Positions 1 to 64,000 of a stretch of DNA of 64,000 nt are shown here, piece by piece. The stretch covers positions 1,054,001-1,118,000 of the forward strand of contig NZ_CP087112.1 in assembly GCF_025643255.1 (NCBI RefSeq), given 5' to 3'. The notes under the pieces were generated by a model. That model ran no database searches. It was not told where the DNA came from and saw only the letters and a program-made list of their open reading frames with translations. How positions within the stretch are numbered: position 1 is the stretch's first letter; the number at the start of each line of letters is the position of its first letter. Source of the DNA: Halomonas sp. 7T (lineage in GTDB: Bacteria > Pseudomonadota > Gammaproteobacteria > Pseudomonadales > Halomonadaceae). The position numbers and the translations under genes are program-made.

Positions 1-603
1 GCCTTTGGGCATTTTGCGTCTCCATAGCGCCATCTGTAGCGCGTCACAGACAAGATCGGCCGTCATACGCTCACTCATTGCCCAACCGACCACTTTACGA
101 GAGTAAAGATCAATGAGCACTGCCAGGTAAAGCCAGCCTTCGCCCGTCGCCAAGTAGGTAATGTCACCCACCCACTTTTGATTAGGAGCTGAGGCCGTGA
201 AGTTTTGTTCTAGTAGATTCGGTGCGACTGGCAGCGAATGCCGTGAGTTCGTGGTGGCCTTGAACTTACGAGCTGCTTTAGCGCGCAGGCCCTGACGCTG
301 TAAGCTGGCAGCCACCGTCTTACGGTTGATCGGCATCCCATCATCTCGCAGGTCTAGCGTTAGTCTCGGGGCGCCTGAGCGGCCCTTGCGTTGGTGATAA
401 GCCTTGGCCACATGCTGATCGATAATGGCTTGCTGGCTGCGTTTTGGGGACGATGCGCCTTCGCGTTGCCGCCAAGCGTAGTAGCCACTCCGAGCGACCC
501 CGACAACATGGCACATACGCTGAATACTGAACGCCTGACGATGACGGTGGATAAAGGCGTACTTCACTTCAGGCTTTTCGCAAAGTACACCGCAGCCTTT
601 TTT
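1..603 (-). CDS. IS3-family transposase OrfB, partial
   Basis: DDE transposase catalytic part of the left IS. The frame is open from the frameshift site to the window edge. A HTH_21-like stretch ([15 protein letters not shown]) is followed by the rve core, with the first catalytic Asp in [10 protein letters not shown] and the second in [13 protein letters not shown]. The third catalytic residue (Glu) lies beyond the window. It is probably made as an OrfAB fusion by -1 slippage at an A-AAA-AAG heptamer (complement of 597-603) within orfA. No internal stop is visible in the part present. Confidence 0.85.
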
Positions 604-866
604 GTGATGGCCAGCTCTTCATTTGCCTCGGCTAGTTGGCGCTTCAAGCGGGCGTTTTCTTCTGCCAACGACCGCTCTCGCTCGGATGTGTCTTGCTGCA
701 GCTGTGCTTTAGATCGCCACTGATAGAGCTGACTCGCGTGTATTCCCAGTTCACGCGCCGCTGCTGCAACGCCAATACGATCAGCAAGCGCTAATGCTTC
801 TTGCCGGTAGCCATCTGAGTAACGGGTATATGATTTTTTCTTCATTGATGTTGTCGATCTTGCCAT
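564..866 (-). CDS. IS3-family transposase OrfA
   Basis: A 100-residue DNA-binding subunit of the left IS. The N-terminal half is the HTH_Tnp_1 helix-turn-helix ([19 protein letters not shown]), followed by a heptad-rich tail (residues about 65-90, [20 protein letters not shown]) that lets OrfA dimerise with OrfAB. A GAGGTG ribosome-binding site precedes the ATG. Its end overlaps the OrfB frame and contains the slippery run. Length and architecture are normal for the family. Confidence 0.9.
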
Positions 867-1080
867 GGTTCACCTCATCGTAACGTATGACGTTCTTGAG
901 GTGTCCACCGTTACTGGGCAGGATCAGAAATACCCTCTAATGATAGAGAGATACAAACCTTTTCTTCAGCTTCAGCTTTAGTTTTTATACTTGTCCATGC
1001 TTGCCCTTATGATTGAATTACACTGCGCTTTGCAGTTGGTTTGGATCGTAGCGGATAACCAGTCTAACAACAGCGTCTTG

Positions 1081-2277
1081 TTAATTGTTTGCAACATTTG
1101 GATTTGGTGTTGCTCTATGCAAAAAGAGGGACGTATAGTTTGCAGCATTTAAGCCACCATCATGGACAGTACCTAAATCCTCTGGTGTTACGTCCATCGT
1201 TGGCCAGATTTTATTGTGACCAATAAACTTGTCTAGATCGAGTTTGTTTAATTCTAAAAACAAATAGTCCTCTGTCTCTCCGCGGTTAATGCCAGCAGCC
1301 CAGTATGAGAAGGAACTAGCTATAATGTCCGAGACCTGAATTTGCGAATAATCTTTAGAGCTAGCAAATCTTAATGACTTGCCCTTAAGAGGTAAATTAT
1401 ATTTCCTTCGATCATAGCCAACCTCTACTTCATCTTGTGTCCAGTCCATGAATTGACCAAACAATAATCTCTGTTTTTCGATACTATGAGAATCATCATG
1501 GATGATATGAAAACCTTTCGGATATGCGTTTCCCCATTGAGCGCAATGACTAAATAGTGCAGGTATAGATGGATCTAACGAAAATTTATCAATCCCACTT
1601 AGAGCATCGTCAATACAATGCTTGGTAGCCAGAATAAGATCAATATCCTGCTTAAATTTCTCATCAGATGAAGAGCTTTTTACCCTTTCTACATCGTTAT
1701 AAAATTTACCAATGCTTTCCTGATCTTGTTCTCGAATCATTGTTACAAAAGACTCGTACATAGATTGTACTATGTGTTTATCACAAAATGTCGGTAAGCA
1801 GTAATAAAGCATATTTGAAAGCGCAATATTCCTACCATTTAAGTATAGGTCCTCGCCCATTAAGTGCATCATATGCTCGATTAGAAGGTCGACAATCTTC
1901 GTCGTAATCATGAATTCTTTTAGAAATATATTGATTTTGATATTTTTCACATCAAGCATTCTACTGCTCATTAACCTAATGATGCTATCTTGACCTGATT
2001 TTCGACGACGAAGCTTTTTGAAATGTGCTTCATGAGGAGAATTAGAGTCAATAAGATTGAGAAGCTGTTCAGACTCCTCCTTAGAAAATATACAACTGGC
2101 TAAAGTAAACACAGGTTGATCTATGTCAAGTAGATTGGAACCTGTATTTCCAGATTCATCAAAGTAGATAGTTGGTATCCTTCGCTTCTCTTGCAAAGCA
2201 ATATGTCGTTTTTTATTTTGTATTCGACTTTGCGCCTTTTTTTTTGCATCTCTCTTAGCTTTACTGTTTTTGCTCAT
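1081..2277 (-). CDS. DUF3800 domain protein
   Basis: A 398-residue protein of the DUF3800 family. The family mark is the early Asp-Glu-Ser-Gly motif, here YFDESGNTG at residues 38-46; it is predicted to be part of an RNase H-like acidic site. A second conserved segment near the C-terminus (QIQVSDIIASSFSYW) fits the family's distal Asp. Residues 1-33 are an unusually Lys/Arg-rich tail that could bind nucleic acid. DUF3800 proteins are often found in defence islands and mobile elements, but their biochemical role is not established. The gene stands alone between two insertion sequences, on the minus strand, in AT-rich sequence unlike the chromosomal part of the window. Function beyond the family name is unknown. 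Confidence 0.75.
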   Translation of the reverse strand: MSKNSKAKRDAKKKAQSRIQNKKRHIALQEKRRIPTIYFDESGNTGSNLLDIDQPVFTLASCIFSKEESEQLLNLIDSNSPHEAHFKKLRRRKSGQDSIIRLMSSRMLDVKNIKINIFLKEFMITTKIVDLLIEHMMHLMGEDLYLNGRNIALSNMLYYCLPTFCDKHIVQSMYESFVTMIREQDQESIGKFYNDVERVKSSSSDEKFKQDIDLILATKHCIDDALSGIDKFSLDPSIPALFSHCAQWGNAYPKGFHIIHDDSHSIEKQRLLFGQFMDWTQDEVEVGYDRRKYNLPLKGKSLRFASSKDYSQIQVSDIIASSFSYWAAGINRGETEDYLFLELNKLDLDKFIGHNKIWPTMDVTPEDLGTVHDGGLNAANYTSLFLHRATPNPNVANN

Positions 2278-2696
2278 ACTATTCCCGACATTTTATGACA
2301 TAGTTATATTATTTCATCGACTAGCACTCTAATGCTTGGCGAAATGTCTATGAAGATTGAGTAAATCGATCACGTGGATCAAATACGCGATACGCAAATA
2401 TACGCTGTAAAGGGTTCTCAACTGACTCCTGAGCTGTTGGCATCCCGATGTTCAGCGAAAATCTGTAATACTTTCTTCTTAAACCACCATAGCACCAGAA
2501 AGCTAGTCATACTTACCTTTTTAAGTATTTTTCATTATGAACATTGACGTTTAACGCCTGACAGTGACGAGCTCATCCCAGCGCGTGGTGCCGATGTGCG
2601 AGTGTTGCCAACACTTGATACACCAGGTGCCATTTCCAGACGATGTAGGTTGGAATGATTCCGATGACTATCCTGTAGTTGCTGCTTTCCGGTGCC
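2278..2696. other. 419-bp gap with decayed coding fragments
   Basis: No convincing gene. On the minus strand near 2545-2660 a short frame encodes a hydrophobic segment (VIGIIPTYIVWKWHLVYQ) that stops soon after and is cut by the adjacent IS; it may be the tail of a lost membrane protein. A second minus-strand frame of 30 codons starting near 2508 (MTSFLVLWWFKKKV) follows a purine-rich stretch. Both look like debris. The region also carries the DUF3800 promoter, not resolved. Confidence 0.4.
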
Positions 2697-2733
2697 TGTC
2701 AACATAGTTGGCACATGAAATGACTTCGGCTCG

Positions 2734-3765
2734 TTAAAACCCGGCGGCCTGCGGCACCGGGTCCCGCTCGGGATTGAGGTGTACCACCTCCGGCAGGCTG
2801 AGCTTCCTGATGTCGCCTGCCCACCGCTCAGGGTGGCGCTGCTTCGCGGCCTCAAAGACCTCTCGGCGCTGCATCAGAATATCCTCGGCTTCGCCGCTAT
2901 GGCGCTGGCCTGGGGTGACATAGCGAAGGGCGCTGTGCCGGTGCTCGTGGTTGTACCACTCGACGAATTGCTGGACCCACTCCTGTGCCTCGGACAGGGT
3001 CGCGAAGCCGTCGACGGGAAAACCTGGTCGGTACTTCAGCGTCTTGAAGGCCGACTCGGCGAAGGCGTTGTCGTTACTGACCCTTGGTCGGCTGTACGAC
3101 GGGGTGATGCCCAGGTCATAGAGCTTCTCCAGGAAGGTCGCTGCCTTCATCGGGCTGCCGTTATCTGAGTGCAGAATTAGGGGCTTGTGACGATCCGTGA
3201 GGTGCTCTCGCCAGCAGGCCTTCTGGATCAGCTCGGCGGCCAGCTCGCCGGTCTCGGTTTCATAGACCTCGTGCCCAACGATCTTGCGGCTGAAGACGTC
3301 CATGATCAGGTACAGGTACCACCAAGTACCGCGTGCAGGGCCCGGTAACCAGTTGATATCCCAGCACCAAAGCCGGTTTGGCGCCGTGGCCTGGTGCGTG
3401 GTCGGCGGTCGCTTGCGCTGTGGGGCCTGCTGTCGGCCCCGGTGGTGTTGCTGATCGTACTCATGCAGCACTCGGTACATCGTCGACTCAGAGGCCAGGT
3501 AGCGGCCCTTGTCCGCCTGATCGGCCACGATGAAGGCCGGAGGGCGGCTCCGATACTCCGGAGCGTTGCACAGCGCCACAACAGCCTCTCGTTCCTCGGG
3601 CGACAGCTTGTTGGCCGGCTCCGGGCGGTCGGCGTCGGGGCGGCGATCTGCCGTCACTTCGCCTTCCGCAACCCAGCGGTAATAGGTTCGCACATTGATG
3701 CCCATTACCTGACAGGCCTTGGCCAGCCGAGCACCGTCACGCTGGGCGTCTTGCACCAGAGTCAC
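2734..3765 (-). CDS. IS3-family transposase OrfB
   Basis: DDE transposase, 343 residues. An N-terminal HTH-like part (ACQVMGINVRTYYRW) is followed by HTH_21 and the rve core: first Asp in LWCWDINWLP, second in HSDNGSP, and Glu in the DNAFAESAFKTLK stretch. The reading frame is intact. It lies in the -1 frame relative to orfA, so the active product is probably the OrfAB fusion made at the A-rich heptamer inside orfA. Confidence 0.9.
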   Translation of the reverse strand: MTLVQDAQRDGARLAKACQVMGINVRTYYRWVAEGEVTADRRPDADRPEPANKLSPEEREAVVALCNAPEYRSRPPAFIVADQADKGRYLASESTMYRVLHEYDQQHHRGRQQAPQRKRPPTTHQATAPNRLWCWDINWLPGPARGTWWYLYLIMDVFSRKIVGHEVYETETGELAAELIQKACWREHLTDRHKPLILHSDNGSPMKAATFLEKLYDLGITPSYSRPRVSNDNAFAESAFKTLKYRPGFPVDGFATLSEAQEWVQQFVEWYNHEHRHSALRYVTPGQRHSGEAEDILMQRREVFEAAKQRHPERWAGDIRKLSLPEVVHLNPERDPVPQAAGF

Positions 3766-3791
3766 GATACGCTGGCGATCCGGGAGGCTGG

Positions 3792-4301
3792 TCAGTCGTC
3801 CTCGTCGTTGGTCGTGCCCCAGATCGCCTCGGCTTTTTTTGACAGGGCCAACAGCGCCGCCGTCTCGGCCAGGGCCTTGTCCTTGCGGTGCAGTTCGCGC
3901 TCCAGCTTACGGAGCTGCTTCTGCTCCGCCTTACGCGCCTGTCGAAGCTGCTTGGCCTGCGCTGCCGCATCGTCGTTGGCGTTCATGCAGGCATCCCGCC
4001 AGGCCTCCACCTGCTCGGGGTAGAGCCCACGCTCGCGGCAGTAGGCGCTGACTTCGGCCTCGTTCATTGGAGCTGTCTCCAGGACGATCTGGAACTTCTC
4101 CTGGCTGGTCCACTGATCTGGCTGGGTAGAACGTGATGGCAAAACCTGTCCTCGTGCTCTGGCCTGTTTCCTCCAATTGTAGAGGGTTGTCGCGGTGATG
4201 CCTTCCTGTTCGGCTAATTCCGGGATGGTCATGTTCATGGGCGGCGCCATCTTCTTGAGGATGGCTTCCTTACGCTCTGCGGGGTAACGCACGTTGATCA
4301 C
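3792..4301 (-). CDS. IS3-family transposase OrfA
   Basis: A 169-residue DNA-binding subunit starting at GTG. Residues 1-50 form a helix-turn-helix (IPELAEQEGITATTLYNWRKQ), a second HTH-like module follows (MNEAEVSAYCRERGLYPEQVEAW), and residues about 110-150 are a Lys/Arg/Glu-rich coiled coil (QLRKLERELHRKDKALAET). The codons for Ser-Lys-Lys-Ala near the end contain an A-AAA-AAA run suited to -1 slippage into orfB. It is longer than classic IS3 OrfA because of the doubled DNA-binding part. Confidence 0.88.
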   Translation of the reverse strand: MINVRYPAERKEAILKKMAPPMNMTIPELAEQEGITATTLYNWRKQARARGQVLPSRSTQPDQWTSQEKFQIVLETAPMNEAEVSAYCRERGLYPEQVEAWRDACMNANDDAAAQAKQLRQARKAEQKQLRKLERELHRKDKALAETAALLALSKKAEAIWGTTNDEDD

Positions 4302-4421
4302 CTATCAATCCGTTTGGGTGACAACTATGCTGACAGATAGGGTTTCCTAATACTGATATTTAGACCTATGTTCATTGTGGAAAATAGAGGTAAAAATTTC
4401 ATTTTCACTATATATGGTAGG

Positions 4422-4450
4422 TTGATCTTGTTTTTATCCCTATATATACT
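4422..4450 (+). promoter_or_regulatory. Candidate sigma-70 promoter of the CBASS operon
   Basis: A -35 box TTGATC (4422-4427) and a -10 box TATACT (4445-4450) are separated by 17 bp in very AT-rich sequence, about 80 bp before the start of the CD-NTase gene. It lies between the IS end at 4335 and the operon, so the operon does not depend on the IS for transcription. Seen by consensus only; no start-site data. Confidence 0.55.
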
Positions 4451-4528
4451 CCTCTTATGTCTGGGTGGCTAAGTTTAATATGCTCTTGGAACCACTCTAC
4501 AAAATATTTTCATATGGGAGTGGTGCGC

Positions 4529-5767
4529 ATGACTGTCACAATCACAAAACAGAGTGAAGCTTATTTAGATGCTCTGGCAAAAGCCCTTGAAATTCCTATC
4601 TCACGGTACGAGCAAGCGGAGAAAAGCTATAGGTCTCTTGGAGAGTGGTTTCATAGAGACGACTCTAAAGTGCGCCATTTTGACCCTGATGTATTTGTAC
4701 AGGGCTCCTTTCGGCTGGGTACAGTCATCAAGCCACAGTCCGCTGAAGAAGAATATGATGTCGACTGCGCCTGCAATTTGAATAACCTTGATAAATCGGA
4801 GCTGTCCCAAGCTGATCTGAAAGAACTCCTTGGCCATGAAATCAAGCTTTATCGCAAAAGCAAAGGCATCTCAAAGCAAGTACATGAAGGTCGTCGGTGT
4901 TGGCGGCTGGAATATGCAGACGGCGCGCAATTTCATATGGATATCGTTCCCTGTATTCCAAATGGGCGCGATCAGCGTCGCTTGCTCGAAGATAGGAGAC
5001 TGGACACTCAGTTTGCCGATACAGCGGTTGCGATTACCGATAACGAAGTGACCCCTCAGTACTATCAGATCACCAATGACTGGCCACGCTCCAATCCCAG
5101 GGGGTACTCAGAATGGTTTAAGTTTCGTATGGGCGATGTCTTCAAACGTCGGCGCACACAGGTACTCAACGAGATGCGATCAGGAGGAAATATCACAGCT
5201 AGTATTGAAGATATCCCCACCTATCGCGTCAGAACCCCTCTGCAATCAGCGATCATGATACTAAAGCGCCATAGAGATATCATGTTTACTCAGGATCCAA
5301 CGGATAAGCCAATTTCGATCATTATTTCCACTCTATCAGCACACGCTTATCAAGGTGAAGAGACAATTGGTTATGCGCTACTTTCGATCTTGAGCCGCAT
5401 GCAGGATGCGATTGTTTATGACGGTACGAAATATGTAATAAAGAATCCAACTGATGCCCTAGAAAACTTTGCAGACAAGTGGGAGGCTCATCCTGAGCGG
5501 GCGGACGCATTTTTTGATTGGCTTGAAAAGGCCCGTGAGGATTTTCGTGAGGTTGGACGCCTTGTCGAACACCGGCGGATATCTGGTGTTCTAGCTAATC
5601 GCATTGGGCGCGATCTGACTGATCAGGTAAGTAATAGTATCAATGCTTCGAGCTCTGTAGGGGGCGGCCTCCTGGGGGCTGCAACGGCTGCCTCGACGAT
5701 TTCAATCCCCAAAGTGTCTTTTTCAGACGAACCAAGGAACCCCAAAAAGCCGGATGGTTTCGCATGA
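4529..5767 (+). CDS. CBASS CD-NTase (cGAS/DncV-like cyclic oligonucleotide synthase)
   Basis: A 412-residue nucleotidyltransferase that would make a cyclic oligonucleotide alarm signal on phage infection. The catalytic core is clear: GS at residues 59-60 in VQGSFRLGT, metal-binding Asp77 and Asp79 in EYDVDC, and third Asp138 in FHMDIVPC. The ATG at 4529 is chosen because a GGGAG site lies 8 bases before it; the frame is open further upstream. The C-terminus is a flexible Pro/Lys-rich tail ending in Gly-Phe-Ala, fitting the type II CBASS scheme in which Cap2 charges and conjugates the enzyme's C-terminus. Its stop overlaps the next start (ATGA). The nucleotide product cannot be read from sequence; the SAVED effector downstream suggests a cyclic oligonucleotide that fits that domain. 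Confidence 0.9.
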   Translation: MTVTITKQSEAYLDALAKALEIPISRYEQAEKSYRSLGEWFHRDDSKVRHFDPDVFVQGSFRLGTVIKPQSAEEEYDVDCACNLNNLDKSELSQADLKELLGHEIKLYRKSKGISKQVHEGRRCWRLEYADGAQFHMDIVPCIPNGRDQRRLLEDRRLDTQFADTAVAITDNEVTPQYYQITNDWPRSNPRGYSEWFKFRMGDVFKRRRTQVLNEMRSGGNITASIEDIPTYRVRTPLQSAIMILKRHRDIMFTQDPTDKPISIIISTLSAHAYQGEETIGYALLSILSRMQDAIVYDGTKYVIKNPTDALENFADKWEAHPERADAFFDWLEKAREDFREVGRLVEHRRISGVLANRIGRDLTDQVSNSINASSSVGGGLLGAATAASTISIPKVSFSDEPRNPKKPDGFA

Positions 5768-7485
5768 TCTGGTGGATGACGAGTAACGCAAGGTTATCAT
5801 CTGAGAAGGCCAAAATCGCAGAGCTTGAGGCCACGGTTGATTGGCTACAGGTATTTAGATGGCGAATCAATGTAGATGCTGCCATGTGTGTTGACTTCCA
5901 AGTCATCAACGAAGATGAAGTGTTTATCTTTCAGATGGTCTATCCAAGCGTATTCCCCGATGCGCCACCGATGGTCTACACAAAAGACAGAACACAAATT
6001 TCCTTTCACCAGTACGGCGCAGATGGTGAAATGTGCCTGGAACATCGACCAGATAATTGGCAGCCGTCAGTCACAGGGGCTGACATGATAATTAGCTGTC
6101 AAAAGTTGTTGTTAGAAGAGCGCTCCGCGGAGGGCAAAGTGCTTTTCGCACACTCGGCTCACGTGGCGTCTTTAGGGCGTGATATGCGGTCAAAACACTT
6201 TCGGTTTTTAGTGACCGAGCACGATATAAAAATCCTCAATGCATTGAATGAGCGCGAGCCAACCTCTGTTTTTTTGAGTGAGCGGAGTTCATCGTCTGTA
6301 TATATATCAACGCTTTCTCATGTTGGTGCGAATGAAGAGTCGGCATTGCCTAGTGATTTCGTGTTCCCAGAAGGAAGAGCAAACGATGTGGGATTAGTAG
6401 TTCGGCTAGTCGGAGTCGGTAGTCCTAGTGCAAGTAATGCGGATGAGCTGCGAGCGCTTCTCGAAAGTTTTGAGCTAGTTGATCTGTGTGACTCGCTACT
6501 GAACAGCAACAGCTTTTCGCATCTGCTAATAGGTGACGAAGAGTCTTGGTCATTTTTCTGTATTTTTGGGGAGATTAATGATCGTAAAGTCATTAACTAT
6601 ACAACATTACGGCTTCCGAGCGAAAAACAACGTTTGCCAGACAGTAGCTCTTCTCTTTCTAGTAAGACAGTGGGCCTTGTTGGATGCGGTTCTATCGGAT
6701 CAAAAGTTGCTACTAGCCTTTGCCGGTCTGGTGTAGGCAGTTTCTTCTTTATTGATGAAGATATTTTTTTCCCCGGCAACGTCATTCGCAACGAACTAGA
6801 CCTTAACGATACAGGAGCTCACAAAGCCCACGCCTTGCGTGACCGACTACTCAGAATTAATCCACACATGGACATCAAGGCCTTTCGATTGTCCCTCGGT
6901 GGTCAAGAAAGCGCAAACTCGATGGCTGGAGCCCTCGAGTCACTTGGTGAATGCGATCTCCTGATAGATGCTACAGCTGAACCAAAGGCATTTAATATGA
7001 TCGCCTCTGTATCAACACGCCAAAAAAAACCAATGATTTGGGTGGAGGTATTTGCTGGCGGTATTGGGGGGATCGTTGCTCGCGCTCGACCAGATATAGA
7101 TCCCGTCCCATTGGTGGCACGATCTCAAATTGAGGCCTGGTGCCATGACCAAGATGTGGATTGGATCCGACCAGAAGAGGTAGGTCGTTACGATGGTCGA
7201 GATGGAGAAGGGGCTCCGTTAATTGCAGAAGATGCTGAAATTTCGATTATGGCAGGGCATGCGACTCGATTTGCATCCGATATTTTGGCTCGGCCAGAAG
7301 CCAGTGTTTTTCCTGTATCAGCCTATGTTGTCGGTTTCTCTTCGGAGTGGCTATTCAACGAACCTTTTGATACTCGCCCTATTGACCTCAGGCCCGATGG
7401 GGAATGGGGAGAGAGTGCTGATATGCTGGAGCCAGAAGCATTGGTTCAGCTCTTGAGAGAGCATCTTCCTTCTGAGGAGAGTTAG
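5764..7485 (+). CDS. cap2: CBASS Cap2, E2-E1 ubiquitin-transfer fusion
   Basis: A 573-residue bacterial E2-E1 fusion that attaches the C-terminus of the CD-NTase to target lysines, priming it. The N-terminal E2-like domain (residues about 1-130) carries the candidate catalytic Cys91 in GEMCLEHRP. The C-terminal ThiF/E1 adenylation domain (about 295-540) has the nucleotide loop GLVGCGSIGSKV (residues 304-315), acidic FIDEDIF around 331, and a candidate catalytic Cys460 in IEAWCHDQD. A linker of about 160 residues joins them. It overlaps the CD-NTase gene by four bases and abuts cap3, so translation is probably coupled. Cap2 defines this as a type II CBASS operon. Confidence 0.92.
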   Translation: MIWWMTSNARLSSEKAKIAELEATVDWLQVFRWRINVDAAMCVDFQVINEDEVFIFQMVYPSVFPDAPPMVYTKDRTQISFHQYGADGEMCLEHRPDNWQPSVTGADMIISCQKLLLEERSAEGKVLFAHSAHVASLGRDMRSKHFRFLVTEHDIKILNALNEREPTSVFLSERSSSSVYISTLSHVGANEESALPSDFVFPEGRANDVGLVVRLVGVGSPSASNADELRALLESFELVDLCDSLLNSNSFSHLLIGDEESWSFFCIFGEINDRKVINYTTLRLPSEKQRLPDSSSSLSSKTVGLVGCGSIGSKVATSLCRSGVGSFFFIDEDIFFPGNVIRNELDLNDTGAHKAHALRDRLLRINPHMDIKAFRLSLGGQESANSMAGALESLGECDLLIDATAEPKAFNMIASVSTRQKKPMIWVEVFAGGIGGIVARARPDIDPVPLVARSQIEAWCHDQDVDWIRPEEVGRYDGRDGEGAPLIAEDAEISIMAGHATRFASDILARPEASVFPVSAYVVGFSSEWLFNEPFDTRPIDLRPDGEWGESADMLEPEALVQLLREHLPSEES

Positions 7486-7947
7486 ATGCAAATGCTGCTA
7501 CCAAATGATGTTCTGCATAAAATGCGGCGCCATATGATACGCGCTGGTCGGCGTGAAATTGGCGGAATAATCATGGGCGAAGAGATTGGCGACCAGAAGT
7601 TTAGGATTGTAGATTTTTCTGTCGACTGCAAAAGTGGCTCCCATTCGAATTTTGTTCGTGATGCAGAACAGCATAACCAAGCTCTAGCGAAGTTCTTTGA
7701 AAAAACCGGGGCAGACTATCGCCGATACAACTATCTCGGTGAATGGCACACGCATCCAAGCTATGAAGTGCAGCCCAGTTTGCAGGATCTGAATGCGATG
7801 AAGGGTTTAGTCGACGGTTCAGGAGGTGTTGAGTTTGCAGTCCTTTTAATCGCTCGGTTGAAGTGGTGCTCGCAGCTTGAATTTAGTACAAGCCTTTTCG
7901 TTAGAGATCATGAGCCGACCCCGATAGGCTTGGTCCATGAGAAATGA
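7486..7947 (+). CDS. cap3: CBASS Cap3, JAB/JAMM deconjugating protease
   Basis: A 153-residue metalloprotease expected to remove the CD-NTase from its targets and so restrain the system. The JAMM zinc site is complete: Glu24 in RREIGG, and His88, His90, Ser98 and Asp101 spaced as HxH-x7-S-x2-D. It starts at the base after the cap2 stop codon, so expression is tied to cap2. Length is normal for a stand-alone JAB domain. An alternative general label would be Mov34/MPN/PAD-1 family protein; the context makes Cap3 the safe call. Confidence 0.93.
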   Translation: MQMLLPNDVLHKMRRHMIRAGRREIGGIIMGEEIGDQKFRIVDFSVDCKSGSHSNFVRDAEQHNQALAKFFEKTGADYRRYNYLGEWHTHPSYEVQPSLQDLNAMKGLVDGSGGVEFAVLLIARLKWCSQLEFSTSLFVRDHEPTPIGLVHEK

Positions 7948-7983
7948 ATAGCCAGATATTAATTGGTGGTGAGTGATATATAA

Positions 7984-9081
7984 ATGATCAAAAAGCTCTT
8001 TGAAAATTTTGTCCGCAAGGGAACAGACTGGCTATTTCGCGTTCATTCAATTGAAGCGATTATTTTAAAGTCGGCTTTTGGTGTGTTGTTAGCTGTTTTC
8101 GGTGTCCCACCATTTGTGGCATTTATCTTGCGTCTTATTCTGGGGGCTGTACCTGAAGAAATTTTGTCCGTACAAAAAACTTTCACTGATATCCACATCT
8201 TAATACTAGCAATCTGCTCTATTGCTATATTAATCGCGTTGGGCTTGATTGTTTATAGGGTTGTGAGCGATGCAAAAAACAACTTTAAGAAGAGAGTTGT
8301 AGTGGTTGAAGGTCGAGGACTTCGTGATGATGATGGTTCTCCACTTGATCAAGTAGTGAGAAAAAACACTAAAGGGCAAATTATCCCCGTTCTGCTTGAC
8401 TTGCGGAATCGTCTGGATGGAAAAGTCATCGAGCCCGAACGCGCACTAAGTGAGATTTATAGTGTGCACCGAACGATCCTTCAGCACAAAAAAAGTGCCG
8501 AAAGGAGCAGCCTGAAAGTCTTTTATGGTGGTCTAACATCTGTTCCTTATACTTTTCTAACAGGTGTGCTTTTGGACGATGAGGGAGTGATTGATCTATA
8601 TGACTGGGATCGAACGCGAGAAAACTGGCGTAAACTTGATGAAGAAGACGATGGAGCTGAATTTAGTGTAAATGGGGTCGAGAGGGTTATTCATGAAGAA
8701 GATGTGGTGATAGCACTTGCTTTCTCTTATGCAATTGACGACAAAAACTTAAAAAGTACATTTAATTATCCCACTGTGAGGCTTACTCTCGATGGCATGT
8801 CCTCAGACGCACATTGGTCTCGCGAAAAACAAAATCGCCTGGCACAGCAATTCTTTGAAGTTGTCAAGCAACTCAGTGAGCATGATGTAAAACGCATACA
8901 TTTAGTTCTGGCAGCGCCAAACAGCGTGGTTTTCACATTTGGGCGTCGTTACGACAAACGTAACCTACCTGAACTGATTGTCTATCAGTATGAGCGTGGC
9001 AAAAAGCCAGCCTATCCTTGGGGTGTTTTGATGCCTGTTGCTGGCGTTGATAATGCTCAGATATGTTATATAGATAGATAA
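7984..9081 (+). CDS. CBASS effector: two-TM SAVED protein (Cap14-like)
   Basis: A 365-residue membrane effector. Two hydrophobic segments (residues about 26-56 and 71-94) anchor it, followed by a cytoplasmic part. The C-terminal third matches the SAVED ligand-sensing fold: the strand HLVLAAPNSVVFTFGRR (306-322), then ELIVYQYERG and the closing PAYPWGVLMP. In known systems SAVED domains bind the cyclic oligonucleotide made by the CD-NTase, and the transmembrane part then damages the inner membrane so that the infected cell dies. It follows cap3 by 36 bases, with a GGTGGTGAG stretch upstream. The 2TM-SAVED layout is the one named Cap14. Ligand identity is not known. Confidence 0.85.
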   Translation: MIKKLFENFVRKGTDWLFRVHSIEAIILKSAFGVLLAVFGVPPFVAFILRLILGAVPEEILSVQKTFTDIHILILAICSIAILIALGLIVYRVVSDAKNNFKKRVVVVEGRGLRDDDGSPLDQVVRKNTKGQIIPVLLDLRNRLDGKVIEPERALSEIYSVHRTILQHKKSAERSSLKVFYGGLTSVPYTFLTGVLLDDEGVIDLYDWDRTRENWRKLDEEDDGAEFSVNGVERVIHEEDVVIALAFSYAIDDKNLKSTFNYPTVRLTLDGMSSDAHWSREKQNRLAQQFFEVVKQLSEHDVKRIHLVLAAPNSVVFTFGRRYDKRNLPELIVYQYERGKKPAYPWGVLMPVAGVDNAQICYIDR

Positions 9082-9406
9082 AAAGCTTAATTCGATTAGT
9101 CTTTTTGCTTAGCAACAAAAGTTTTTATAGACCAAGCATTACCAGTAAACATCGTTAGCTTCTCAAGCCACTTCATACAATAGGGCTGAGCTACTAGCTT
9201 ATATATAAAACTGAAATAGGCCATCCTGGATCCTGTTGTTGATTACAAGGTATCCAGCTTCGGCAGATCTCTGACGATCGCCTGAGTCCTGAGGCTAGCC
9301 GTAACCTTCCGCAAAAATAGCTCAAGTGGGTAGCGAGCATTTCCTATGGTGTCGATTGAACCGTCCCGGCTTTACCGGAGACTCCATATCTTGAGAGGAT
9401 GGAGTT

Positions 9407-10623
<1,217 letters not shown>

Positions 10624-10993
10624 CTCAAACAAACCGGTCTCCGGAATAACCGGGGCGGTTCAGATCGCTCAATCGTTGGTGTCATTGACGATGCCCGATT
10701 TCTTACCAGTGGTAATCGCCTGATGTTCCATGACCCACTCCAGTGCTAGCTTACCGTTCACGAAGTAGCTGTATGCTTCTTCAGGCATATTTTCGATGGT
10801 AATTTTATCGTTGTAGATAACCTTGGTTTCTTGGTGATGATGTTCCACTGTACAACTACTGTGCCCTTAGATATTTTAATAGTAAGCTAAATAAATATCA
10901 GAAAGGTGGGCGTAAAAATGGTGCGACTTTCTCTAATTTAGTGGATGGTAACAATCTAGGTATATAGCTAGCTATCAAGAAATTGGAGGAAGG

Positions 10994-11872
10994 ATGCCTG
11001 CCCTTGTCCCAGAATTGGTGAATGCGGCAATTGATACCTCGGTATCTTCTAGTGATTTGTTGCGCCGGGCACTGGTCGTTGCACGGCGTTTAGCTGTGCC
11101 CGAACTGGTTGACTGGATCAGTAGTGAGTTGAACGGCTATTACTCTGAAGAGGTGCCTGACTATCGCCGTGTGAGGGGGCAGTTGATGGCCGAGAATCCA
11201 ATCAATGGCCCGATCCCTTTTTTTGCGTCGCCAGAAATGGCTGAGTTGTTGACAGACTTCAAGGTGCGGCAGCCAGTACCTGAACTGATGCAGCTTATGC
11301 AAAGCACAACTGGTATTTACAGCCACTTCCCGGCCGATATCGAGCAAGCGCTGATGCAGATGATGCGTAAGACAAACGGTATGGCCATGCGCCCGGTGCT
11401 CAGGTTTTCCTCCGTACAGGTGCAGGGTGTCATCGAGAATGTTCGGAACCGGGTTCTTGAGTGGGCGCTCGATCTGGAGACCAAAGGTGTGCTTGGGGAG
11501 GGCATGACATTTACGCAGCAGGAGAAAGAGACCGTGCAACAGCAGCATTATCACTTCGGGGACGTAAGCGGCTCCCAAATCCAAATCGGTTCGAATAGCA
11601 CCAACCAGACCCAGACAGATGGTGACATGGCAGCTCTCTCAGCATTGATTGAGTTACTGCGCGAAGCCATCCAGCAGGGACGCATGGAGGCTGATTTGCG
11701 CGAGGAGTTACAAGCAGAGCTGGCGACATTGCAGGCTCAGGCAGCGTCACCGAAGCCCAAGTGGGCCATCATCAAAGCGACCGCAGGAAGTATCAAAGCC
11801 GTATTGGAAAGCGCGTCAGGTGGTGTGCTTGCGATCCAAGCTCAGACGTATCTGAAGACACTGCTGGGATAG
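10994..11872 (+). CDS. AbiTii-domain protein with RHIM-like motif
   Basis: A 292-residue protein. Residues 1 to about 75 match the AbiTii domain (LLRRALVVARRLAVPELVDWISSELNGYY, then VPDYRRVRGQL), a family named for abortive phage infection. A central helical region leads to residues 186-206, HYHFGDVSGSQIQIGSNSTN, a Gly/Ser/Asn-rich stretch with an Ile-Gln-Ile-Gly core like that of RHIM amyloid motifs. The C-terminus (211-292) is helical and ends in an amphipathic segment. The start follows a strong GGAGGAAGG site. It is monocistronic and next to CBASS and restriction remnants, which supports a defence role. The mechanism is not known, and the RHIM comparison is by eye. Confidence 0.65.
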   Translation: MPALVPELVNAAIDTSVSSSDLLRRALVVARRLAVPELVDWISSELNGYYSEEVPDYRRVRGQLMAENPINGPIPFFASPEMAELLTDFKVRQPVPELMQLMQSTTGIYSHFPADIEQALMQMMRKTNGMAMRPVLRFSSVQVQGVIENVRNRVLEWALDLETKGVLGEGMTFTQQEKETVQQQHYHFGDVSGSQIQIGSNSTNQTQTDGDMAALSALIELLREAIQQGRMEADLREELQAELATLQAQAASPKPKWAIIKATAGSIKAVLESASGGVLAIQAQTYLKTLLG

Positions 11873-11966
11873 TTACATTATGTAGGGTATTGATTTATAG
11901 AGATAAACTTTCTATGTTTGGGCCTGTTTTTTGTAAATCGCTTAAACACTTTTAAAACTAACACCG

Positions 11967-12209
11967 CTATTGTGAAGACGTGGAGCTGCTAGTGTCAGCA
12001 CGTGGAAAGAGGTCAGCGACCTCAATGCCGAGCGCGTCACTGATCTGATAGATCTTAGTCAGGGTAATGTTCTTCTCACCGCGCTCTATGTGGCCCATGT
12101 AACTGCGATCAATCCCAGACAGTGCAGCCATGCTTTCCTGGGATAGCCCTCTACTTTTACGAATCTCTCTGACCCTCTGGCCGAACGCCACCAGCTTCTC
12201 GTTCCGCAT
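11967..12209 (-). CDS. XRE-family HTH transcriptional regulator
   Basis: An 80-residue Cro/CI-type repressor. The HTH spans residues about 9-62: VREIRKSRGLSQESMAALSGIDRSYMGHIERGEKNITLTKIYQISDALGIE (quoted only to show the scaffold in two parts: SRGLSQESMAALSG and RSYMGHIERGEKN). The ATG at 12209 follows a GGAGCAGGA stretch; an upstream TTG is also in frame. It has no dimerisation domain, only a Ser/Thr tail. It is divergent from the unknown gene at 12296, with a perfect palindrome between them, so it probably represses that gene and itself. Confidence 0.85.
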   Translation of the reverse strand: MRNEKLVAFGQRVREIRKSRGLSQESMAALSGIDRSYMGHIERGEKNITLTKIYQISDALGIEVADLFPRADTSSSTSSQ

Positions 12210-12219
12210 CTGTCCTGCT

Positions 12220-12234
12220 CCATCCAAAGGATGG
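12220..12234. promoter_or_regulatory. Palindromic operator candidate of the XRE regulator
   Basis: CCATCC-AAA-GGATGG is a perfect 6-bp inverted repeat with a 3-bp centre, just upstream of the regulator's ATG and 62 bp before the divergent gene. Size and place suit a Cro/CI-type dimer site. It overlaps the regulator's leader, which fits autoregulation. Inference from position and symmetry only. Confidence 0.45.
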
Positions 12235-12295
12235 AACTATCACGGGGCACTGGATACAATTCCACGGACTATGATTCCCATTTGGAGCGGCCTGG

Positions 12296-13444
12296 ATGAA
12301 GTTGGAAATAATCACTGATGATGAGCAGGGCGCGCATATCTGCGGGGAATACTGGAGGCAGTCTGAAGACGGCGAGTTTGTCTTCAAAATTAGCGAAATA
12401 GCGACCGCTAATTCAATGAAAACACACGAGGTCAGTAAGTTCGTCGAACAGCATGCTTTCGTATGGCTGGAAGATATCTGCTGTGGTCGTTGCAGACAGC
12501 CATACCGCTTTGGTACTCGCAGCCAGTATCAAGACCGCCGATGGCTTCGGGAGCGGGTCTGTAGTGCATGCTTAAAAGCCGAACGACAAGCCATTGCTGA
12601 CGAAAAGCAAGAGTTGCTTCTGAAAATGCGGCAGACAGCTAAAAGCAACGTACCAGACCTAGCAACGCTAGCCCTGAAAAGCAAGATCTATCTACTAGCG
12701 GCGATTCAGGCGTTAGGCGATGAAGAACTTGCTACTATAGAACCACTTAACGATTATCCCACTTGCACACTGTCGCCGGATCCTGTCTATGATCATAAGG
12801 TGCTTCAGCATTTGATTGATCACAATCTATTGTTGATTTCCCTAGATACACGTCTTGAGGTGATCGAGCTTCATGAAGATGGTCAGTTGAGTATCGACCT
12901 TGGAGCATGCGCATTTAACCTTCCCTTTGATGCCGACCAAGTCACTGCACTTATCAATAAGTTTTTTGATGAGGAAATCGCACACAGCGTCAAGCAATCT
13001 CCCGAATTTAATGCACTATGTAAGGAAGCCCAACTGAACGAGTGCATTGGTTTCTTGAAGGTTATGCTTGAAGAGCATCAGCTGTACTTGTCGCCGGGGG
13101 AGAAAAGCCGCCAGATGCTCAGCAGGTGCCTAGAGCATTTTAGTGTAGCCCAGGTCTATAACTTCATTTGGCGGGCCGCCAAGGACGCCGCTGCCTATTA
13201 TATGCGTAGCTCTATCAGCAAACGGCAGGCAGCTAACTCGGTTGTTGGGAACATTTCACGGAGTATGGAGCGTGCCCTGGCCAATGAATGGGAAGTGAAG
13301 CCATTTGGTAGGAACTATAACCTTCCGCAGTCCTCATTGAGCCGTGTCATCTTCAATATGATTCTGGGCACTGACGACGGCGGTTTTACTTACCGATTAG
13401 CCGACGTTTTTGAGAAGAGTGACCTGTACGAACAGAGCGTTTGA
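12296..13444 (+). CDS. Unknown protein with putative zinc ribbon
   Basis: A 382-residue protein I cannot assign to a family. Residues 62-92 contain two Cys pairs (CGRC at 63-66 and CSAC at 89-92) spaced like a zinc ribbon, after an N-terminal region (residues 25-60) that reads like a winged-helix or HTH (FKISEIATANSMKTHEVSKFV). The rest is mostly helical, without signal peptide or membrane segment; residues 295-345 are basic and Ser-rich. It is divergent from an XRE regulator within the defence cargo of the island. A defence or DNA-binding role is possible but is inference from location. Confidence 0.6.
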   Translation: MKLEIITDDEQGAHICGEYWRQSEDGEFVFKISEIATANSMKTHEVSKFVEQHAFVWLEDICCGRCRQPYRFGTRSQYQDRRWLRERVCSACLKAERQAIADEKQELLLKMRQTAKSNVPDLATLALKSKIYLLAAIQALGDEELATIEPLNDYPTCTLSPDPVYDHKVLQHLIDHNLLLISLDTRLEVIELHEDGQLSIDLGACAFNLPFDADQVTALINKFFDEEIAHSVKQSPEFNALCKEAQLNECIGFLKVMLEEHQLYLSPGEKSRQMLSRCLEHFSVAQVYNFIWRAAKDAAAYYMRSSISKRQAANSVVGNISRSMERALANEWEVKPFGRNYNLPQSSLSRVIFNMILGTDDGGFTYRLADVFEKSDLYEQSV

Positions 13445-13465
13445 GCAAGAATTAATATTGCTCAG

Positions 13466-13493
13466 GGCGTCCTTGTGTTGCACATAGGACGCC
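13466..13493 (+). terminator. Stem-loop after the unknown gene
   Basis: GGCGTCCT and AGGACGCC form an 8-bp stem around a 12-nt loop, 22 bp after the stop at 13444 and before the convergent topB end at 13540. There is no T-run, so termination would be weak or Rho-assisted; it could equally protect the transcript end. Confidence 0.4.
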
Positions 13494-13539
13494 AACCAGA
13501 TAAGCATTGAATCAACCGCGGTATGAGGTTTGTGCTGAG

Positions 13540-15450
13540 CTATTTTTTTCTAGCTGTTTTTCTTTTTCGCATCGGCTTCTTTCCCATTCCACGTAGAGCC
13601 GAGAAATCACCGCTTTCTACTTCAACGATTAGCGCTTTCAGGCCATCAGTGAGGGGCTGCATAAACTGCCCGTATCGCATCCGCTTCTCGCTGATGGCTT
13701 CAAGCTGAGACTCCCAATGTGCGGTCATATCAGGAACAACCATTCGTTTAGGCAGACTGTTCACAAGATGCTTTCCTGCGTCTGTCGAGTGTATTTCCTT
13801 GCCTTTCTTTGTCAGAAACTGCCGTTTGAACAATAACTCGATGATCCCTGCACGGGTGGCTTCCGTGCCGAGCCCGTCCGTATCCCTGAGCACTTTTTTA
13901 ATTTCAGGGTCTGATACGTACCTCGCTATTCCCGTCATGGCGGAGAGTAATGTTGCATCTGTGAAGCGTTTCGGGGGGCTGGTTTGTTTCTCGTCCATTT
14001 TGCCGTCGATGCAGGTAACAGGATCTCCAGTCTTAACGTTGGGAAGAGCCACTGAGGAAAATTCAGCGTCTTGCTTTGGGGTCTTTTGAGGAGGCAGCAG
14101 CGCCTTCCAGCCGTTAGAAATAACTGACTTCTGTTTGGCAACGAACAATCCACCTTCCACCTCGCTGTCGATTTGGTGCTCTGCATACTCAAACGGCGGG
14201 TAAAATTGCATCAGGTACTGGCGGGCAACTAGCTCGTAGATATTCTTCTCATCCTGAGACAGGCGATCAGCTGGAACTGCCCTGGATGTTGGTATAATTG
14301 CGTGGTGCGCGCCTACCTTAGCATCGTTCCACGCCTTACTCTTTAGGTCGAGGTCAGCCTTTTGAACGCTATCAGAAAGCGCCGCCGATGTTTTGGCTAT
14401 CGACTGAGCCACTGTTTGGCGTTCAGTGTAATGGCCTTTGGGTAGATACCGACAGTCTGACCGCGGGTAGGTGATCAGCTTATGGCGTTCATATAACTGT
14501 TGGCATATGTCCAGAGTCTTCTGGGCGTTTAGATTGAAACGCTTTGATGCATCAATTTGCAGTGATGAAAGACTATAGGGCAGGGGGGCAGGCTGTTTTT
14601 TCTTGTCGCGTTTGACTGCGATGACGTTGCCTGAATGTCCGACTACCTTTTGAAGAACGACCTCTGCAAGCTTTCGTGAAAGCACACGGCCTTCCTCGTC
14701 CATGTAAGGCTCGCAAGCAGTACTAGGCTTCCACTTAGCTGTAAAAGACTCACCAGCCACTGTCTGAAGCGTTATGAAGACCTCATAAAATGGCTTGGTT
14801 ATAAAGTTTTCGATTTCTTGGTCTCGGTGAACGACCAATCCCAATACAGGCGTCTGTACTCGGCCAATCGACAAAACGCCGTTGTACCCAGCGCTTTGGC
14901 CAAGCAGGGTGCAAAGGCGGGTCATATTAATACCATAGAGCCAATCGGCCCTTGCCCTTGCTAGGGCGGATGTTGCTAACGGTATGAAGTCAGTATTCTT
15001 GCGAAGATCATTCAATGCCTTCTTGATAGCACCAGGGTTCATATCGTTGACGAGACAGCGCAATGTGGCTTCGCGTTTTGCCTTATTCACACCTGAATAA
15101 TTGATCACTTCATCGACCAGGATCTGACCGACGCGATCAGGGTCACCCATATTGACCAATTGGTCAGCTTCTTTGATCAGTTTTTTGACAGCATTAAACT
15201 GTGAGCGGGTTTGGCTTTTGATTTGATGTTTCCACTCGACTGGGATAATTGGCAGGTGCTCTTTTTTCCACTTTTTGTACTCAGGGTCATAAGCATCTGG
15301 CTCAGCCTGCTCCAATAAGTGACCAATACACCAGGTTACAACATCACCATTAGCCACCCTGATAAACCCATCACCTTTCTGGTGGGGTTTGGGAAGCACA
15401 TCTGCAACTGCGCGTCCGACACTCGGCTTTTCGGCAATGTATAGAATCAA
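13540..15450 (-). CDS. topB: Island-borne DNA topoisomerase III
   Basis: A 636-residue type IA topoisomerase, close to the usual length of TopB. The TOPRIM domain (1-150) has Glu7 in AEKPS and Asp103/Asp105 in GDPDR. Position 107, a metal-binding Glu in the family, is Val (codon GTC). The catalytic tyrosine is Tyr328 in LITYPRSDCRYLP. The start is TTG, overlapping the TGA of the preceding small gene, so it is translationally coupled as the last gene of the recombinase operon. The C-terminus is basic (KPMRKRKTARKK) and lacks zinc ribbons. It probably processes recombination or replication intermediates of the island and may replace the host topB that the island breaks at 22685. Whether Val107 allows full activity is unknown. 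Confidence 0.9.
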   Translation of the reverse strand: MILYIAEKPSVGRAVADVLPKPHQKGDGFIRVANGDVVTWCIGHLLEQAEPDAYDPEYKKWKKEHLPIIPVEWKHQIKSQTRSQFNAVKKLIKEADQLVNMGDPDRVGQILVDEVINYSGVNKAKREATLRCLVNDMNPGAIKKALNDLRKNTDFIPLATSALARARADWLYGINMTRLCTLLGQSAGYNGVLSIGRVQTPVLGLVVHRDQEIENFITKPFYEVFITLQTVAGESFTAKWKPSTACEPYMDEEGRVLSRKLAEVVLQKVVGHSGNVIAVKRDKKKQPAPLPYSLSSLQIDASKRFNLNAQKTLDICQQLYERHKLITYPRSDCRYLPKGHYTERQTVAQSIAKTSAALSDSVQKADLDLKSKAWNDAKVGAHHAIIPTSRAVPADRLSQDEKNIYELVARQYLMQFYPPFEYAEHQIDSEVEGGLFVAKQKSVISNGWKALLPPQKTPKQDAEFSSVALPNVKTGDPVTCIDGKMDEKQTSPPKRFTDATLLSAMTGIARYVSDPEIKKVLRDTDGLGTEATRAGIIELLFKRQFLTKKGKEIHSTDAGKHLVNSLPKRMVVPDMTAHWESQLEAISEKRMRYGQFMQPLTDGLKALIVEVESGDFSALRGMGKKPMRKRKTARKK

Positions 15451-15923
15451 CTCTGTTTACCTCGCTCAAATTCAACGACTTTCACTTTGTTCAGCTCAGC
15501 CTGAAGGGCTTCTATTTCCTCAAGTGCCTCATAAAGAGAGAATTCTAAATTGGCATTTCGTGCGATAACTTGGTCACAGAATTTTTTGATGTCGTCTCGT
15601 TGTGATCTGTAACGTTCTTTAAGCTCACGTTCTTTATCTCTTTGGGCTCTAAGCCTATCTACAGAAACTTTAACTTTAGTTGAGGAAGAAGCCGACATTC
15701 TTGATTTGTGTTTATCAATTTCACGCCGTGCTCTTTCAACAAAGTCATCGTAATAGTATATTCCACCAGAGCTAAGGCCAGCTTCCTTGTTTATTCGACT
15801 TAAATTCAATTTTCCGTCATTGGGAGTTCTTTCAGGATTGCCATCGATTAAGCGCTGAAGAGCATCTTCAAGCCTTTGCTTGGTTATTTCACCCCGCTCA
15901 GAAGGTGTGTTTTGGATGCCCAC
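15447..15923 (-). CDS. Small HTH/coiled-coil accessory protein of the recombinase module (TnpC/GmtX-like)
   Basis: A 158-residue protein. The N-terminal half has an HTH-like stretch (LNLSRINKEAGLSSGGIYYY) resembling the small accessory proteins of Tn554-type modules. Residues about 85-150 are a charged coiled coil (KERELKERYRSQRDDIKKF, then LYEALEEIEALQAELNKVK). The start is GTG at 15923 behind GAGGAA, two bases after the stop of the third recombinase, and it overlaps topB by four bases. Position and build match the small third protein of Gamma-Mobile-Trio islands (GmtX), but this was not checked by search. Likely a DNA-binding helper that directs the recombinases to the island ends. Confidence 0.65.
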   Translation of the reverse strand: MGIQNTPSERGEITKQRLEDALQRLIDGNPERTPNDGKLNLSRINKEAGLSSGGIYYYDDFVERARREIDKHKSRMSASSSTKVKVSVDRLRAQRDKERELKERYRSQRDDIKKFCDQVIARNANLEFSLYEALEEIEALQAELNKVKVVEFERGKQS

Positions 15924-15925
15924 GT

Positions 15926-17803
15926 TTAAAATTCCTCTTTGCTAAATGCTACAAAATCGAGGTTGTGTTCTGAAAGAACTTTCTCAATAGAGCGAATCTC
16001 ATAATATATTTTTGACATTATGTTGGGTATATCTATGCCGCTCGAATAAATTTCATTATATTTTATAATTAATTTATCTCTTACAGTAACCAATGACTTG
16101 GCTTTTTCAACCGTAACCACCTTATATTGACAAACGGCCATATCACAAATTCTATCACAATCTGGATTCGTGCAATATCCACCAGGATGCTCGATGATAG
16201 ATAAGCGTCCTTCCTCAACTTGCTTGCGTATCTCTTCTTTACTTAGATATATAGTGGAGTCTCCTTCCGCTCGAAGGTTTTTAATCCTCTTCCCTTCTGG
16301 GCCTGCTAACGTTTCAGCTTCATTGTAAAGGTGATAGAAAATATCAGTCATATAATTTTTGTTTTCACCTGCTATTTCGTCTTGAAGCTCGTTGTCAATC
16401 ATCATGTCAAGATAAGAAGCAATGTTAGCTTGGTTTGCATACCAGGAAGTCATCGCTATATTCATATGCTTAAATTGATATTTAATATCTAGTAAAGATG
16501 AAAGTTTGTTGCGTACCAAGTAAACAGCAAATGTGCGACGGAAAGCATGAGGGTGAATATGCAGTCTCTCACCAATTTTAAGCTCGCCTTTCCTGGATGG
16601 GTTTAAAGTATTAAATTCATAAACGTCATCTTTTGTTGCAAGACAATCTAGTGAGCGTATGAAGGAATTAAGCGAATGAAATATTGACTGTCTTCCAGCA
16701 TTAGGCTTCTTTGCGGTTGAGTGTGGTAGTGTAACGAATAAACTATCCGCATCTTTTAGAAATTTATTGCGCTCATCTACGTGCTTTATATCCGACGCCT
16801 GATTTTTCCATCCTTCGCGTGCAAAGCTAAAAGCATCCCATAGTAATTCAATAGCTTTCTTAACTGCAGGTATGGTTACCCATGAGATGGTTCGTTCGAC
16901 ACCACCAAGGTTGGGTTTAGTGTGAATTCCATTTAGCACAGACACCGTCATACCAGCATATTTTTTCTCTTGATATGATTCCAAGTTAAATGATTTTATT
17001 TCAGCGTCTCTACAGCCCGTAAATGCAGCGATAACAATGTAGCAGGCTCCCCTTAGTTTTGAGAGCCAATGACCACTATAATCAAATTCAATATCTATGG
17101 CTGACAGATCAAAATTTAAATTTTTAAGCGCATGTTTTCTGGATGATATGCTTGAAGTATATCGACCTGTTAGTCTTTCATACTCAGTAATGAAGTCGGC
17201 GTAAGCAGAAGATATTTCATGCCTATAGGGGTAATACACTTCAACTAAGTTTAGAGACTCTCTATAGTAAATGGTGGCGATACGCTCTGGCAAACATATT
17301 GCCTGAGAAATATTATCACCACTACTTGACAAATATCTTGCTAAGTTATCAGCGCTACCTATATTTCGGATTATTAATTTTTCAGCATATAGATGAGAAA
17401 TGAAAATTAAATTATTTTTCCATGTTTTATATTTTAGTTTTCTATTCTTTGCTTGATCTATAACTTTTCGATAGTTTTTGTCTTCATCAATGAATTCATA
17501 TGAATAGCCATTGCATGCTGTTATACATTTTTCAAAAATAACTGCCCCTTCAATGATGTTTTTAATAGCGCTTTTTTTAGATTTGAGGGTTTTGTTTGTT
17601 ATGACCTTATATACAAGATGTTTAGTGGCTTTTTTGAATTCTCCTGACAGTCTGGAAAAAGAAACATCGAAGTTAAGAGACCACAAAATCCATTTGTCTG
17701 ACGAGTAGTAACTATATGGGTTTCCATCAGAATCAATAGATATGACTATATCATTAATAGACGTCGTCAATTCCGAATCTTTAGCCCTTGTTGTTTCATT
17801 CAT
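15926..17803 (-). CDS. Tyrosine recombinase, third of the module (GmtZ/TnpB-like)
   Basis: A 625-residue site-specific recombinase, much longer than phage integrases. The catalytic domain is in the middle third: first Arg in FTGCRDAEIKSF, HxxR in HPHAFRRTFAVYLVR, then His and nucleophile Tyr in FKHMNIAMTSWYAN. A Cys-rich segment follows (CTNPDCDRICDMAVC, about residues 535-550), likely metal-binding, then a helical tail. The start overlaps the previous stop as TAATG, showing coupled translation. DNA is AT-rich against the flanking chromosome. With its two sister recombinases it should cut and join the island ends. It is probably the GmtZ-like member, by order and size. Confidence 0.8.
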   Translation of the reverse strand: MNETTRAKDSELTTSINDIVISIDSDGNPYSYYSSDKWILWSLNFDVSFSRLSGEFKKATKHLVYKVITNKTLKSKKSAIKNIIEGAVIFEKCITACNGYSYEFIDEDKNYRKVIDQAKNRKLKYKTWKNNLIFISHLYAEKLIIRNIGSADNLARYLSSSGDNISQAICLPERIATIYYRESLNLVEVYYPYRHEISSAYADFITEYERLTGRYTSSISSRKHALKNLNFDLSAIDIEFDYSGHWLSKLRGACYIVIAAFTGCRDAEIKSFNLESYQEKKYAGMTVSVLNGIHTKPNLGGVERTISWVTIPAVKKAIELLWDAFSFAREGWKNQASDIKHVDERNKFLKDADSLFVTLPHSTAKKPNAGRQSIFHSLNSFIRSLDCLATKDDVYEFNTLNPSRKGELKIGERLHIHPHAFRRTFAVYLVRNKLSSLLDIKYQFKHMNIAMTSWYANQANIASYLDMMIDNELQDEIAGENKNYMTDIFYHLYNEAETLAGPEGKRIKNLRAEGDSTIYLSKEEIRKQVEEGRLSIIEHPGGYCTNPDCDRICDMAVCQYKVVTVEKAKSLVTVRDKLIIKYNEIYSSGIDIPNIMSKIYYEIRSIEKVLSEHNLDFVAFSKEEF

Positions 17804-19587
17804 TAGTAAATTTCCAGCATCAATTCAATGTCACTAGTATCTTGCCAAAGCGGGTGTGCTGTATCTAGGTATTTTTGATAAGCTTCATGATAAACAGTTG
17901 CATGTTTCGTTTTAATGCGTTCAATAATAACCTGAACGGTGCTGTGGACTTTATTTAGCAAATTTGATGGCTTTGAATTGATAGATGGAGTTGTGAGAGA
18001 CTCCAATATAACATCACCAAAAGACAGTAATAACCAGATATCTTCCACTTCTGCCACTACTGCATGATGCATACAGCCGAAGCACTCTAAAAACTTATGG
18101 CAAGCAACAAGATCAGATTCTTTGGCAAGCCCTTCTTTAATTAATGCGTTTTTTATCTTAATTGATTTTTCTCCAAAGGCACCACCACATCTTAAGCCAT
18201 TTGATAGTTTTTTATACTTAGTGTTTGTGGCGCTTTCTTTGATTGGGTCATTGAAAATAAATGCACTTTCTTTTATTGCGTTATCTAATGGTGACCCTAG
18301 TGCAGTTTGCTCACGGATATATAGTGCCGAGGCTAGTGAGAGCTCAGTTGTTACTGGATCTCCATTAGCATAATGCTTGGATGCAGTTGCTACAGAATTG
18401 TTTAGCCCTTGAGCAACCATGAATACACTCTCAGTCGCTCTCATAATAAGAGAGGCCTTAGTCTTTCTAAACCGCTGGCTACTAAAGGCAGGAATGCCGA
18501 AGTTGATGATGTATTTGTTTAGTTTACTAGCGTTGCTAGTGGTCATTTTTGATGGCTTATTGCGAGAGAAATTTGGAAATATATACCCATCACTGTGAGA
18601 GTTTAGCTTTTTACTAATTTTAAGCCACCTATTAAAAAAAGTTTTTCCTTTTTTCGTAAAGCCGACTTCTATTTCGTTTACCCTTCCTGATTGCCTTCCT
18701 TTAATCGTCCTAAGCTTATAGGATCTGCGATTAATGTCTTGAAAAGGCTCTTCATCTATATCTGATATTTTTAATCCCAAGAGAGGGTTGGAGTTTGCTC
18801 CAGTGTGTAAGCAGGTGATGAAGTATGCAACTCTAACTAGATCGGTTTTCCATGTGCTATCACTGTTATTAGAAGTTGTATATCGTATAGAAACTCCGTT
18901 GCTCTCAAATTTAAAAGTGCCATCTTTATTTTTTGCATTATAGAGTGGGAAAATTAGCGGTGCAGTATCGTTGTCGATATGCTTTGCGTAATCGTCAAAT
19001 ATTGTATAAAGAGCTGATGCTATTTTATTAAGCTCATCGTCTGTGTATGGCTTTGTAGGCTCACTGTCTGATGGAAAAGTTATGAATATATTTTTACATT
19101 GCTCGTATAGCTCTATGTCTAGCTCTTTTAGCAACGATTTAATAGAGTTTTGGCGAGAAGATAAGCTTTTTCCTTTTATGCCTTTTTCATATAGTTTTGC
19201 TAGCTCATTAACGTACATGGATACGGAGTCATGGCAAAAAGTGTCGTTAATTCCTTCCGAGTCCATTTTTCTAATAAATGATACTGTTTCTCTAAATATA
19301 TTAATCTTGGTTCTGTCAGTTTTATCCATGGCGTGGATTGCATTACAGACTTGTATTGCCAGCTCTCTGCGATTGGCATCGACAAGATCAGCCTGAGTCT
19401 TAGGCTTGTTTGTACGTTTTTCTTCCATTGAAAGAATTGGGCATCCTCTATAAAGAAGGCGCTCAAAATTGGCAGTGCCGTGCCCATCAGTGATAAATCT
19501 ATCCTTCAGGTTTATGCTGACTACATTTTCTAAATTTGTTTTTTGTGCTGTCGATGTTTTTCTTTTTTTTTCTTTTAAAAAAGCCAT
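17803..19587 (-). CDS. Tyrosine-recombinase-like protein with degenerate active site, second of the module
   Basis: A 594-residue protein with the recombinase fold order but changed catalytic residues. The first Arg motif reads HTGANSNPLLGLKISDI (Asn where Arg is usual). The HxxR box reads SQRFRKTKASLIMR (Gln for His). The second His box reads LNNSVATASKHYAN (Asn for His), with Tyr kept. The C-terminal part has a Cys/His cluster (CHKFLECFGCMHH) like that of its neighbour. It may be a structural subunit in a mixed tetramer. Start and stop both overlap neighbours as TAATG. Lys/Arg-rich N-terminal tail (KEKKRKTSTAQKT). Confidence 0.7.
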   Translation of the reverse strand: MAFLKEKKRKTSTAQKTNLENVVSINLKDRFITDGHGTANFERLLYRGCPILSMEEKRTNKPKTQADLVDANRRELAIQVCNAIHAMDKTDRTKINIFRETVSFIRKMDSEGINDTFCHDSVSMYVNELAKLYEKGIKGKSLSSRQNSIKSLLKELDIELYEQCKNIFITFPSDSEPTKPYTDDELNKIASALYTIFDDYAKHIDNDTAPLIFPLYNAKNKDGTFKFESNGVSIRYTTSNNSDSTWKTDLVRVAYFITCLHTGANSNPLLGLKISDIDEEPFQDINRRSYKLRTIKGRQSGRVNEIEVGFTKKGKTFFNRWLKISKKLNSHSDGYIFPNFSRNKPSKMTTSNASKLNKYIINFGIPAFSSQRFRKTKASLIMRATESVFMVAQGLNNSVATASKHYANGDPVTTELSLASALYIREQTALGSPLDNAIKESAFIFNDPIKESATNTKYKKLSNGLRCGGAFGEKSIKIKNALIKEGLAKESDLVACHKFLECFGCMHHAVVAEVEDIWLLLSFGDVILESLTTPSINSKPSNLLNKVHSTVQVIIERIKTKHATVYHEAYQKYLDTAHPLWQDTSDIELMLEIY

Positions 19588-20401
19588 TAATTTTCACCAC
19601 TTTCAAGAATGATGTTTGTTGCCAGCTCATGAATTTCATTAGCTGTAACTACTTCCTCAGAAAGCTTGAGATAGCCCAGTAATGTGGCTCTGCTTTTGTG
19701 CCCCATCACAGACTGGAGATAGTCGAGGGCTTTCCCTTCTTTTATTCCTGAATTCAATAATTCTTTTAATCTTTCAACAGCATAGGTCGAGCGTAAATTA
19801 TGAAACTTATGGCTAAAATTTGGAAGCTCGCTTCTAATGGCATTTCTGAGCTCACCCCAGCGTGCATCAATACTTTTAGATGAATATGGCTTGCCTAACT
19901 GGTTTAAGAGCAGCGGGGGACTGTGTTTGTCTTCAGGATGGCTTTCCTCATATAGTTTCCGGCGCTGTATGTATCGAGCTGAGTTAGTATAGTCATAGAG
20001 TTGCTGCATCAATTCAGAAGGGATTTCAGCTATTCTTACCGTCCCATTTTTAGTTGCCACACCTGCCCTTGGGTCAAGTGCTAAACCATCAGCGTTGATG
20101 AGGTATTTCTTTCTCAGCTGTTCTGAGCTGGGCTTGTAAATTGCGTTTAACCGAAGACTTATAATTTCTGATCTTCTCAATCCACAGTATCGACTTAGCT
20201 CGATTGCAATTTGGAACTCCTGAGATAACGCAATGCTCTTTGTGTTATTGCTTCTATTCGAAACTCCAGTTTGAAGCTCCTTGTAGTATTTTTTAGCGAC
20301 GCGCCATTCCTGATGATTCATTGGAACCCCCTCTGTCAGCCTAGTTGTCCGGTTGGCGATATCACCTAAACTCAGTCCAGAGGGAGCGGTATGGAATTCA
20401 T

Positions 20402-20911
20402 GTGCCACGTTATTCTGAAGAGCGTAAAGCCGCCATCCTGAAAAAGTTATTGCCGCCCCACAATCGCAGTGTGGCGTCGGTAGCAACGGAAGAAGGCATC
20501 TCCAACGCGACGCTGTATAGTTGGTTAAAACAGTGTCGAGAAAAAGGAGTGCCTGTGCCGGGTTACACCCAAGGCGACAACGAATGGTCACCTGACGCCA
20601 AGCTAGCCGTTGTCATCGAAACCGCGACGATGTCAGAAACAGAGCTTGGCGCTTACTGTCGTGAAAAAGGCCTTTATCCCGAGCAAATCCAGCAATGGAA
20701 AGCCGCTTGTCTCGAAGGAGCTGGTCGGCAAGAAGAGCAGGCAAAAGCAGCGCAGAAACAGCGCAAAGAAGACCGAAAGACCATCAAGCAGCTCAAAGCG
20801 GAAGTACGGCGCAAAGACAAGGTGCTGGCAGAAACAACGTCGTTGCTGGTGCTTTCAAAAAAGCTCGAAGCCTTGTACGGCGAGGATCCGGACAGCGGCG
20901 AGGACGACTAA
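20402..20911 (+). CDS. IS3-family transposase OrfA
   Basis: About 169 residues if started at GTG 20402 (homology with the OrfA at 3792-4301 begins there: VPRYSEERKAAILKK against NVRYPAERKEAILKK). A HTH (VASVATEEGISNATLYSWLKQ), a second HTH-like module (ETELGAYCREKGLYPEQIQQW) and a basic coiled coil (KQLKAEVRRKDKVLAETTS) follow. An A-AAA-AAG slippery heptamer lies at 20857-20863 in the codons for Ser-Lys-Lys. The upstream extension to 20345 falls partly in the IS end and is unlikely to be translated. Confidence 0.85.
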   Translation: MPRYSEERKAAILKKLLPPHNRSVASVATEEGISNATLYSWLKQCREKGVPVPGYTQGDNEWSPDAKLAVVIETATMSETELGAYCREKGLYPEQIQQWKAACLEGAGRQEEQAKAAQKQRKEDRKTIKQLKAEVRRKDKVLAETTSLLVLSKKLEALYGEDPDSGEDD

Positions 20912-21972
20912 CGCCTCTAAAGGAACGTGCAAGGCTCATCGCGCTATTTGACGAAGCGGTTATGGGTGGCGCGTCCCGTTATCAAGCGGCTGCCGTGATC
21001 GGCATAAGCGAACGCACACTGAAGCGGTGGCGATCTGAGCGCGGCGCTATTGTCGAGGATCAGCGTCCACATGCAGGGCAACACAGGCAGCCGCATCAGC
21101 TGACGCATGAGGAAGAGCAAGCCATTTTGAACACGTGCCATCGCCCCGAGTATCAGAGCTTGCCGCCGTCTCAAATCGTTCCTTTATTGGCCGACGAAGG
21201 CGTCTATCTGGCCTCCGAATCGTCGTTTTATCGGGTCTTGAAAAAGCATCATCAGCAGCACCATCGTGGCCGTATGAAACCACGTCGTTCAGTCCCCGAG
21301 CCGACTAGCTTTACGGCTACAGGGCCAAACCAGGTCTGGAGCTGGGACATCAGTTATTGTGCCTCCGTTGTGCGAGGTCAGCACTGGTATCTTTACCTGA
21401 TCATGGATATCTACAGCCGCAAAATCATTGCTTGGGAAGTCCACGACACGGAATCGGGCGAGTTGGCTAAACAGCTTTTGGAACGTGCCTTGCTGCGAGA
21501 AGGTTGCTGGCATCAGCCGCCAGTACTGCACTCTGATAACGGAGCACCGATGACCTCCTATACGCTCAAAGCGAGGCTAACAGAGCTGGGCATGTTGATG
21601 TCTTACAGTCGGCCGAGAGTAAGCAATGATAACCCTTACTCGGAAGCGCTGTTCCGTACCGTCAAATACTGTCCAGCGTGGCCCACCAAGGGCTTCGCAT
21701 CGCTGGGCGCGGTACGAGAATGGATGCTAGCGTTCGAGCGGGCTTACAACGAACAGCACCTGCACAGTGGCATCCAGTATGTCACGCCAGCGGACCGTCA
21801 TCGCGGCGTAGACCAAGAGCGCCTGGAACGCCGGAACGCGGTATACCAACGTGCGAAGCAGCGACATCCGCAACGCTGGTCGGGCCACACTCGAAACTGG
21901 GAAGTCACCGGCCCAGTCTCGCTTAACCCGGGAAAAATGCACGAAATCGAGCGTAATCAACAGGCTGCTTAA
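20857..21972 (+). CDS. IS3-family transposase OrfB (by -1 frameshift from OrfA)
   Basis: The DDE transposase frame entered by slippage at 20857-20863. The HTH (SRYQAAAVIGISERTLKRW) precedes HTH_21 and the rve core: Asp in VWSWDISYCASV, Asp in HSDNGAPM, Glu in DNPYSEALFRTVKY. It is intact to the stop at 21972, 29 bp before the right inverted repeat. An independent start at ATG 20961 is possible, giving OrfB alone. Confidence 0.87.
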   Translation, partial: KKARSLVRRGSGQRRGRLTPLKERARLIALFDEAVMGGASRYQAAAVIGISERTLKRWRSERGAIVEDQRPHAGQHRQPHQLTHEEEQAILNTCHRPEYQSLPPSQIVPLLADEGVYLASESSFYRVLKKHHQQHHRGRMKPRRSVPEPTSFTATGPNQVWSWDISYCASVVRGQHWYLYLIMDIYSRKIIAWEVHDTESGELAKQLLERALLREGCWHQPPVLHSDNGAPMTSYTLKARLTELGMLMSYSRPRVSNDNPYSEALFRTVKYCPAWPTKGFASLGAVREWMLAFERAYNEQHLHSGIQYVTPADRHRGVDQERLERRNAVYQRAKQRHPQRWSGHTRNWEVTGPVSLNPGKMHEIERNQQAA

Positions 21973-22604
21973 GCGCAGCCATTTGGACAACTGGGTTGAA
22001 AATCACCGGGAAGCAGTTTGCGTGATAGGCCATAATGGCTCGTATCATTTGGTAGCTTTAATCTTAGATCAGTGGTGTCCACATGAATCAATGTTTTTCT
22101 CATATACTCATGTGACCCACTCGTATTGACTTTGACTATCTCGTACTTAAACGGTGGGTGTTCAAATGGGTGATTTCTAGCCAGATAAAATTTATAAAAC
22201 TTGATCACCACGCCCATATAGCTATTGGCAGTAGATCTAGCTATATCTCCATTTTTATATGCTTCACGAAGGTGCTTCTTGAACCCATAGGTAGGCCTTT
22301 TTCTAAGGGCGGCAGGCATAGTGTCCCAAGCAATGCCTATATCTTCAATGAAGGTAAAGTAGTGAAGCAATGCTTGTGCTTGAGTGTTAACCGCTTTCTT
22401 ACGCAAATTGGCTTTTAAATGTATCAGCCAAATATTCGCGACTCTAATGCTGCTACCGTCTTCCTTGTATAAGAGAGGAAGTTTGCCTAGAGAATTGCCA
22501 GATCCTTCAAAGCATATTGATAGCTCTCCGGTAGACCTATTAATCTCTCGTTTAATTGACTGATCTACAACAAAGTCAGGAACTTCCCATAGCACTATGC
22601 CCAT

Positions 22605-22685
22605 GCAAGTCTCCATGCCGTAATTTCACGATTTCTTAGATTTTATACGTAACAATCGTATTCAATAGAAAAATCGTAACAGTGC
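22605..22685. other. Island end / attachment site inside host topB
   Basis: Between the recombinase start and the host topB codons lies an 80-bp non-coding end. It contains CGTAACA twice (22648-22654 and 22675-22681), AATCGTA twice (22654-22660 and 22672-22678), and an inverted pair ACGATTT/AAATCGT (22628-22634 and 22671-22677). Such repeats suit arm or core binding by the tyrosine recombinases. Host-like topB sequence starts near 22685 at the CTCGATCCGGGTC that encodes DPDR on the other strand. The other island end is off the window. Confidence 0.6.
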
Positions 22686-23000
22686 TCGATCCGGGTCGCC
22701 CGCATGCACCACGCTGGTGGCCTGCTTCATTAGCTTACGAATTACTGCGAGCTGGCCGCGGGCTTTAGAGCGCGGGGCCAGTTGCCACGTGCCGGGCACA
22801 ATGGGCAGGCGGTTCAGCCGCCACTGTTTATCAGCGGGGTCGTAGGCTTCTGGAGGGGCTTGTTCCAGCAGGTGGCCCAGGCACCAGGTCACGGTGGTAT
22901 CGCCGCAGGTGATAGCCCCTTCCTGACGTTTGCCGGCGCTAGGCAGAGCCTCGGCGATGGCGCGGGCGAGGCTGGGTTTTTCGGCGATAATCAAGCGCAT
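22684..23000 (-). pseudogene. topB: Host topB, truncated by island insertion
   Basis: The N-terminal 105 codons of a chromosomal DNA topoisomerase III: LIIAEKPSLARAIAEALP at the start and VVHAGDPDR at the break. After Arg105 the frame reads eight island-derived codons (ALLRFFY, stop at 22662). The family continues Glu-Gly-Gln here, so the break falls exactly at the third acidic TOPRIM residue. The fragment lacks the catalytic tyrosine and cannot be active. It is about 55 percent identical by eye to the start of the island TopB, which shows two separate topB lineages. The rest of the host gene should lie beyond the far end of the island, left of this window. Confidence 0.88.
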
Positions 23001-23188
23001 ACGGTATGGCCCTGGCAGCAGTCAAGAAACAGTTGCCATGGTAGCAGAAGGCATCCTGAGGTTTGAGCGCTAAGGCGTGAAAATGTATACAGCTGATTGA
23101 AAGGTGTCGCGCCAATTTTGTGCGTATAGTTTTTGTATAAAATTACTGAATTGAGTAAGCTGACACAAACCATTGGGAGGCAGTTTCC

Positions 23189-24436
23189 ATGCGCGAGCGC
23201 GGTAGAACACGACGTTTACTGGGCCTGGGTGCCCGCACAGGGGGTGCCCTGTTAAAAACGCGCCTGGGCGGCCAAGCGGATTGGCGGGCCTTGGGTGAGG
23301 CGCTGTTTGAGGGGCTTTCAGAGCTGAAAGGCCCGGCGATGAAGCTGGCGCAGATTATGTCTCAATGGGATGACCTGCTGCCTCCCGATCTCGCCAACGA
23401 GCTTGCCCGCCTGCAGCGCCAAGCCGAGCCAATGCCTTGGCCGAAAATTCGCGAAGCGCTGGTGCTGCAGTACGGCGATATCGACCAGCACTTTCGCAAC
23501 ATAGAAGAGCGCCCCTTTGCCAGCGCGTCCATGGGGCAGGTGCACAAAGCGGTGACCCATGAAGGTGAAACCGTGGTGCTCAAAGTGCAGTACCCTGGGC
23601 TTGCCGAGGTGTTAGAAAGTGATCTCAAGCAAGTAAGGCGAATAATGGGCCTGGGGCGCTGGTTTAAAGTCCCACAAGCGCGGCTGGATGCGCTCTTTGA
23701 GGAGTTAGCCGCCGGGCTGCGGGATGAGTTGGATTATCATGCCGAGGCCGAGGCGCTGGCGCGTTACCGGGAGCGCTACCAGGATAACCCTGCCCTGGTG
23801 ATTCCAGAGCCCCTGTTTGAGCTGTCTGGACAGCACGTTTTGGCGATGCGTTTTGTAGACGGCACCCCGCTGCGCGATCTAGAGAGTACCGATGATGCCA
23901 CCCGCCAAAAAGTAGCCATAGCGCTGGCGGATTGGATTACAGAAGAACTCTTTACCTACCGCGAACTGCATGCCGACCCCCATGCGGGGAACTTTGCCTG
24001 CGACGACCAGGGCCGCTTAGTGATTTACGACTTTGGTGCCGTGATTCCCGTCCCTGAAGCGCGGCTCAAAGCCATGATGCAGCTTCTGGATGCCACCCTG
24101 GCCCAAGACCCGATGGCCATGGATGACGCCTTAATGAAGATGGGGGGCCGACAAGGGCAGGGCGCGCCACTTTCGCTGTATAAAGAGTCCGCCGATTGCG
24201 TATCGCCGCTATTCGCTCCCGGCGAGCAGGACTTCAGTGATGTACGGGTGCATCGTCGTTTGCGGGAGCTGACACCGAAGGTGTGGGCCGCCATGGATCG
24301 CCTCCAACCCCCAGCGGATACGCTGCTACTCTCCCGGGCGTTGAACGGCCACTACTGGAACTTGGTGCGTCTTAAAGCGCGTTTAGATATGCACACCCGC
24401 ACTGAACCGTTGCTCAAGTGGGCCCGCTCGGCCTAA
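23189..24436 (+). CDS. ABC1/AarF-UbiB family atypical kinase
   Basis: A 415-residue member of the ABC1/ADCK family, protein-kinase-like proteins tied to ubiquinone biosynthesis and lipid metabolism. Seen: the KxGQ-type N-terminal box as LKGPAMKLAQIMS, an Ala/Ser loop ASASMGQVHKA, the nucleotide-binding Lys in VVLKVQYPG, the catalytic-loop equivalent ELHADPHAGNF, and the metal Asp in IYDFGAV. No C-terminal membrane helix is seen, unlike UbiB itself, so it is probably a paralogue. It is divergent from the broken host topB, with 188 bp between them. Confidence 0.85.
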   Translation: MRERGRTRRLLGLGARTGGALLKTRLGGQADWRALGEALFEGLSELKGPAMKLAQIMSQWDDLLPPDLANELARLQRQAEPMPWPKIREALVLQYGDIDQHFRNIEERPFASASMGQVHKAVTHEGETVVLKVQYPGLAEVLESDLKQVRRIMGLGRWFKVPQARLDALFEELAAGLRDELDYHAEAEALARYRERYQDNPALVIPEPLFELSGQHVLAMRFVDGTPLRDLESTDDATRQKVAIALADWITEELFTYRELHADPHAGNFACDDQGRLVIYDFGAVIPVPEARLKAMMQLLDATLAQDPMAMDDALMKMGGRQGQGAPLSLYKESADCVSPLFAPGEQDFSDVRVHRRLRELTPKVWAAMDRLQPPADTLLLSRALNGHYWNLVRLKARLDMHTRTEPLLKWARSA

Positions 24437-24571
24437 CGATTGCCGCTGCGATCGCATTGCCACCCATGTTAGACTATTGCGCTTTTCAATTGGGTTCTGA
24501 AGATTCATGGGGCTTTTAAGGGCGCCCATTGGATGTTCAAAATCACTAGTCTTACAACAGTGGAGGCGGCA

Positions 24572-26392
24572 ATGCTGGCGGTATGGGTCGATCAACTGCT
24601 GGGATTTGCCTCTGGGGCACTCTCGGCCATCAGGCAGCAGGAACACTACCCAGATTTTATGACATGGGTGCGTGGTAAGGGCGCAGAATCGTTTAATGGC
24701 AATGTCGCAACGGCTCAGGCGCTCGCGCCCATTTTATGGTCACAAACGCCGTTAGAGCGGCTCAACTTTGGCTGTGAGCCGCTGGCGACTCCGGGCCGTA
24801 ACGAGCCCTGCTGGTGCGATTCTGGGCGCAAATACAAACAGTGTTGCTACCGCGTTGAATTCCCAACGGAAATTCCTGAGCAGATGATGTGGATGCTATC
24901 GCTTCGGGAGTGGAAGGGCGCCACGCTTAAAGCGGCGCTTGAGAGCCAGCAGGCCCCTGCCCAGGCGCTACTGGAAGCGGGTTTGATCGCTGCGGAGGGC
25001 GGCCAAACAGGGCGCTCCATGCAGATTCTTGAGTCGCTGTTTGATGGCAGTGACTGGTCGCGCCTACCCGAACAGGCGGAGCCTGCCTTTGAAATCCTCT
25101 TGGATATTTATCAAGAACGTGGTTTTACCCGCAAGCGCGCCGACCTTTTAGATGACGTGATGGAGCGTGGCCCGCTGTTTTTGCGCGGCGTGGCGCTTGA
25201 GCGTTTGTGCTTAATGCACCTGGATAACGACGACTTAGACAGCGCCCGCGCTGCGTTTGTGAAAGCGCAACAAGCGCTGCCTGACTCCCCGACGCTGGCT
25301 TACATCGAAGCGATGCTGCTGCTGCATGAAGGGCATGAGAGTGAAGCCAAAGAGCGCGCTGATTTTTGGTACCGCCGTTTGGTGCGTCAGGGCGATTTGG
25401 ATGAAGAGCAGCTCGATTTTCTTGCCGCGCTGGCTGAAAACCCCGGCGCAACCCTTGCCGACCAGCTGCTAAGCGCTGAAGAGGACATGGCCACGCCTCT
25501 GGTGTCACTGCAGGCGTTGTTAGCTGCCTTGCCCATCGCTCCTAAGCTGAATATTAACCACGATCCAGAGACAGGGAAGCTGCTTTACAACACTACCGCT
25601 CGCGAAGAGACCCTATTTGCGACTTGGCACGAGCAGTTTCAAGTGATGGTGGATGAAGAGGTGGCGCTTGGATTCCGTGACGACCCCTGGGGCAACGCGG
25701 TGGAGTGGATGTCGGCGCTGTGTGCGCACCCCGAGTGGTTAGATGCACCCCAAGTAGTGCAAGACGTAGCGCTTGCCCTCACCAGCCGGTTTGGTAGCTT
25801 ACCGTGGATGGCGCCAAGCCTGCTGGAGCCGCTGGCGTTGCGTCTCTCCCGCTGGTTAGAGCAAGCACGCGCTGCCGGTGACGGCAGTTTGTGCTGGGAC
25901 GATGCGGATAATGCCATGCTGTTACGTACCGGCTTGGCGCTGGTGGTAGGCATGGAGCGTGGCGCCCGGCAACACTCCCGCGAGCTGGCCGAAGAGTTAT
26001 TGGCGATAGACCAAGAAGATAGCCTGGGTCTGAAAGAGCTGGTGCTAGACCAACTGCTAAGAGATGACCGCAACGAAGAAGCGCTAGCGCTGACTGATGA
26101 GCCGCATAAAGACGATGGCTCGCTGGTATTAGGGTTACTGATGGGCCGCACGTTGGCGCTTTATCGCCTAGCGAAGCGCGATGCCGCTGAAACGGCTTTG
26201 GCAGAGGCTGTTGCCCATAACCGCTATGCGCTTGAGCTGCTGTGTGCTGAAAGCCCAAGGCCCTCCATGCCCTATGCTGATGGCCAGGTTGACCCTGGCT
26301 CCCGGGCAGAGGCATGGCAGTACCGCACGTTAATGCGTGACCAGTGGCGCACCACCCCAGGCGCTCTGGAGTGGCTTAATCATCACCGCTAA
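24572..26392 (+). CDS. SEC-C metal-binding protein with TPR-like repeats
   Basis: About 606 residues. A SEC-C zinc motif lies near the N-terminus: Cys80, Cys82, Cys91 and Cys92 in NEPCWCDSGRKYKQCC. The rest is helical repeat sequence rich in Ala, Leu and Glu (for example DDLDSARAAFVKAQQALPDSP), resembling tetratricopeptide repeats. ATG 24572 is chosen because a GGAGG site ends five bases before it; the frame is open to 24533. The function is not known; SEC-C motifs occur in SecA and in many uncharacterised proteins, and the repeats suggest protein binding. Convergent with the AmpG-like gene, eight bases apart. Confidence 0.75.
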   Translation: MLAVWVDQLLGFASGALSAIRQQEHYPDFMTWVRGKGAESFNGNVATAQALAPILWSQTPLERLNFGCEPLATPGRNEPCWCDSGRKYKQCCYRVEFPTEIPEQMMWMLSLREWKGATLKAALESQQAPAQALLEAGLIAAEGGQTGRSMQILESLFDGSDWSRLPEQAEPAFEILLDIYQERGFTRKRADLLDDVMERGPLFLRGVALERLCLMHLDNDDLDSARAAFVKAQQALPDSPTLAYIEAMLLLHEGHESEAKERADFWYRRLVRQGDLDEEQLDFLAALAENPGATLADQLLSAEEDMATPLVSLQALLAALPIAPKLNINHDPETGKLLYNTTAREETLFATWHEQFQVMVDEEVALGFRDDPWGNAVEWMSALCAHPEWLDAPQVVQDVALALTSRFGSLPWMAPSLLEPLALRLSRWLEQARAAGDGSLCWDDADNAMLLRTGLALVVGMERGARQHSRELAEELLAIDQEDSLGLKELVLDQLLRDDRNEEALALTDEPHKDDGSLVLGLLMGRTLALYRLAKRDAAETALAEAVAHNRYALELLCAESPRPSMPYADGQVDPGSRAEAWQYRTLMRDQWRTTPGALEWLNHHR

Positions 26393-26399
26393 CAGGCGG

Positions 26400-27779
26400 C
26401 TAGTTAGCCTGAGCAAGCGGGGTAGGGACTAGCTGCTTATCTCGGCTTATCCAGATCGCTAACGCAATCGCGGGTAAGCCGAGCAGTGTGGCTACCACAA
26501 AGAAAGTGGCATAGCCCTGGGCGCCCACCACAATGCCGCCAAATCCGCTCAAGAATTTGCCCGGCAGCGTCATCAGTGACGAAAATAGCGCGTACTGTGT
26601 GGCCGTGTAGGCCCGCGAGGTTAAGCTGGAGAGGAACGCAATAAACACCGCGCTGGCAAGCCCATTGGCGAGGTTATCGCCTATAATCGTTACCACCAGC
26701 ATAGGCACTTGATTGCCAATCACAGCAAGAGCTGCAAACAGCAGGTTGGTTACCATTACCAAACCCGCACCAAACACCAGTAGCGGGCCAATGCCGTAAC
26801 GGGCTACTAGCAGCCCGCCCAATATGCCCCCTGCAATGCTCATGGCAATTCCAAAAATATTGGTAACATTGGCGATCGTTGCCAGCGAAAAGCCAAGGTC
26901 GATATAGAGCGGGTTCGCCATGGAGGCCATGGCAAGGTCGCTAATGCGAAACACCGCAATAAAGACCAAAATGCCCATCGCCTTCACACCATAGCGGCGG
27001 AAGAAGTCGGTAAAAGGGCAGACAATCGCTCCAATCCCCCAAGCACCTAAACGACGCAGCGTTTTGGGCTTGCCTCGGCTGGCACGAATAAACGCTCGCA
27101 CTTTGGGTTCATGAATTAATTGTACGCTTAACGAGGCGCGCTTGGGCTCCGGGCGAATTAGCACGGTGAGCACGCCAATGCCTACCAGCGCAGCCATAGT
27201 GAGGTAGGCCGCGTTCCATGATACTGCCGAGGCCACGTAGAGCGCACCGGCCCCGGCCGCCAGCAGCCCGCCTCGATAGCCAATAATGTAGGTGGAGGCC
27301 ATGGCTGCTTGAACATCGTCATCAGCGGACTCAATTCGGTAGGCATCGATGGCGATATCTTGCGTTGCGGAGCCAAATGCCACCAAAAGGGCAAAGGCTG
27401 CTACCCAGCCTAAGTTACCTACGGGGTCTACACCTGCCAAACCGACTAACCCAGCGGCAATCATGCCCTGGGCCAGCAGCATCCAGCCCCTGCGTTGGCC
27501 AAACGCGCGGGTTAGTAGCGGAAGCGCTAAACGATCTACAATTGGTGCCCAAAAAAACTTGATTGAATAGAGCATACCAATCCAGGCAAAAAAGCCGATG
27601 GCGGCCACTTCTACACCGTCACTGCGTAGCCAGGCTGATAGCGTGGAAAATACCAGAAGAAACGGCAGGCCAGCGGAAAAGCCTAAAAACAGCATGGTGA
27701 TCACAGGTGCTCGGCAGTAAATACCAAGCGCCGCCAACCAACTGCGCTGGGGCGTCGGGGTGGGCATGTAGTCATACAC
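26400..27779 (-). CDS. ampG: AmpG-like MFS permease (muropeptide transporter family)
   Basis: A 459-residue polytopic membrane protein of the AmpG branch of the major facilitator superfamily, which imports anhydro-muropeptides for cell-wall recycling. Family signs: the N-terminal LGFSAGLPFLLVFSTLSAWLR and the WAPIVDRLALPLLTRAFGQRRGW loop, followed by about 12 hydrophobic segments. It could also transport related sugars. It is monocistronic; the start MYDYMPTP may be Met1 or Met5. An acetyl-CoA transporter (AT-1) is the alternative family; the FGQRRGW loop favours AmpG. Confidence 0.82.
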   Translation of the reverse strand: MYDYMPTPTPQRSWLAALGIYCRAPVITMLFLGFSAGLPFLLVFSTLSAWLRSDGVEVAAIGFFAWIGMLYSIKFFWAPIVDRLALPLLTRAFGQRRGWMLLAQGMIAAGLVGLAGVDPVGNLGWVAAFALLVAFGSATQDIAIDAYRIESADDDVQAAMASTYIIGYRGGLLAAGAGALYVASAVSWNAAYLTMAALVGIGVLTVLIRPEPKRASLSVQLIHEPKVRAFIRASRGKPKTLRRLGAWGIGAIVCPFTDFFRRYGVKAMGILVFIAVFRISDLAMASMANPLYIDLGFSLATIANVTNIFGIAMSIAGGILGGLLVARYGIGPLLVFGAGLVMVTNLLFAALAVIGNQVPMLVVTIIGDNLANGLASAVFIAFLSSLTSRAYTATQYALFSSLMTLPGKFLSGFGGIVVGAQGYATFFVVATLLGLPAIALAIWISRDKQLVPTPLAQAN

Positions 27780-27900
27780 TCCAAAAAAGAAAACGTCAGT
27801 GTCGAGGCCCGCTCAAAAACCGGTCGGTGTTAGACTAGGCTCAGGGTTCATGGTTAGCACTCCATGACAACGCCCACAGCTTACCGGAGAGGAGTTTTCC

Positions 27901-28419
27901 ATGTCGATTACGGCACATCAGGTAGTGACCTTACACTATGTACTCAGCGACGTACTTCACGATGGTAGTACCCACGTGTTGGATGACTCCCAGGCGCGTA
28001 GTACGCCGTTGGAGTACCTACACGGCCACAATAATATCCTACCTGGCCTGGAGCGTGCGCTAGAGGGAAAAGAGGCAGGAGCAGAGCTTCGTGTCACGTT
28101 AGCCCCCGCCGAAGCGTACGGAGTGCGCAATGATGACTTGGTGCAAGAGGTAAGCCGAGCGTCGTTTGGTAGCGCTGAGCTTGAACCCGGTAGCCGGTTC
28201 CAAACCGAAGGAGAAGCCGGGCCGCAAATTGTCACGGTGCTGAGTATTGACGGTGAGCAGGTCACGGTGGATACCAACCATCCCCTGGCAGGACATACCC
28301 TTCGCTACCAAGTAACCGTGTTAGACGTAAGAGAGGCTACCCGGGCAGAATTAGCCAAGGGTCACCCGTTACCACCGGGTACCGAGCACAGCAAAGTGGA
28401 AGACCGCAAAGTTTTGTGA
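27901..28419 (+). CDS. FKBP-type peptidyl-prolyl isomerase, SlyD-like
   Basis: A 172-residue isomerase/chaperone. The FKBP fold is split by an insert-in-flap domain as in SlyD: LEYLHGHNNILPGLERALEGKEAG (two motifs, YLHGHNNILPGLE being the hallmark), then APAEAYGVRNDDLV and the insert with GEQVTVDTNHPLAGHTL. The His/Cys-rich metal tail of E. coli SlyD is absent; the C-terminus is short (EHSKVEDRKVL). A GGAGAGGAG site precedes the ATG. It is cytoplasmic, with no signal peptide. Confidence 0.9.
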   Translation: MSITAHQVVTLHYVLSDVLHDGSTHVLDDSQARSTPLEYLHGHNNILPGLERALEGKEAGAELRVTLAPAEAYGVRNDDLVQEVSRASFGSAELEPGSRFQTEGEAGPQIVTVLSIDGEQVTVDTNHPLAGHTLRYQVTVLDVREATRAELAKGHPLPPGTEHSKVEDRKVL

Positions 28420-28425
28420 CAAAAC

Positions 28426-28459
28426 GCTGAGACAAAGTGCTGAGACAAAGTGCTGTGAC
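28426..28459 (+). repeat. Short tandem repeat after the FKBP gene
   Basis: Two perfect copies of GCTGAGACAAAGT (28426-28438 and 28439-28451) and a partial third (GCTGTGAC), directly after the stop of the isomerase gene. Probably replication slippage; no function seen. Confidence 0.6.
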
Positions 28460-28646
28460 GTTATAGGTAAGCCTCCTCCCTAAGTGCGGCTACCGAGCTA
28501 ATTAAGTGCTTAGCATCCTTAGAAATGATGTGCGTCAAGTTCTTTACCGGTCCTAGTTGAGCCATCTTAAAAGCTTGACCCAGGTCAGTTTCCCCCTCCG
28601 TTAACCCCGTAGGATGAATGCATATATCACGGCGGGAGGGGAAGCC

Positions 28647-28772
28647 ATGTACTGGGATGATACTGTCGTTTTTAGCTTAGTCACTATCGCGTTAGTGATT
28701 GCATTTATGATCGGTTGGGCTGGCTTTGTCATCCGCGACCATCTTCGTAAGGATGAGCGTAAAAAGCCTTAG
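28647..28772 (+). CDS. Small single-pass membrane protein (41 residues)
   Basis: A short gene with a very strong GGGAGGGG site (28634-28641) six bases before its ATG, and a strong terminator after it. The peptide MYWDDTVVFSLVTIALVIAF begins a single hydrophobic helix (residues about 7-28) and ends in a positively charged tail (RDHLRKDERKKP), so the C-terminus should face the cytoplasm. I recognise no family with certainty. The build is that of small bacterial membrane proteins that modulate larger complexes. Confidence 0.65.
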   Translation: MYWDDTVVFSLVTIALVIAFMIGWAGFVIRDHLRKDERKKP

Positions 28773-28833
28773 TTTTATCGGTTGTTACCGTCGTCAGGGG
28801 AGGGGGCTTGCTTTTACGAGTAAGCTTCCTGTT

Positions 28834-28859
28834 GCCGGCCCACTTGGGCCGGCTTTTTT
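28834..28859 (+). terminator. Rho-independent terminator
   Basis: GCCGGCCC-ACTT-GGGCCGGC forms a perfect 8-bp GC stem with a 4-nt loop, followed by TTTTTT. It ends the transcript of the small membrane protein gene. Confidence 0.9.
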
Positions 28860-28969
28860 GTTTGTCCGTCTTTTCGTCTTAAGTTAATAGGCGTTGAAAA
28901 CGGTAGTCGTCATGCTCTGGTATAGTACTTTTACTGTAGACAATACTTGCCATTAGGGAACTCCTTTCC

Positions 28970-29482
28970 ATGACCGCTGCTCGTTTATGCGTTGTATTTA
29001 CTCAACGTTTTAGAAAGCAGGTAAAAGCGGGCTTTGCCTCTTTGTTACTACTGCTGATCGTTTTTCCATTAGCAAGTGTTCATGCGCAAGTGTTAACGCT
29101 CATCAACGGCGATGATACCCGTCAACTCCCGGTCGCAACGCTACTCCAGCAGGCAGACGCCACTTTTACGCTTTTTGATCCTTACCAGGGACGAGACGTG
29201 GAAATGCGTGGCTTTGAGTTCCGCGATTTCCTGATTGAGCAGTTTGGTGATATCCCTCCTGAGCTACATTTCACAGCCTGGGATGACTACAGCGTCACGC
29301 TCGGCGGGTGGGATGACCCCAATTGGTTCATGATTGTTGAAGAGGATGGCGAACCACTGTCACTTCGCTCTCGCGGGCCGTTTCGCTTGGTCGAGCGAGA
29401 TTACGGAACGCGCGATGTCAACTCACTTCGTGAATTTAATGACTGGGTTTGGATGATTCGTAGCATAGAGGCCAGATGGTGA
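28970..29482 (+). CDS. Periplasmic molybdopterin-oxidoreductase-fold protein
   Basis: A 170-residue exported protein. A long basic N-terminus and hydrophobic stretch (VKAGFASLLLLLIVFPLASVHAQ) give a signal peptide cut near residue 40. The mature part resembles the sulphite-oxidase-type molybdopterin-binding fold (FEFRDFLIEQFGDIPPELHF, then LRSRGPFRLVERD) but is short and shows no cofactor Cys, so it is probably a sensor rather than an enzyme. It overlaps the following diguanylate cyclase gene by seven bases, which suggests that it modulates that cyclase from the periplasm. Confidence 0.65.
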   Translation: MTAARLCVVFTQRFRKQVKAGFASLLLLLIVFPLASVHAQVLTLINGDDTRQLPVATLLQQADATFTLFDPYQGRDVEMRGFEFRDFLIEQFGDIPPELHFTAWDDYSVTLGGWDDPNWFMIVEEDGEPLSLRSRGPFRLVERDYGTRDVNSLREFNDWVWMIRSIEARW

Positions 29483-30627
29483 GTGCGAATCAGCCTGTAA
29501 AATCGCCTGAATCCGCTGAAAAACCAGGCTGGGTAAGACGCCGTTACGTTACGTGGCTTTCGCTAAGCCTGATGAGCTTTATGGCGCTGATGATGCTGAT
29601 TGTTTATGAATCGCGCTGGGTGTATCCAGAAATCCAGGCCTACTTTAGCCAAACAGGCAGCTTAACAGGCCAGCAATTGGCTACTCGCTCTCGCGCTTAC
29701 CTACAAAATGCCCAGCAAACGCTGCTCAACGACCAGCCAATGAGTGGGGAGAACATCGAGGCGATTTCATTGAATCTGGATCTCGCCTATGGGTTGATGG
29801 ACGTGAGCGTTTATCATCAAGAGTATGCTTGCACGGGGCCTAGTGTCACGACGGTGGGCTCGCTTACCTCGCGTCTCACGCAAGATGCGCTTTCACCATT
29901 GGCTGCCTCGCGTGAGCTGTTAGAGCCTATTAACTGCCTAACGCACATTGAAATGGATCAGTTAGACCGCCGGGGTATGGTGATTAATAACTTCTCGGAA
30001 AGTACCCGGCGCCATAGCCAAATGCTTATCTACTCTAGTATGACTATTTTCATCATGGGGTTACTTTTTTGGGGGATGCATGAGCGCCAACTGCGCCGGA
30101 CGCAGCGTGCTACTGAGCAAAAAATTGCCTGGATGAAGCGAGCTATGCGTGACCCGCTCACCGGGATTGGCAACCGCAGTGCGCTACATCAAGAGGTTAT
30201 GGCAAGAGCCAACCAGCCCCTTGGGTTGATCTTGGTAGATATCGACTTCTTCAAACAGTACAACGATGAGCTGGGCCACCCTGCCGGCGATCAGCTATTG
30301 CGTCGTTTGGCCAGCCTGCTGAAAAAGCAGTTAGGCACGGAGGCTAAGCTCTACCGGCTAGGCGGTGATGAGTTTGCTGCCGTGTTACCGTGTGCTGATG
30401 ACACCGAGCTAGCGCAGTACTGTGAATCGTTAATAACGGGGCTGACGGCTGAACAGTTTAACCACCCCGCCCATCCAGATAACAAACAGGTAACGCTCAG
30501 CATAGGCGCTGTGCGCTTTATAGCGGTTGAAACAACCTTCGCGTACGCTTATGAAACGGCTGATAAAGCGCTGTATAGCGTGAAAGCGGCAGGTCGTGAT
30601 GGCTGGCAGATCAGCGCAGGCGCATAA
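29476..30627 (+). CDS. Membrane diguanylate cyclase (GGDEF)
   Basis: A 383-residue enzyme making cyclic di-GMP from two GTP. Transmembrane helices at residues about 27-47 (WLSLSLMSFMALMMLIVY) and 183-203 (MLIYSSMTIFIMGLLFWGM) enclose a periplasmic sensor domain of about 135 residues with two Cys. The GGDEF domain follows (about 220-383): DPLTGIGNRSAL, VDIDFFKQYNDELGH and an intact GGDEF in YRLGGDEFAAVLP, so it should be active. Translation is coupled to the periplasmic protein upstream, its likely input. The 3' end overlaps the convergent globin gene by 17 bp. Confidence 0.92.
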   Translation: MVSANQPVKSPESAEKPGWVRRRYVTWLSLSLMSFMALMMLIVYESRWVYPEIQAYFSQTGSLTGQQLATRSRAYLQNAQQTLLNDQPMSGENIEAISLNLDLAYGLMDVSVYHQEYACTGPSVTTVGSLTSRLTQDALSPLAASRELLEPINCLTHIEMDQLDRRGMVINNFSESTRRHSQMLIYSSMTIFIMGLLFWGMHERQLRRTQRATEQKIAWMKRAMRDPLTGIGNRSALHQEVMARANQPLGLILVDIDFFKQYNDELGHPAGDQLLRRLASLLKKQLGTEAKLYRLGGDEFAAVLPCADDTELAQYCESLITGLTAEQFNHPAHPDNKQVTLSIGAVRFIAVETTFAYAYETADKALYSVKAAGRDGWQISAGA

Positions 30628-31060
30628 TGTCATCGTAGAGAGGCGCTAAGCGGCCTAGCATGTCATTGCGGGCGGCGAGGTTGACGCCTTCTTCCTGCAT
30701 TGCGGCATCAAGATATTCAACCACCCGGTTAAAGTGCGCGTTTGTAATCCCCATCGTTTGGTGGGCGCGGTCCATGGGCGGGCCGTCGTAAGTGCAGGGG
30801 CCATCGCTGATATCGCACAGCTGAGTCGCCAGCGATTCGGCAAATAGGTCAATATTGCTATTAACAAAGTAGCCCACGATATCGTTGTCATCGGCAATGC
30901 GGTAAAGCAGGTTTTCCACCACCGCATCAATTGTGGTTTGTCCACCCATACGGTCGTAGAGCGTGGCTTGCGGGTGGGGTTGCGCGCAGCCAGTGAGCAG
31001 CAGGCTGGTAAGTGCCATGATGATGAAGAGATGGCGTGCAGTAGAGGCTTGATACTTCAT
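30611..31060 (-). CDS. Group 1 truncated haemoglobin, lipoprotein form
   Basis: A 149-residue protein with a lipobox (SLLLTGC, acylated Cys at residue 25) and a truncated-globin domain: TLYDRMGGQTTIDAVVENLL, then LATQLCDISDGPCTYDGPPM, and the proximal-His helix in AHFNRVVEYLDAAMQE. The lipid anchor puts the globin at the membrane facing the periplasm, unusual for trHbN-type proteins, which are mostly cytoplasmic. It may bind O2 or NO there. The two Cys in the middle could form a disulphide in that compartment. Confidence 0.83.
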   Translation of the reverse strand: MKYQASTARHLFIIMALTSLLLTGCAQPHPQATLYDRMGGQTTIDAVVENLLYRIADDNDIVGYFVNSNIDLFAESLATQLCDISDGPCTYDGPPMDRAHQTMGITNAHFNRVVEYLDAAMQEEGVNLAARNDMLGRLAPLYDDIMRLR

Positions 31061-31105
31061 GGCAGCTCCTTGCTGTTAGCGCATAAGGTGGAAGGGTAAA
31101 GCGCT

Positions 31106-31963
31106 TTAAAACGCCGCCTGTAATGAGAGATAACCACCGCGTTGGGAAGGCAGCCCCGCAATGTCGCCCAGGTCAAGCCATGCGCCCGTCACGGATAGGT
31201 GTTTGTTAAAAAAGTAAGCGCTGTAAACACTTTGCCAGTCGTCTTCTTGCGCCACGCCGAGGTTATTGGGTTTTTGGCGATACTCAGTGCCAACTATCCA
31301 GTTAGGGGTGATAAACACGCCTAAGCTACCCTCTGCCATCCATGAGCGACCGCCCTGGTCGCCACCAAACCCAAGCAATCCGCCTTGATTTGCCGCCGTA
31401 TTACGCAGCGTGCCGTTGAGTAGAACGTTGCGACCTAAAAAAGCGTTAAACAGCAGTTTGCTGGCGCTTAGGTAAGCCTCCGTGCCGCTCACATCATCAG
31501 CCCCAAATGCGGTGGGTACACTGCCATCTACCAACCGCTTGTGCATCACGCCGACACTCCAGATGCCCAGAGGGTGGTAGAGTACATCGCCAAATAGCCG
31601 GGCCTTGGCTCCATAAATATCCTGCTCAAGCTCTCCACCCAAAGTAGAGAGTTCGAGGGATTGGCGGGCAATGGATAGCTCCAGTCGATCGTATAGGTTG
31701 ACGCTGGCCCCTGTGACGGTGAGCTGGTAATCATCAACCCAAGCCCGCGTAGCCGCCGCTGTAACGCCTATTTCGGTATCGCTAGCGGTGCTGGTCAGGA
31801 CGGCCCAGGGCGATAATCCACCGCCGGCTGCGCCCTCAATGGCACTGACTGCACCGGTGCCTAAAATACGGCTACCCGCCACACTGGGCGCTGCCAGCCA
31901 CAAAGTGCTAAGCGCGGCAAACGCCAGCAAGAAGCGCTGCATCAATAGGCTGGTATTGCGCAT
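31106..31963 (-). CDS. DUF3034 family outer-membrane-like protein
   Basis: About 285 residues, starting at ATG 31963 behind a GGGGA site; longer upstream frames overlap the next gene. A signal peptide (LLAFAALSTLWLAAPSVAGS) is followed by beta-strand-rich sequence with alternating aromatic residues and a C-terminal Phe (YLSLQAAF), as in outer-membrane barrels. Known as DUF3034 and of unknown function. It is last in an operon of cupredoxin, EAL protein and DUF3034, an order seen in other Proteobacteria. Confidence 0.78.
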   Translation of the reverse strand: MRNTSLLMQRFLLAFAALSTLWLAAPSVAGSRILGTGAVSAIEGAAGGGLSPWAVLTSTASDTEIGVTAAATRAWVDDYQLTVTGASVNLYDRLELSIARQSLELSTLGGELEQDIYGAKARLFGDVLYHPLGIWSVGVMHKRLVDGSVPTAFGADDVSGTEAYLSASKLLFNAFLGRNVLLNGTLRNTAANQGGLLGFGGDQGGRSWMAEGSLGVFITPNWIVGTEYRQKPNNLGVAQEDDWQSVYSAYFFNKHLSVTGAWLDLGDIAGLPSQRGGYLSLQAAF

Positions 31964-31979
31964 GTTGTCCCCTTGTTTA

Positions 31980-34319
31980 TTAGTAAGTGGCCGTTGAGGC
32001 GAGTTGCAGCGGCTTGAACGCGCCCAGCCAGCGAGTAATATCTTCGGCGGGCATCGGTTTAGCAATCCAATAACCCTGAAGATAGTCGCAGCGCAGTTGA
32101 TTCAAGATCATAGCGCTAGCGCTGTTTTCCACCCCCTCCGCGACGATTTTAAGGCCTAGATTGTGGCCCATTTCAATAGTCGAGCGGACAATCGTGAGGT
32201 CCTCTTGCTGGGCATCGAGTTTTAGGACAAACGATTTATCGATTTTCAGCTCATCAACCGGCAGACGTTTGATCTGAGCAAGCGATGAATAGCCGGTGCC
32301 ATAGTCATCAACAGCAATTTTCAGCCCTAACTGGCTTAACGCCATCAGCGTTTTCGTCGCGGCTTCAACATCCTGCATTACGGCGCTTTCGGTTACTTCA
32401 AGGGCTAATTGGTCTGTTGTTAAACCGTAGTGCTCTAACAGTTCGTGAATATGCTGTGGAAGGCTTGGGTCAGCGACGTCACTGGCCGACAAGTTGATTG
32501 CCACAGAGAGATGGAAGTTGTTATTTTTCCAGGCGTGCAACTGCTGGCAGACGTCCGTTAGCATCCATTTAGTTAGCAACCCAATATCACCCGAGCGCTC
32601 GGCCAAGCCGATAAACTCATCAGGAGGCACAAACCCAAGGGTCGGATGCCGCCAGCGCATGAGCGCTTCAAATTGGCAAACATGCCCAGTAGCGGTGTCC
32701 ACTTTGGGTTGGTACGCCATCCATAACTCGCTGTTATCCACCGCATTTTGCAGGTCTCGGATAAGCATCAATTGGCGAAGGTGCTGTTCGTCTTGGCCTT
32801 CAATGTAGCGTTTGTGGTGGTGACCCAGGCGCCGTGCTTGATCAAGCGCGATGTCGGATCGACGTAGCAGTATATGGGCACTATCACCATGGGTGGGGTG
32901 GCTGACTTCTCCTGTGGTTAGCGAAGGCGTTATAAAAGAGTTATCTAGCCTGATGGGCCCGCTGATAAGCGCCATAATCTCTTCTCGCTGGTGTTTCTCA
33001 AGCGCGTTTTGGCGAATCATGAGCATTAACTCGTCGCCGTCCAAGCGATATGCCTTCATAGCGGGTGAGGGCAGGTTGTGCATGCGCTGAGCGAGGCTAA
33101 CCAAGAAATGATCGCCTAGCTCGTAGCCAAATGTATCGTTGATACTGCGGAAATCTTTAATCCAGAGGCGTAAAAGGGTGAACGCATGGCTCTGCTTGAT
33201 ACGCTGCTCGATATCCTCAAACGCGCGCGTTCGATTGGGTAAGTTAGTCAAACGATCATGGCGTGATTGATGCAAAAGTGTCGCTTCGCGCTTGGCGATA
33301 TCCTCCTGCATGGAAAGCAGTGTGGTCGCTAGCTGGTGGGTTTCGGCGACAGTAGCCCCTGCTGGAATACGTTCGACACGCTCTCCCTGGCCAATGCGTT
33401 TGGCTGCCTGCGCCAGGGCCATCAGCGGCCTACTAATGCTGCGGGCACTCCACGCTGCCACCGCTAAGGTTAAGACTAATATGAGAGCCACAATGCCCAG
33501 TAGTTGCCATTGAAGTCGGCTATAGGCACTTAGCAGCTCATCGCGGGAAAGCTGAATGACGACAAATGATTGGTAATATTCGTCGGTAAGTAGAGGCGAT
33601 GAGTAGGACAGATAGCGCTTGTCGTTGCTCGTCTGGCCACGAGTCAAGTTGCCGCTTCTCTGTTGTTCCCCATTGATATTCACCTGTGGCATGGCGAGCT
33701 GCTGATGGTTAGAACTCGCCAAATAGCGCACGTCGCCAGCGGAATCGTAGGTGATGATGCCCGCTTCTAGTCCGGTAAGGGCATTGATTTCTTGGGTCAC
33801 CTCTTCATCGATTAAAAACCCCATACCTACCCAGCCAATCAAGTTAGGAGCGCGAATCGGTAACAGCACAAACTCATAGGGCTGGCCGTCGTCAATGACT
33901 ACGCCAACGCCGCTCCCTGTTTGCCGAGCACGCTGAAATAGCTCAGGAAATGGCATCTCACTTTGCTGCTCATGGTGACTGCTGGCCAGCATATTGCCGC
34001 TTAAATCGCTGAGCATGACCATATCGGCTTGGGCGCGGTCGCCGTGGTTGGCGAGTACGGAGTAGAGCGTTGCGGTATCTTGAGTGGCCACTGCGCTTTT
34101 AAACCCAAAATCATCCGCTAAAATCGCGACATTATCCCGGAGTTGCTCACCACGAATGTCGAGCAACTGTTGAAAAACGCGGGCGCCAACCTCTAAACGC
34201 TGCTGGCCTTTTGCAAGCGCATCATTTTGGGTAGCGCGTAAAAAGGCAGCGCCAGTGGCAAGTTGCGAAATGATAACAACCGTTAACAGCACGAGTGTTA
34301 AACGAGTGCGAAAGCGCAT
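31980..34319 (-). CDS. GGDEF/EAL protein, probable c-di-GMP phosphodiesterase
   Basis: A 779-residue membrane signalling protein. TM1 (LVLLTVVIISQLATGAAF), a periplasmic double-Cache-like sensor (about 35-270), TM2 (LLGIVALILVLTLAVAAW), HAMP (SRPLMALAQAAKRIGQGERVE), then a GGDEF domain whose signature is DGDEL in YRLDGDELMLM, so cyclase activity is doubtful. The EAL domain looks active: EALMRWRHP, DDYGTGYSS, IDKSFV and VAEGVE are all present. ATG 34319 is preferred over an upstream GTG because GAGG lies five bases before it. The periplasmic sensor probably reads the copper-protein partner encoded six bases upstream. Confidence 0.88.
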   Translation of the reverse strand: MRFRTRLTLVLLTVVIISQLATGAAFLRATQNDALAKGQQRLEVGARVFQQLLDIRGEQLRDNVAILADDFGFKSAVATQDTATLYSVLANHGDRAQADMVMLSDLSGNMLASSHHEQQSEMPFPELFQRARQTGSGVGVVIDDGQPYEFVLLPIRAPNLIGWVGMGFLIDEEVTQEINALTGLEAGIITYDSAGDVRYLASSNHQQLAMPQVNINGEQQRSGNLTRGQTSNDKRYLSYSSPLLTDEYYQSFVVIQLSRDELLSAYSRLQWQLLGIVALILVLTLAVAAWSARSISRPLMALAQAAKRIGQGERVERIPAGATVAETHQLATTLLSMQEDIAKREATLLHQSRHDRLTNLPNRTRAFEDIEQRIKQSHAFTLLRLWIKDFRSINDTFGYELGDHFLVSLAQRMHNLPSPAMKAYRLDGDELMLMIRQNALEKHQREEIMALISGPIRLDNSFITPSLTTGEVSHPTHGDSAHILLRRSDIALDQARRLGHHHKRYIEGQDEQHLRQLMLIRDLQNAVDNSELWMAYQPKVDTATGHVCQFEALMRWRHPTLGFVPPDEFIGLAERSGDIGLLTKWMLTDVCQQLHAWKNNNFHLSVAINLSASDVADPSLPQHIHELLEHYGLTTDQLALEVTESAVMQDVEAATKTLMALSQLGLKIAVDDYGTGYSSLAQIKRLPVDELKIDKSFVLKLDAQQEDLTIVRSTIEMGHNLGLKIVAEGVENSASAMILNQLRCDYLQGYWIAKPMPAEDITRWLGAFKPLQLASTATY

Positions 34320-34330
34320 GGTCACCTCAG

Positions 34331-35008
34331 TTAGTGACTGTGCGTAGCATTTTGAAAACGCTGCTGCAGGGGCGACAGCGTGGGTGGCTGTCGCGGCACC
34401 GCATTGAGTTCTAGTTCAACGGTGATATTGTCTTGATGACGGATCTCACCTTCCCACCAAACGTTTTGGCTATCATCCATACGACTATGCCATACCCGCA
34501 TACGATGTGAGCCTTCCGGTAGCATAGGCAGGTTGAGCGTGCCGTCACCCTGGGTGAGCGCAGCATAGGGAGCATCGCTCACCACGATAAATGCCTGCAT
34601 TTGATCATGAATATTGCACCCCAATACCACTACACCCGGTTGATCAAAGTGAATAGGTGGCGGCGTTTCATTTAGAAAGAGTTCCAGATCAAAGGGTTTA
34701 GCCTCAGAAAACGAAAATACATGATGTCGCGTGGTGTCTTCATTTGGAAATGCGACATAGCTGCCAGTAGGGACCGTAGTGACAGTAGGGTGGAAAGCGG
34801 CATCCCGTTGAATGATGTTTTTCTCAGCGGGTGCTGGTGAGGCTGCACGCTCAATGTAGACCTCGATCACTGCATGCTCTAACGGGAAGCCGTCAGTATC
34901 GATAACGTTCACCGTAGCCGCGTTAGTGTGAACGCTGAATAATGCGGCAAGAGTAATGAGCGGCCATGCAACATGGCGTAGACCCATCGTTTTACGCGTT
35001 AGGGGCAT
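34331..35008 (-). CDS. Periplasmic cupredoxin-like protein (methylamine-utilisation-type)
   Basis: About 225 residues from ATG 35008 (upstream TTG possible). A signal peptide (VAWPLITLAALFSVHTNAA) leads to a plastocyanin-like domain with probable type 1 copper ligands: His in TTRHHVFSF, and Cys, His and Met in GCNIHDQMQAF. A C-terminal carboxypeptidase-regulatory-like beta domain follows. Annotated elsewhere as 'methylamine utilization protein', but no methylamine genes are near. It is first of the three-gene operon with the EAL and DUF3034 proteins, so a sensing role is more likely. Confidence 0.78.
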   Translation of the reverse strand: MPLTRKTMGLRHVAWPLITLAALFSVHTNAATVNVIDTDGFPLEHAVIEVYIERAASPAPAEKNIIQRDAAFHPTVTTVPTGSYVAFPNEDTTRHHVFSFSEAKPFDLELFLNETPPPIHFDQPGVVVLGCNIHDQMQAFIVVSDAPYAALTQGDGTLNLPMLPEGSHRMRVWHSRMDDSQNVWWEGEIRHQDNITVELELNAVPRQPPTLSPLQQRFQNATHSH

Positions 35009-35229
35009 GGCGATAGACCTAATTAACGTCAACTGTAGTGTCTTATCATGTCGTTATTGCACTGAAAAGTCATGTTATCGCATTAACGATGTACTCACAG
35101 AGTGTTAAAAAAGAGTAAATAATAGGGAAGTCGTCCCAACCGTATGGTGTCTTCTGCAGGACAGGGCTTAAAGTTGTTTCAGAAACAGTGTTCGATAATC
35201 TGTTGACTAGCCGAGACTGGAGAAACATC

Positions 35230-35541
35230 ATGAGTAACGAGACGGATGATCTACTAACAAAGCGTCGTTCGCGCCGCCAAGTACTAGCACGTTTAGGGCT
35301 AGGCGCTGCTGCGCTTTACGTTGCCCCTACGCTACTTTCCTTGAATCAAGCAGAAGCCCGCTACTCACGTACTAGCTACTCGCGGCCTAGCTATTCCCGT
35401 CCTAGCTATTCTCGGCCAAGCTATTCTCGGCCACGGCATAAACGTCCGCACTACTCCCGCTACGATCGTCCCCGGCCCTCGCGCTTCGACAGTGGTGGGG
35501 TAATCGAAATTCGCCTTAGCCGCTTATTGCCACGCTGGTAG
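35230..35541 (+). CDS. Tat-signal small protein with YSRPS repeats
   Basis: A 103-residue protein. A twin-arginine signal (SRRQVLARLGLGAAALYVAP, residues 14-33) is followed by a likely cut after AEA at 43. The mature part is only 60 residues, made of YSRPS repeats (residues 45-69) and very basic and Tyr/Arg/Pro rich. ATG 35230 is chosen because GGAG lies seven bases before it. Nine bases downstream begins an HprK-related kinase/PqqD fusion. The pairing suggests that this peptide may be a substrate of that protein, perhaps modified on the repeated Ser or Tyr; this is inference. No family recognised. Confidence 0.65.
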   Translation: MSNETDDLLTKRRSRRQVLARLGLGAAALYVAPTLLSLNQAEARYSRTSYSRPSYSRPSYSRPSYSRPRHKRPHYSRYDRPRPSRFDSGGVIEIRLSRLLPRW

Positions 35542-35550
35542 GAGGAGGCC

Positions 35551-36777
35551 GTGCTTACATCAGCCGCTTTCAACGATTATGCCTTGGAAGGTCTCGGCCC
35601 CTGTTTACGCTTAGTGGAGGCAGAGCCATTATTGCCTACACTTCGTCAAGCAATGCTGGGCTGGCCCCTCACGCCTTGTGTGACGCAGAAAGCGACGCCT
35701 GATATTTGCGTTTGGCGCCATTCAGAAGGGTATTGGCAGGAAGCGCCAGCGCTACCCCAAGGCATGCTGCTGGATACGCCGGTAGGGACTGCGTGCAGTG
35801 TCATTGCCGATGTCGCCGGCGCATTTTTACGTAAGCATCCAGAGCTTGTTGGCCTGCACTGCGGGTCTGTGGAAATTAACGGCCAGCTGGTGATTTTTCC
35901 AGATGCTCATCGGGCGGGTAAGAGCACGTTAACATCCGCGTTTGCAGCCGCTGGCTACCGCGTGTTCGGCGACGATGTGCTGGCGCTCAACCAGCAGGGT
36001 GAGGGCATTGCTTTGGGGGTTGCGCCCCGGCTTCGGCTGCCACTGCCTGAAACGCTGGCCACCGACTTTCAGCACTTTGTGGCCTGCCATCTTGGCCCCT
36101 TTGATGAGCGCTATGGCTATTTGCGGCTGCCTGCTTCTCGCTTAGCCGCGCATGGTGATAAGCGTCCGCTGGGTGCTATTTTGTTGATTGATCGTGACCA
36201 CTCACTATCAAGCCCCCAGTTAACGCGCTTGCAGCCGGGGGACGGTCTTTGGCAGCTGTTGCAGCAGAATTTTGCGGAACACGAGCTAGACCAAGCGTTG
36301 ATTGAGCGCTTTCTTCCCATTCTGCAGAAGCTGCCCTGTTTTTTACTGTGCTATCCCGATGCTTATGAGGCAGCTGTTTGGCTAACCAAGCGGTGGCAGG
36401 GGCAGTCCTTTCAAGCTGATACGCCTGCAACGCAGCCCATGGGCGCCGAGAATCGTCCTGCATGCGCTGCGCTCTCACTTGATGACGCGCGTTGTTGGCA
36501 AACGAGCCCGGCGGCATGCGAGTGGCTAGTTGGCGATGAGCTATTTGTCATTGGGCAATCGGGAGGAGATGTTCACCGTATGAACGCGACCAGTCGTGCC
36601 GTTTGGGAACTGCTTAAACACGAGCCGCTGACGCTGGAAGATGTGAGTGAAACGCTTGACGAATTCTTTGGCGGGGTGGGATTGATGCAGATAAAGCGTG
36701 ATATGGCGCAGCTGCTGGCTAATCTGGATCACGTCGGTTTAATTCATGAGGCGTGCGAGCCGTTGTCTACTGCTTAG
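35551..36777 (+). CDS. HprK-related kinase / PqqD-domain fusion
   Basis: A 408-residue protein starting at GTG behind GGAGGAGG. The central region resembles HprK-related kinase A: a P-loop-like FPDAHRAGKSTLTSAFAAAGY (AGKST core, first Gly of the loop missing) and the DDVLALN acidic motif. Residues about 330-400 form a PqqD-like winged helix: HRMNATSRAVWELLKHEPLT then QIKRDMAQLLANL. PqqD domains deliver peptides to modifying enzymes, and separate kinase-A and PqqD proteins are known as the 'HPr-rel-A' system; here they are fused. Substrate unknown; the upstream repeat peptide is the obvious candidate. The 3' end overlaps the convergent transglycosylase gene by four bases. Confidence 0.7.
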   Translation: MLTSAAFNDYALEGLGPCLRLVEAEPLLPTLRQAMLGWPLTPCVTQKATPDICVWRHSEGYWQEAPALPQGMLLDTPVGTACSVIADVAGAFLRKHPELVGLHCGSVEINGQLVIFPDAHRAGKSTLTSAFAAAGYRVFGDDVLALNQQGEGIALGVAPRLRLPLPETLATDFQHFVACHLGPFDERYGYLRLPASRLAAHGDKRPLGAILLIDRDHSLSSPQLTRLQPGDGLWQLLQQNFAEHELDQALIERFLPILQKLPCFLLCYPDAYEAAVWLTKRWQGQSFQADTPATQPMGAENRPACAALSLDDARCWQTSPAACEWLVGDELFVIGQSGGDVHRMNATSRAVWELLKHEPLTLEDVSETLDEFFGGVGLMQIKRDMAQLLANLDHVGLIHEACEPLSTA

Positions 36778-37373
36778 CGCCAATAGTCACGCCATGTTTT
36801 CAGCACCCGCTCAGGATACCAGGTCTGCCCCAGGCTACCGTTGTAGCGCGCCAGTGCACGGGTGAAATCGCCCCGTTCAACGGCCAGGTAGTGGGCCAAA
36901 ATAGTGCAGCCGTAGCGCAGGTTGCGGTTCGGTTCGGTAAGGTCATCCATGGGTAGGCCAAGCTCCTCTACCCAAAAAGGCATGATCTGCATTAAGCCGA
37001 CGGCACCGGCAGATGAAACGGCATCGGCGTTAAAGGCGCTTTCTACCTGAATTAACGCCAGTACCAGTTCGGGCGGTAGCCCAGCTAACCGCGCCTCACG
37101 GTAAAGGCGAGTCAGCAGCGTGTGCCGCCGTTCAGGCGATGCGATAAAGCGGGCAAGCGGCGCATCCATTCGGCTGCGCCACTGCTGCAGCTGCCACTGA
37201 GCCTGGGGCGTTTGTTGATCAGCGGTTTCAAACGTTAGGCGCAGCGGTTCTTGGGCGGCGCTTTGCATAGGGTGGGCAGCCGCTGCAAGGCTGCCCACTA
37301 GTATCCACTGACTGACGCTTTTCACATGTAGCCGCTTGCGCTGTAAACGCTGCCACGGCAATCTCAGTGACAT
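36774..37373 (-). CDS. Lytic transglycosylase (SLT domain)
   Basis: A 199-residue murein-cleaving enzyme. An N-terminal signal-anchor (SVSQWILVGSLAAAAHPMQS) is followed by the goose-type lysozyme-like SLT domain (about 85-199): catalytic Glu in LALIQVESAFNADAVSSAGA, then VGLMQIMPFW and the LARYNGSLG segment. It is periplasmic and cleaves peptidoglycan to anhydro-muropeptides. It lies eight bases after proS on the same strand and is probably co-transcribed with it. Confidence 0.88.
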   Translation of the reverse strand: MSLRLPWQRLQRKRLHVKSVSQWILVGSLAAAAHPMQSAAQEPLRLTFETADQQTPQAQWQLQQWRSRMDAPLARFIASPERRHTLLTRLYREARLAGLPPELVLALIQVESAFNADAVSSAGAVGLMQIMPFWVEELGLPMDDLTEPNRNLRYGCTILAHYLAVERGDFTRALARYNGSLGQTWYPERVLKTWRDYWR

Positions 37374-37381
37374 GGTCCCGC

Positions 37382-39115
37382 TTACTCTGCGTTGATAAGG
37401 CCCGCCTGCTCACGCAGGAAATCGACAATTTTCTCAGCAGGGATCATCGTCGCTTCGCTATCGCGACGGCCTTTGTACTCCAGTTCGCCGTTGTCCAAGC
37501 CACGGTCGCCAATGACCAAGCGGTGAGGTACGCCCATTAGTTCCAGGTCGGCAAACTTCACGCCGGGGCGGGTGTCGCGGTCATCCAGCAGTACATCTAA
37601 ACCAGCGGCGGTCAGCGTTTGGTAGAGGCGCTCAGACTCTTCACGCACGCGCTGAGATTTATGCGCGTTCATGGGAACAAGTGCGACCTGGAACGGTGCG
37701 ATGGCGTTGGGCCAGATGATCCCGGATTCATCGTGATTCTGCTCAATAGCAGCGGCTACCACGCGGGTGACGCCAATGCCATAGCAGCCCATCCACGGGT
37801 GGCTGGTTTTGCCGTTGTCGCCTAGCACGCTGGCATTCATCGCTTCGGAGTACTTCTGGCCAAGCTGGAATACGTGGCCGACTTCGATGCCGCGCTTGAT
37901 CGAGAGCGTGCCTTGGCCATCGGGTGACGGGTCGCCTTCTACGACGTTACGCAGGTCAGCGACCTGGGGCAGGGCAGCATCACGCTCCCAGTTGATGCCG
38001 AAGTAGTGCTTGCCATCGACGTTGGCACCCGCGCCGAAGTCGCTCATTAAGGCAACGCTGCGGTCGATGATGATCGGCATTTCTAAACCGACGGGGCCTA
38101 AAGAACCCGGGCCTGCACCCACAGCGGCACGAATTTCCTCTTCGCTGGCCATGGTTAGCGGGGCTTTTACCTGAGGCAGGTTTTCCGCTTTGACTTCGTT
38201 GAGTTCGTGGTCGCCGCGTACCAGCAGCGCAATGAGGCCGCCTTCCGCTGCGTGAACCATCAGCGTTTTGACGGTTTTCTCAATGGGCAGCTTGAACTGC
38301 TCTACCAGCGTGGCGATGGTTTTGGCATCCGGTGTATCAACCAAACGCAGCTCTTCGCTGGGGGCCGCACGTTCAACGTTGCTGCCTAAGGGTGCGGGCA
38401 GCGCTTCAGCTTTTTCGATGTTAGCAGCGTAATCAGACGCGTTGGAGAAGACGATATCGTCTTCGCCGGAGTCGGCCAGCACGTGGAATTCATGAGAGCC
38501 CGTGCCGCCAATGGAGCCGTTATCGGCAATGACCGGGCGGAAGTCGAGGCCCAGGCGGGTGAAAATACGTGAATAGGCGTCGTACATGCCTTGGTAAGTC
38601 TCTTTGAGCGAGGCTTCATCCAGGTGAAAGGAGTAGGCATCTTTCATGATGAATTCACGCGAGCGCATCACGCCAAAGCGTGGGCGGATCTCGTCGCGGA
38701 ATTTGGTTTGAATCTGGTAGAAGTTCACCGGTAGCTGCTTGTAGCTGGCGATCTCTTTACGCACTAGGTCAGTGATGACTTCTTCATGGGTAGGCCCCAC
38801 GCAGTAGTCGCGGTCATGGCGATCTTTTAAACGCAGCAGCTCAGGGCCGTACTGCTCCCAGCGGCCCGATTCCTGCCACAGGTCGGCAGGCTGAACGGCG
38901 GGCATTAATACTTCTTGGGCGCCGGCACGGTTCATCTCTTCGCGAACAATGGCTTCCACCTTGCGCAGGGTGCGTAGCCCCAGGGGCAGCCAGGTATACA
39001 GGCCCGAGGTGAGACGGCGGATCATCCCGGCGCGCAGCATTAACTGGTGGCTGATGACTTCAGCGTCGGCCGGGGTTTCTTTTAATGTCGCAATCAATAA
39101 TTGGCTGGCGCGCAT
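37382..39115 (-). CDS. proS: Prolyl-tRNA synthetase
   Basis: A 577-residue class II synthetase charging tRNA-Pro. It matches the bacterial long form with the inserted editing domain: [20 protein letters not shown] at the N-terminus, [17 protein letters not shown], motif 2 in [17 protein letters not shown], and the anticodon-binding domain at the C-terminus ([22 protein letters not shown] as two segments). ATG 39115 is preferred because the family begins MRxSQ here; ATG 39127 has its purine box too close. The editing domain removes mischarged Ala-tRNA-Pro. Confidence 0.96.
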
Positions 39116-39369
39116 GGGCGTGAGCATTCCTTGGTTAGTAGCGGTGATGCTGAATCGTTGTGTCGAACGTAGCGCTTAATCGAGCGTTGAATCCGGCATT
39201 GTACGGCTAAGCGGGTAAGGCGGCAAAATCCTAACTCTTTCGCTTAGCAACGCTTAGGTTAAATTGTGCTAAGCTTGATCAGATTTTTGGCTCGATAGCG
39301 ATCGTCAATTGGTGTCTCATGTGGCATTGCCACCAGCTATCGGTAGGTTAGAACAGTGAGGAAATTTTC

Positions 39370-39804
39370 ATGCAGCAAGCATTGCGCCGTTGGCTAGCGG
39401 GGGCGATGGTAGGTGTCTCCATCGTAGCACTCAGTGGGTGTGGAACACTTTTTCATCCTGAACGAAAAGGGCAGTTAAGTGGCGATGTAGACCCGGTAGT
39501 TGCCATCGCGAACGGCGTTGGTTTGCTGTTCTTTATTGTGCCGGGTGTTATTGCGTATGCAGTTGATTTCTCAAATGGCACTATCTATCTGCCCAGCCAT
39601 AGTAGCGCATCGGTAGATGTGCATCATTTGAATGATGCGATGGATGTAGCGTCACTTGAGAAGCTCCTGTCGGATAAAGCGGGTCAGCCCGTTAGTTTGG
39701 AAAGTGAGCTGGTCATGATTGAAGAAGTGGATAGCTTAGATGAAGCGCTTGCGATGGTTAGGATGTCAGGCGTGCTGGATGAGGAGCGTTTAGCCACCAT
39801 GTAA
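39370..39804 (+). CDS. Conserved small lipoprotein
   Basis: A 144-residue lipoprotein with a lipobox (IVALSGC, Cys at residue 24) and the family core TLFHPERKGQLSGDVDP, then VGLLFFIVPGVIAYAVDFSNGTIYLP. The hydrophobic segment (51-64) is typical of this group. Homologues are common in Gammaproteobacteria and sometimes mislabelled as polyribonucleotide nucleotidyltransferase. Function unknown. Ends at a strong bidirectional terminator. Confidence 0.75.
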   Translation: MQQALRRWLAGAMVGVSIVALSGCGTLFHPERKGQLSGDVDPVVAIANGVGLLFFIVPGVIAYAVDFSNGTIYLPSHSSASVDVHHLNDAMDVASLEKLLSDKAGQPVSLESELVMIEEVDSLDEALAMVRMSGVLDEERLATM

Positions 39805-39815
39805 GCGCTTCAATG

Positions 39816-39856
39816 AACGCCCCTAGCCGTAGCTAACGGCTAGGGGCGTTTTCGTT
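39816..39856. terminator. Bidirectional terminator
   Basis: A perfect 15-bp inverted repeat (AACGCCCCTAGCCGT at 39816-39830 and ACGGCTAGGGGCGTT at 39836-39850) with a 5-nt loop. A T-rich tail follows on the right, and A-residues lead in on the left. It separates the convergent lipoprotein and BenE genes. Confidence 0.92.
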
Positions 39857-41091
39857 CAAAGCGCTTTAACAGCGCTAGCTTTTCTGATCGTGGTAAATTT
39901 CAGCACTATCAATCCTGCCACTAGCCCCCAAAAGGCGCCCCCAATTCCCAGCAGTGAAATGCCTGACCCGGTAAGCAAAAACGTGACAATAGCAGCATCA
40001 CGCTGTTCGCTACTCTCAAAGGCGCCGGCGAGGCCGCTACTTAGTGTGCTCAGTAGCGCAATACCTGCTAGCGACATCACTAATACGCTAGGTAAGGCAT
40101 TAAAAATGCCGGTGACCGTGGCGCCAAAAATGCCCATGAGGATATACAGTACGCCCGCTGCGACCCCAGCTGTGTAGCGACGCTGTGGATCTGCGTGCGC
40201 ATCTGGCCCCATGCATACCGCCGCGCTGATAGCCGCCATATTAAGCGCATAGCCGCCAAAGGGCGCGAGAAGCAAGGTGGCAGCGCCCGTGAAACCAATT
40301 AATGGCGAGCTGTTAGGCCGATAACCTGCTGCTCTTAGCACTGCCATCGCGGGTAGGTTTTGAGTCGCCATGGTGATCACAAACAGGGGTATGCCAATGC
40401 CAATCAGCGTTGAGGGGTTGAAAATAGGGGCCGTGAATACCGGTGTTGCAGGGGTGAGTGGCAGTCCCTGCAAATTTATTTGCCCAAGAAACACGGCAAC
40501 TAGTATGCCGGTGAGCAGCACGCAAGGTACCGCAAGCGTTGGGCACAAACGGCGACCCGCCACCCAGGCAGCTAACATGGACAGGGGCAGCAGCCACTGA
40601 CGTTCCATCACGTTAAAAAGCTCTAGCCCAAAACGCAGCAGAATCCCGGCTAGCATCGCGGAAGCAATAGCGCTGGGGATGTGACGCATTAAGCGTTCAA
40701 ACAGTCCCGTTACCCCGCACAGTGTGATCAGTAGCGCTGAGAACAAAAATGCCCCGATTGCTTCTTCGATAGGAATGCCGGCAAGACTAGTGGCCAGAAA
40801 CGCCGCCCCTGGAGTAGACCACGCGGTTAAAAGCGGCATGCGGTAACGCAGAGAAAGTCCTAATGACGTAAGCCCCATGCCTACTCCCAGCGCCCACAGC
40901 CACGAGCTGATTTGCGCCGCGCTGGCACCCGCAGCGGCAGCTGCCTGAAAGATAATGGCTGCGGAGCTGGTGTAGCCAATGATGACCGCGACGCAACCTG
41001 CGGTAACGGTCGACAGGCTCATATCGTGCCAAAATGCGGTTTTGGGTGTGGTGATGGCCGAAGGCTTAGTGGTGTTGTTTGGCGCTTCCAT
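39856..41091 (-). CDS. benE: BenE family benzoate/H+ symporter-like transporter
   Basis: A 411-residue membrane protein with about 12 hydrophobic segments. It matches BenE: SLSTVTAGCVAVIIGYTSSAAI, then MPLLTAWSTPGAAFLATSL and PSAIASAMLAGILLRFG. The family imports benzoate or related aromatic acids with protons. No benzoate-degradation genes lie nearby, so the substrate here is uncertain. Two near-identical palindromes lie within 82 bp upstream of its start, suggesting tight operator control. Confidence 0.88.
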   Translation of the reverse strand: MEAPNNTTKPSAITTPKTAFWHDMSLSTVTAGCVAVIIGYTSSAAIIFQAAAAAGASAAQISSWLWALGVGMGLTSLGLSLRYRMPLLTAWSTPGAAFLATSLAGIPIEEAIGAFLFSALLITLCGVTGLFERLMRHIPSAIASAMLAGILLRFGLELFNVMERQWLLPLSMLAAWVAGRRLCPTLAVPCVLLTGILVAVFLGQINLQGLPLTPATPVFTAPIFNPSTLIGIGIPLFVITMATQNLPAMAVLRAAGYRPNSSPLIGFTGAATLLLAPFGGYALNMAAISAAVCMGPDAHADPQRRYTAGVAAGVLYILMGIFGATVTGIFNALPSVLVMSLAGIALLSTLSSGLAGAFESSEQRDAAIVTFLLTGSGISLLGIGGAFWGLVAGLIVLKFTTIRKASAVKAL

Positions 41092-41118
41092 TGGGGGACC
41101 TCACTTACGCGCATAAAT

Positions 41119-41172
41119 GTGCGCTATAGCGCACAAAGCGTAAGGCTACCATTGTGCGTCATAACGCACAAT
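41119..41172. promoter_or_regulatory. Two palindromic operator candidates upstream of benE
   Basis: GTGCGCTATAGCGCAC (41119-41134) is a perfect 16-bp palindrome. ATTGTGCGTCATAACGCACAAT (41151-41172) is a 22-bp palindrome imperfect only in its centre. Both share GTGCG-N-N-ATA-N-CGCAC with centres about 35 bp apart. They lie between the amidase stop and the benE start, upstream of benE. The regulator is not identified; the XRE-cupin protein at 42786 is the nearest candidate. Confidence 0.65.
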
Positions 41173-41207
41173 GGAGGTGCTGGAAGTTTGATGGCATCAA
41201 AGTGCGA

Positions 41208-42626
41208 TTAACTTGCGAAGTGAGCGGGGTTCGGGATGCTCGGGAAGCGAGGTGGATGCGCCTGCATATAGGCGTGACACGCTCTCAGCACGCGTTTATC
41301 GTCATATTTACCGCCTGCTAGTTGAAAACCTACTGGTAAGCCTTGTTCGGTAAAACCGCAGGGCACCGAAGCGGCGGGTTGCTGGCTTAGGTTAAACGGA
41401 TAGCTAAACGCCGCCCACTCTTCCCAGTCGCGCATGTTGCTGCCCGGGGGAACTTCATGATTGATATCAAACGCAGGAAGAGTGACAGCGGGGGTCATCA
41501 ATAGGTGGTACTGCTGATTAAAATACTCCAGCCGCTGGGTGAGCGTGGCACGGTCGGCAAGAGCGCGAAATAACTCAACCGCTGACCAGCGTTCCGCTTT
41601 TTTAGCATTGGCGACTAAGCCTGGGTCAAGTAATTCCCGCTGGGCACTGCTCATTTGTGACCACTGTTCCAGTGAAGCGGTAAACCATAGCTTGCGGAAC
41701 GTATCCAGCGGCGATTCGAAACCCGGATTCACCTCAACCACTTCCGCGCCAAGTGCCGCCAGTTTATCGGCAGCTTCTCGCACCCGTGCCGCTACCTGCG
41801 GGTCAACTTGGGCATAGCCTAAGTCGCTTGAAAAGCCAATACGCAAACCTTCCAGGCCTTTATCCAAATCCTCACCCCAGCACTCTGGCTGGCCTCGTGT
41901 GGCGTAGGGGTCGCGATAATCGTAGCGGCCCATAACGTTGAGCATGCTGACCGCATCTTTCACCGAGCGGGTAAGTGGCCCTAAATGCGAAAGGCTGGGT
42001 TCTTTAGAAGGCGGCCATTGGGGCGTCCAGCCGAACGTGGGCTTAAAACCAAAAACGCCGGTAAATGCTGCGGGAATTCGGATAGACCCTCCAGAGTCAC
42101 CTCCTTGGTGGAGCACACCCATATTCAGCGCCGCCGCCGCAGCGGCCCCACCGGAAGAGCCGCCCGCTGTCAGCCGCGTATCCCAAGGGTTAGCGGTAGC
42201 GCCAAAGACCCGGTTATCCGTGACTGCCTTCCAGCCAAATTCAGGGGTGTTGGTTTTGCCAAGAATAATTGCGCCTGCTTCTCGTAGCATTCTGGCGGGT
42301 GGTGCATCGGTATCGCAGAGCGCATCTGAGGTGGTGAGCGACCCCTCTCGGCAGGGCATACCTGCTACCTGGGTAAGATCCTTAATAGAAATGGGAACGC
42401 CATCGATTGGACTCAACGGTTTGTCTTGCCCCCAGCGCCTTGCCGAAGCCTTGGCAGCGCTTTCAGCGCCCTCTGTATCCACATACACGTAAGCGTTTAC
42501 CTGTTTGTTAAACTGCTCAATGCGCCCAAGGGCCGCTCGGGTTGCCTCTAAGGGTGAGGCCTGCTGGGATTCGTAGAGGTTGGCTAGCGAGCGGGCGTCC
42601 ATTAGGCCTAGGTCGGTATCGCTCAT
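41208..42626 (-). CDS. Amidase (amidase-signature family)
   Basis: A 472-residue hydrolase of the GatA/fatty-acid-amide-hydrolase family. The Ser-cisSer-Lys triad is visible: Lys in DGVPISIKDLTQVAG, the Gly/Ser-rich AGGSSGGAAAAAALNMG, and nucleophile Ser in GGDSGGSIRIPAAF. No gatB or gatC is near and the pattern is that of a stand-alone amidase acting on a small amide. ATG 42626 has AAGGAG six to eight bases before it; the longer frame to 42665 lacks a site. It is divergent from the XRE-cupin regulator. Confidence 0.88.
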   Translation of the reverse strand: MSDTDLGLMDARSLANLYESQQASPLEATRAALGRIEQFNKQVNAYVYVDTEGAESAAKASARRWGQDKPLSPIDGVPISIKDLTQVAGMPCREGSLTTSDALCDTDAPPARMLREAGAIILGKTNTPEFGWKAVTDNRVFGATANPWDTRLTAGGSSGGAAAAAALNMGVLHQGGDSGGSIRIPAAFTGVFGFKPTFGWTPQWPPSKEPSLSHLGPLTRSVKDAVSMLNVMGRYDYRDPYATRGQPECWGEDLDKGLEGLRIGFSSDLGYAQVDPQVAARVREAADKLAALGAEVVEVNPGFESPLDTFRKLWFTASLEQWSQMSSAQRELLDPGLVANAKKAERWSAVELFRALADRATLTQRLEYFNQQYHLLMTPAVTLPAFDINHEVPPGSNMRDWEEWAAFSYPFNLSQQPAASVPCGFTEQGLPVGFQLAGGKYDDKRVLRACHAYMQAHPPRFPSIPNPAHFAS

Positions 42627-42785
42627 TGATCGCTCCTTGCGCTTCGTTAATACAATAAACCTCATGTAAGCCTAGGCAAGCGGGCGTGAGTCTGCAAAAT
42701 GGGGGCGAAAACCAAGTTGCCAATCGGGCCATACTGTAAGGGCAAGTAGTCGGTAAACTAACTAACCTCATTAAAGGAGAGCCCA

Positions 42786-43373
42786 ATGGCAAGCGCGCCC
42801 CATACTATTGCTGAACATATCGCAGGAACCGTTAAACAGCTTCGTAAAGAGCGTGGCTGGAGCCTCGACCGTGCTGCAGGGGCTACCGGAGTAAGCAAAG
42901 CGATGTTGGGTCAGATTGAACGGGGGGAGTCTAGCCCGACGGTGTCTACCCTTTGGAAGATCGCCAGCGGTTTTAAAGTCTCATTCTCTCGGTTATTTGA
43001 TGGTGATAAGCCCGCGCTGGGGGAGCTGCATCGGGATGGCTGGGAATCGGTATGGGGAGAGGATAGCGTGGGGATGCAGGCAAGGCTGCTGTTCCCTTAC
43101 GATCCGCTGCTGGGCTTTGAAATGTTTATGATTGAGCTAGCGCCCGGTGCGATGAGTGAATCATCAGCCCACGCCAGCGGGGTTGTGGAGCATATTGTGG
43201 TGGTAGAAGGCGAAATGGAGCTGCGCATTGATGAACGCTGGCAAACCCTTCGAGTGGGCGAGGGGCTGCGCTTTTTTGCCGACAGGCCCCACGCCATGCG
43301 TAATAACACCGCCACGCGGTTACGCTTTCACGATGTGATTCACTATCTACCAGGGGCCGCTTCCGGCGCCTGA
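42786..43373 (+). CDS. XRE-cupin transcriptional regulator
   Basis: A 195-residue regulator. The N-terminal HTH ([20 protein letters not shown], then [21 protein letters not shown]) is joined to a C-terminal cupin beta-barrel (about 110-190: [17 protein letters not shown]). Such proteins sense a small ligand in the cupin and often control adjacent catabolic genes. It is divergent from the amidase and near benE, either of which may be its target. A GGAGAG site precedes the ATG. The end overlaps the convergent nfo gene by 31 bp. Confidence 0.87.
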
Positions 43374-44206
43374 GCGCGCAGCCAGTTAAGCTCATCGGCC
43401 CAGATCTCGGGTTCAACAGTTTCTAAGATCATGGGAATGCCGCTAATGCGAGCATCCTGCATGATAGTGGTAAACGCAGCTAATCCGATATTGCCTTTCC
43501 CCAAGCTGTGGTGGCGATCAACGCGGCTGGCAAAGGCGCTTTTGGCATCGTTAAGGTGCATACCCCGCAAAAATTCAAAGCCCACCACCTTGCCAAGCTC
43601 ATTCAGCGTATCTTGGGTGGCGTCGGCGGTGCGTAAGTCATACCCCGCAGCGAAGGCGTGGCAAGTATCAATACAGACGCCAACCCGGGTTTTGTCGTCG
43701 ACGTGTTCGATGATTTCCGCCAGATGCTCAAAACGCCAGCCAAGGTTAGTGCCTTGGCCTGCGGTGTTCTCGATGACTGCTGTGACGCCTTGAGTATGGC
43801 TTAGCGCTTCGTTGAGCGACTCAGCAATCCGCTTGAGGCAATCGGACTCGCTGATCTTATTTAAATGGCTGCCGGGGTGAAAATTGAGCAGCGTGAGCCC
43901 CAACTGCTCGCAACGCTGCATTTCGTCTAAAAACGCAGCGCGGGATTTTTCCAGCCCCTCGGCTTCCGGGTGGCCAAGGTTAATCAGGTAGCTGTCGTGG
44001 GGCAAAATTTGCTCGGGGCCAAAGCCGTGCCTTTGACAGGCTTGCTTAAACGCTAAAATAGCCTCGTCGGTAAGCGGTTTGCCTTTCCACTGACGCTGAT
44101 TTTTAGTGAACAGAGCAAACGCCGTTGCACCGATTTCCACGGCACGGGTAACGGCTTGGTCTGCACCGCCTGCGGCACTGACGTGGGCGCCTAAGTATTT
44201 CATCAT
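43343..44206 (-). CDS. nfo: Endonuclease IV
   Basis: A 287-residue AP endonuclease that cuts DNA 5' of abasic sites in base-excision repair. Family signatures of the zinc TIM barrel are clear: [17 protein letters not shown] at the start, [44 protein letters not shown], and [21 protein letters not shown], which supply the metal His, Asp and Glu ligands. Length is normal. It starts five bases after ugpQ and is probably in one transcript with it. Confidence 0.95.
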
Positions 44207-44211
44207 TTTCC

Positions 44212-44979
44212 TTAGCCGTGCTGGCGTCGGTTATTAAGGTAGCGCTGGAAAGCGGCGGGCTCATCAGTTATAGCGCTGGCGATACCCCACGCCCAGCGGC
44301 TATCAAAAGCACTTGGGTCGTTGGGGGTATAACACAAAATCTGATAGCCATTTTCTCGCATGGCGTCGGCCTGGGAGCGCTTTAAATGCGGCCAATGCGC
44401 ATGAATGCTAAAGGCTTCTACCGCTTCGCATTGGGCGCGCCACTCTTTGGGCGTGCTACCGAACAGCACCCCAAGCGCAAGCGCTTCTTTAGGCGCAAAA
44501 TGGCGGCAGTGGGCAAGCGCGACGGGATCAAATGATGAAACGATTAATCGCTCGGCGGGTAAAGCTGCCAACACACTTGGCATGACGGTGTCGACGAGGG
44601 CGATGGGATCGCGGCCTTTATTGACCTTAATCTCTAAATTCACTCCCATGTTTAGCTCATTAAGCAGCGCAAGCATCGCTTCTAGGCTGGCCATTTTCTC
44701 CCCAGAAAAACCATCGCCAAACCAACTGCCAACGTCTAAGCGCTGTGCCTGCTGCCAGGTCATTGTGGCAAGCTCTCCACGGCCGTCGGAGCAGCGGCTA
44801 ACATCGCTATCGTGCCAAATAACCGGCGCACCATCGCCCAGCAGCTGAACATCCAATTCTACCCAGGTGGCGCCTGCATCATAGGCGGCACGAACCGCTG
44901 TTAAGGTGTTTTCTGGCGCCGCGGCTGAATAGCCACGGTGGGCAATAAGGGTGGGCAAGTTGATTGCTGGATGCGTCAT
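44212..44979 (-). CDS. ugpQ: Glycerophosphodiester phosphodiesterase
   Basis: A 255-residue cytoplasmic enzyme releasing glycerol-3-phosphate from glycerophosphodiesters. Catalytic residues are seen in [16 protein letters not shown] (His-Arg and Glu) and [20 protein letters not shown] (Glu, Asp and second His). No signal peptide, so it is of UgpQ rather than GlpQ type. Its product can feed GlpD encoded at 56.7-58.4 kb. Confidence 0.93.
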
Positions 44980-45138
44980 ATCACAGCCTTCTAAATGTAA
45001 CCAAGTAGGTTGGGAAGTCTAGCATGGCTGCATGACATGGGTGTGTCGCCGTACATAGGCTATTGCTTGATTTATTGGTGGCGACGCGTTTGGATAGCGG
45101 TACAAGGTACGTCCAATTAATAACAAGGAGTTCGAAGT

Positions 45139-46116
45139 ATGGCTAAACGCATAGAGTTTTCCAAAACCGGTGGTTCAGAGGTGTTGGAGTGGGTAGATGT
45201 TGAGCCCGCAACGCCTGCTGCTGGTGAAGTACGTATTGTTAATAAGGCGGTAGGGCTTAACTTTATTGATATCTACTTCCGCACCGGGCTGTATCCGGCG
45301 CCGTCTATGCCCTCAGGCCTGGGCACTGAAGGGGCTGGCGTGGTCGACGCGGTCGGTGAGGGAGTTACCCACTTAAAGGCCGGTGACCGCGTGGCCTACG
45401 CCCAAGGCCCGCTGGGTGCCTACGCCGAGGTACATACACTGCCTGCTGCTAAAGTGGTTAAATTGCCGGACTTTATTGATTTTGAGACGGCCGCTGCCAG
45501 CATGCTGAAAGGCTTAACCGTTCAGTATTTGCTACGCCAAACCTACGAGTTAAAAGGCGGTGAAACCATTTTGTTCCATGCGGCGGCCGGGGGAGTTGGC
45601 TCCATTGCCTGTCAGTGGGCTAAAGCGTTAGGCGTTAAGCTAATCGGCACCGTTAGCTCTCAAGAGAAAGCGGATCTTGCCATTGCGAATGGCGCCTGGG
45701 CGACGATTAACTACACCAAAGAGAACGTCGTGGAGCGGGTACGCGAGCTGACTAACGGCGAAATGTGCGATGTGGTCTATGACTCTGTAGGCAAAGATAC
45801 CTGGGAAATGTCGCTGGACTGTTTAAAACCCCGCGCACTGATGGTGAGCTTTGGTAATGCTTCTGGCCCTGTGGATGGGGTGAATATCGGCATTCTTAAC
45901 CAAAAAGGCGCGCTGTTTGTGACCCGGCCAAGCCTGAATGGCTACGCCGATACCCGCGAACGCCTAGAGATGATGTGTGAAGACTTCTTTGCCATGATTG
46001 AGAGCGGCAAGCTTAAGATTGATGTTGCCAACCGCTACCCACTGCAGGAGGCGGGCAAAGCGCAAGATGCCTTACAGAGCCGCAAAACGACAGGTTCAAC
46101 CGTTCTGTTACCCTAG
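45139..46116 (+). CDS. qorA: NADPH:quinone oxidoreductase
   Basis: A 325-residue zinc-independent medium-chain dehydrogenase that reduces quinones with NADPH. A GroES-like N-domain (VGLNFIDIYFRTGLYP) is followed by the nucleotide-binding motif FHAAAGGVGSIACQWAKALG. The structural and catalytic zinc Cys of alcohol dehydrogenases are absent, as expected. A GGAG site precedes the ATG. Monocistronic. Confidence 0.92.
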   Translation: MAKRIEFSKTGGSEVLEWVDVEPATPAAGEVRIVNKAVGLNFIDIYFRTGLYPAPSMPSGLGTEGAGVVDAVGEGVTHLKAGDRVAYAQGPLGAYAEVHTLPAAKVVKLPDFIDFETAAASMLKGLTVQYLLRQTYELKGGETILFHAAAGGVGSIACQWAKALGVKLIGTVSSQEKADLAIANGAWATINYTKENVVERVRELTNGEMCDVVYDSVGKDTWEMSLDCLKPRALMVSFGNASGPVDGVNIGILNQKGALFVTRPSLNGYADTRERLEMMCEDFFAMIESGKLKIDVANRYPLQEAGKAQDALQSRKTTGSTVLLP

Positions 46117-46208
46117 AGGGTATTAATCAAAGGGGTGCTCTTTTGCACCCTGGCCTGGCTACCCGCTTCCTAGCCGAGCGGGTGCCACTTGGTCTATCAA
46201 AAGGCTAC

Positions 46209-47105
46209 TTAATCCACGTCTACATAAGCCCCCATTCTGCGCATCCGGTTTTCAAAACTGGCGACGTTATCAACCAGTTGATCAGGACCAAAGGCGACAC
46301 ACTCTGCCAATATCGCCTCACTTAAAGTAATCGCCGACAAAATGGAAGGAAAAAAGTGCGGTGTTGCGTTAGCAACAGTAAACGTTACGCAGGCCCCGGG
46401 CACCAGCGGAGAGCGAAGCGTGTCGGTAATGACAATGGCCTGTACGCCGTTGGCGCGTGTCACTTCAAGTGCTTTTACCGTTTCCGCGCAGTAAGGTTCG
46501 AAGCCAAACGCTACCACGATGTCTTGTTCATTGAAATGGTCCAGCTCAGTCAGCAAACCGCCCTCCAGGCCACGAATTAACGTCACGTCAGGCATTGCAA
46601 TCCGCCCTACATAGGCAAAGTGATAGGCGCAGGCAAAGGTATCTCGAAATCCAACAACGGCGACTTTGCGCGCTGCCAAAATTCGCCGGGCGGCGTCCTT
46701 TACGCGGGTTTGGTTATCAGCCGTAAAGAGACGGCCAATATTATCAAACGCGGCATCACCCACCTCAACAAACAGCGTATCTTCAGGCTGACCAGCCTGA
46801 TGCTTGAGCTTATTGGCGCGCCCGCTTAGCTCAACCGGAGCGGCTTGAACAGCCGACTGAAACACCTCCCTGAACTGCTCGTAACTTTCAAAGTTGAGCC
46901 GCTTGGCCAAACGCACCAGCGTAGAGGGCGTGACGCCTGCGGCTGCGGCGGTTTTGCGAATAGATTGAAAGGCGATGTCGATGGGGTGTTCCAGCACGTG
47001 GCTAGCGGCACGTTTTAGCTGAGGACTTAGTGCGGGGTAGCTTTCAGCAAGCCGCTGATGAATCTCGTCCAGGCCCGTTGGGTAGGGGGGGTAAGCGTCA
47101 GGCAT
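46209..47105 (-). CDS. MurR/RpiR family transcriptional regulator
   Basis: A 298-residue regulator. The N-terminal HTH_6 (SIRKTAAAAGVTPSTLVRLAKRLNF) is joined to a SIS domain (about 130-270: ARRILAARKVAVVGFRDTFA) that binds a phosphorylated sugar or another ligand. It is divergent from the enoyl-CoA hydratase/acyl-CoA ligase cluster, and the 179-bp space between contains palindromes, so it probably controls that cluster. In this setting the ligand may be an acyl-CoA or acid rather than a sugar phosphate; this is inference. Confidence 0.87.
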   Translation of the reverse strand: MPDAYPPYPTGLDEIHQRLAESYPALSPQLKRAASHVLEHPIDIAFQSIRKTAAAAGVTPSTLVRLAKRLNFESYEQFREVFQSAVQAAPVELSGRANKLKHQAGQPEDTLFVEVGDAAFDNIGRLFTADNQTRVKDAARRILAARKVAVVGFRDTFACAYHFAYVGRIAMPDVTLIRGLEGGLLTELDHFNEQDIVVAFGFEPYCAETVKALEVTRANGVQAIVITDTLRSPLVPGACVTFTVANATPHFFPSILSAITLSEAILAECVAFGPDQLVDNVASFENRMRRMGAYVDVD

Positions 47106-47127
47106 GGCGTGCTCCCAAAAGTAATAT

Positions 47128-47252
47128 AAAACGTTTGTGCCAATAATAAATGTTTTTGATACGCATGTATTGACTGATTTGTGTTGGATACCCTATTGTT
47201 GGCAAAACATATGTTTCTTTTTTTCTAAAAAATAGAACGTATGTTTCTTTTT
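47128..47252. promoter_or_regulatory. RpiR operator candidates in the divergent intergenic region
   Basis: AAACATATGTTT (47205-47216) is a perfect 12-bp palindrome. AACGTATGTTTC at 47238-47249 is a near copy, and the 12-mer ATGTTTCTTTTT occurs twice, at 47211-47222 and 47241-47252, exactly 30 bp apart (about three helical turns). AAACGTTT at 47128-47135 is a further short palindrome. Position between the divergent RpiR and crotonase genes suits operator function. Confidence 0.5.
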
Positions 47253-47284
47253 GATGCTCAGTTCTTAGAGGTTTTAAAAATACG

Positions 47285-48094
47285 ATGTCCTCCGCTGACC
47301 GTACATTGCCCTGCTACGAAACGCTGCTGGTCTCTCAGCATAACTACGTCTTGGAAGTGCGCTTTAATCGACCGGAGCGTCTGAACGCAGTGATCGAAGT
47401 GCTCTACCGTGAGCTGTTAGACGTGCTGCAGTACGCTGCCCAAACGCCCGATGTAAGGGCGGTGGTGCTTACCGGTGAGGGGCGGGCATTCTGCGTGGGG
47501 GCGGATATGAAAGCCCATGGCGGTGCGGCGCGCACGCTTTTTCAACGCCGGGCGTATTTACAGCTAGGTAACGATGTATGCGAAGCGATTATCAAGCTCA
47601 ACAAGCCCGTGGTGGCCGCAGTGAATGGTTATGCCCTTGGGGCGGGCGCGGAAATGGCGGTATCTTGCGACTTTATTGTGATGGCTAATGAGGCACAGAT
47701 TGGTTTCCCTGAAACCAGCATCGGCACCTGCGTTGGGGGTGGGGTTTCCAAGCTGTTGCCTCAGTTGGTAGGGCTCAGTCAGGCGCGTCGACTGCTCTAT
47801 CTTGGCGATAAAATTTCTGGGGCCGAGGCGGCAACGATTGGACTAGCGCTGGCTAGCCACCCCCAAACCGAGTTGCTATCAGAAGCGTTGGCGTTAGCAG
47901 AAAAGCTGGCCCGCCAGGCGCCTGTTTCGATGGCGATGTTAAAGCCCTTAGTGAACAGGGGTGGCCACACCAGTTTAGAGAGTCAGCTGCAGCAGGAATT
48001 AGATGCGGTGTTTACCTGTTCTACCACGGAGGATTGGCAAGAGGGCGTCGATGCGTTTGCCGAACGCCGCAAGCCCGATTTTCAAGGCCAGTAG
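47285..48094 (+). CDS. Enoyl-CoA hydratase/isomerase family protein (first)
   Basis: A 269-residue crotonase-fold enzyme acting on an acyl-CoA. The oxyanion-hole segments are seen in GRAFCVGADMKAHGG and NGYALGAGAEMAVSCDF, and an acidic residue is present in IGFPETSIGT. It is first of a three-gene cluster with an ADP-forming acyl-CoA ligase and a second crotonase, so it probably hydrates or isomerises the CoA ester that the ligase makes. Exact substrate cannot be read from sequence. Confidence 0.87.
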   Translation: MSSADRTLPCYETLLVSQHNYVLEVRFNRPERLNAVIEVLYRELLDVLQYAAQTPDVRAVVLTGEGRAFCVGADMKAHGGAARTLFQRRAYLQLGNDVCEAIIKLNKPVVAAVNGYALGAGAEMAVSCDFIVMANEAQIGFPETSIGTCVGGGVSKLLPQLVGLSQARRLLYLGDKISGAEAATIGLALASHPQTELLSEALALAEKLARQAPVSMAMLKPLVNRGGHTSLESQLQQELDAVFTCSTTEDWQEGVDAFAERRKPDFQGQ

Positions 48095-48130
48095 TCACTA
48101 TTTTTTCCGTATTTTAAGACAGGTAGCATC

Positions 48131-50308
48131 ATGAACACGATTGAAGGTCACCTCCCGTTGCTCAGCCCATTACACGCTATTTTGGCGCCTACGGGCATTG
48201 CCGTTGTTGGCGCCTCTGCTGACCCTACCAAGCGCGGCTATAAAGCTATGGTCGGGCTAGTAAAAGGCGGTTACCGAGGCGCTATTTATCCAATCAATCC
48301 GAAAGCCGACACTATCCTAGGCGTGAAGGCTTGGCCTTCCATCAGTGAGGTGCCGGGTAATCCTGAGCTGGCGCTTCTGTGTACCCCTGCCGCCACGGTG
48401 CCAGGGCTAATTGCCGAGTGTGGTCGTCGAGGCGTTAAAGGGGCTGTCATTTTAGCCAGTGGCTTTGGTGAAACCGGCGAGGCAGGCGCGGCGCTGGAAG
48501 CAGAAATGATGGAGGCAGCCCGCGCCCACGGCGTGAGAATTATCGGCCCCAACACCTCGGGCATGTTTAACCTGCACCACAAAATTAATTTGCTGGCGCT
48601 GGATAACGTCACCCCTGGCGATATTGGGATTGTTTCCCAGTCGGGCAATATGCTGCTGTCACTGGCCCTTGAGGCGCAGCACAACGGGCAAGTGGGTTTC
48701 AGTACTTACATCGGCCCAGGAAATCAAAGTGATATTGGCTTTAATGATTACCTGCGCTACCTGGGAGAAGATGAGCATACGCGAGTAGCGACGCTGTATG
48801 TGGAAGGCTTTCGTGATGGTCGAAAGTTTTTAGATGTTGCGCGGGAGGTAACGGCGATGAAGCCGGTGGTGGTGTACAAGTCTGGCGCCACCGAACAGGG
48901 TCAAAAAGCGGCCAGTTCCCATACCGGTGCGCTGGCAGGTAGCTATCAAATGACCGTGGATCTGCTGCGCCAAGCCGGGGTCAGCGTGGTGCAGTATTCA
49001 GATGAAATTCTGCCTGTAGCGGAAGGTTTGGGGCGGCTGCAGAAAGCCTCTGGTAAGCGTGTGGCGGTAATCTCAGACGGCGGTGGCCAAGCGACGATTG
49101 CAGCCGACCGCCTAGCAGAGGCCGGTTTGGCGCTGGCAGAGCTCTCTGACGATACCCGTGCGGCGTTGCGCAGCGTGCTACTGCCCCAAGCGTCTACGCT
49201 CAACCCGGTGGATGTGGCAGGCTCATCAGATGCGAATCCTTCGCTATTGGCGCGCTGTATTGATATCGTCATGGCGGATGAGGGCGTAGATAGCGTGTTC
49301 TTGGTCGGCATGTTTGGCGGCTACAGCATGCGCTTTGCTGAGTCGCTAATGGGCGATGAGATGCGCGGCGCTGAAGCGATGATTGAACGGGCCAAGGCCA
49401 ACGAAAAACCGCTGGTTATTTACAGTCTGTATGCACCCATTAAGCCACCCGCACTTAGGCGCTTGCATGAGGCGGGCCTGCCGGTATACGCCTCTATTGA
49501 GCACGCGGTTAGGGTGCTTTCAGCGTTGGGTGAGCGAGGTGAGTACCTTGCTGGTCAAGCGGTGCGTGTCGCTGCTGACCCGGTTCTGCCCTTGGCAGCA
49601 GGGCAGGCTATGTTGAAAAACGCCCGAGATGAGAAGCGTGATCTGCTGGAGTTTGAAGCGAAAGCGCTGCTAGCGCAGCATGGTATTGCAGTGCCTGATG
49701 AGCGGCTTGCCACCAGCATTGATGCGTTGGGGGATATCGCACGTCACTTTGGTGATCAGCCGCTGGCTATGAAGATTGTTTCGAAGGACATTCTGCATAA
49801 ATCTGACGCTGGCGGGGTGAAGCTAAATCTGGTGGGCGAAGCTGCGCTGCGCGCGTCTTATCAGGAAATCATCAATAGCGCCTATGCCTATGACCCTGAG
49901 GCGCAGATTGAAGGGGTCCTGGTGACGCCGATGGCCGATAAAGGTGTAGAGGTGATCATTGGCATGTTGCGGGACCCGATTTTTGGCCCGGTCATGATGT
50001 TTGGTCTAGGCGGCGTCTTCGTTGAAGTCCTAGAAGATGTAGCATTTCGTGCGCTTCCGCTCAGCCAAGCTGATGCAGAGTCAATGATTAACCAGATTAA
50101 AGCGCAAAAGGTGCTTGCAGGGGTACGCGGTGCCGCAGGTGTTGATAAAAAATCGCTAGCGTCGCTGCTGGTGCAGGTGTCTCGTTTAGTTGAAGCGTAC
50201 CCTAGTATCCATGAGCTAGATTTAAACCCTGTTATTGCCTATCCCGAGAGCCATGCAACAGGCTACGCCGTGGTAGATGCCCGAATTATTGTGGAGCGTG
50301 ATCAATGA
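48131..50308 (+). CDS. Acyl-CoA synthetase (ADP/NDP-forming)
   Basis: A 725-residue fusion of the alpha and beta parts of NDP-forming acyl-CoA synthetases. The N-terminal CoA-binding Rossmann domain (GIAVVGASADPTKRGYKAMV) is followed by succinyl-CoA-ligase-like domains with the phospho-His in KAASSHTGALAGSYQ (about residue 262), and a C-terminal ATP-grasp domain (about 500-725: PLAMKIVSKDILHKSDAGGVKLNL in two parts). It activates an acid with ATP or GTP to its CoA ester. It overlaps the next crotonase gene by four bases. Confidence 0.9.
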   Translation: MNTIEGHLPLLSPLHAILAPTGIAVVGASADPTKRGYKAMVGLVKGGYRGAIYPINPKADTILGVKAWPSISEVPGNPELALLCTPAATVPGLIAECGRRGVKGAVILASGFGETGEAGAALEAEMMEAARAHGVRIIGPNTSGMFNLHHKINLLALDNVTPGDIGIVSQSGNMLLSLALEAQHNGQVGFSTYIGPGNQSDIGFNDYLRYLGEDEHTRVATLYVEGFRDGRKFLDVAREVTAMKPVVVYKSGATEQGQKAASSHTGALAGSYQMTVDLLRQAGVSVVQYSDEILPVAEGLGRLQKASGKRVAVISDGGGQATIAADRLAEAGLALAELSDDTRAALRSVLLPQASTLNPVDVAGSSDANPSLLARCIDIVMADEGVDSVFLVGMFGGYSMRFAESLMGDEMRGAEAMIERAKANEKPLVIYSLYAPIKPPALRRLHEAGLPVYASIEHAVRVLSALGERGEYLAGQAVRVAADPVLPLAAGQAMLKNARDEKRDLLEFEAKALLAQHGIAVPDERLATSIDALGDIARHFGDQPLAMKIVSKDILHKSDAGGVKLNLVGEAALRASYQEIINSAYAYDPEAQIEGVLVTPMADKGVEVIIGMLRDPIFGPVMMFGLGGVFVEVLEDVAFRALPLSQADAESMINQIKAQKVLAGVRGAAGVDKKSLASLLVQVSRLVEAYPSIHELDLNPVIAYPESHATGYAVVDARIIVERDQ

Positions 50309-51108
50309 GCCAAGCGTTACCCGAGCTAGTCGATGCCACCATCACCCTTGAAAACCGCGTCGCAACGCTAACCTTAAATCGCCATGACGTGCGTAATGCG
50401 CTAACGGGCACTCAGCTTGTCGATGACATTGTAGCGACCGCTGAGTGGGTAAACCGTTGCCAAGAGGTTTCCGTGTTGGTCATAACCGGCGCAGGGTCGG
50501 CCTTTTGCGCCGGCGGCAACGTGAAAGACATGGCCGAGCGAGGCGGTGACTTTGCCGGTGATGTGGCTGAGGTGGCCGAGCGTTATCGTAACGGTATTCA
50601 GCGAATGCCGCTGGCACTTGACCGGGTGGAGGTGCCGATTATTGCCGCGGTTAACGGGGCTGCGATTGGCGCAGGGTTTGATTTAGCCAATATGGCGGAT
50701 ATACGTATTGCCTCAAGCCGCGCTAAATTTGGCGAAACCTTTCTTAATTTAGGAATCATTCCAGGCGATGGCGGTGCATGGTTTATGCAGCGCCAAATAG
50801 GCTATCAGCGCGCCTTTGAGCTGACGCTTTCTGGACGAATTATCACCGCCGATGAGGCTCTTTCGTATAGCGTCGTGCTAGAGGTTGTTGAACCAGACGA
50901 CTTGATGGCGACCGCCATGGCGCATGCCAGCCGCATAGCCGCTCAGCCCCCCAAAGCAACGCGCCTTACAAAGCGGCTAATGAAAATGGCGCCCACGATG
51001 GAGCTAAAAGGCTTTTTAGATGTGTGTGCGGTGTTCCAGGGTATGTGCCACAACGAGCCTGAACACCTTGAGGCCGTTGAGCGGCTGCTGGCCAGCATGA
51101 AAAAGTAA
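50305..51108 (+). CDS. Enoyl-CoA hydratase/isomerase family protein (second)
   Basis: A 267-residue crotonase-fold enzyme. Oxyanion-hole segments GSAFCAGGNVKDMAE and NGAAIGAGFDLANMADIRIA and the GETFLNLGIIPGDGGAWF region are present. It differs clearly from the first crotonase of the cluster (about a third identical by eye), so the two probably catalyse different steps. Start overlaps the ligase stop (ATGA), so translation is coupled. The C-terminal helix is normal. Confidence 0.87.
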   Translation: MSQALPELVDATITLENRVATLTLNRHDVRNALTGTQLVDDIVATAEWVNRCQEVSVLVITGAGSAFCAGGNVKDMAERGGDFAGDVAEVAERYRNGIQRMPLALDRVEVPIIAAVNGAAIGAGFDLANMADIRIASSRAKFGETFLNLGIIPGDGGAWFMQRQIGYQRAFELTLSGRIITADEALSYSVVLEVVEPDDLMATAMAHASRIAAQPPKATRLTKRLMKMAPTMELKGFLDVCAVFQGMCHNEPEHLEAVERLLASMKK

Positions 51109-51129
51109 ATCACTACCTTCACGATGTTG

Positions 51130-51158
51130 AATAACGCCTGGCTAAGCCAGGCGTTATT
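51130..51158 (+). terminator. Stem-loop terminator of the acyl-CoA cluster
   Basis: AATAACGCCTGGC-TAA-GCCAGGCGTTATT is a perfect 13-bp stem with a 3-nt loop, 21 bp after the crotonase stop. The T-run is weak (the stem itself ends TTATT, followed by ACTTGTTTAG). Confidence 0.75.
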
Positions 51159-51292
51159 ACTTGTTTAGCGGATGTCGCTGTTTTTAGAAGCTTTACGGTC
51201 GTATAGTCATTGCTTCTGATTTCATGGCTGATGCGTCGCTCACTATGTGGCGTGCTCAATGGATATTCGCAACATAGGGAGGTGGTGAAGGT

Positions 51293-53131
51293 ATGGCATG
51301 GGATAGTTTGAGGCTAGCGCCTAGCACATTGGTATTTATGGTATTGGGCGTTACCTTGATCGCTTTTATGTGGGGTCGCTTTCGCTATGATTTAGTAGCG
51401 CTTGCCGCTTTGCTTGGCTCTGTCATGCTTGGCTTAGTCCCCGCCGACGATGCGTTTAAGGGATTTGGTCATCCCGCCGTGATCACGGTAGCGGCTGTAC
51501 TAGTACTTAGCCGTGGCTTTGAGCGCTCTGGCGTCGTGGATATTATTGCCAATCAAGTGCTGAGGGTCGGCGAGCGGTTACTCCTTCAACTCCTGGCGCT
51601 GGTAGGCACCGTTGTCGTGCTTTCTGGCATGATGAATAATGTCGGCGCATTGGCGTTGCTGCTGCCTGTGGCGATGCGCTTGGCCCGTGAACATAACACG
51701 TCACCTTCACTGCTATTAATGCCTCTGGCGTTTGGCTCGCTGCTGGGTGGGCTAACCACGCTGATTGGCACGCCACCCAATATTATCATTGCCACCTATC
51801 GCGGCAGCGTAACCGGGGAAAGTTTCGGCATGTTTAGCTTTTCACCGGTGGGGGTGGTGGTCGCGTTAATCGGTCTGGCCTTTATCGTTTTAGTGGGATG
51901 GCGCTTAACCCCAAAGCGCAGTGGCCAAGCATCAACGGAAGAAATGTTTGATACCGCTAATTATTTAGTGGAACTGAACGTCACGGAAGCTTCCAAAGCG
52001 AACGGGCTTACGCTGCAGCAGTTGCATGACGAGTTGGAAGAGACGATTCCAGTGCTGGCAGTGGTGCGCGACGACGACCGACGGGCTGGCTATAACTTTC
52101 ATGGGGTGCTTAAAGAGGGCGATATTCTGCTCCTTGAGGCAGGCCCAGACGAGCTGAAACTACTAGAAGACAAAGTGGGCCTGAGCGCTATTGCCGAGCC
52201 GGAAGAGCCAGAGGAGGATCAAGAGCAGAGCGATGACATGGAGAAAGGCGATGAACGTCAGCCCGTTGATACCGAAGGGTTGCAGCTCATCGAAGCCGTT
52301 GTGCGTAACGACTCCATAATGGTGAATCGTAGTGTGCGTCAGCTGCGCTTAAACCAGCAGTTCGGCCTACATTTAGTCGCTGTAGCGCGGGATGGCGGGC
52401 GCTTGAAGCAGCGCCTGAGGGATATTCGTTTTCAGACCGGCGATGTGTTGTTGCTCCAAGGTAGCGAAAATGAAATTTCCGAAAGCTTATCTACCTTAGG
52501 GTGCCTTCCCTTGGCTAACCGCGAGCTGAATTTGGGCCAGCCGCGCAAATTGGCGATGTCGATAGGCATCTTTGCATTAGCCATTATGGCCATGCTGTTT
52601 GATGTGTTACCCGCAGCGGTTGCGATGAGTACGGCGGCATTAATCTCGCTACTTATCGGCGTGCTGCCGTTGCGGGAGGGCTATCAAGCCATTGATGGCC
52701 CGGTGATTGTACTGCTGGCCGCCATGTTGCCCGTGGGGGAAGCGCTGGAGACGAGCGGTGGCGCTAAAATTATCGCTGATGCACTGCTAAGGTTTGGCGT
52801 CGAATGGCCCGTTATTATCTCGTTGGTTGGCCTGTTTATTATCTCTATGCTGCTTTCCAATGTGGTTAACAATGCTGCCGCCGCGCTATTAATGGCACCC
52901 ATAGCGGCAAGCTTAGCGAGCGGCTTTGATGTCTCCATGGATCCTTTTTTGATGGTTGTAGCGGTGAGTGCTTCCTGCGCGTTTTTAACCCCTATCGGCC
53001 ATCAGTCGAATACCCTGGTCCTTGGCCCTGGCGGGTATCGATTTGGTGACTATTGGAAACTGGGGCTGCCGTTATCCCTTGTAGTACTTGCGGTTGCAAT
53101 ACCCATGATCCTTTGGGTGTGGCCGCTTTAA
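51293..53131 (+). CDS. SLC13/CitT-type permease with two TrkA_C domains
   Basis: A 612-residue membrane transporter of the ArsB/NhaD/DASS group. Two sets of transmembrane helices (residues 10-205 and 425-612) flank a cytoplasmic insert with two TrkA_C (RCK_C) ligand-binding modules (VELNVTEASKANGLTLQQL and LIEAVVRNDSIMVNRSVRQL). They are joined by a very acidic linker (residues about 302-325). The SNT/NNVG-type motifs of the permease are seen in SGMMNNVGALALLLP and SNVVNNAAAALLMAP, with TPIGHQSNTLVLGPGGYRFGD (two parts) near the end. Likely substrate is an anion such as sulphate or a dicarboxylate; undetermined. A GGGAGG site precedes the ATG. Confidence 0.85.
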   Translation: MAWDSLRLAPSTLVFMVLGVTLIAFMWGRFRYDLVALAALLGSVMLGLVPADDAFKGFGHPAVITVAAVLVLSRGFERSGVVDIIANQVLRVGERLLLQLLALVGTVVVLSGMMNNVGALALLLPVAMRLAREHNTSPSLLLMPLAFGSLLGGLTTLIGTPPNIIIATYRGSVTGESFGMFSFSPVGVVVALIGLAFIVLVGWRLTPKRSGQASTEEMFDTANYLVELNVTEASKANGLTLQQLHDELEETIPVLAVVRDDDRRAGYNFHGVLKEGDILLLEAGPDELKLLEDKVGLSAIAEPEEPEEDQEQSDDMEKGDERQPVDTEGLQLIEAVVRNDSIMVNRSVRQLRLNQQFGLHLVAVARDGGRLKQRLRDIRFQTGDVLLLQGSENEISESLSTLGCLPLANRELNLGQPRKLAMSIGIFALAIMAMLFDVLPAAVAMSTAALISLLIGVLPLREGYQAIDGPVIVLLAAMLPVGEALETSGGAKIIADALLRFGVEWPVIISLVGLFIISMLLSNVVNNAAAALLMAPIAASLASGFDVSMDPFLMVVAVSASCAFLTPIGHQSNTLVLGPGGYRFGDYWKLGLPLSLVVLAVAIPMILWVWPL

Positions 53132-53137
53132 TCCAGC

Positions 53138-53165
53138 TTCGAAACAGCCAGTTATAAGTTTCGAA
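53138..53165. promoter_or_regulatory. GlpR operator candidates upstream of glpR
   Basis: TTCGAAAC at 53138 and TTCGAAAA at 53160 form two TTCGAA cores 22 bp apart, two helical turns, 55-80 bp before glpR. TTCGAA-type cores occur in known GlpR operators, so autoregulation is likely. A third copy lies before glpK at 54114. Confidence 0.5.
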
Positions 53166-53219
53166 AATTTTGCTAATCTAATAAGCTAAAGATAAACAAA
53201 TAACGAACAGGCCGGGCTT

Positions 53220-53978
53220 ATGAACCAACAGTTTCGCCAAGACGCCATTGTCGAGCTCGTTCGACAGCACGGCTATATGAGTATTGAACAGCTCACTGAT
53301 CACTTTTCAGTTACCCCGCAAACCATCCGACGTGATTTGAATACCCTTGCCGACGACGGCCGAGTGCGGCGGGTGCATGGCGGGGTGGGGATTGAATCAA
53401 GCACTGTTAATACGGCTTATAGCACGCGTAAAACGCTGCATTTGGAGGAGAAAGAGCGCATCGCTCACTGTTTGGCAGAGCATATTCCTAACCACGCCTC
53501 GCTGTTTATCAATATCGGTACTAGCAATGAGGTGATTGCACAGGCGTTGTTGGAGCATCAAGGGTTAGAAATTATTACCAATAACCTCAACGTGGCGGCG
53601 ATTCTGCAACATAAAGAAGATTTCACGGTGATTATTGCGGGGGGCCAGGTACGCTCGCGGGATGGTGGGATTATTGGTGAGGCGACGATCGACTTCATTA
53701 ACCAGTTCAAGGTGGATTACGGCATTATCGGCATCAGTGGTATTGATGAAGATGGCTCGTTGCTGGAGTTTGACTACCAAGAGGTGCGTGTTGCCCAAGC
53801 CATTATCGCGAATTCAAGGCGCGTTTATTTAGCGGCCGACTACTCCAAGTTTCACCGCAACCCCGTGGTTCGCCAGGGGAAAATTTCTCAGTTAGATGCG
53901 CTGTTTACCGACCGTTCCCCACCCGAGGCAATTTTGCAGCTGCTTAAGCAGCACGACGTAGCGCTACATATTGCATAG
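53220..53978 (+). CDS. glpR: Glycerol-3-phosphate regulon repressor (DeoR family)
   Basis: A 252-residue repressor. The DeoR HTH is at residues about 6-57 (AIVELVRQHGYMSIEQLTDHF, then TPQTIRRDLNTLADDGRVRRVHGG as two parts). The C-terminal DeoRC effector domain (75-235) has the sugar-phosphate-binding SLFINIGTSNEV and ITNNLNVAAIL segments. Glycerol-3-phosphate should release it from DNA. It is followed by glpK on the same strand and sits beside glpD and the glycerol importer, all likely targets. Confidence 0.93.
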   Translation: MNQQFRQDAIVELVRQHGYMSIEQLTDHFSVTPQTIRRDLNTLADDGRVRRVHGGVGIESSTVNTAYSTRKTLHLEEKERIAHCLAEHIPNHASLFINIGTSNEVIAQALLEHQGLEIITNNLNVAAILQHKEDFTVIIAGGQVRSRDGGIIGEATIDFINQFKVDYGIIGISGIDEDGSLLEFDYQEVRVAQAIIANSRRVYLAADYSKFHRNPVVRQGKISQLDALFTDRSPPEAILQLLKQHDVALHIA

Positions 53979-54035
53979 CACTACATATTGCCATAGTGCG
54001 ACATATTGCATATGTGCTATGCCAGCCTTCTGGCT

Positions 54036-54119
54036 GTGTGAAAAGTTCACACTTGACCTTTTAGGAAGCTAGGGTAGCCTTGAATGATAATAAAGCGAAA
54101 GTAAAAACATAAATTCGAA
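54036..54119 (+). promoter_or_regulatory. glpK control region
   Basis: GTGTGAAAAGTTCACAC (54036-54052) is a perfect 17-nt palindrome; its TGTGA-N5-TCACA core is one base shorter than a CRP site. Next to it is a possible -35 TTGACC (54053-54058) with a weak -10 TAGCCT (54075-54080). A TTCGAA core at 54114-54119 lies downstream, where GlpR could block transcription. GlpK's own ribosome-binding site is poor. Confidence 0.45.
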
Positions 54120-54146
54120 AGAAACCTACAACAAAGCGAATGTTAT

Positions 54147-55628
54147 ATGACCTCTTTTATTCTCGCCATCGACCAAGGTACTACCAGCTCTCGCGCTATC
54201 CTGTTTGATCGCCAGGGGCAAATTACCGCTGTCGCCCAGCAAGAGTTCCCTCAACATTTTCCTGAAGATGGCTGGATCGAACATAATCCGGAAGACATCT
54301 GGGAAACCGTCCTTGCTACCTGTAAAGAGGTGCTAATTAAGGCAGATATTAGCGCTTCGCAAGTTGATGGCGTTGGTATTACCAACCAACGTGAAACGAC
54401 GATTGTTTGGGATCGTAAAACAGGAAAACCCCTCTACAACGCTATTGTATGGCAAGACCGACGTACTTCTGAGCTGTGTCAGGCGCTGCGCGACCAAGGC
54501 CACACTGAGGAAGTACAAGCAAAGACGGGCCTGCTAATTGACCCCTATTTCTCAGCCACTAAGCTTGCCTGGATTCTGGATAATGTAGAGGGCGCTCGCG
54601 AGCGGGCTGAGCGAGGTGAATTGGCGTTTGGCACGGTAGACAGCTTTCTTATATGGCGGCTAACCGGAGGAAAACACGTAACCGATGCCACTAATGCTTC
54701 GCGGACAGCGCTGTTTAACATCCATACCCAGCAGTGGGATGAGTCGCTGTTAAAACTGTATAACGTTCCCGCCAATATGCTGCCGGAAGTGAAAGATTCA
54801 AGCGACGACTTTGGCAACCTAGAGGCCACTTGGTTAGGCGAAGCGCTGCCGATTGCTGGCGTTGCCGGTGATCAACAAGCCGCCTTGGTTGGCCAGGCCT
54901 GTTTTCAACCGGGGATGGGGAAGAGCACCTACGGTACCGGGTGCTTCATGATTGTAAATACTGGGAAAACCGCTTCTCTTTCTCGCAATCGCTTGCTGAC
55001 CACTATCGGGTATCGGATAAACGGCAAGCCGACTTACGCCATGGAAGGCAGCATTTTTGTCGCAGGCGCTACGGTACAGTGGCTGCGTGACGGCTTAAAT
55101 CTTTTTGCAGATGCCTCGGAAACAGAAGCACTGGCGCGGGAAACCCGAAGTGGACACAGCGTATACCTAGTGCCTGCTTTTACAGGGCTAGGCGCTCCCC
55201 ACTGGGACCCAAAAGCCCGAGGGGCAATATTTGGACTTACCCGAGACACCGGCATCGCTGAGATTGTCGCTGCCGGTCTCCAGGCTGTCTGCTATCAAAC
55301 CCGTGACCTACAGCACTGCATGAATGATGATATGGAAGCGGCACCGAAAAACCTTCGTGTTGACGGTGGTATGGTTAAAAATAGCTGGGTGATGCAGTTT
55401 TTAGCTGACATGCTCAATGTCCAAGTGGACAGACCCACTATCCTTGAAACTACCGCGCTAGGCGCTGCTTATTTGGCTGGACTGCGCTTAGGGTGGTATG
55501 ACTCTTTAGAAGAGATAGAGCAGCTGTGGCGTTGCGAAAAAAGTTTTACGCCCATGATGGATGAGAATACGCGCGAGCACCTTTATCAAGGGTGGCAGGA
55601 TGCGGTATCACGTGTGCGATCGTTTTAG
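54147..55628 (+). CDS. glpK: Glycerol kinase
   Basis: A 493-residue FGGY-family kinase making glycerol-3-phosphate from glycerol and ATP. Family motifs: [14 protein letters not shown] at the N-terminus, [21 protein letters not shown] (two parts), the glycerol-binding [31 protein letters not shown], and the C-terminal [20 protein letters not shown]. Length is normal. It traps glycerol brought in by the ABC importer encoded downstream. No GlpF facilitator is present in the window. Confidence 0.97.
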
Positions 55629-55652
55629 AGCGCACATCCCCAGCGCTTAGAT

Positions 55653-55684
55653 AACGCCGCTTTTCTGATGAGCGGCGTTTTTTA
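55653..55684 (+). terminator. glpK terminator
   Basis: AACGCCGCT-TTTCTGATG-AGCGGCGTT forms a 9-bp stem with a 9-nt loop, followed by a T-run. It lies 25 bp after the glpK stop. Confidence 0.9.
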
Positions 55685-56254
55685 TTATCACTGTTTTGTG
55701 CGTTATCACCCTTGGTCGTATGGTGAAATCAGCTGCTAGGTGTAGAATTCACTCGATTTTAAATTGTCGACAAACATTATTTTAAGCAATTAACATTTTA
55801 ATAGGCATTTAAAGGCGAATGTCACCGCTTATAAAAATGGCCTATTTGTTTTAAAACAGTTGCTTAGCAACGTTCTTGAAAGTATCAATCAACAAAACTC
55901 CTTTCATCGCCATGATGTAGTCAAGCTACAACTTCTCCTGCTGCCAATGACGCATTGTGAGCATCGCTTGCGTGAACCATAGTGAAGTCATGGATCAGGG
56001 AGGGGTATCGTTATCCCGGTATGACTCAACTGATCCCTTGCTACAACCGAGGCACTACGTTGTACCCAGGTGCCAAAGGCGAAGGTCTTGCAAAGCTTGT
56101 GACCGTATCGCAGTTACCGAACTGAGCACTTACCCGGCTCAGCATGAGTAGCAACGTCACCAATCGTCGTTAATTAAGATGGCTGCTTTGTTCTTTCAGT
56201 AAACGAGCTTTACTACCTACAAGCAGCGGCTGACCATACCATGAGGGATTGACC
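55685..56254. other. 570-bp region without a confident gene
   Basis: The first 200 bp are AT-rich with no clear frame. From about 55960 to 56130 the sequence becomes more GC-balanced. Two overlapping short frames exist there (64 codons from 55957; 36 codons from 56022, beginning MTQLIPCYNRGTTLYP), but neither has a good ribosome-binding site at the right distance. It may hold an RNA gene or a decayed gene. The right end carries the leader of the small gene at 56255. Confidence 0.4.
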
Positions 56255-56479
56255 ATGAACTGCACCGAATTGAGCCAACAAGCCGACCGTATCGCTAGTA
56301 CATTCAGCAAGCAGGACTTAGCTAAGCTGGTTCTCGCTCTGAAGGGCAATCGCGAGTCGCTCCAACACGCCGTTGAAGTTATTGATACCATCGATAGCCG
56401 TCTAGGTTACACCTTAGAAGAGGCGTGGGATGAGGTATTAGCGGGCGACTCTCAACTGCTCGTAGAAAACGAAGAGTAG
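56255..56479 (+). CDS. Small helical protein, unknown function
   Basis: A 74-residue protein, predicted all-helical and acidic (LSQQADRIASTFSKQDLAKL, then LGYTLEEAWDEVLAGD). ATG 56255 follows GAGGG by seven bases. It has its own strong terminator 44 bp after the stop, so it is a separate short transcript between glpK and glpD. No membrane segment or signal. I recognise no family; it could be a small regulator or adaptor. Confidence 0.6.
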   Translation: MNCTELSQQADRIASTFSKQDLAKLVLALKGNRESLQHAVEVIDTIDSRLGYTLEEAWDEVLAGDSQLLVENEE

Positions 56480-56522
56480 TGCTTTCATTAGCGTGCACCA
56501 CTATTATCTTGCAATGATTATT

Positions 56523-56551
56523 GCCCCCTCACGTTTGAGGGGGCATTTTTT
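56523..56551 (+). terminator. Rho-independent terminator
   Basis: GCCCCCTCA-CGTT-TGAGGGGGC is a perfect 9-bp stem with a 4-nt loop followed by ATTTTTTA. It ends the transcript of the small gene at 56255-56479. Confidence 0.93.
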
Positions 56552-56736
56552 AGAAAGCAAAGTAAATAAACGCTAATTGTTTATCCAATTAATTTAATTT
56601 ATGAAAGCGCTGGTTAGTGATAACGACTGCCCATGGGGCATTAAAAATAACTTTGCGCCTAGGGTTTTTCGATAACTCTTTTTTCTATTCTTTCTTTATT
56701 GTCTTCAGCCTTATCTTGATCCGTTTTCACACAAAG

Positions 56737-58383
56737 TTAGCAATCCTCGATAGCTGACTTAGGCGGTCGAGATGTATCTCTATTCTGTTCAAAATACGCG
56801 TTAAAACGCTCTTCCGCCTCTTCGCCAAACAGTACTTTGCAAGCTTCTTTCAGCCCTTTTGATTGGCGTAGCTGTTCGTGCTGAACGACCAAAGAGACTT
56901 TTGCTCTCCGACGTAAGAAGTCCTCTAGCTGGGTAATCATTTCGTGATCCCTCGCATGCGCTAGCTCACAGCGAATGTACTCCGTACCTTCGATAAGAAT
57001 ATCGGCTTCAGAGGGGTCTTGACGGATCTCCTCCAGCATTCCCATTGCCTTTTCAGCATAGCGCCGCCACAAACGAGAAGAGAGTGGCTCAGAGGAGCTG
57101 TCAGCGGTCATGGCATCTAGGTTCATGCGCGCCGCTTGATCCATAAACTGTTGCTTGACGGGGAGGGGGGGCTCGCCGTACCACTGGAAGTTCGGGTCGC
57201 TGAGCGTAACGCCTAGCCTTGCTACGTCGTCGGCAATCTCATCGCCGACGTTGAGGCAGTCGGTAAGCTTGCCGCCAAAAATACTGATATGCGCGCTATC
57301 GGTGTTGGTATCGATAACATGCTTACGAGAGAGCTGTAAAAAATCACGATCATTACCCTGGTCAGCTTTAATGGCCAGCGGACGTACCCCGCACCGGGTA
57401 GAAATAATATCATCGGGCGTAAGGGGGTTTTTGAGGGTCAAGCGCGTATTGATGTTTTCAAGCACAAAAGCAATGTCGTCTGCGGTTACATCGACTTCTG
57501 GATGCTCCATGTGAGTGTCAGTGGTGCCAATACAGGTTCGGTTACCCATGGGGATGACAAAGAATAACCGCCCATCACTGGCGAAAAATGCCAAAACGCG
57601 CTTGATACGGGTTAATTGCGGAACAATTAAGTGAATACCTTTGGAGTACATGTGCTGGTGGGTTGTTTTTTGACCGGTTAATGCATTGTGCTGGTCCACC
57701 CACGGGCCGGCAGCGTTAATCAGCACTTTGGCGCGGATGGTAAAAGTGCTGCCGTCCATCACATTACGCGCTTTAGTCAGCCACCAATCGCCTTCACGTT
57801 CAGCACCCAGTGACTCCACATAGTTTGCGGCTGCTGCACCATAATCAAGAGCATGACGAACAAAATTAAACACAAAGCGGGCATCATTGTCGTGGAGGTA
57901 AGCGTCTGAGTACTCGAATCCGCCAACTGAACCTTCAACATTAATGATGGGCTCTTCCTGTTTGATTTTATTCGGCGACAGTAAGCGCGGTAACTTTGTA
58001 AACCCATTGCCCATTAGCCAGTAAAGCCACGTTCCCGCCCACAAGTAGCGTGGAGAGTGACGAAAACCTTTAGTAATGGTGGTAAGAAAACGTATCTCCT
58101 GCACGGTCGAAGGGTAGCTTTTAATCAGATGGTTTCTGCTCTTGCATAGCTTGCGCACCAGTGCAAAATCTTTGCTTTCCATGTACTTGATTCCTCCCCA
58201 AACTAAGTTTGAGGAGTGCATGCTGGTACTGCCTGCAAAATCACCACGATCAATAAGGGCAACTTTAGCGCCTTTGCCTGCTAGAGCAGCAGCAGTGGCA
58301 GCACCGTTGATGCCACCGCCGATAATTAGCGCGTCGAATTCTTCAGTGTGCAATTTCTCGATATTGCGGTTACGCAGTTTCAT
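56737..58383 (-). CDS. glpD: Aerobic glycerol-3-phosphate dehydrogenase
   Basis: A 548-residue FAD enzyme oxidising glycerol-3-phosphate to dihydroxyacetone phosphate at the membrane and passing electrons to quinone. The FAD motif is FDALIIGGGINGAATAAALA. Further family parts are SSNLVWGGIKYMES, VLINAAGPWVDQHNALTG, and FVIPMGNRTCIGTTDT. It is about 45 residues longer than E. coli GlpD, mostly at the C-terminus. ATG 58383 is preferred over 58401 because the GGA box and family start fit. It lies downstream of the glycerol importer on the same strand, separated by a hairpin. Confidence 0.94.
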   Translation of the reverse strand: MKLRNRNIEKLHTEEFDALIIGGGINGAATAAALAGKGAKVALIDRGDFAGSTSMHSSNLVWGGIKYMESKDFALVRKLCKSRNHLIKSYPSTVQEIRFLTTITKGFRHSPRYLWAGTWLYWLMGNGFTKLPRLLSPNKIKQEEPIINVEGSVGGFEYSDAYLHDNDARFVFNFVRHALDYGAAAANYVESLGAEREGDWWLTKARNVMDGSTFTIRAKVLINAAGPWVDQHNALTGQKTTHQHMYSKGIHLIVPQLTRIKRVLAFFASDGRLFFVIPMGNRTCIGTTDTHMEHPEVDVTADDIAFVLENINTRLTLKNPLTPDDIISTRCGVRPLAIKADQGNDRDFLQLSRKHVIDTNTDSAHISIFGGKLTDCLNVGDEIADDVARLGVTLSDPNFQWYGEPPLPVKQQFMDQAARMNLDAMTADSSSEPLSSRLWRRYAEKAMGMLEEIRQDPSEADILIEGTEYIRCELAHARDHEMITQLEDFLRRRAKVSLVVQHEQLRQSKGLKEACKVLFGEEAEERFNAYFEQNRDTSRPPKSAIEDC

Positions 58384-58478
58384 AGCGGTTCCAGTTAACA
58401 AAGAAAAAGCCCTGGGTTGACGGTCTCAATATGTGAATAGGCGAAAACGCCTGCTTGCCACTGATGAAACGCTGGAAG

Positions 58479-58498
58479 AGGCGGGCCGAAGCCCGCCT
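58479..58498 (-). terminator. Hairpin between glpV and glpD
   Basis: On the minus strand AGGCGGGC-TTCG-GCCCGCCT forms an 8-bp GC stem closed by a UUCG tetraloop, eight bases after the glpV stop. The T-run after it is poor (CTTCC), so it may attenuate rather than stop read-through from the importer operon into glpD, or protect the upstream mRNA. Confidence 0.7.
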
Positions 58499-58506
58499 GG
58501 TAAGGA

Positions 58507-60246
58507 TTAACGTGTACCTGCTTCCATCCACGCTTCCATCATTTCATCATAAGGAACGGTGGTGCCCTGAGGCATCTCATTGTCGAGCTTGGCTTTCGGA
58601 GAACCCTCCTGGTCAAGCCAGTATTGAGGGTCGCGTTCTTCATTTAGCACTGGCGCGTAGCTGTCGAAGACGTTGGCACGGGCCAAGCGGTGCATGGTGT
58701 TATCCATGTCAGCTGCTAGCTTATCCAAGCCTTCCTGAGGTGTGACCTCGCCACTCATGACCGGTGCCAGGTTTTGCCACCACAGCGGTGCCATACGTGG
58801 GTAGTCTGGTACGTTGGTGCCAGTAGGCGTCCAGTTGGATTCGTTCGGGCTGCGGTAAAACTCCACCAATCCCCCCAGTTTGGGGGCCATTTCGGTCATC
58901 TGCTCGGAGAAAATGTCAGACTCGCGAATTGGCGTTAGGCCAACCATCAGTTTTTCCAGCGACGTTGTTTTCGCCACGGTGAACTGGGCAAACAGCCAAG
59001 CGGCGCTGCGACGGTCTTCGGGGGTTGAGTCAAAGAAGGTCCAAGACCCTACGTCCTGGTAGCCCACTTTCATACCTTCTTCCCAGTAGGGGCCGGTGGG
59101 GGAAGGGGCCATGCGCCACAGCGGGTTACCTTCATCGTCGGTGACGGCAACCGATGGGTCGGTCATATCTGCAGTGAAGGCTGTGTACCAAAAGATCTGC
59201 TGAGCGATATGACCCTGTGCCGGAACCGGGCCCGCTTCACCAAAGGTCATGCCTTGCGCTTCTGGTGGCGCAAAGTCACGAAGCCAATCCACGGCTTTCT
59301 GCATCGCGAAAACCGACGCGGGTGAGTTCGTAGCACCACCACGGCTAACGCTTGCGCCCACCGGCTGGCTCTCTTCATTAACCCGGATGCCCCAATCATC
59401 GACTGGGTTACCGAAAGGTACGCCAGGACTGCCCATACCTGCCATGGAGAGCCAGGAGTCATGGAAGCGCCAGCCCAGCGACGGGTCGCGCCGACCGTAA
59501 TCCATATGGCCGTAAACGCGAGTACCATCAATCTCGCCCACATGTTCCGTAAAGAATTCGGCAATATCTTCGTAGGCAGTCCAGTTGGTGGGTACGCCTA
59601 GGTCATAACCGTAAATCTCCCGAAACTGCTCTTGCAGGTCTTCACGCTGGAACCAGTCATAGCGGAACCAGTAGAGGTTGGCGAACTGCTGAGCAGGTAG
59701 CTGATAGATACTTCCATCAGGCCCCGTGGTGTATTGCAGGCCGATAAAATCATCCAAATCTAGTGTGGGGAGCGTAAGATCAGCCCACTCATTTTGCATT
59801 GCTTCGGACAAGTTGATGGTGGTGCCATAGCGAATATGGGTGCCGATAGAATCAGAGTCGTTGATATAGCCATCGTAGATGCTGTTACCAGACTGCATCT
59901 GGTTCTGCATCGTATCGACTAAGTCACCCTCGCCGATGATGTTATGCGTGAGGCTAATGCCGGTTAGCTCGCTAAAAGCTTCCGCCAAGACTTCACTTTC
60001 ATAGACGTGGGTGGTTAAGCCTTCGGCTACCGTTTGAATGTCCATACCACGGAAGGGTTCGGCCGCTTGGGCAAACCAGAGAAGCTCTTCGATTTGCTCT
60101 TCACGACTTAGCGTAGAATTTTGGAAGTGCTCGTCTACCAAGCGCTCAGCAATTGCCCGTGCATCGTGGTCGTCGGCTAACAGCGTCCCCGATGCGAGCA
60201 TAAAGCTAGCGGCGAGGGTGGTGAGTTGGAAAGGTATGTTACGCAT
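58507..60246 (-). CDS. glpV: Glycerol ABC transporter, periplasmic binding protein
   Basis: A 579-residue solute-binding protein of the sugar-type family 1. The signal peptide (FQLTTLAASFMLASGTLLAD) is cut near residue 24. The mature part is long for the class, with the long insertions typical of the GlpV group. ATG 60246 has GAGG eight bases before it; the frame to 60318 is not preferred. It is last in the leftward glpS-T-P-Q-U-V operon, the same order as the characterised Rhizobium leguminosarum glycerol importer. Binds glycerol in the periplasm and delivers it to GlpPQ. Confidence 0.88.
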   Translation of the reverse strand: MRNIPFQLTTLAASFMLASGTLLADDHDARAIAERLVDEHFQNSTLSREEQIEELLWFAQAAEPFRGMDIQTVAEGLTTHVYESEVLAEAFSELTGISLTHNIIGEGDLVDTMQNQMQSGNSIYDGYINDSDSIGTHIRYGTTINLSEAMQNEWADLTLPTLDLDDFIGLQYTTGPDGSIYQLPAQQFANLYWFRYDWFQREDLQEQFREIYGYDLGVPTNWTAYEDIAEFFTEHVGEIDGTRVYGHMDYGRRDPSLGWRFHDSWLSMAGMGSPGVPFGNPVDDWGIRVNEESQPVGASVSRGGATNSPASVFAMQKAVDWLRDFAPPEAQGMTFGEAGPVPAQGHIAQQIFWYTAFTADMTDPSVAVTDDEGNPLWRMAPSPTGPYWEEGMKVGYQDVGSWTFFDSTPEDRRSAAWLFAQFTVAKTTSLEKLMVGLTPIRESDIFSEQMTEMAPKLGGLVEFYRSPNESNWTPTGTNVPDYPRMAPLWWQNLAPVMSGEVTPQEGLDKLAADMDNTMHRLARANVFDSYAPVLNEERDPQYWLDQEGSPKAKLDNEMPQGTTVPYDEMMEAWMEAGTR

Positions 60247-60327
60247 GTGGACCTCGTTTTGTTGTGTTCTTCCTTGGTGTTGAGACCATCCTTGATACTT
60301 CCGTAACGCTGGGGGCATTTCGTTGCA

Positions 60328-60600
60328 TTAGCCCCAGCGCATTAACACCAGCAGCCATACCGCTGATAGCGCTAGTGCAATCCAGATAGAGAGCGTTGTA
60401 AAACCGATAACGCCTAGGTGAATGAAGGCAGCCGATAGCAAGCCGATAAATAGCCGGTCACCACGGGTAGTGCTAATGGGTAAAAACCCTTTTCGCTCAA
60501 TCGTGGGCGATAAAATTTCCCATAGCGTCATGCCGGCTAGCATGGCGGCAATTGATGAAAAGAACAGAGCTGTTGGAGTTGTCCATACCATCCAAGTCAT
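60328..60600 (-). CDS. glpU: DUF2160 small membrane protein of the glycerol importer
   Basis: A 90-residue protein with about three hydrophobic segments (TALFFSSIAAMLAGMTLWEI; RLFIGLLSAAFIHLGVIGF; WIALALSAVWLLVLM). It matches DUF2160, the small membrane protein encoded between the permease and binding-protein genes of glpSTPQUV-type operons. Its exact role is not known; probably an accessory subunit. It lies 11 bases after glpQ. Confidence 0.85.
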   Translation of the reverse strand: MTWMVWTTPTALFFSSIAAMLAGMTLWEILSPTIERKGFLPISTTRGDRLFIGLLSAAFIHLGVIGFTTLSIWIALALSAVWLLVLMRWG

Positions 60601-60611
60601 AGCGGTGCTCC

Positions 60612-61505
60612 TTAGGTGCGGCCCAGGGCAAAGCCCTTGGCGATATGGTTACGAACGAAATAGACCACCAAAATACCCGGCACGATGGTGAGCACTCCAG
60701 CGGCTGCCAGCGTTCCCCAGTCAATGCCTGATGCGGTGGAAGTGCGGGTCATAATCATGCCAATCGGCTGAGCGCTAGTGGCAGTCAGCGTTCTCGCCAG
60801 CAGTAGCTCTACCCAAGAGAACATAAACAGGAAGAACAGCGTGACGCCGATGCCAGAGCGGATCATGGGAATAAAAATTTTGATAAAGAAGCGCGGAAAG
60901 CTGTAACCGTCTATGTAAGCCGTTTCGTCGATCTCTTTCGGCACGCTGCTCATAAAGCCCTCTAAAATCCAAATAGCCAGCGGGATATTAAACAGGCAGT
61001 GGGCCAGCGCTACGGCAATGTGGGTATCAAACAGGCCCACCGAGTAGTAGAGCTGGAAGTAGGGCAGGAGAAACACCGCAGGTGGCGCCATCAGGTTAGT
61101 GAGTAGCCAGAAAAATAGATGCTTATCGCCGATAAAACGGTAACGACTAAATGCATAAGCCGCCGGGAGTGCGACACAGATAGTGATGAACATGTTCATG
61201 GCGACGTACAGCATCGAATTGACGTAGCCCATGTACCAGCTTGAGTTGGTGAAAATACCGATATAGTTATCAAACGTTAGGTTTTGGGGCCACAGCGTCA
61301 TGGAGCCCAGAATCTCGCTGTTGGTCTGCAGCGACATATTAATCAGCCAATAAATTGGCAGGATCATCAGGAACAGATACAGGCCTAATAGCGCCCGAGA
61401 ACGCCATCGGCTGCGCGCATTCCGACGACGGCGCTGAGCAGGGGTCGTCTTGCTGAAAATGGTGTTGTACTTTTCACCTTGCTGAGAGTTTTCGAGATGG
61501 TACAT
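60612..61505 (-). CDS. glpQ: Glycerol ABC transporter permease
   Basis: A 297-residue inner-membrane permease of the MalG type with six predicted helices. The EAA loop that contacts the ATPase is seen in MSSVPKEIDETAYIDGYSFP with RFFIKIFIPMIRSG after it. The N-terminus is long, basic and cytoplasmic (TTPAQRRRRNARSRWRSRA). It follows glpP by one base. The name here means the permease of glpSTPQUV, not the phosphodiesterase also called GlpQ. Confidence 0.9.
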   Translation of the reverse strand: MYHLENSQQGEKYNTIFSKTTPAQRRRRNARSRWRSRALLGLYLFLMILPIYWLINMSLQTNSEILGSMTLWPQNLTFDNYIGIFTNSSWYMGYVNSMLYVAMNMFITICVALPAAYAFSRYRFIGDKHLFFWLLTNLMAPPAVFLLPYFQLYYSVGLFDTHIAVALAHCLFNIPLAIWILEGFMSSVPKEIDETAYIDGYSFPRFFIKIFIPMIRSGIGVTLFFLFMFSWVELLLARTLTATSAQPIGMIMTRTSTASGIDWGTLAAAGVLTIVPGILVVYFVRNHIAKGFALGRT

Positions 61506-61506
61506 A

Positions 61507-62394
61507 TCATGCTCCCCCGTGCGGGTTCTTATCTTTTTGCATGTGCATGATGGTGGTGTAGAACACCCAACTCACCAGCAAAATGACCAAGAAATAGATA
61601 ATCGAGAATGCCGCAGAAGGGCCTAAGTCTTGTTGACCGATGGCCATTGTGGCCAGCGATTGGCTCAAGAAAGTGGTTGAACTACCTGGGCCGCCGCCGG
61701 TAAGCACGAAGGGCTCGGCGTAAATCATGAACGAGTGCATAAAACGTAACAGCACCGCAATGACCAGCACATTGGTAAGCTTGGGAAGCTGGATGTAACG
61801 GAATACCGCCCATTTTGACGCGCGGTCGATGCGTGCGGCCTGATAGTAAGCTTCAGGGATTGAACGCAGGCCGCTATAGCAAAGCATGGCGACTAGCGGC
61901 GTCCAGTGCCAAACATCCATCAAGATAATCGTGGCCCAAGCATCACCAGCATTGCGGGTAATGTTGTAATTGATGCCAATCTCCCGCAGGCCCCATCCCA
62001 TTAGGCCAATGTCGCCCCGTGTGAAAATTTGCCAAATGCTGCCCACAACGTTCCAGGGAATTAGCAGCGGCAGAGTGATTAAGATCAATACTGCTGATGC
62101 CTGCCAGCCGCGCTTGGGCATAATGAGTGCAATGCCGATACCCAAGGGCACCTGAATGGCCAAGATAGTCAGCGAAAAAAGGATTTGACGAACGAAGGCC
62201 GCACGAAGCGCTGAGTCGTTTAAGATGCTTTCAAACCACTCCGTGCCGGTAAAGAAGCGTGCATTGGGGCCTAGTACGTCTTGCACCGAGTAGTTGACGA
62301 CCGTCATTAGCGGAATAAGGGCGGAGAATGCGACGAGAACCAGCATGGGAAGAACCAAAAGCCATGCACGGTTATTTTGCACTTTGTTATTCAT
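61507..62394 (-). CDS. glpP: Glycerol ABC transporter permease
   Basis: A 295-residue permease of the MalF type with six predicted helices. The EAA loop is seen in LRSIPEAYYQAARIDRASKW with FRYIQLPKLTNV after it. It pairs with GlpQ to form the channel. The start overlaps the end of glpT by eight bases, so translation is coupled. Confidence 0.9.
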   Translation of the reverse strand: MNNKVQNNRAWLLVLPMLVLVAFSALIPLMTVVNYSVQDVLGPNARFFTGTEWFESILNDSALRAAFVRQILFSLTILAIQVPLGIGIALIMPKRGWQASAVLILITLPLLIPWNVVGSIWQIFTRGDIGLMGWGLREIGINYNITRNAGDAWATIILMDVWHWTPLVAMLCYSGLRSIPEAYYQAARIDRASKWAVFRYIQLPKLTNVLVIAVLLRFMHSFMIYAEPFVLTGGGPGSSTTFLSQSLATMAIGQQDLGPSAAFSIIYFLVILLVSWVFYTTIMHMQKDKNPHGGA

Positions 62395-63490
62395 GGCCGA
62401 TCTCCACTAGATATTCGTCGATATAGAGAGCGATGTGTTGATTAGAAAACACTGCATAGGCAGCGTCACCTACCGGAGCGTGTCCTTCAGGTAGCCGTGC
62501 CTTGAAGAGTTGATCGTTCAGGGTGAAGCTCAACAGCGAGTAGGTGCCCAGATCCTGTAGGTTGACGACTTCGATGGGTACGCTGCCAGCAGCCTCTGGG
62601 GAGTTGCTGACCGTAATAAACTCCGGGCGAATTCCGAGCTTGATATTGCTGGAGCTAGCAGCCGCGACGCTACGATACATGGCTTGGCTGACGGGTAATG
62701 GCCGCTCGCCAAACATCACCTTTCCCGCTTGGTGGGTGACACTCATAAAATTCATACCTGGGCTACCAATAAAGTAGCCTACGAAGGTATGTGCCGGTTT
62801 TTCGAAGAGTTCCCGTGGCGTACCGAATTGCACCACCTGGCCGTCATACATCACCGCGATTTTATCGGCGAAGGTGGACGCCTCAAGCTGGTCGTGGGTG
62901 ACATAGATCATGGTGATGTTAAAGCGCTCATGAATCTCTTTGAGCTTACGGCGCAGCTTCCACTTGAGTTGCGGGTCGATCACCGTTAGCGGTTCGTCAA
63001 ACAGGATGGCGGAGACGTCGTCGCGCACCAGCCCGCGGCCCATGGAGACTTTTTGCTTTTCATCGGCAGTGAGATTTTTAGCTTTCCGCGAGAGCAGCGG
63101 CGTAAGGTCTAGAATATCGGCCACTTCACGTACTTTGGGATCTAGCCGATATTCAGGGGTATTCATGTTGCGAAGCGGGAAAGCCAAATTGTCATACACC
63201 GTCATAGTGTCGTAGATGACAGGGAACTGAAATACCTGAGCAATGTTGCGCTCTTCAGGAGGAAGTTCGTTAACCCGCTGCCCATCGAATAACACATCAC
63301 CTTCTGAGGGTTCTAACAGGCCAGAGATAATATTGAGTAGCGTCGACTTACCGCAGCCGGAGGGGCCAAGCAATGCATAAGCACCGCCTTGATGCCAGAC
63401 GTGGTCCATTTGGCGGATCGCATAATCGTCGCTTTCCGTCGGGGTTTTACTGTAACTATGGGCAAGTCCTTTAAGCGTAATTTCAGCCAT
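62387..63490 (-). CDS. glpT: Glycerol ABC transporter ATPase
   Basis: A 367-residue ATP-binding subunit. Walker A is GPSGCGKSTLLN, Walker B is AILFDEPLTVIDP (Asp-Glu present), and the switch His is in MIYVTHDQLEAS. The ABC signature is not LSGGQ: the position reads LTADEKQKVSMGRGLVR. A C-terminal regulatory TOBE/OB domain follows (about 250-367). The second ATPase of the system is the partial glpS upstream, so the importer probably works as a GlpS-GlpT heterodimer. The glpT name here is the rhizobial one, not the glycerol-3-phosphate antiporter. Confidence 0.9.
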   Translation of the reverse strand: MAEITLKGLAHSYSKTPTESDDYAIRQMDHVWHQGGAYALLGPSGCGKSTLLNIISGLLEPSEGDVLFDGQRVNELPPEERNIAQVFQFPVIYDTMTVYDNLAFPLRNMNTPEYRLDPKVREVADILDLTPLLSRKAKNLTADEKQKVSMGRGLVRDDVSAILFDEPLTVIDPQLKWKLRRKLKEIHERFNITMIYVTHDQLEASTFADKIAVMYDGQVVQFGTPRELFEKPAHTFVGYFIGSPGMNFMSVTHQAGKVMFGERPLPVSQAMYRSVAAASSSNIKLGIRPEFITVSNSPEAAGSVPIEVVNLQDLGTYSLLSFTLNDQLFKARLPEGHAPVGDAAYAVFSNQHIALYIDEYLVEIGHE

Positions 63491-64000
63491 TGACGGTGCC
63501 TCCTTGGCCTGCGGGCACGTGCACAGTGCTGCCCTGCTTATCGAAGGCGTAAAGCTGACGACTGGAGAAGTAAACCTTGATAGGCGCGTTGACGTGAAAT
63601 TCGTGAATGCCAGCTAAATGAAGCACGAGTGGAAACCGCTTATGGCTAACATGTAAAAAGGTTTCAGATCCGCTGATTTCGGCGACGTCAACATTCACCG
63701 GCAGTTCTATATCGCTAGGTGATGTGGGCGAAAGGGTGATATGCGAGGCGCGTATCCCAAAATCATAGGTGCCTTTCGATAGGCTTTGTAAGTCATCGTC
63801 GCAGGGAAAGCTTAAAGAGGGGTCAAAGGAGATAGCCGCAGTGCTGAGGGTTCCCGGTACAATATTAATAGGCGGCTCTGAGAACATTTCGGCGCTATAA
63901 CGGCTATTGGGTTGGCGGTAAACCTGGTCAGTAGGGCCGTACTGGAGAAGCTTACCCTCATGCAGTACTGCGGTATTGCCACCCAATGCTAGCGCTTCGT
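63483..64000 (-). CDS. glpS: Glycerol ABC transporter ATPase, C-terminal part (cut by window edge)
   Basis: The last 172 codons of an ABC ATPase. At the edge the frame reads EALALGGNTAVLHEGKLLQY, the segment just after the switch His in this family, followed by a TOBE-type regulatory domain (about 100 residues, ending VHVPAGQGGTVNG). The nucleotide-binding motifs are beyond the window. Its stop overlaps the glpT start by eight bases. It is the first recognised gene of the importer operon. Confidence 0.85.
   Translation of the reverse strand, partial: EALALGGNTAVLHEGKLLQYGPTDQVYRQPNSRYSAEMFSEPPINIVPGTLSTAAISFDPSLSFPCDDDLQSLSKGTYDFGIRASHITLSPTSPSDIELPVNVDVAEISGSETFLHVSHKRFPLVLHLAGIHEFHVNAPIKVYFSSRQLYAFDKQGSTVHVPAGQGGTVNG

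Follow-up and report, generated by a model that had tools for sequence, protein, structure and literature searches.

An island inside topB of Halomonas sp. 7T carries a complete, divergent topB altered at the point of insertion

We analysed a window of 64,000 nucleotides from contig NZ_CP087112.1 of Halomonas sp. 7T, in which the host topB is interrupted. Its 5' part (22686..23000, minus strand; Toprim PF01751, 1.7e-10) comprises codons 1-105, the last of which completes GDPDR, and island sequence follows directly beyond these codons. The 3' part lies left of the window in ORF L004 (4009-5697, minus strand; genome 1,050,008-1,051,696), of which it takes up about 1,050,008-1,051,640; there the gene resumes at DEGQLLVQE, 25 kb from the 5' part. 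Besides topA, a whole-genome search with PF01131 gave only the island topB and this 3' part, three matches in all, and no second intact host topB. The sequence-only reading had placed the break after GDPDR (residue 105) and pointed to the left of the window for the rest of the gene, and both statements hold. It had also counted a second intact host topB, or a missing 3' part beyond the left island end, as evidence against its view; the genome contains the 3' part and no such second copy.

The island between the two halves of host topB measures 25,055 bp. Its G+C content is 46.2%, whereas the right flank has 55.0%. It is a three-recombinase element whose operon runs in the orientation of host topB, in the order intA-tfp-intB-srap with topB as the fifth gene. 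The 5' piece of intA (22032..22616, minus) aligns with the intact intA of an E. coli island (L005) at 71%, and the 3' piece (about 19587..20321, minus) holds the catalytic domain (PF00589, 4.5e-08; 68% to the same gene). Because an insertion sequence (20322..22031, plus; ORFs 20345-20911 and 20695-21972; IS3-like by eye) splits intA, this copy of the island is probably no longer mobile by itself. The tfp-like gene (17803..19587, minus) encodes a degenerate recombinase of 594 aa without the first arginine and the HxxR histidine, while the 625-aa product of the intB-like gene (15926..17803, minus; PF00589, 3.9e-06) has R265, H419, R422, H446 and Y455. With IntA read from the intact E. coli copy, RHRY is present in IntA and IntB and absent from Tfp. 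The small 158-aa protein at 15447..15923 (minus) is srap/ginD-like by position and by similarity to its counterpart in related elements, and its stop codon is overlapped, as TTGA, by the TTG start of the island topB. This last gene (13540..15450, minus) is complete and encodes 636 aa, with GDPDRV at the target motif. Its product matches TopB models near full length (NF005829, 857 bits with a cut-off of 597; TIGR01056, 756 with 515.75) and shows 47.6% identity in its N part and 44.1% in its C part to the TopB of its own host, bearing out the earlier claim that a complete, distantly related topB closes the recombinase operon.

Defence genes occupy part of the plus strand: a CBASS-like set of cyclase, E1-E2, JAB and 2TM-SAVED effector (4457..9081; PADLOC matches) and an AbiTii-domain protein of 292 aa (10994..11872; PF18864 1.4e-43, PADLOC AbiTii 4.8e-46). 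A further cargo ORF of 382 aa (12296..13444, plus) is without a family match in Pfam or PADLOC. The attL site (22673..22690, minus) consists of the 6-bp spacer ATCGAG (22685-22690) and the element arm C CACTGTTACGAT (22673-22684). Imperfect inverted repeats of about 11 bp at the island ends flank the 6-bp spacer (seen at 10 left ends and 12 right ends, one of the latter out of register). In the E. coli island the intA-side spacer, ATCGTG, is that of intact topB and the far spacer is ATGATG; five other islands have the same spacer on both sides, which is compatible with a donor-derived far spacer and uninformative about it.

Is topB a regular target of such islands? We assembled 15 of them, from the window's family, E. 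coli, Pantoea, Tatumella, Marinobacterium, Pseudoalteromonas, Photobacterium and their kin. All 15 carry topB, and the same host topB codon is cut in each of the 12 whose contig reaches the junction (three contigs end too early). The host 3' part was found in 14 of the 15 genomes; in the exception, G088, only topA and the island topB remain. The site was matched in 5,375 E. coli genomes; it is intact in 5,372, and the three carriers are split there. Within the Photobacterium family, the altered TopB motif described below and a strong IntB occur in the same 3 of 296 genomes. The expectation that related islands enter topB at this codon and bring a topB with them is thus upheld for the lineage. 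Distant elements of the same architecture, in contrast, have the four recombination genes without topB and sit elsewhere, so the further expectation that no related island lies at an unrelated locus survives within the lineage only.

The island TopBs read DPDRV in 15 of 15 cases, as opposed to DPDRE in hosts, and the change falls at the crossover. The valine, V107, occupies the position of E107 in E. coli topoisomerase III, the third acidic Toprim residue. The DPD motif, the YPRSD tyrosine motif and full length are kept in all 15. Island topB has a dN/dS of 0.036-0.060 in seven pairs, the lowest among island genes in six of them and no higher than that of the host pairs compared.

How might this arrangement work? 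We consider it very probable that a tyrosine-recombinase-trio integrative element uses the DNA encoding the TopB catalytic motif (GDPDR-EG) as its attachment site and carries a replacement recoded at the crossover. The host topB promoter would read into intA-tfp-intB-srap-topB, so that the replacement TopB would be made from the promoter of the broken gene and the cell would stay TopB-positive, and valine at the crossover codon may keep the element out of its own topB copy. That the island topB compensates for the broken host gene is suggested, on sequence grounds, by purifying selection, by a solitary copy in a congener and by sister elements with cca and umuDC. In the laboratory, E. coli K-12 can do without topB and likewise without cca. 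A wider reading has, in our judgement, about an even chance: trio elements would use conserved housekeeping codons as attachment sites, copies changed at the crossover would be immune, the host would be locked in, and the spare would permanently replace the native gene in some lineages. To this joint reading, and at the same even level, belongs the suggestion that in TopB the price of immunity is one catalytic-motif residue.

Breaking a gene and replacing it recurs in the recombinase group, since sister elements do likewise with cca and umuDC. The Pseudoalteromonas family yielded 16 matching genomes, of which eight besides G254 were examined and the seven weakest (<175 bits) left out. Among these eight Alteromonadales-type elements, more distant than those above, three break and carry cca and one breaks umuC and carries umuDC, each with a complete copy altered at the cut; no 3' part of the host umuC turned up in the 39 kb examined. 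Among 127 places in 123 genomes, a W codon at the cca cut occurs only in the three elements, the other 124 having Y, and the element's umuC is changed where hosts have G in five of five. It is possible, though we lean against it, that the crossover change reflects drift within a lineage, or selection that disfavours homologous recombination of the copy with the host fragments, rather than immunity. A DNA test for clustered change around the umuC cut was negative, and of the two recA elements read, the one in G498 has no amino-acid change at the cut. Moreover, one TopB, P0134, has a host-like N part (62% to island TopB) and an island-like C part (83%), and because of this mixture recombination between copy and host may occur. 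The N part of 12 other V-type (DPDRV) proteins is at most 3.4 points below the C part; the 62% and 83% speak against a point reversion of V to E in P0134, and a chimera is the likelier origin. Against drift or such selection, otherwise constant residues are changed exactly at the cut in topB (15/15), cca (3/3) and umuC (the one case).

Where does the V-type TopB come from? It does not require the element, since IntB is absent from seven of the ten V-type genomes in the window's family. It could be native to some Halomonadaceae and relatives and have been captured by the element, in which case genomes without IntB would show the original state rather than domestication. V-type is the main TopB in those seven genomes, and a search for the genes flanking the window's topB locus came up empty in three of the seven. 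We nevertheless think this origin unlikely. The V-type proteins group in a single clade separate from host TopBs, and the seven from genomes lacking IntB are nested among those of islands. In a congener (G158), an island-type topB stands alone at the native locus beside aarF, without recombinases; its identity to the island copy in the window is 94.7%, and other TopBs of that genus differ.

Two further alternatives to a recoded replacement fare worse. The island TopB might be catalytically dead, a decoy or regulator, given that V107 stands opposite an acidic residue; the title of Zhu and Tse-Dinh 2000 (as cited in PMC6101483) speaks of an acidic triad. This is very improbable in view of the conserved motifs, the full length and the low dN/dS, and PMC6101483 gives the strictly conserved acids as the first Glu and two Asp. 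Equally remote is the idea that topB, as on many ICEs, is ordinary equipment serving circularisation or replication and matches the target by coincidence: ICEs and islands with topB are listed in the literature as sitting elsewhere, but target and carried gene coincide for topB, cca and umuC, as in the published recA and bcp cases, and the distant trio elements do without topB.

Which described elements does the topB element resemble? SEs are the closest described kind. SE-6283/Tn6283 (PMC10214605, PMC5991714) shares the order intA-tfp-intB-srap, RHRY residues that both integrases have and Tfp lacks, imperfect inverted arms, a 6-bp spacer and the host's spacer next to intA. The insertion site of Tn6283 is in bcp, and the element brings a homologue of Bcp (54.8%), for which the authors suggest compensation (PMC10214605, PMC5991714). 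The island differs in having topB as its target and the replacement gene directly behind srap, and its repeats are about 11 bp, as against the 13-19 bp given for SEs. Its proteins are just 22-25% identical to those of a putative SE of V. alfacsensis, with matches for IntA (1e-30), IntB (1e-22 to 1e-31) and only a C-terminal piece of Tfp (1e-8 to 1e-10), and none for Srap at 1e-3. The recA mobile elements (RME) of V. cholerae and V. parahaemolyticus likewise interrupt a housekeeping gene, always at one site, and bring a complete, divergent copy, which in their authors' view spares the host (PMC4405046, PMC4334540). Their target is recA, however, and RME excision restores recA (PMC4405046, PMC4334540); since topB is both target and cargo here, the island is not an RME. 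In the two recA elements read, the copy lies at the element start, adjoining the host 5' fragment, and no consistent amino-acid change marks the cut, whereas the island topB ends its operon and is changed in 15 of 15. Tn554-type elements and Tn552-II are also site-specific, with a donor-derived spacer and a target-like gene of suggested rescue function, but Tn552-II is staphylococcal, has no Tfp counterpart, and its tgl keeps an att copy, the reverse of the island (PMC12486829).

GInts share three recombinase-fold proteins plus a small protein, site specificity, imperfect repeats, 6-nt staggered cuts, and defence or fitness cargo (PMC5385486). In them the degenerate GinC adjoins GinD (PMC5385486), whereas the degenerate protein of the island is the second gene, not the third, which excludes a GInt. 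The GInt authors thought most target genes not fully inactivated, and a term search of the extract of their paper gave no mention of topoisomerase (PMC5385486). RIT elements have three recombinases, all with catalytic residues, and 34-bp terminal repeats (PMC10214605); the degenerate second protein and short arms exclude this class too.

Precedents exist in the recA elements, Tn6283 in bcp and Tn552-II. What is new here is that topB, cca and umuDC serve as targets and that the codon is altered; among the open PMC articles searched we found no topB-targeting element. The analysis joins separate remarks on recA, bcp and tgl into a testable pattern, in which for some elements the target gene is also the one carried, and the carried gene differs at the cut. 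Such elements would offer a route for horizontal replacement of housekeeping genes in which function is kept, would account for puzzling additional copies of topB, cca and umuDC, and would make self-immunity by recoding experimentally addressable. For E. coli and other Gammaproteobacteria, they also single out topB as a place where defence cargo lands.

Replacement is not the rule of the whole recombinase group, because other members have no copy of their target. A within-locus pair search (ORFs of at least 50 aa, about 16-22 kb per locus) found no fragment beside intA with a similar complete gene in 15 more distant Photobacterium-family loci and six plasmid loci, and we rejected replacement as a general property on these grounds. 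Four of the eight Alteromonadales-type elements lack a replacement gene in the stretch read (for G925, an 11-kb contig). Upstream of intA, the distant loci have 3' ends resembling rraB, ycgN and gor, as well as a split comM-like gene and other fragments, all named by eye.

The island in the window (bases 1,054,001-1,118,000 of a genome that is a single contig of 3.63 Mb) lies inside the host topB gene. The 5' part of host topB runs on the minus strand from 23000 to 22686 and, as the sequence-only reading had noticed, is broken right after the codons for GDPDR (codon 105); past the junction its frame encodes ALLRFFY, then a stop. The remainder, which that reading expected left of the window, is present as an ORF at 4009-5697 of L004, the adjoining locus, where host reading is back at DEGQLLVQE. 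PF01131 matches only three genes across the entire genome, namely topA, the complete copy in the island and this 3' part, so there is no second intact host topB. The separating island is 25,055 bp long, with a G+C content of 46.2% versus 55.0% in the flank. The last gene of its recombinase operon encodes a complete TopB of 636 aa, also recognized earlier, and starts with a TTG that is shared with the stop of the preceding gene as TTGA.

The recombinase genes adjoin the right junction and point in the same direction as host topB, with the carried topB last. The first of them, intA, lies on the junction side on the same strand as host topB, and is split in the window by an insertion sequence at 20322-22031 (IS3-like by eye); this copy of the island is therefore probably immobile. 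The first and third recombinases (the first read in an E. coli relative) have the full R, H, R, H, Y catalytic set, while the second, of 594 aa, is without the arginine and the HxxR histidine. A small protein of 158 aa is encoded between the third recombinase and topB. The order intA-tfp-intB-srap is that of SEs, and differs from that of GInts, in which the degenerate GinC adjoins GinD (PMC5385486, PMC10214605). Among the cargo genes are a CBASS-like set, one for an AbiTii-domain protein and a candidate PDC-S51 defence gene. The last lies in the left part of the island (L004 6197-7402, 354 bits); a window ORF at 1081-2277 is a weak relative.

Among scored candidates, the 625-aa recombinase IntB has 95 homologues at E <= 0.001. 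Islands were drawn from E. coli, from one genome per GTDB species (9 loci) and from whole-genome searches. Fifteen were assembled: those of the window, G088, Halomonas ventosae, E. coli BR1220, HH35 and PO06021, three Pantoea, Marinobacterium lutimaris, Tatumella, Pseudoalteromonas, two Photobacterium, and G488 from the Photobacterium family. The E. coli carriers are 3 of 5,426 genomes in a search with the window's gene (68% DNA identity). All 15 islands have topB directly behind the small protein gene. In 12 of the 15, intA is immediately preceded, on the same strand, by the first 105-106 codons of host topB, and entry at GDPDRE, the point raised by the sequence-only reading, holds for all 12 with a readable junction; in L011, L014 and L015 the contig stops short of it. 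The host 3' part was found in 14 of the 15 genomes, in two on a different contig; G088 has lost it, which leaves only topA and the carried topB there. An extra topoisomerase of a different type, with the motif TDADREG, is present in H. ventosae and P. anthophila. A 161-base query across the E. coli site matches 5,375 of 5,426 genomes, 5,372 with at least 80% covered; the three carriers are broken at that site, PO06021 appearing among the listed matches with 54%.

In two of the three E. coli islands, L006 (HH35) and L016 (PO06021), a copy of ISEc52 separates intB from srap and so parts topB from the upstream recombinase genes. In Photobacterium iliopiscarium (L061 8395-9102), the leftover 3' portion of another island-type topB (residues 396-629, 63% identical) stands between the island topB and the host 3' part, the vestige of an island that had entered there before. 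The IncX4 plasmid pEC111 (L070) has a trio-recombinase element, carrying AbiH and PIN as cargo, between two pieces of a DUF2806 gene, of which the element has no copy.

We compared 10 left and 12 right ends, the Pseudoalteromonas right end being shown six bases out of register. The intA end reads host, 6-bp spacer, then C = [TC]ACTGTTAC[GA]AT; the far end reads C', spacer, host, with C and C' forming inverted repeats that are imperfect and about 11 bp long. The E. coli spacer on the intA side, ATCGTG, is that of the intact site and the far spacer, ATGATG, differs, the behaviour described for SEs. The window spacers are ATCGAG and ACGACG; both spacers are equal in P. endophytica, Pantoea WMus005, Tatumella and both Photobacterium. 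The far spacers ATGATG or ACGACG occur at the right ends in E. coli (L005), P. anthophila (L062), the window genome (L004) and H. ventosae (L053); in frame both give Asp-Asp-Glu, which matches no host topB examined.

The carried TopB can be aligned over its whole length with E. coli topoisomerase III, a valine falling opposite E107. GDPDRV is found in 15/15 island TopBs, which retain the DPD and YPRSD motifs, and among the best 120 homologues listed the residue is V in 117, E in one and G in one, one being truncated. The Photobacterium family was searched in 296 genomes, and there the V-type DNA motif is confined to three, the very three that have the strong IntB. Island topB gave a dN/dS of 0.036-0.060 over seven island pairs with usable dS, which are not independent; it was the lowest of the island genes in six, with IntA entered by its N part only, and srap was lower in the seventh. 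Since dS differs between genes within one island pair, the islands may be mosaic. A tree of the C-terminal part (65 rows), for which the program warned of long branches, has one clade of 51 (100/100) holding 50 V-type proteins and P0134 (E), and 12 host TopBs outside it that group by host. In P0134, from Nitrincola lacisaponensis, the N part resembles host TopBs and has DPDRE, while the C part is of the island kind, possibly a domestication by recombination.

With site, orientation, gene content, conservation, selection and co-occurrence established, how might the strategy work? The spare topB would be expressed from the host topB promoter; for one GInt, RT-PCR showed transcription that enters from outside and probably continues into the cargo (PMC5385486). 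The carried gene would compensate for the broken one, and its recoding at the cut would make it immune to the element. The site codons allow little synonymous freedom, so by our reasoning escape from recognition may require an amino-acid change. The empty site would perhaps never be regenerated, as in SEs (PMC10214605), in contrast to RMEs, whose excision restores recA (PMC4405046). The earlier idea that the island targets topB and compensates for its loss is supported and has precedents: RMEs split recA and bring recA, with the advantage stated by the authors (PMC4405046); Tn6283 inserts into bcp and brings a homologue of Bcp, with compensation suggested (PMC5991714); and Tn552-II has a target-like gene, with rescue suggested (PMC12486829). 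Searches of the openly accessible literature gave no paper that describes topB, cca or umuDC in this role, or an altered codon at the cut of a carried copy.

The V motif also occurs without the element. It was found in 10 of 250 genomes of the window's family, seven of which are without IntB and have the V-type gene as sole TopB, save one divergent extra in G065. In G158, of the window's genus, the V-type TopB shares 94.7% identity with the island TopB of the window, and its gene adjoins aarF, the position of the host topB 5' end in the window genome; neither recombinase nor host topB piece was found within the 19 kb read. In G203, G046 and G031 one or more of the genes that flank native topB are near the V-type gene; none was found near it in G065, G042 and G018. 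We prefer to read the solitary genes as domesticated island copies, though in some of these seven the V-type gene may be native.

Do other elements follow the same plan? In three elements (G916, G1034 and G885) with an IntB 33-35% identical, srap is followed immediately by a complete cca, and a 5' fragment of host cca adjoins intA on its other side; a cca 3' part is at the far end in G916 and G1034. In G916 (L182 3-5059) this part is followed by a second HlyD/ABC-peptidase transport set similar to the element's own, as two elements in tandem would give, and so may belong to an older one. The break in host cca falls in front of the Y in (E/D)EYALARTE, and all three carried copies read EEWALARTE. 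The site pattern was found in 123 of 196 genomes of that family, at 127 places by table, with TGG at the cut in the three elements only and TAY at the remaining places. In G1111, host umuD and a umuC 5' fragment precede intA and a complete umuDC lies behind srap; the host umuC 3' part was not found within 39 kb. The carried UmuC has SNNDNC at the cut versus SNNDGC in 5/5 other UmuCs, one of them 95% identical to it and with no such recombinases within its 29 kb; nucleotide change around the cut was not raised. A split recA with a full recA was found in 2 of 58 genomes searched (G468 and G498), the carried gene placed after the host 5' fragment. A change at the cut is not universal, because the Y to F variant carried in G468 also occurs in 2/30 controls and G498 has no amino-acid change. 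The two recA genes are cut at different codons (L230-L231 in G468, L232-L233 in G498), and the elements have recombinases other than those of the topB lineage.
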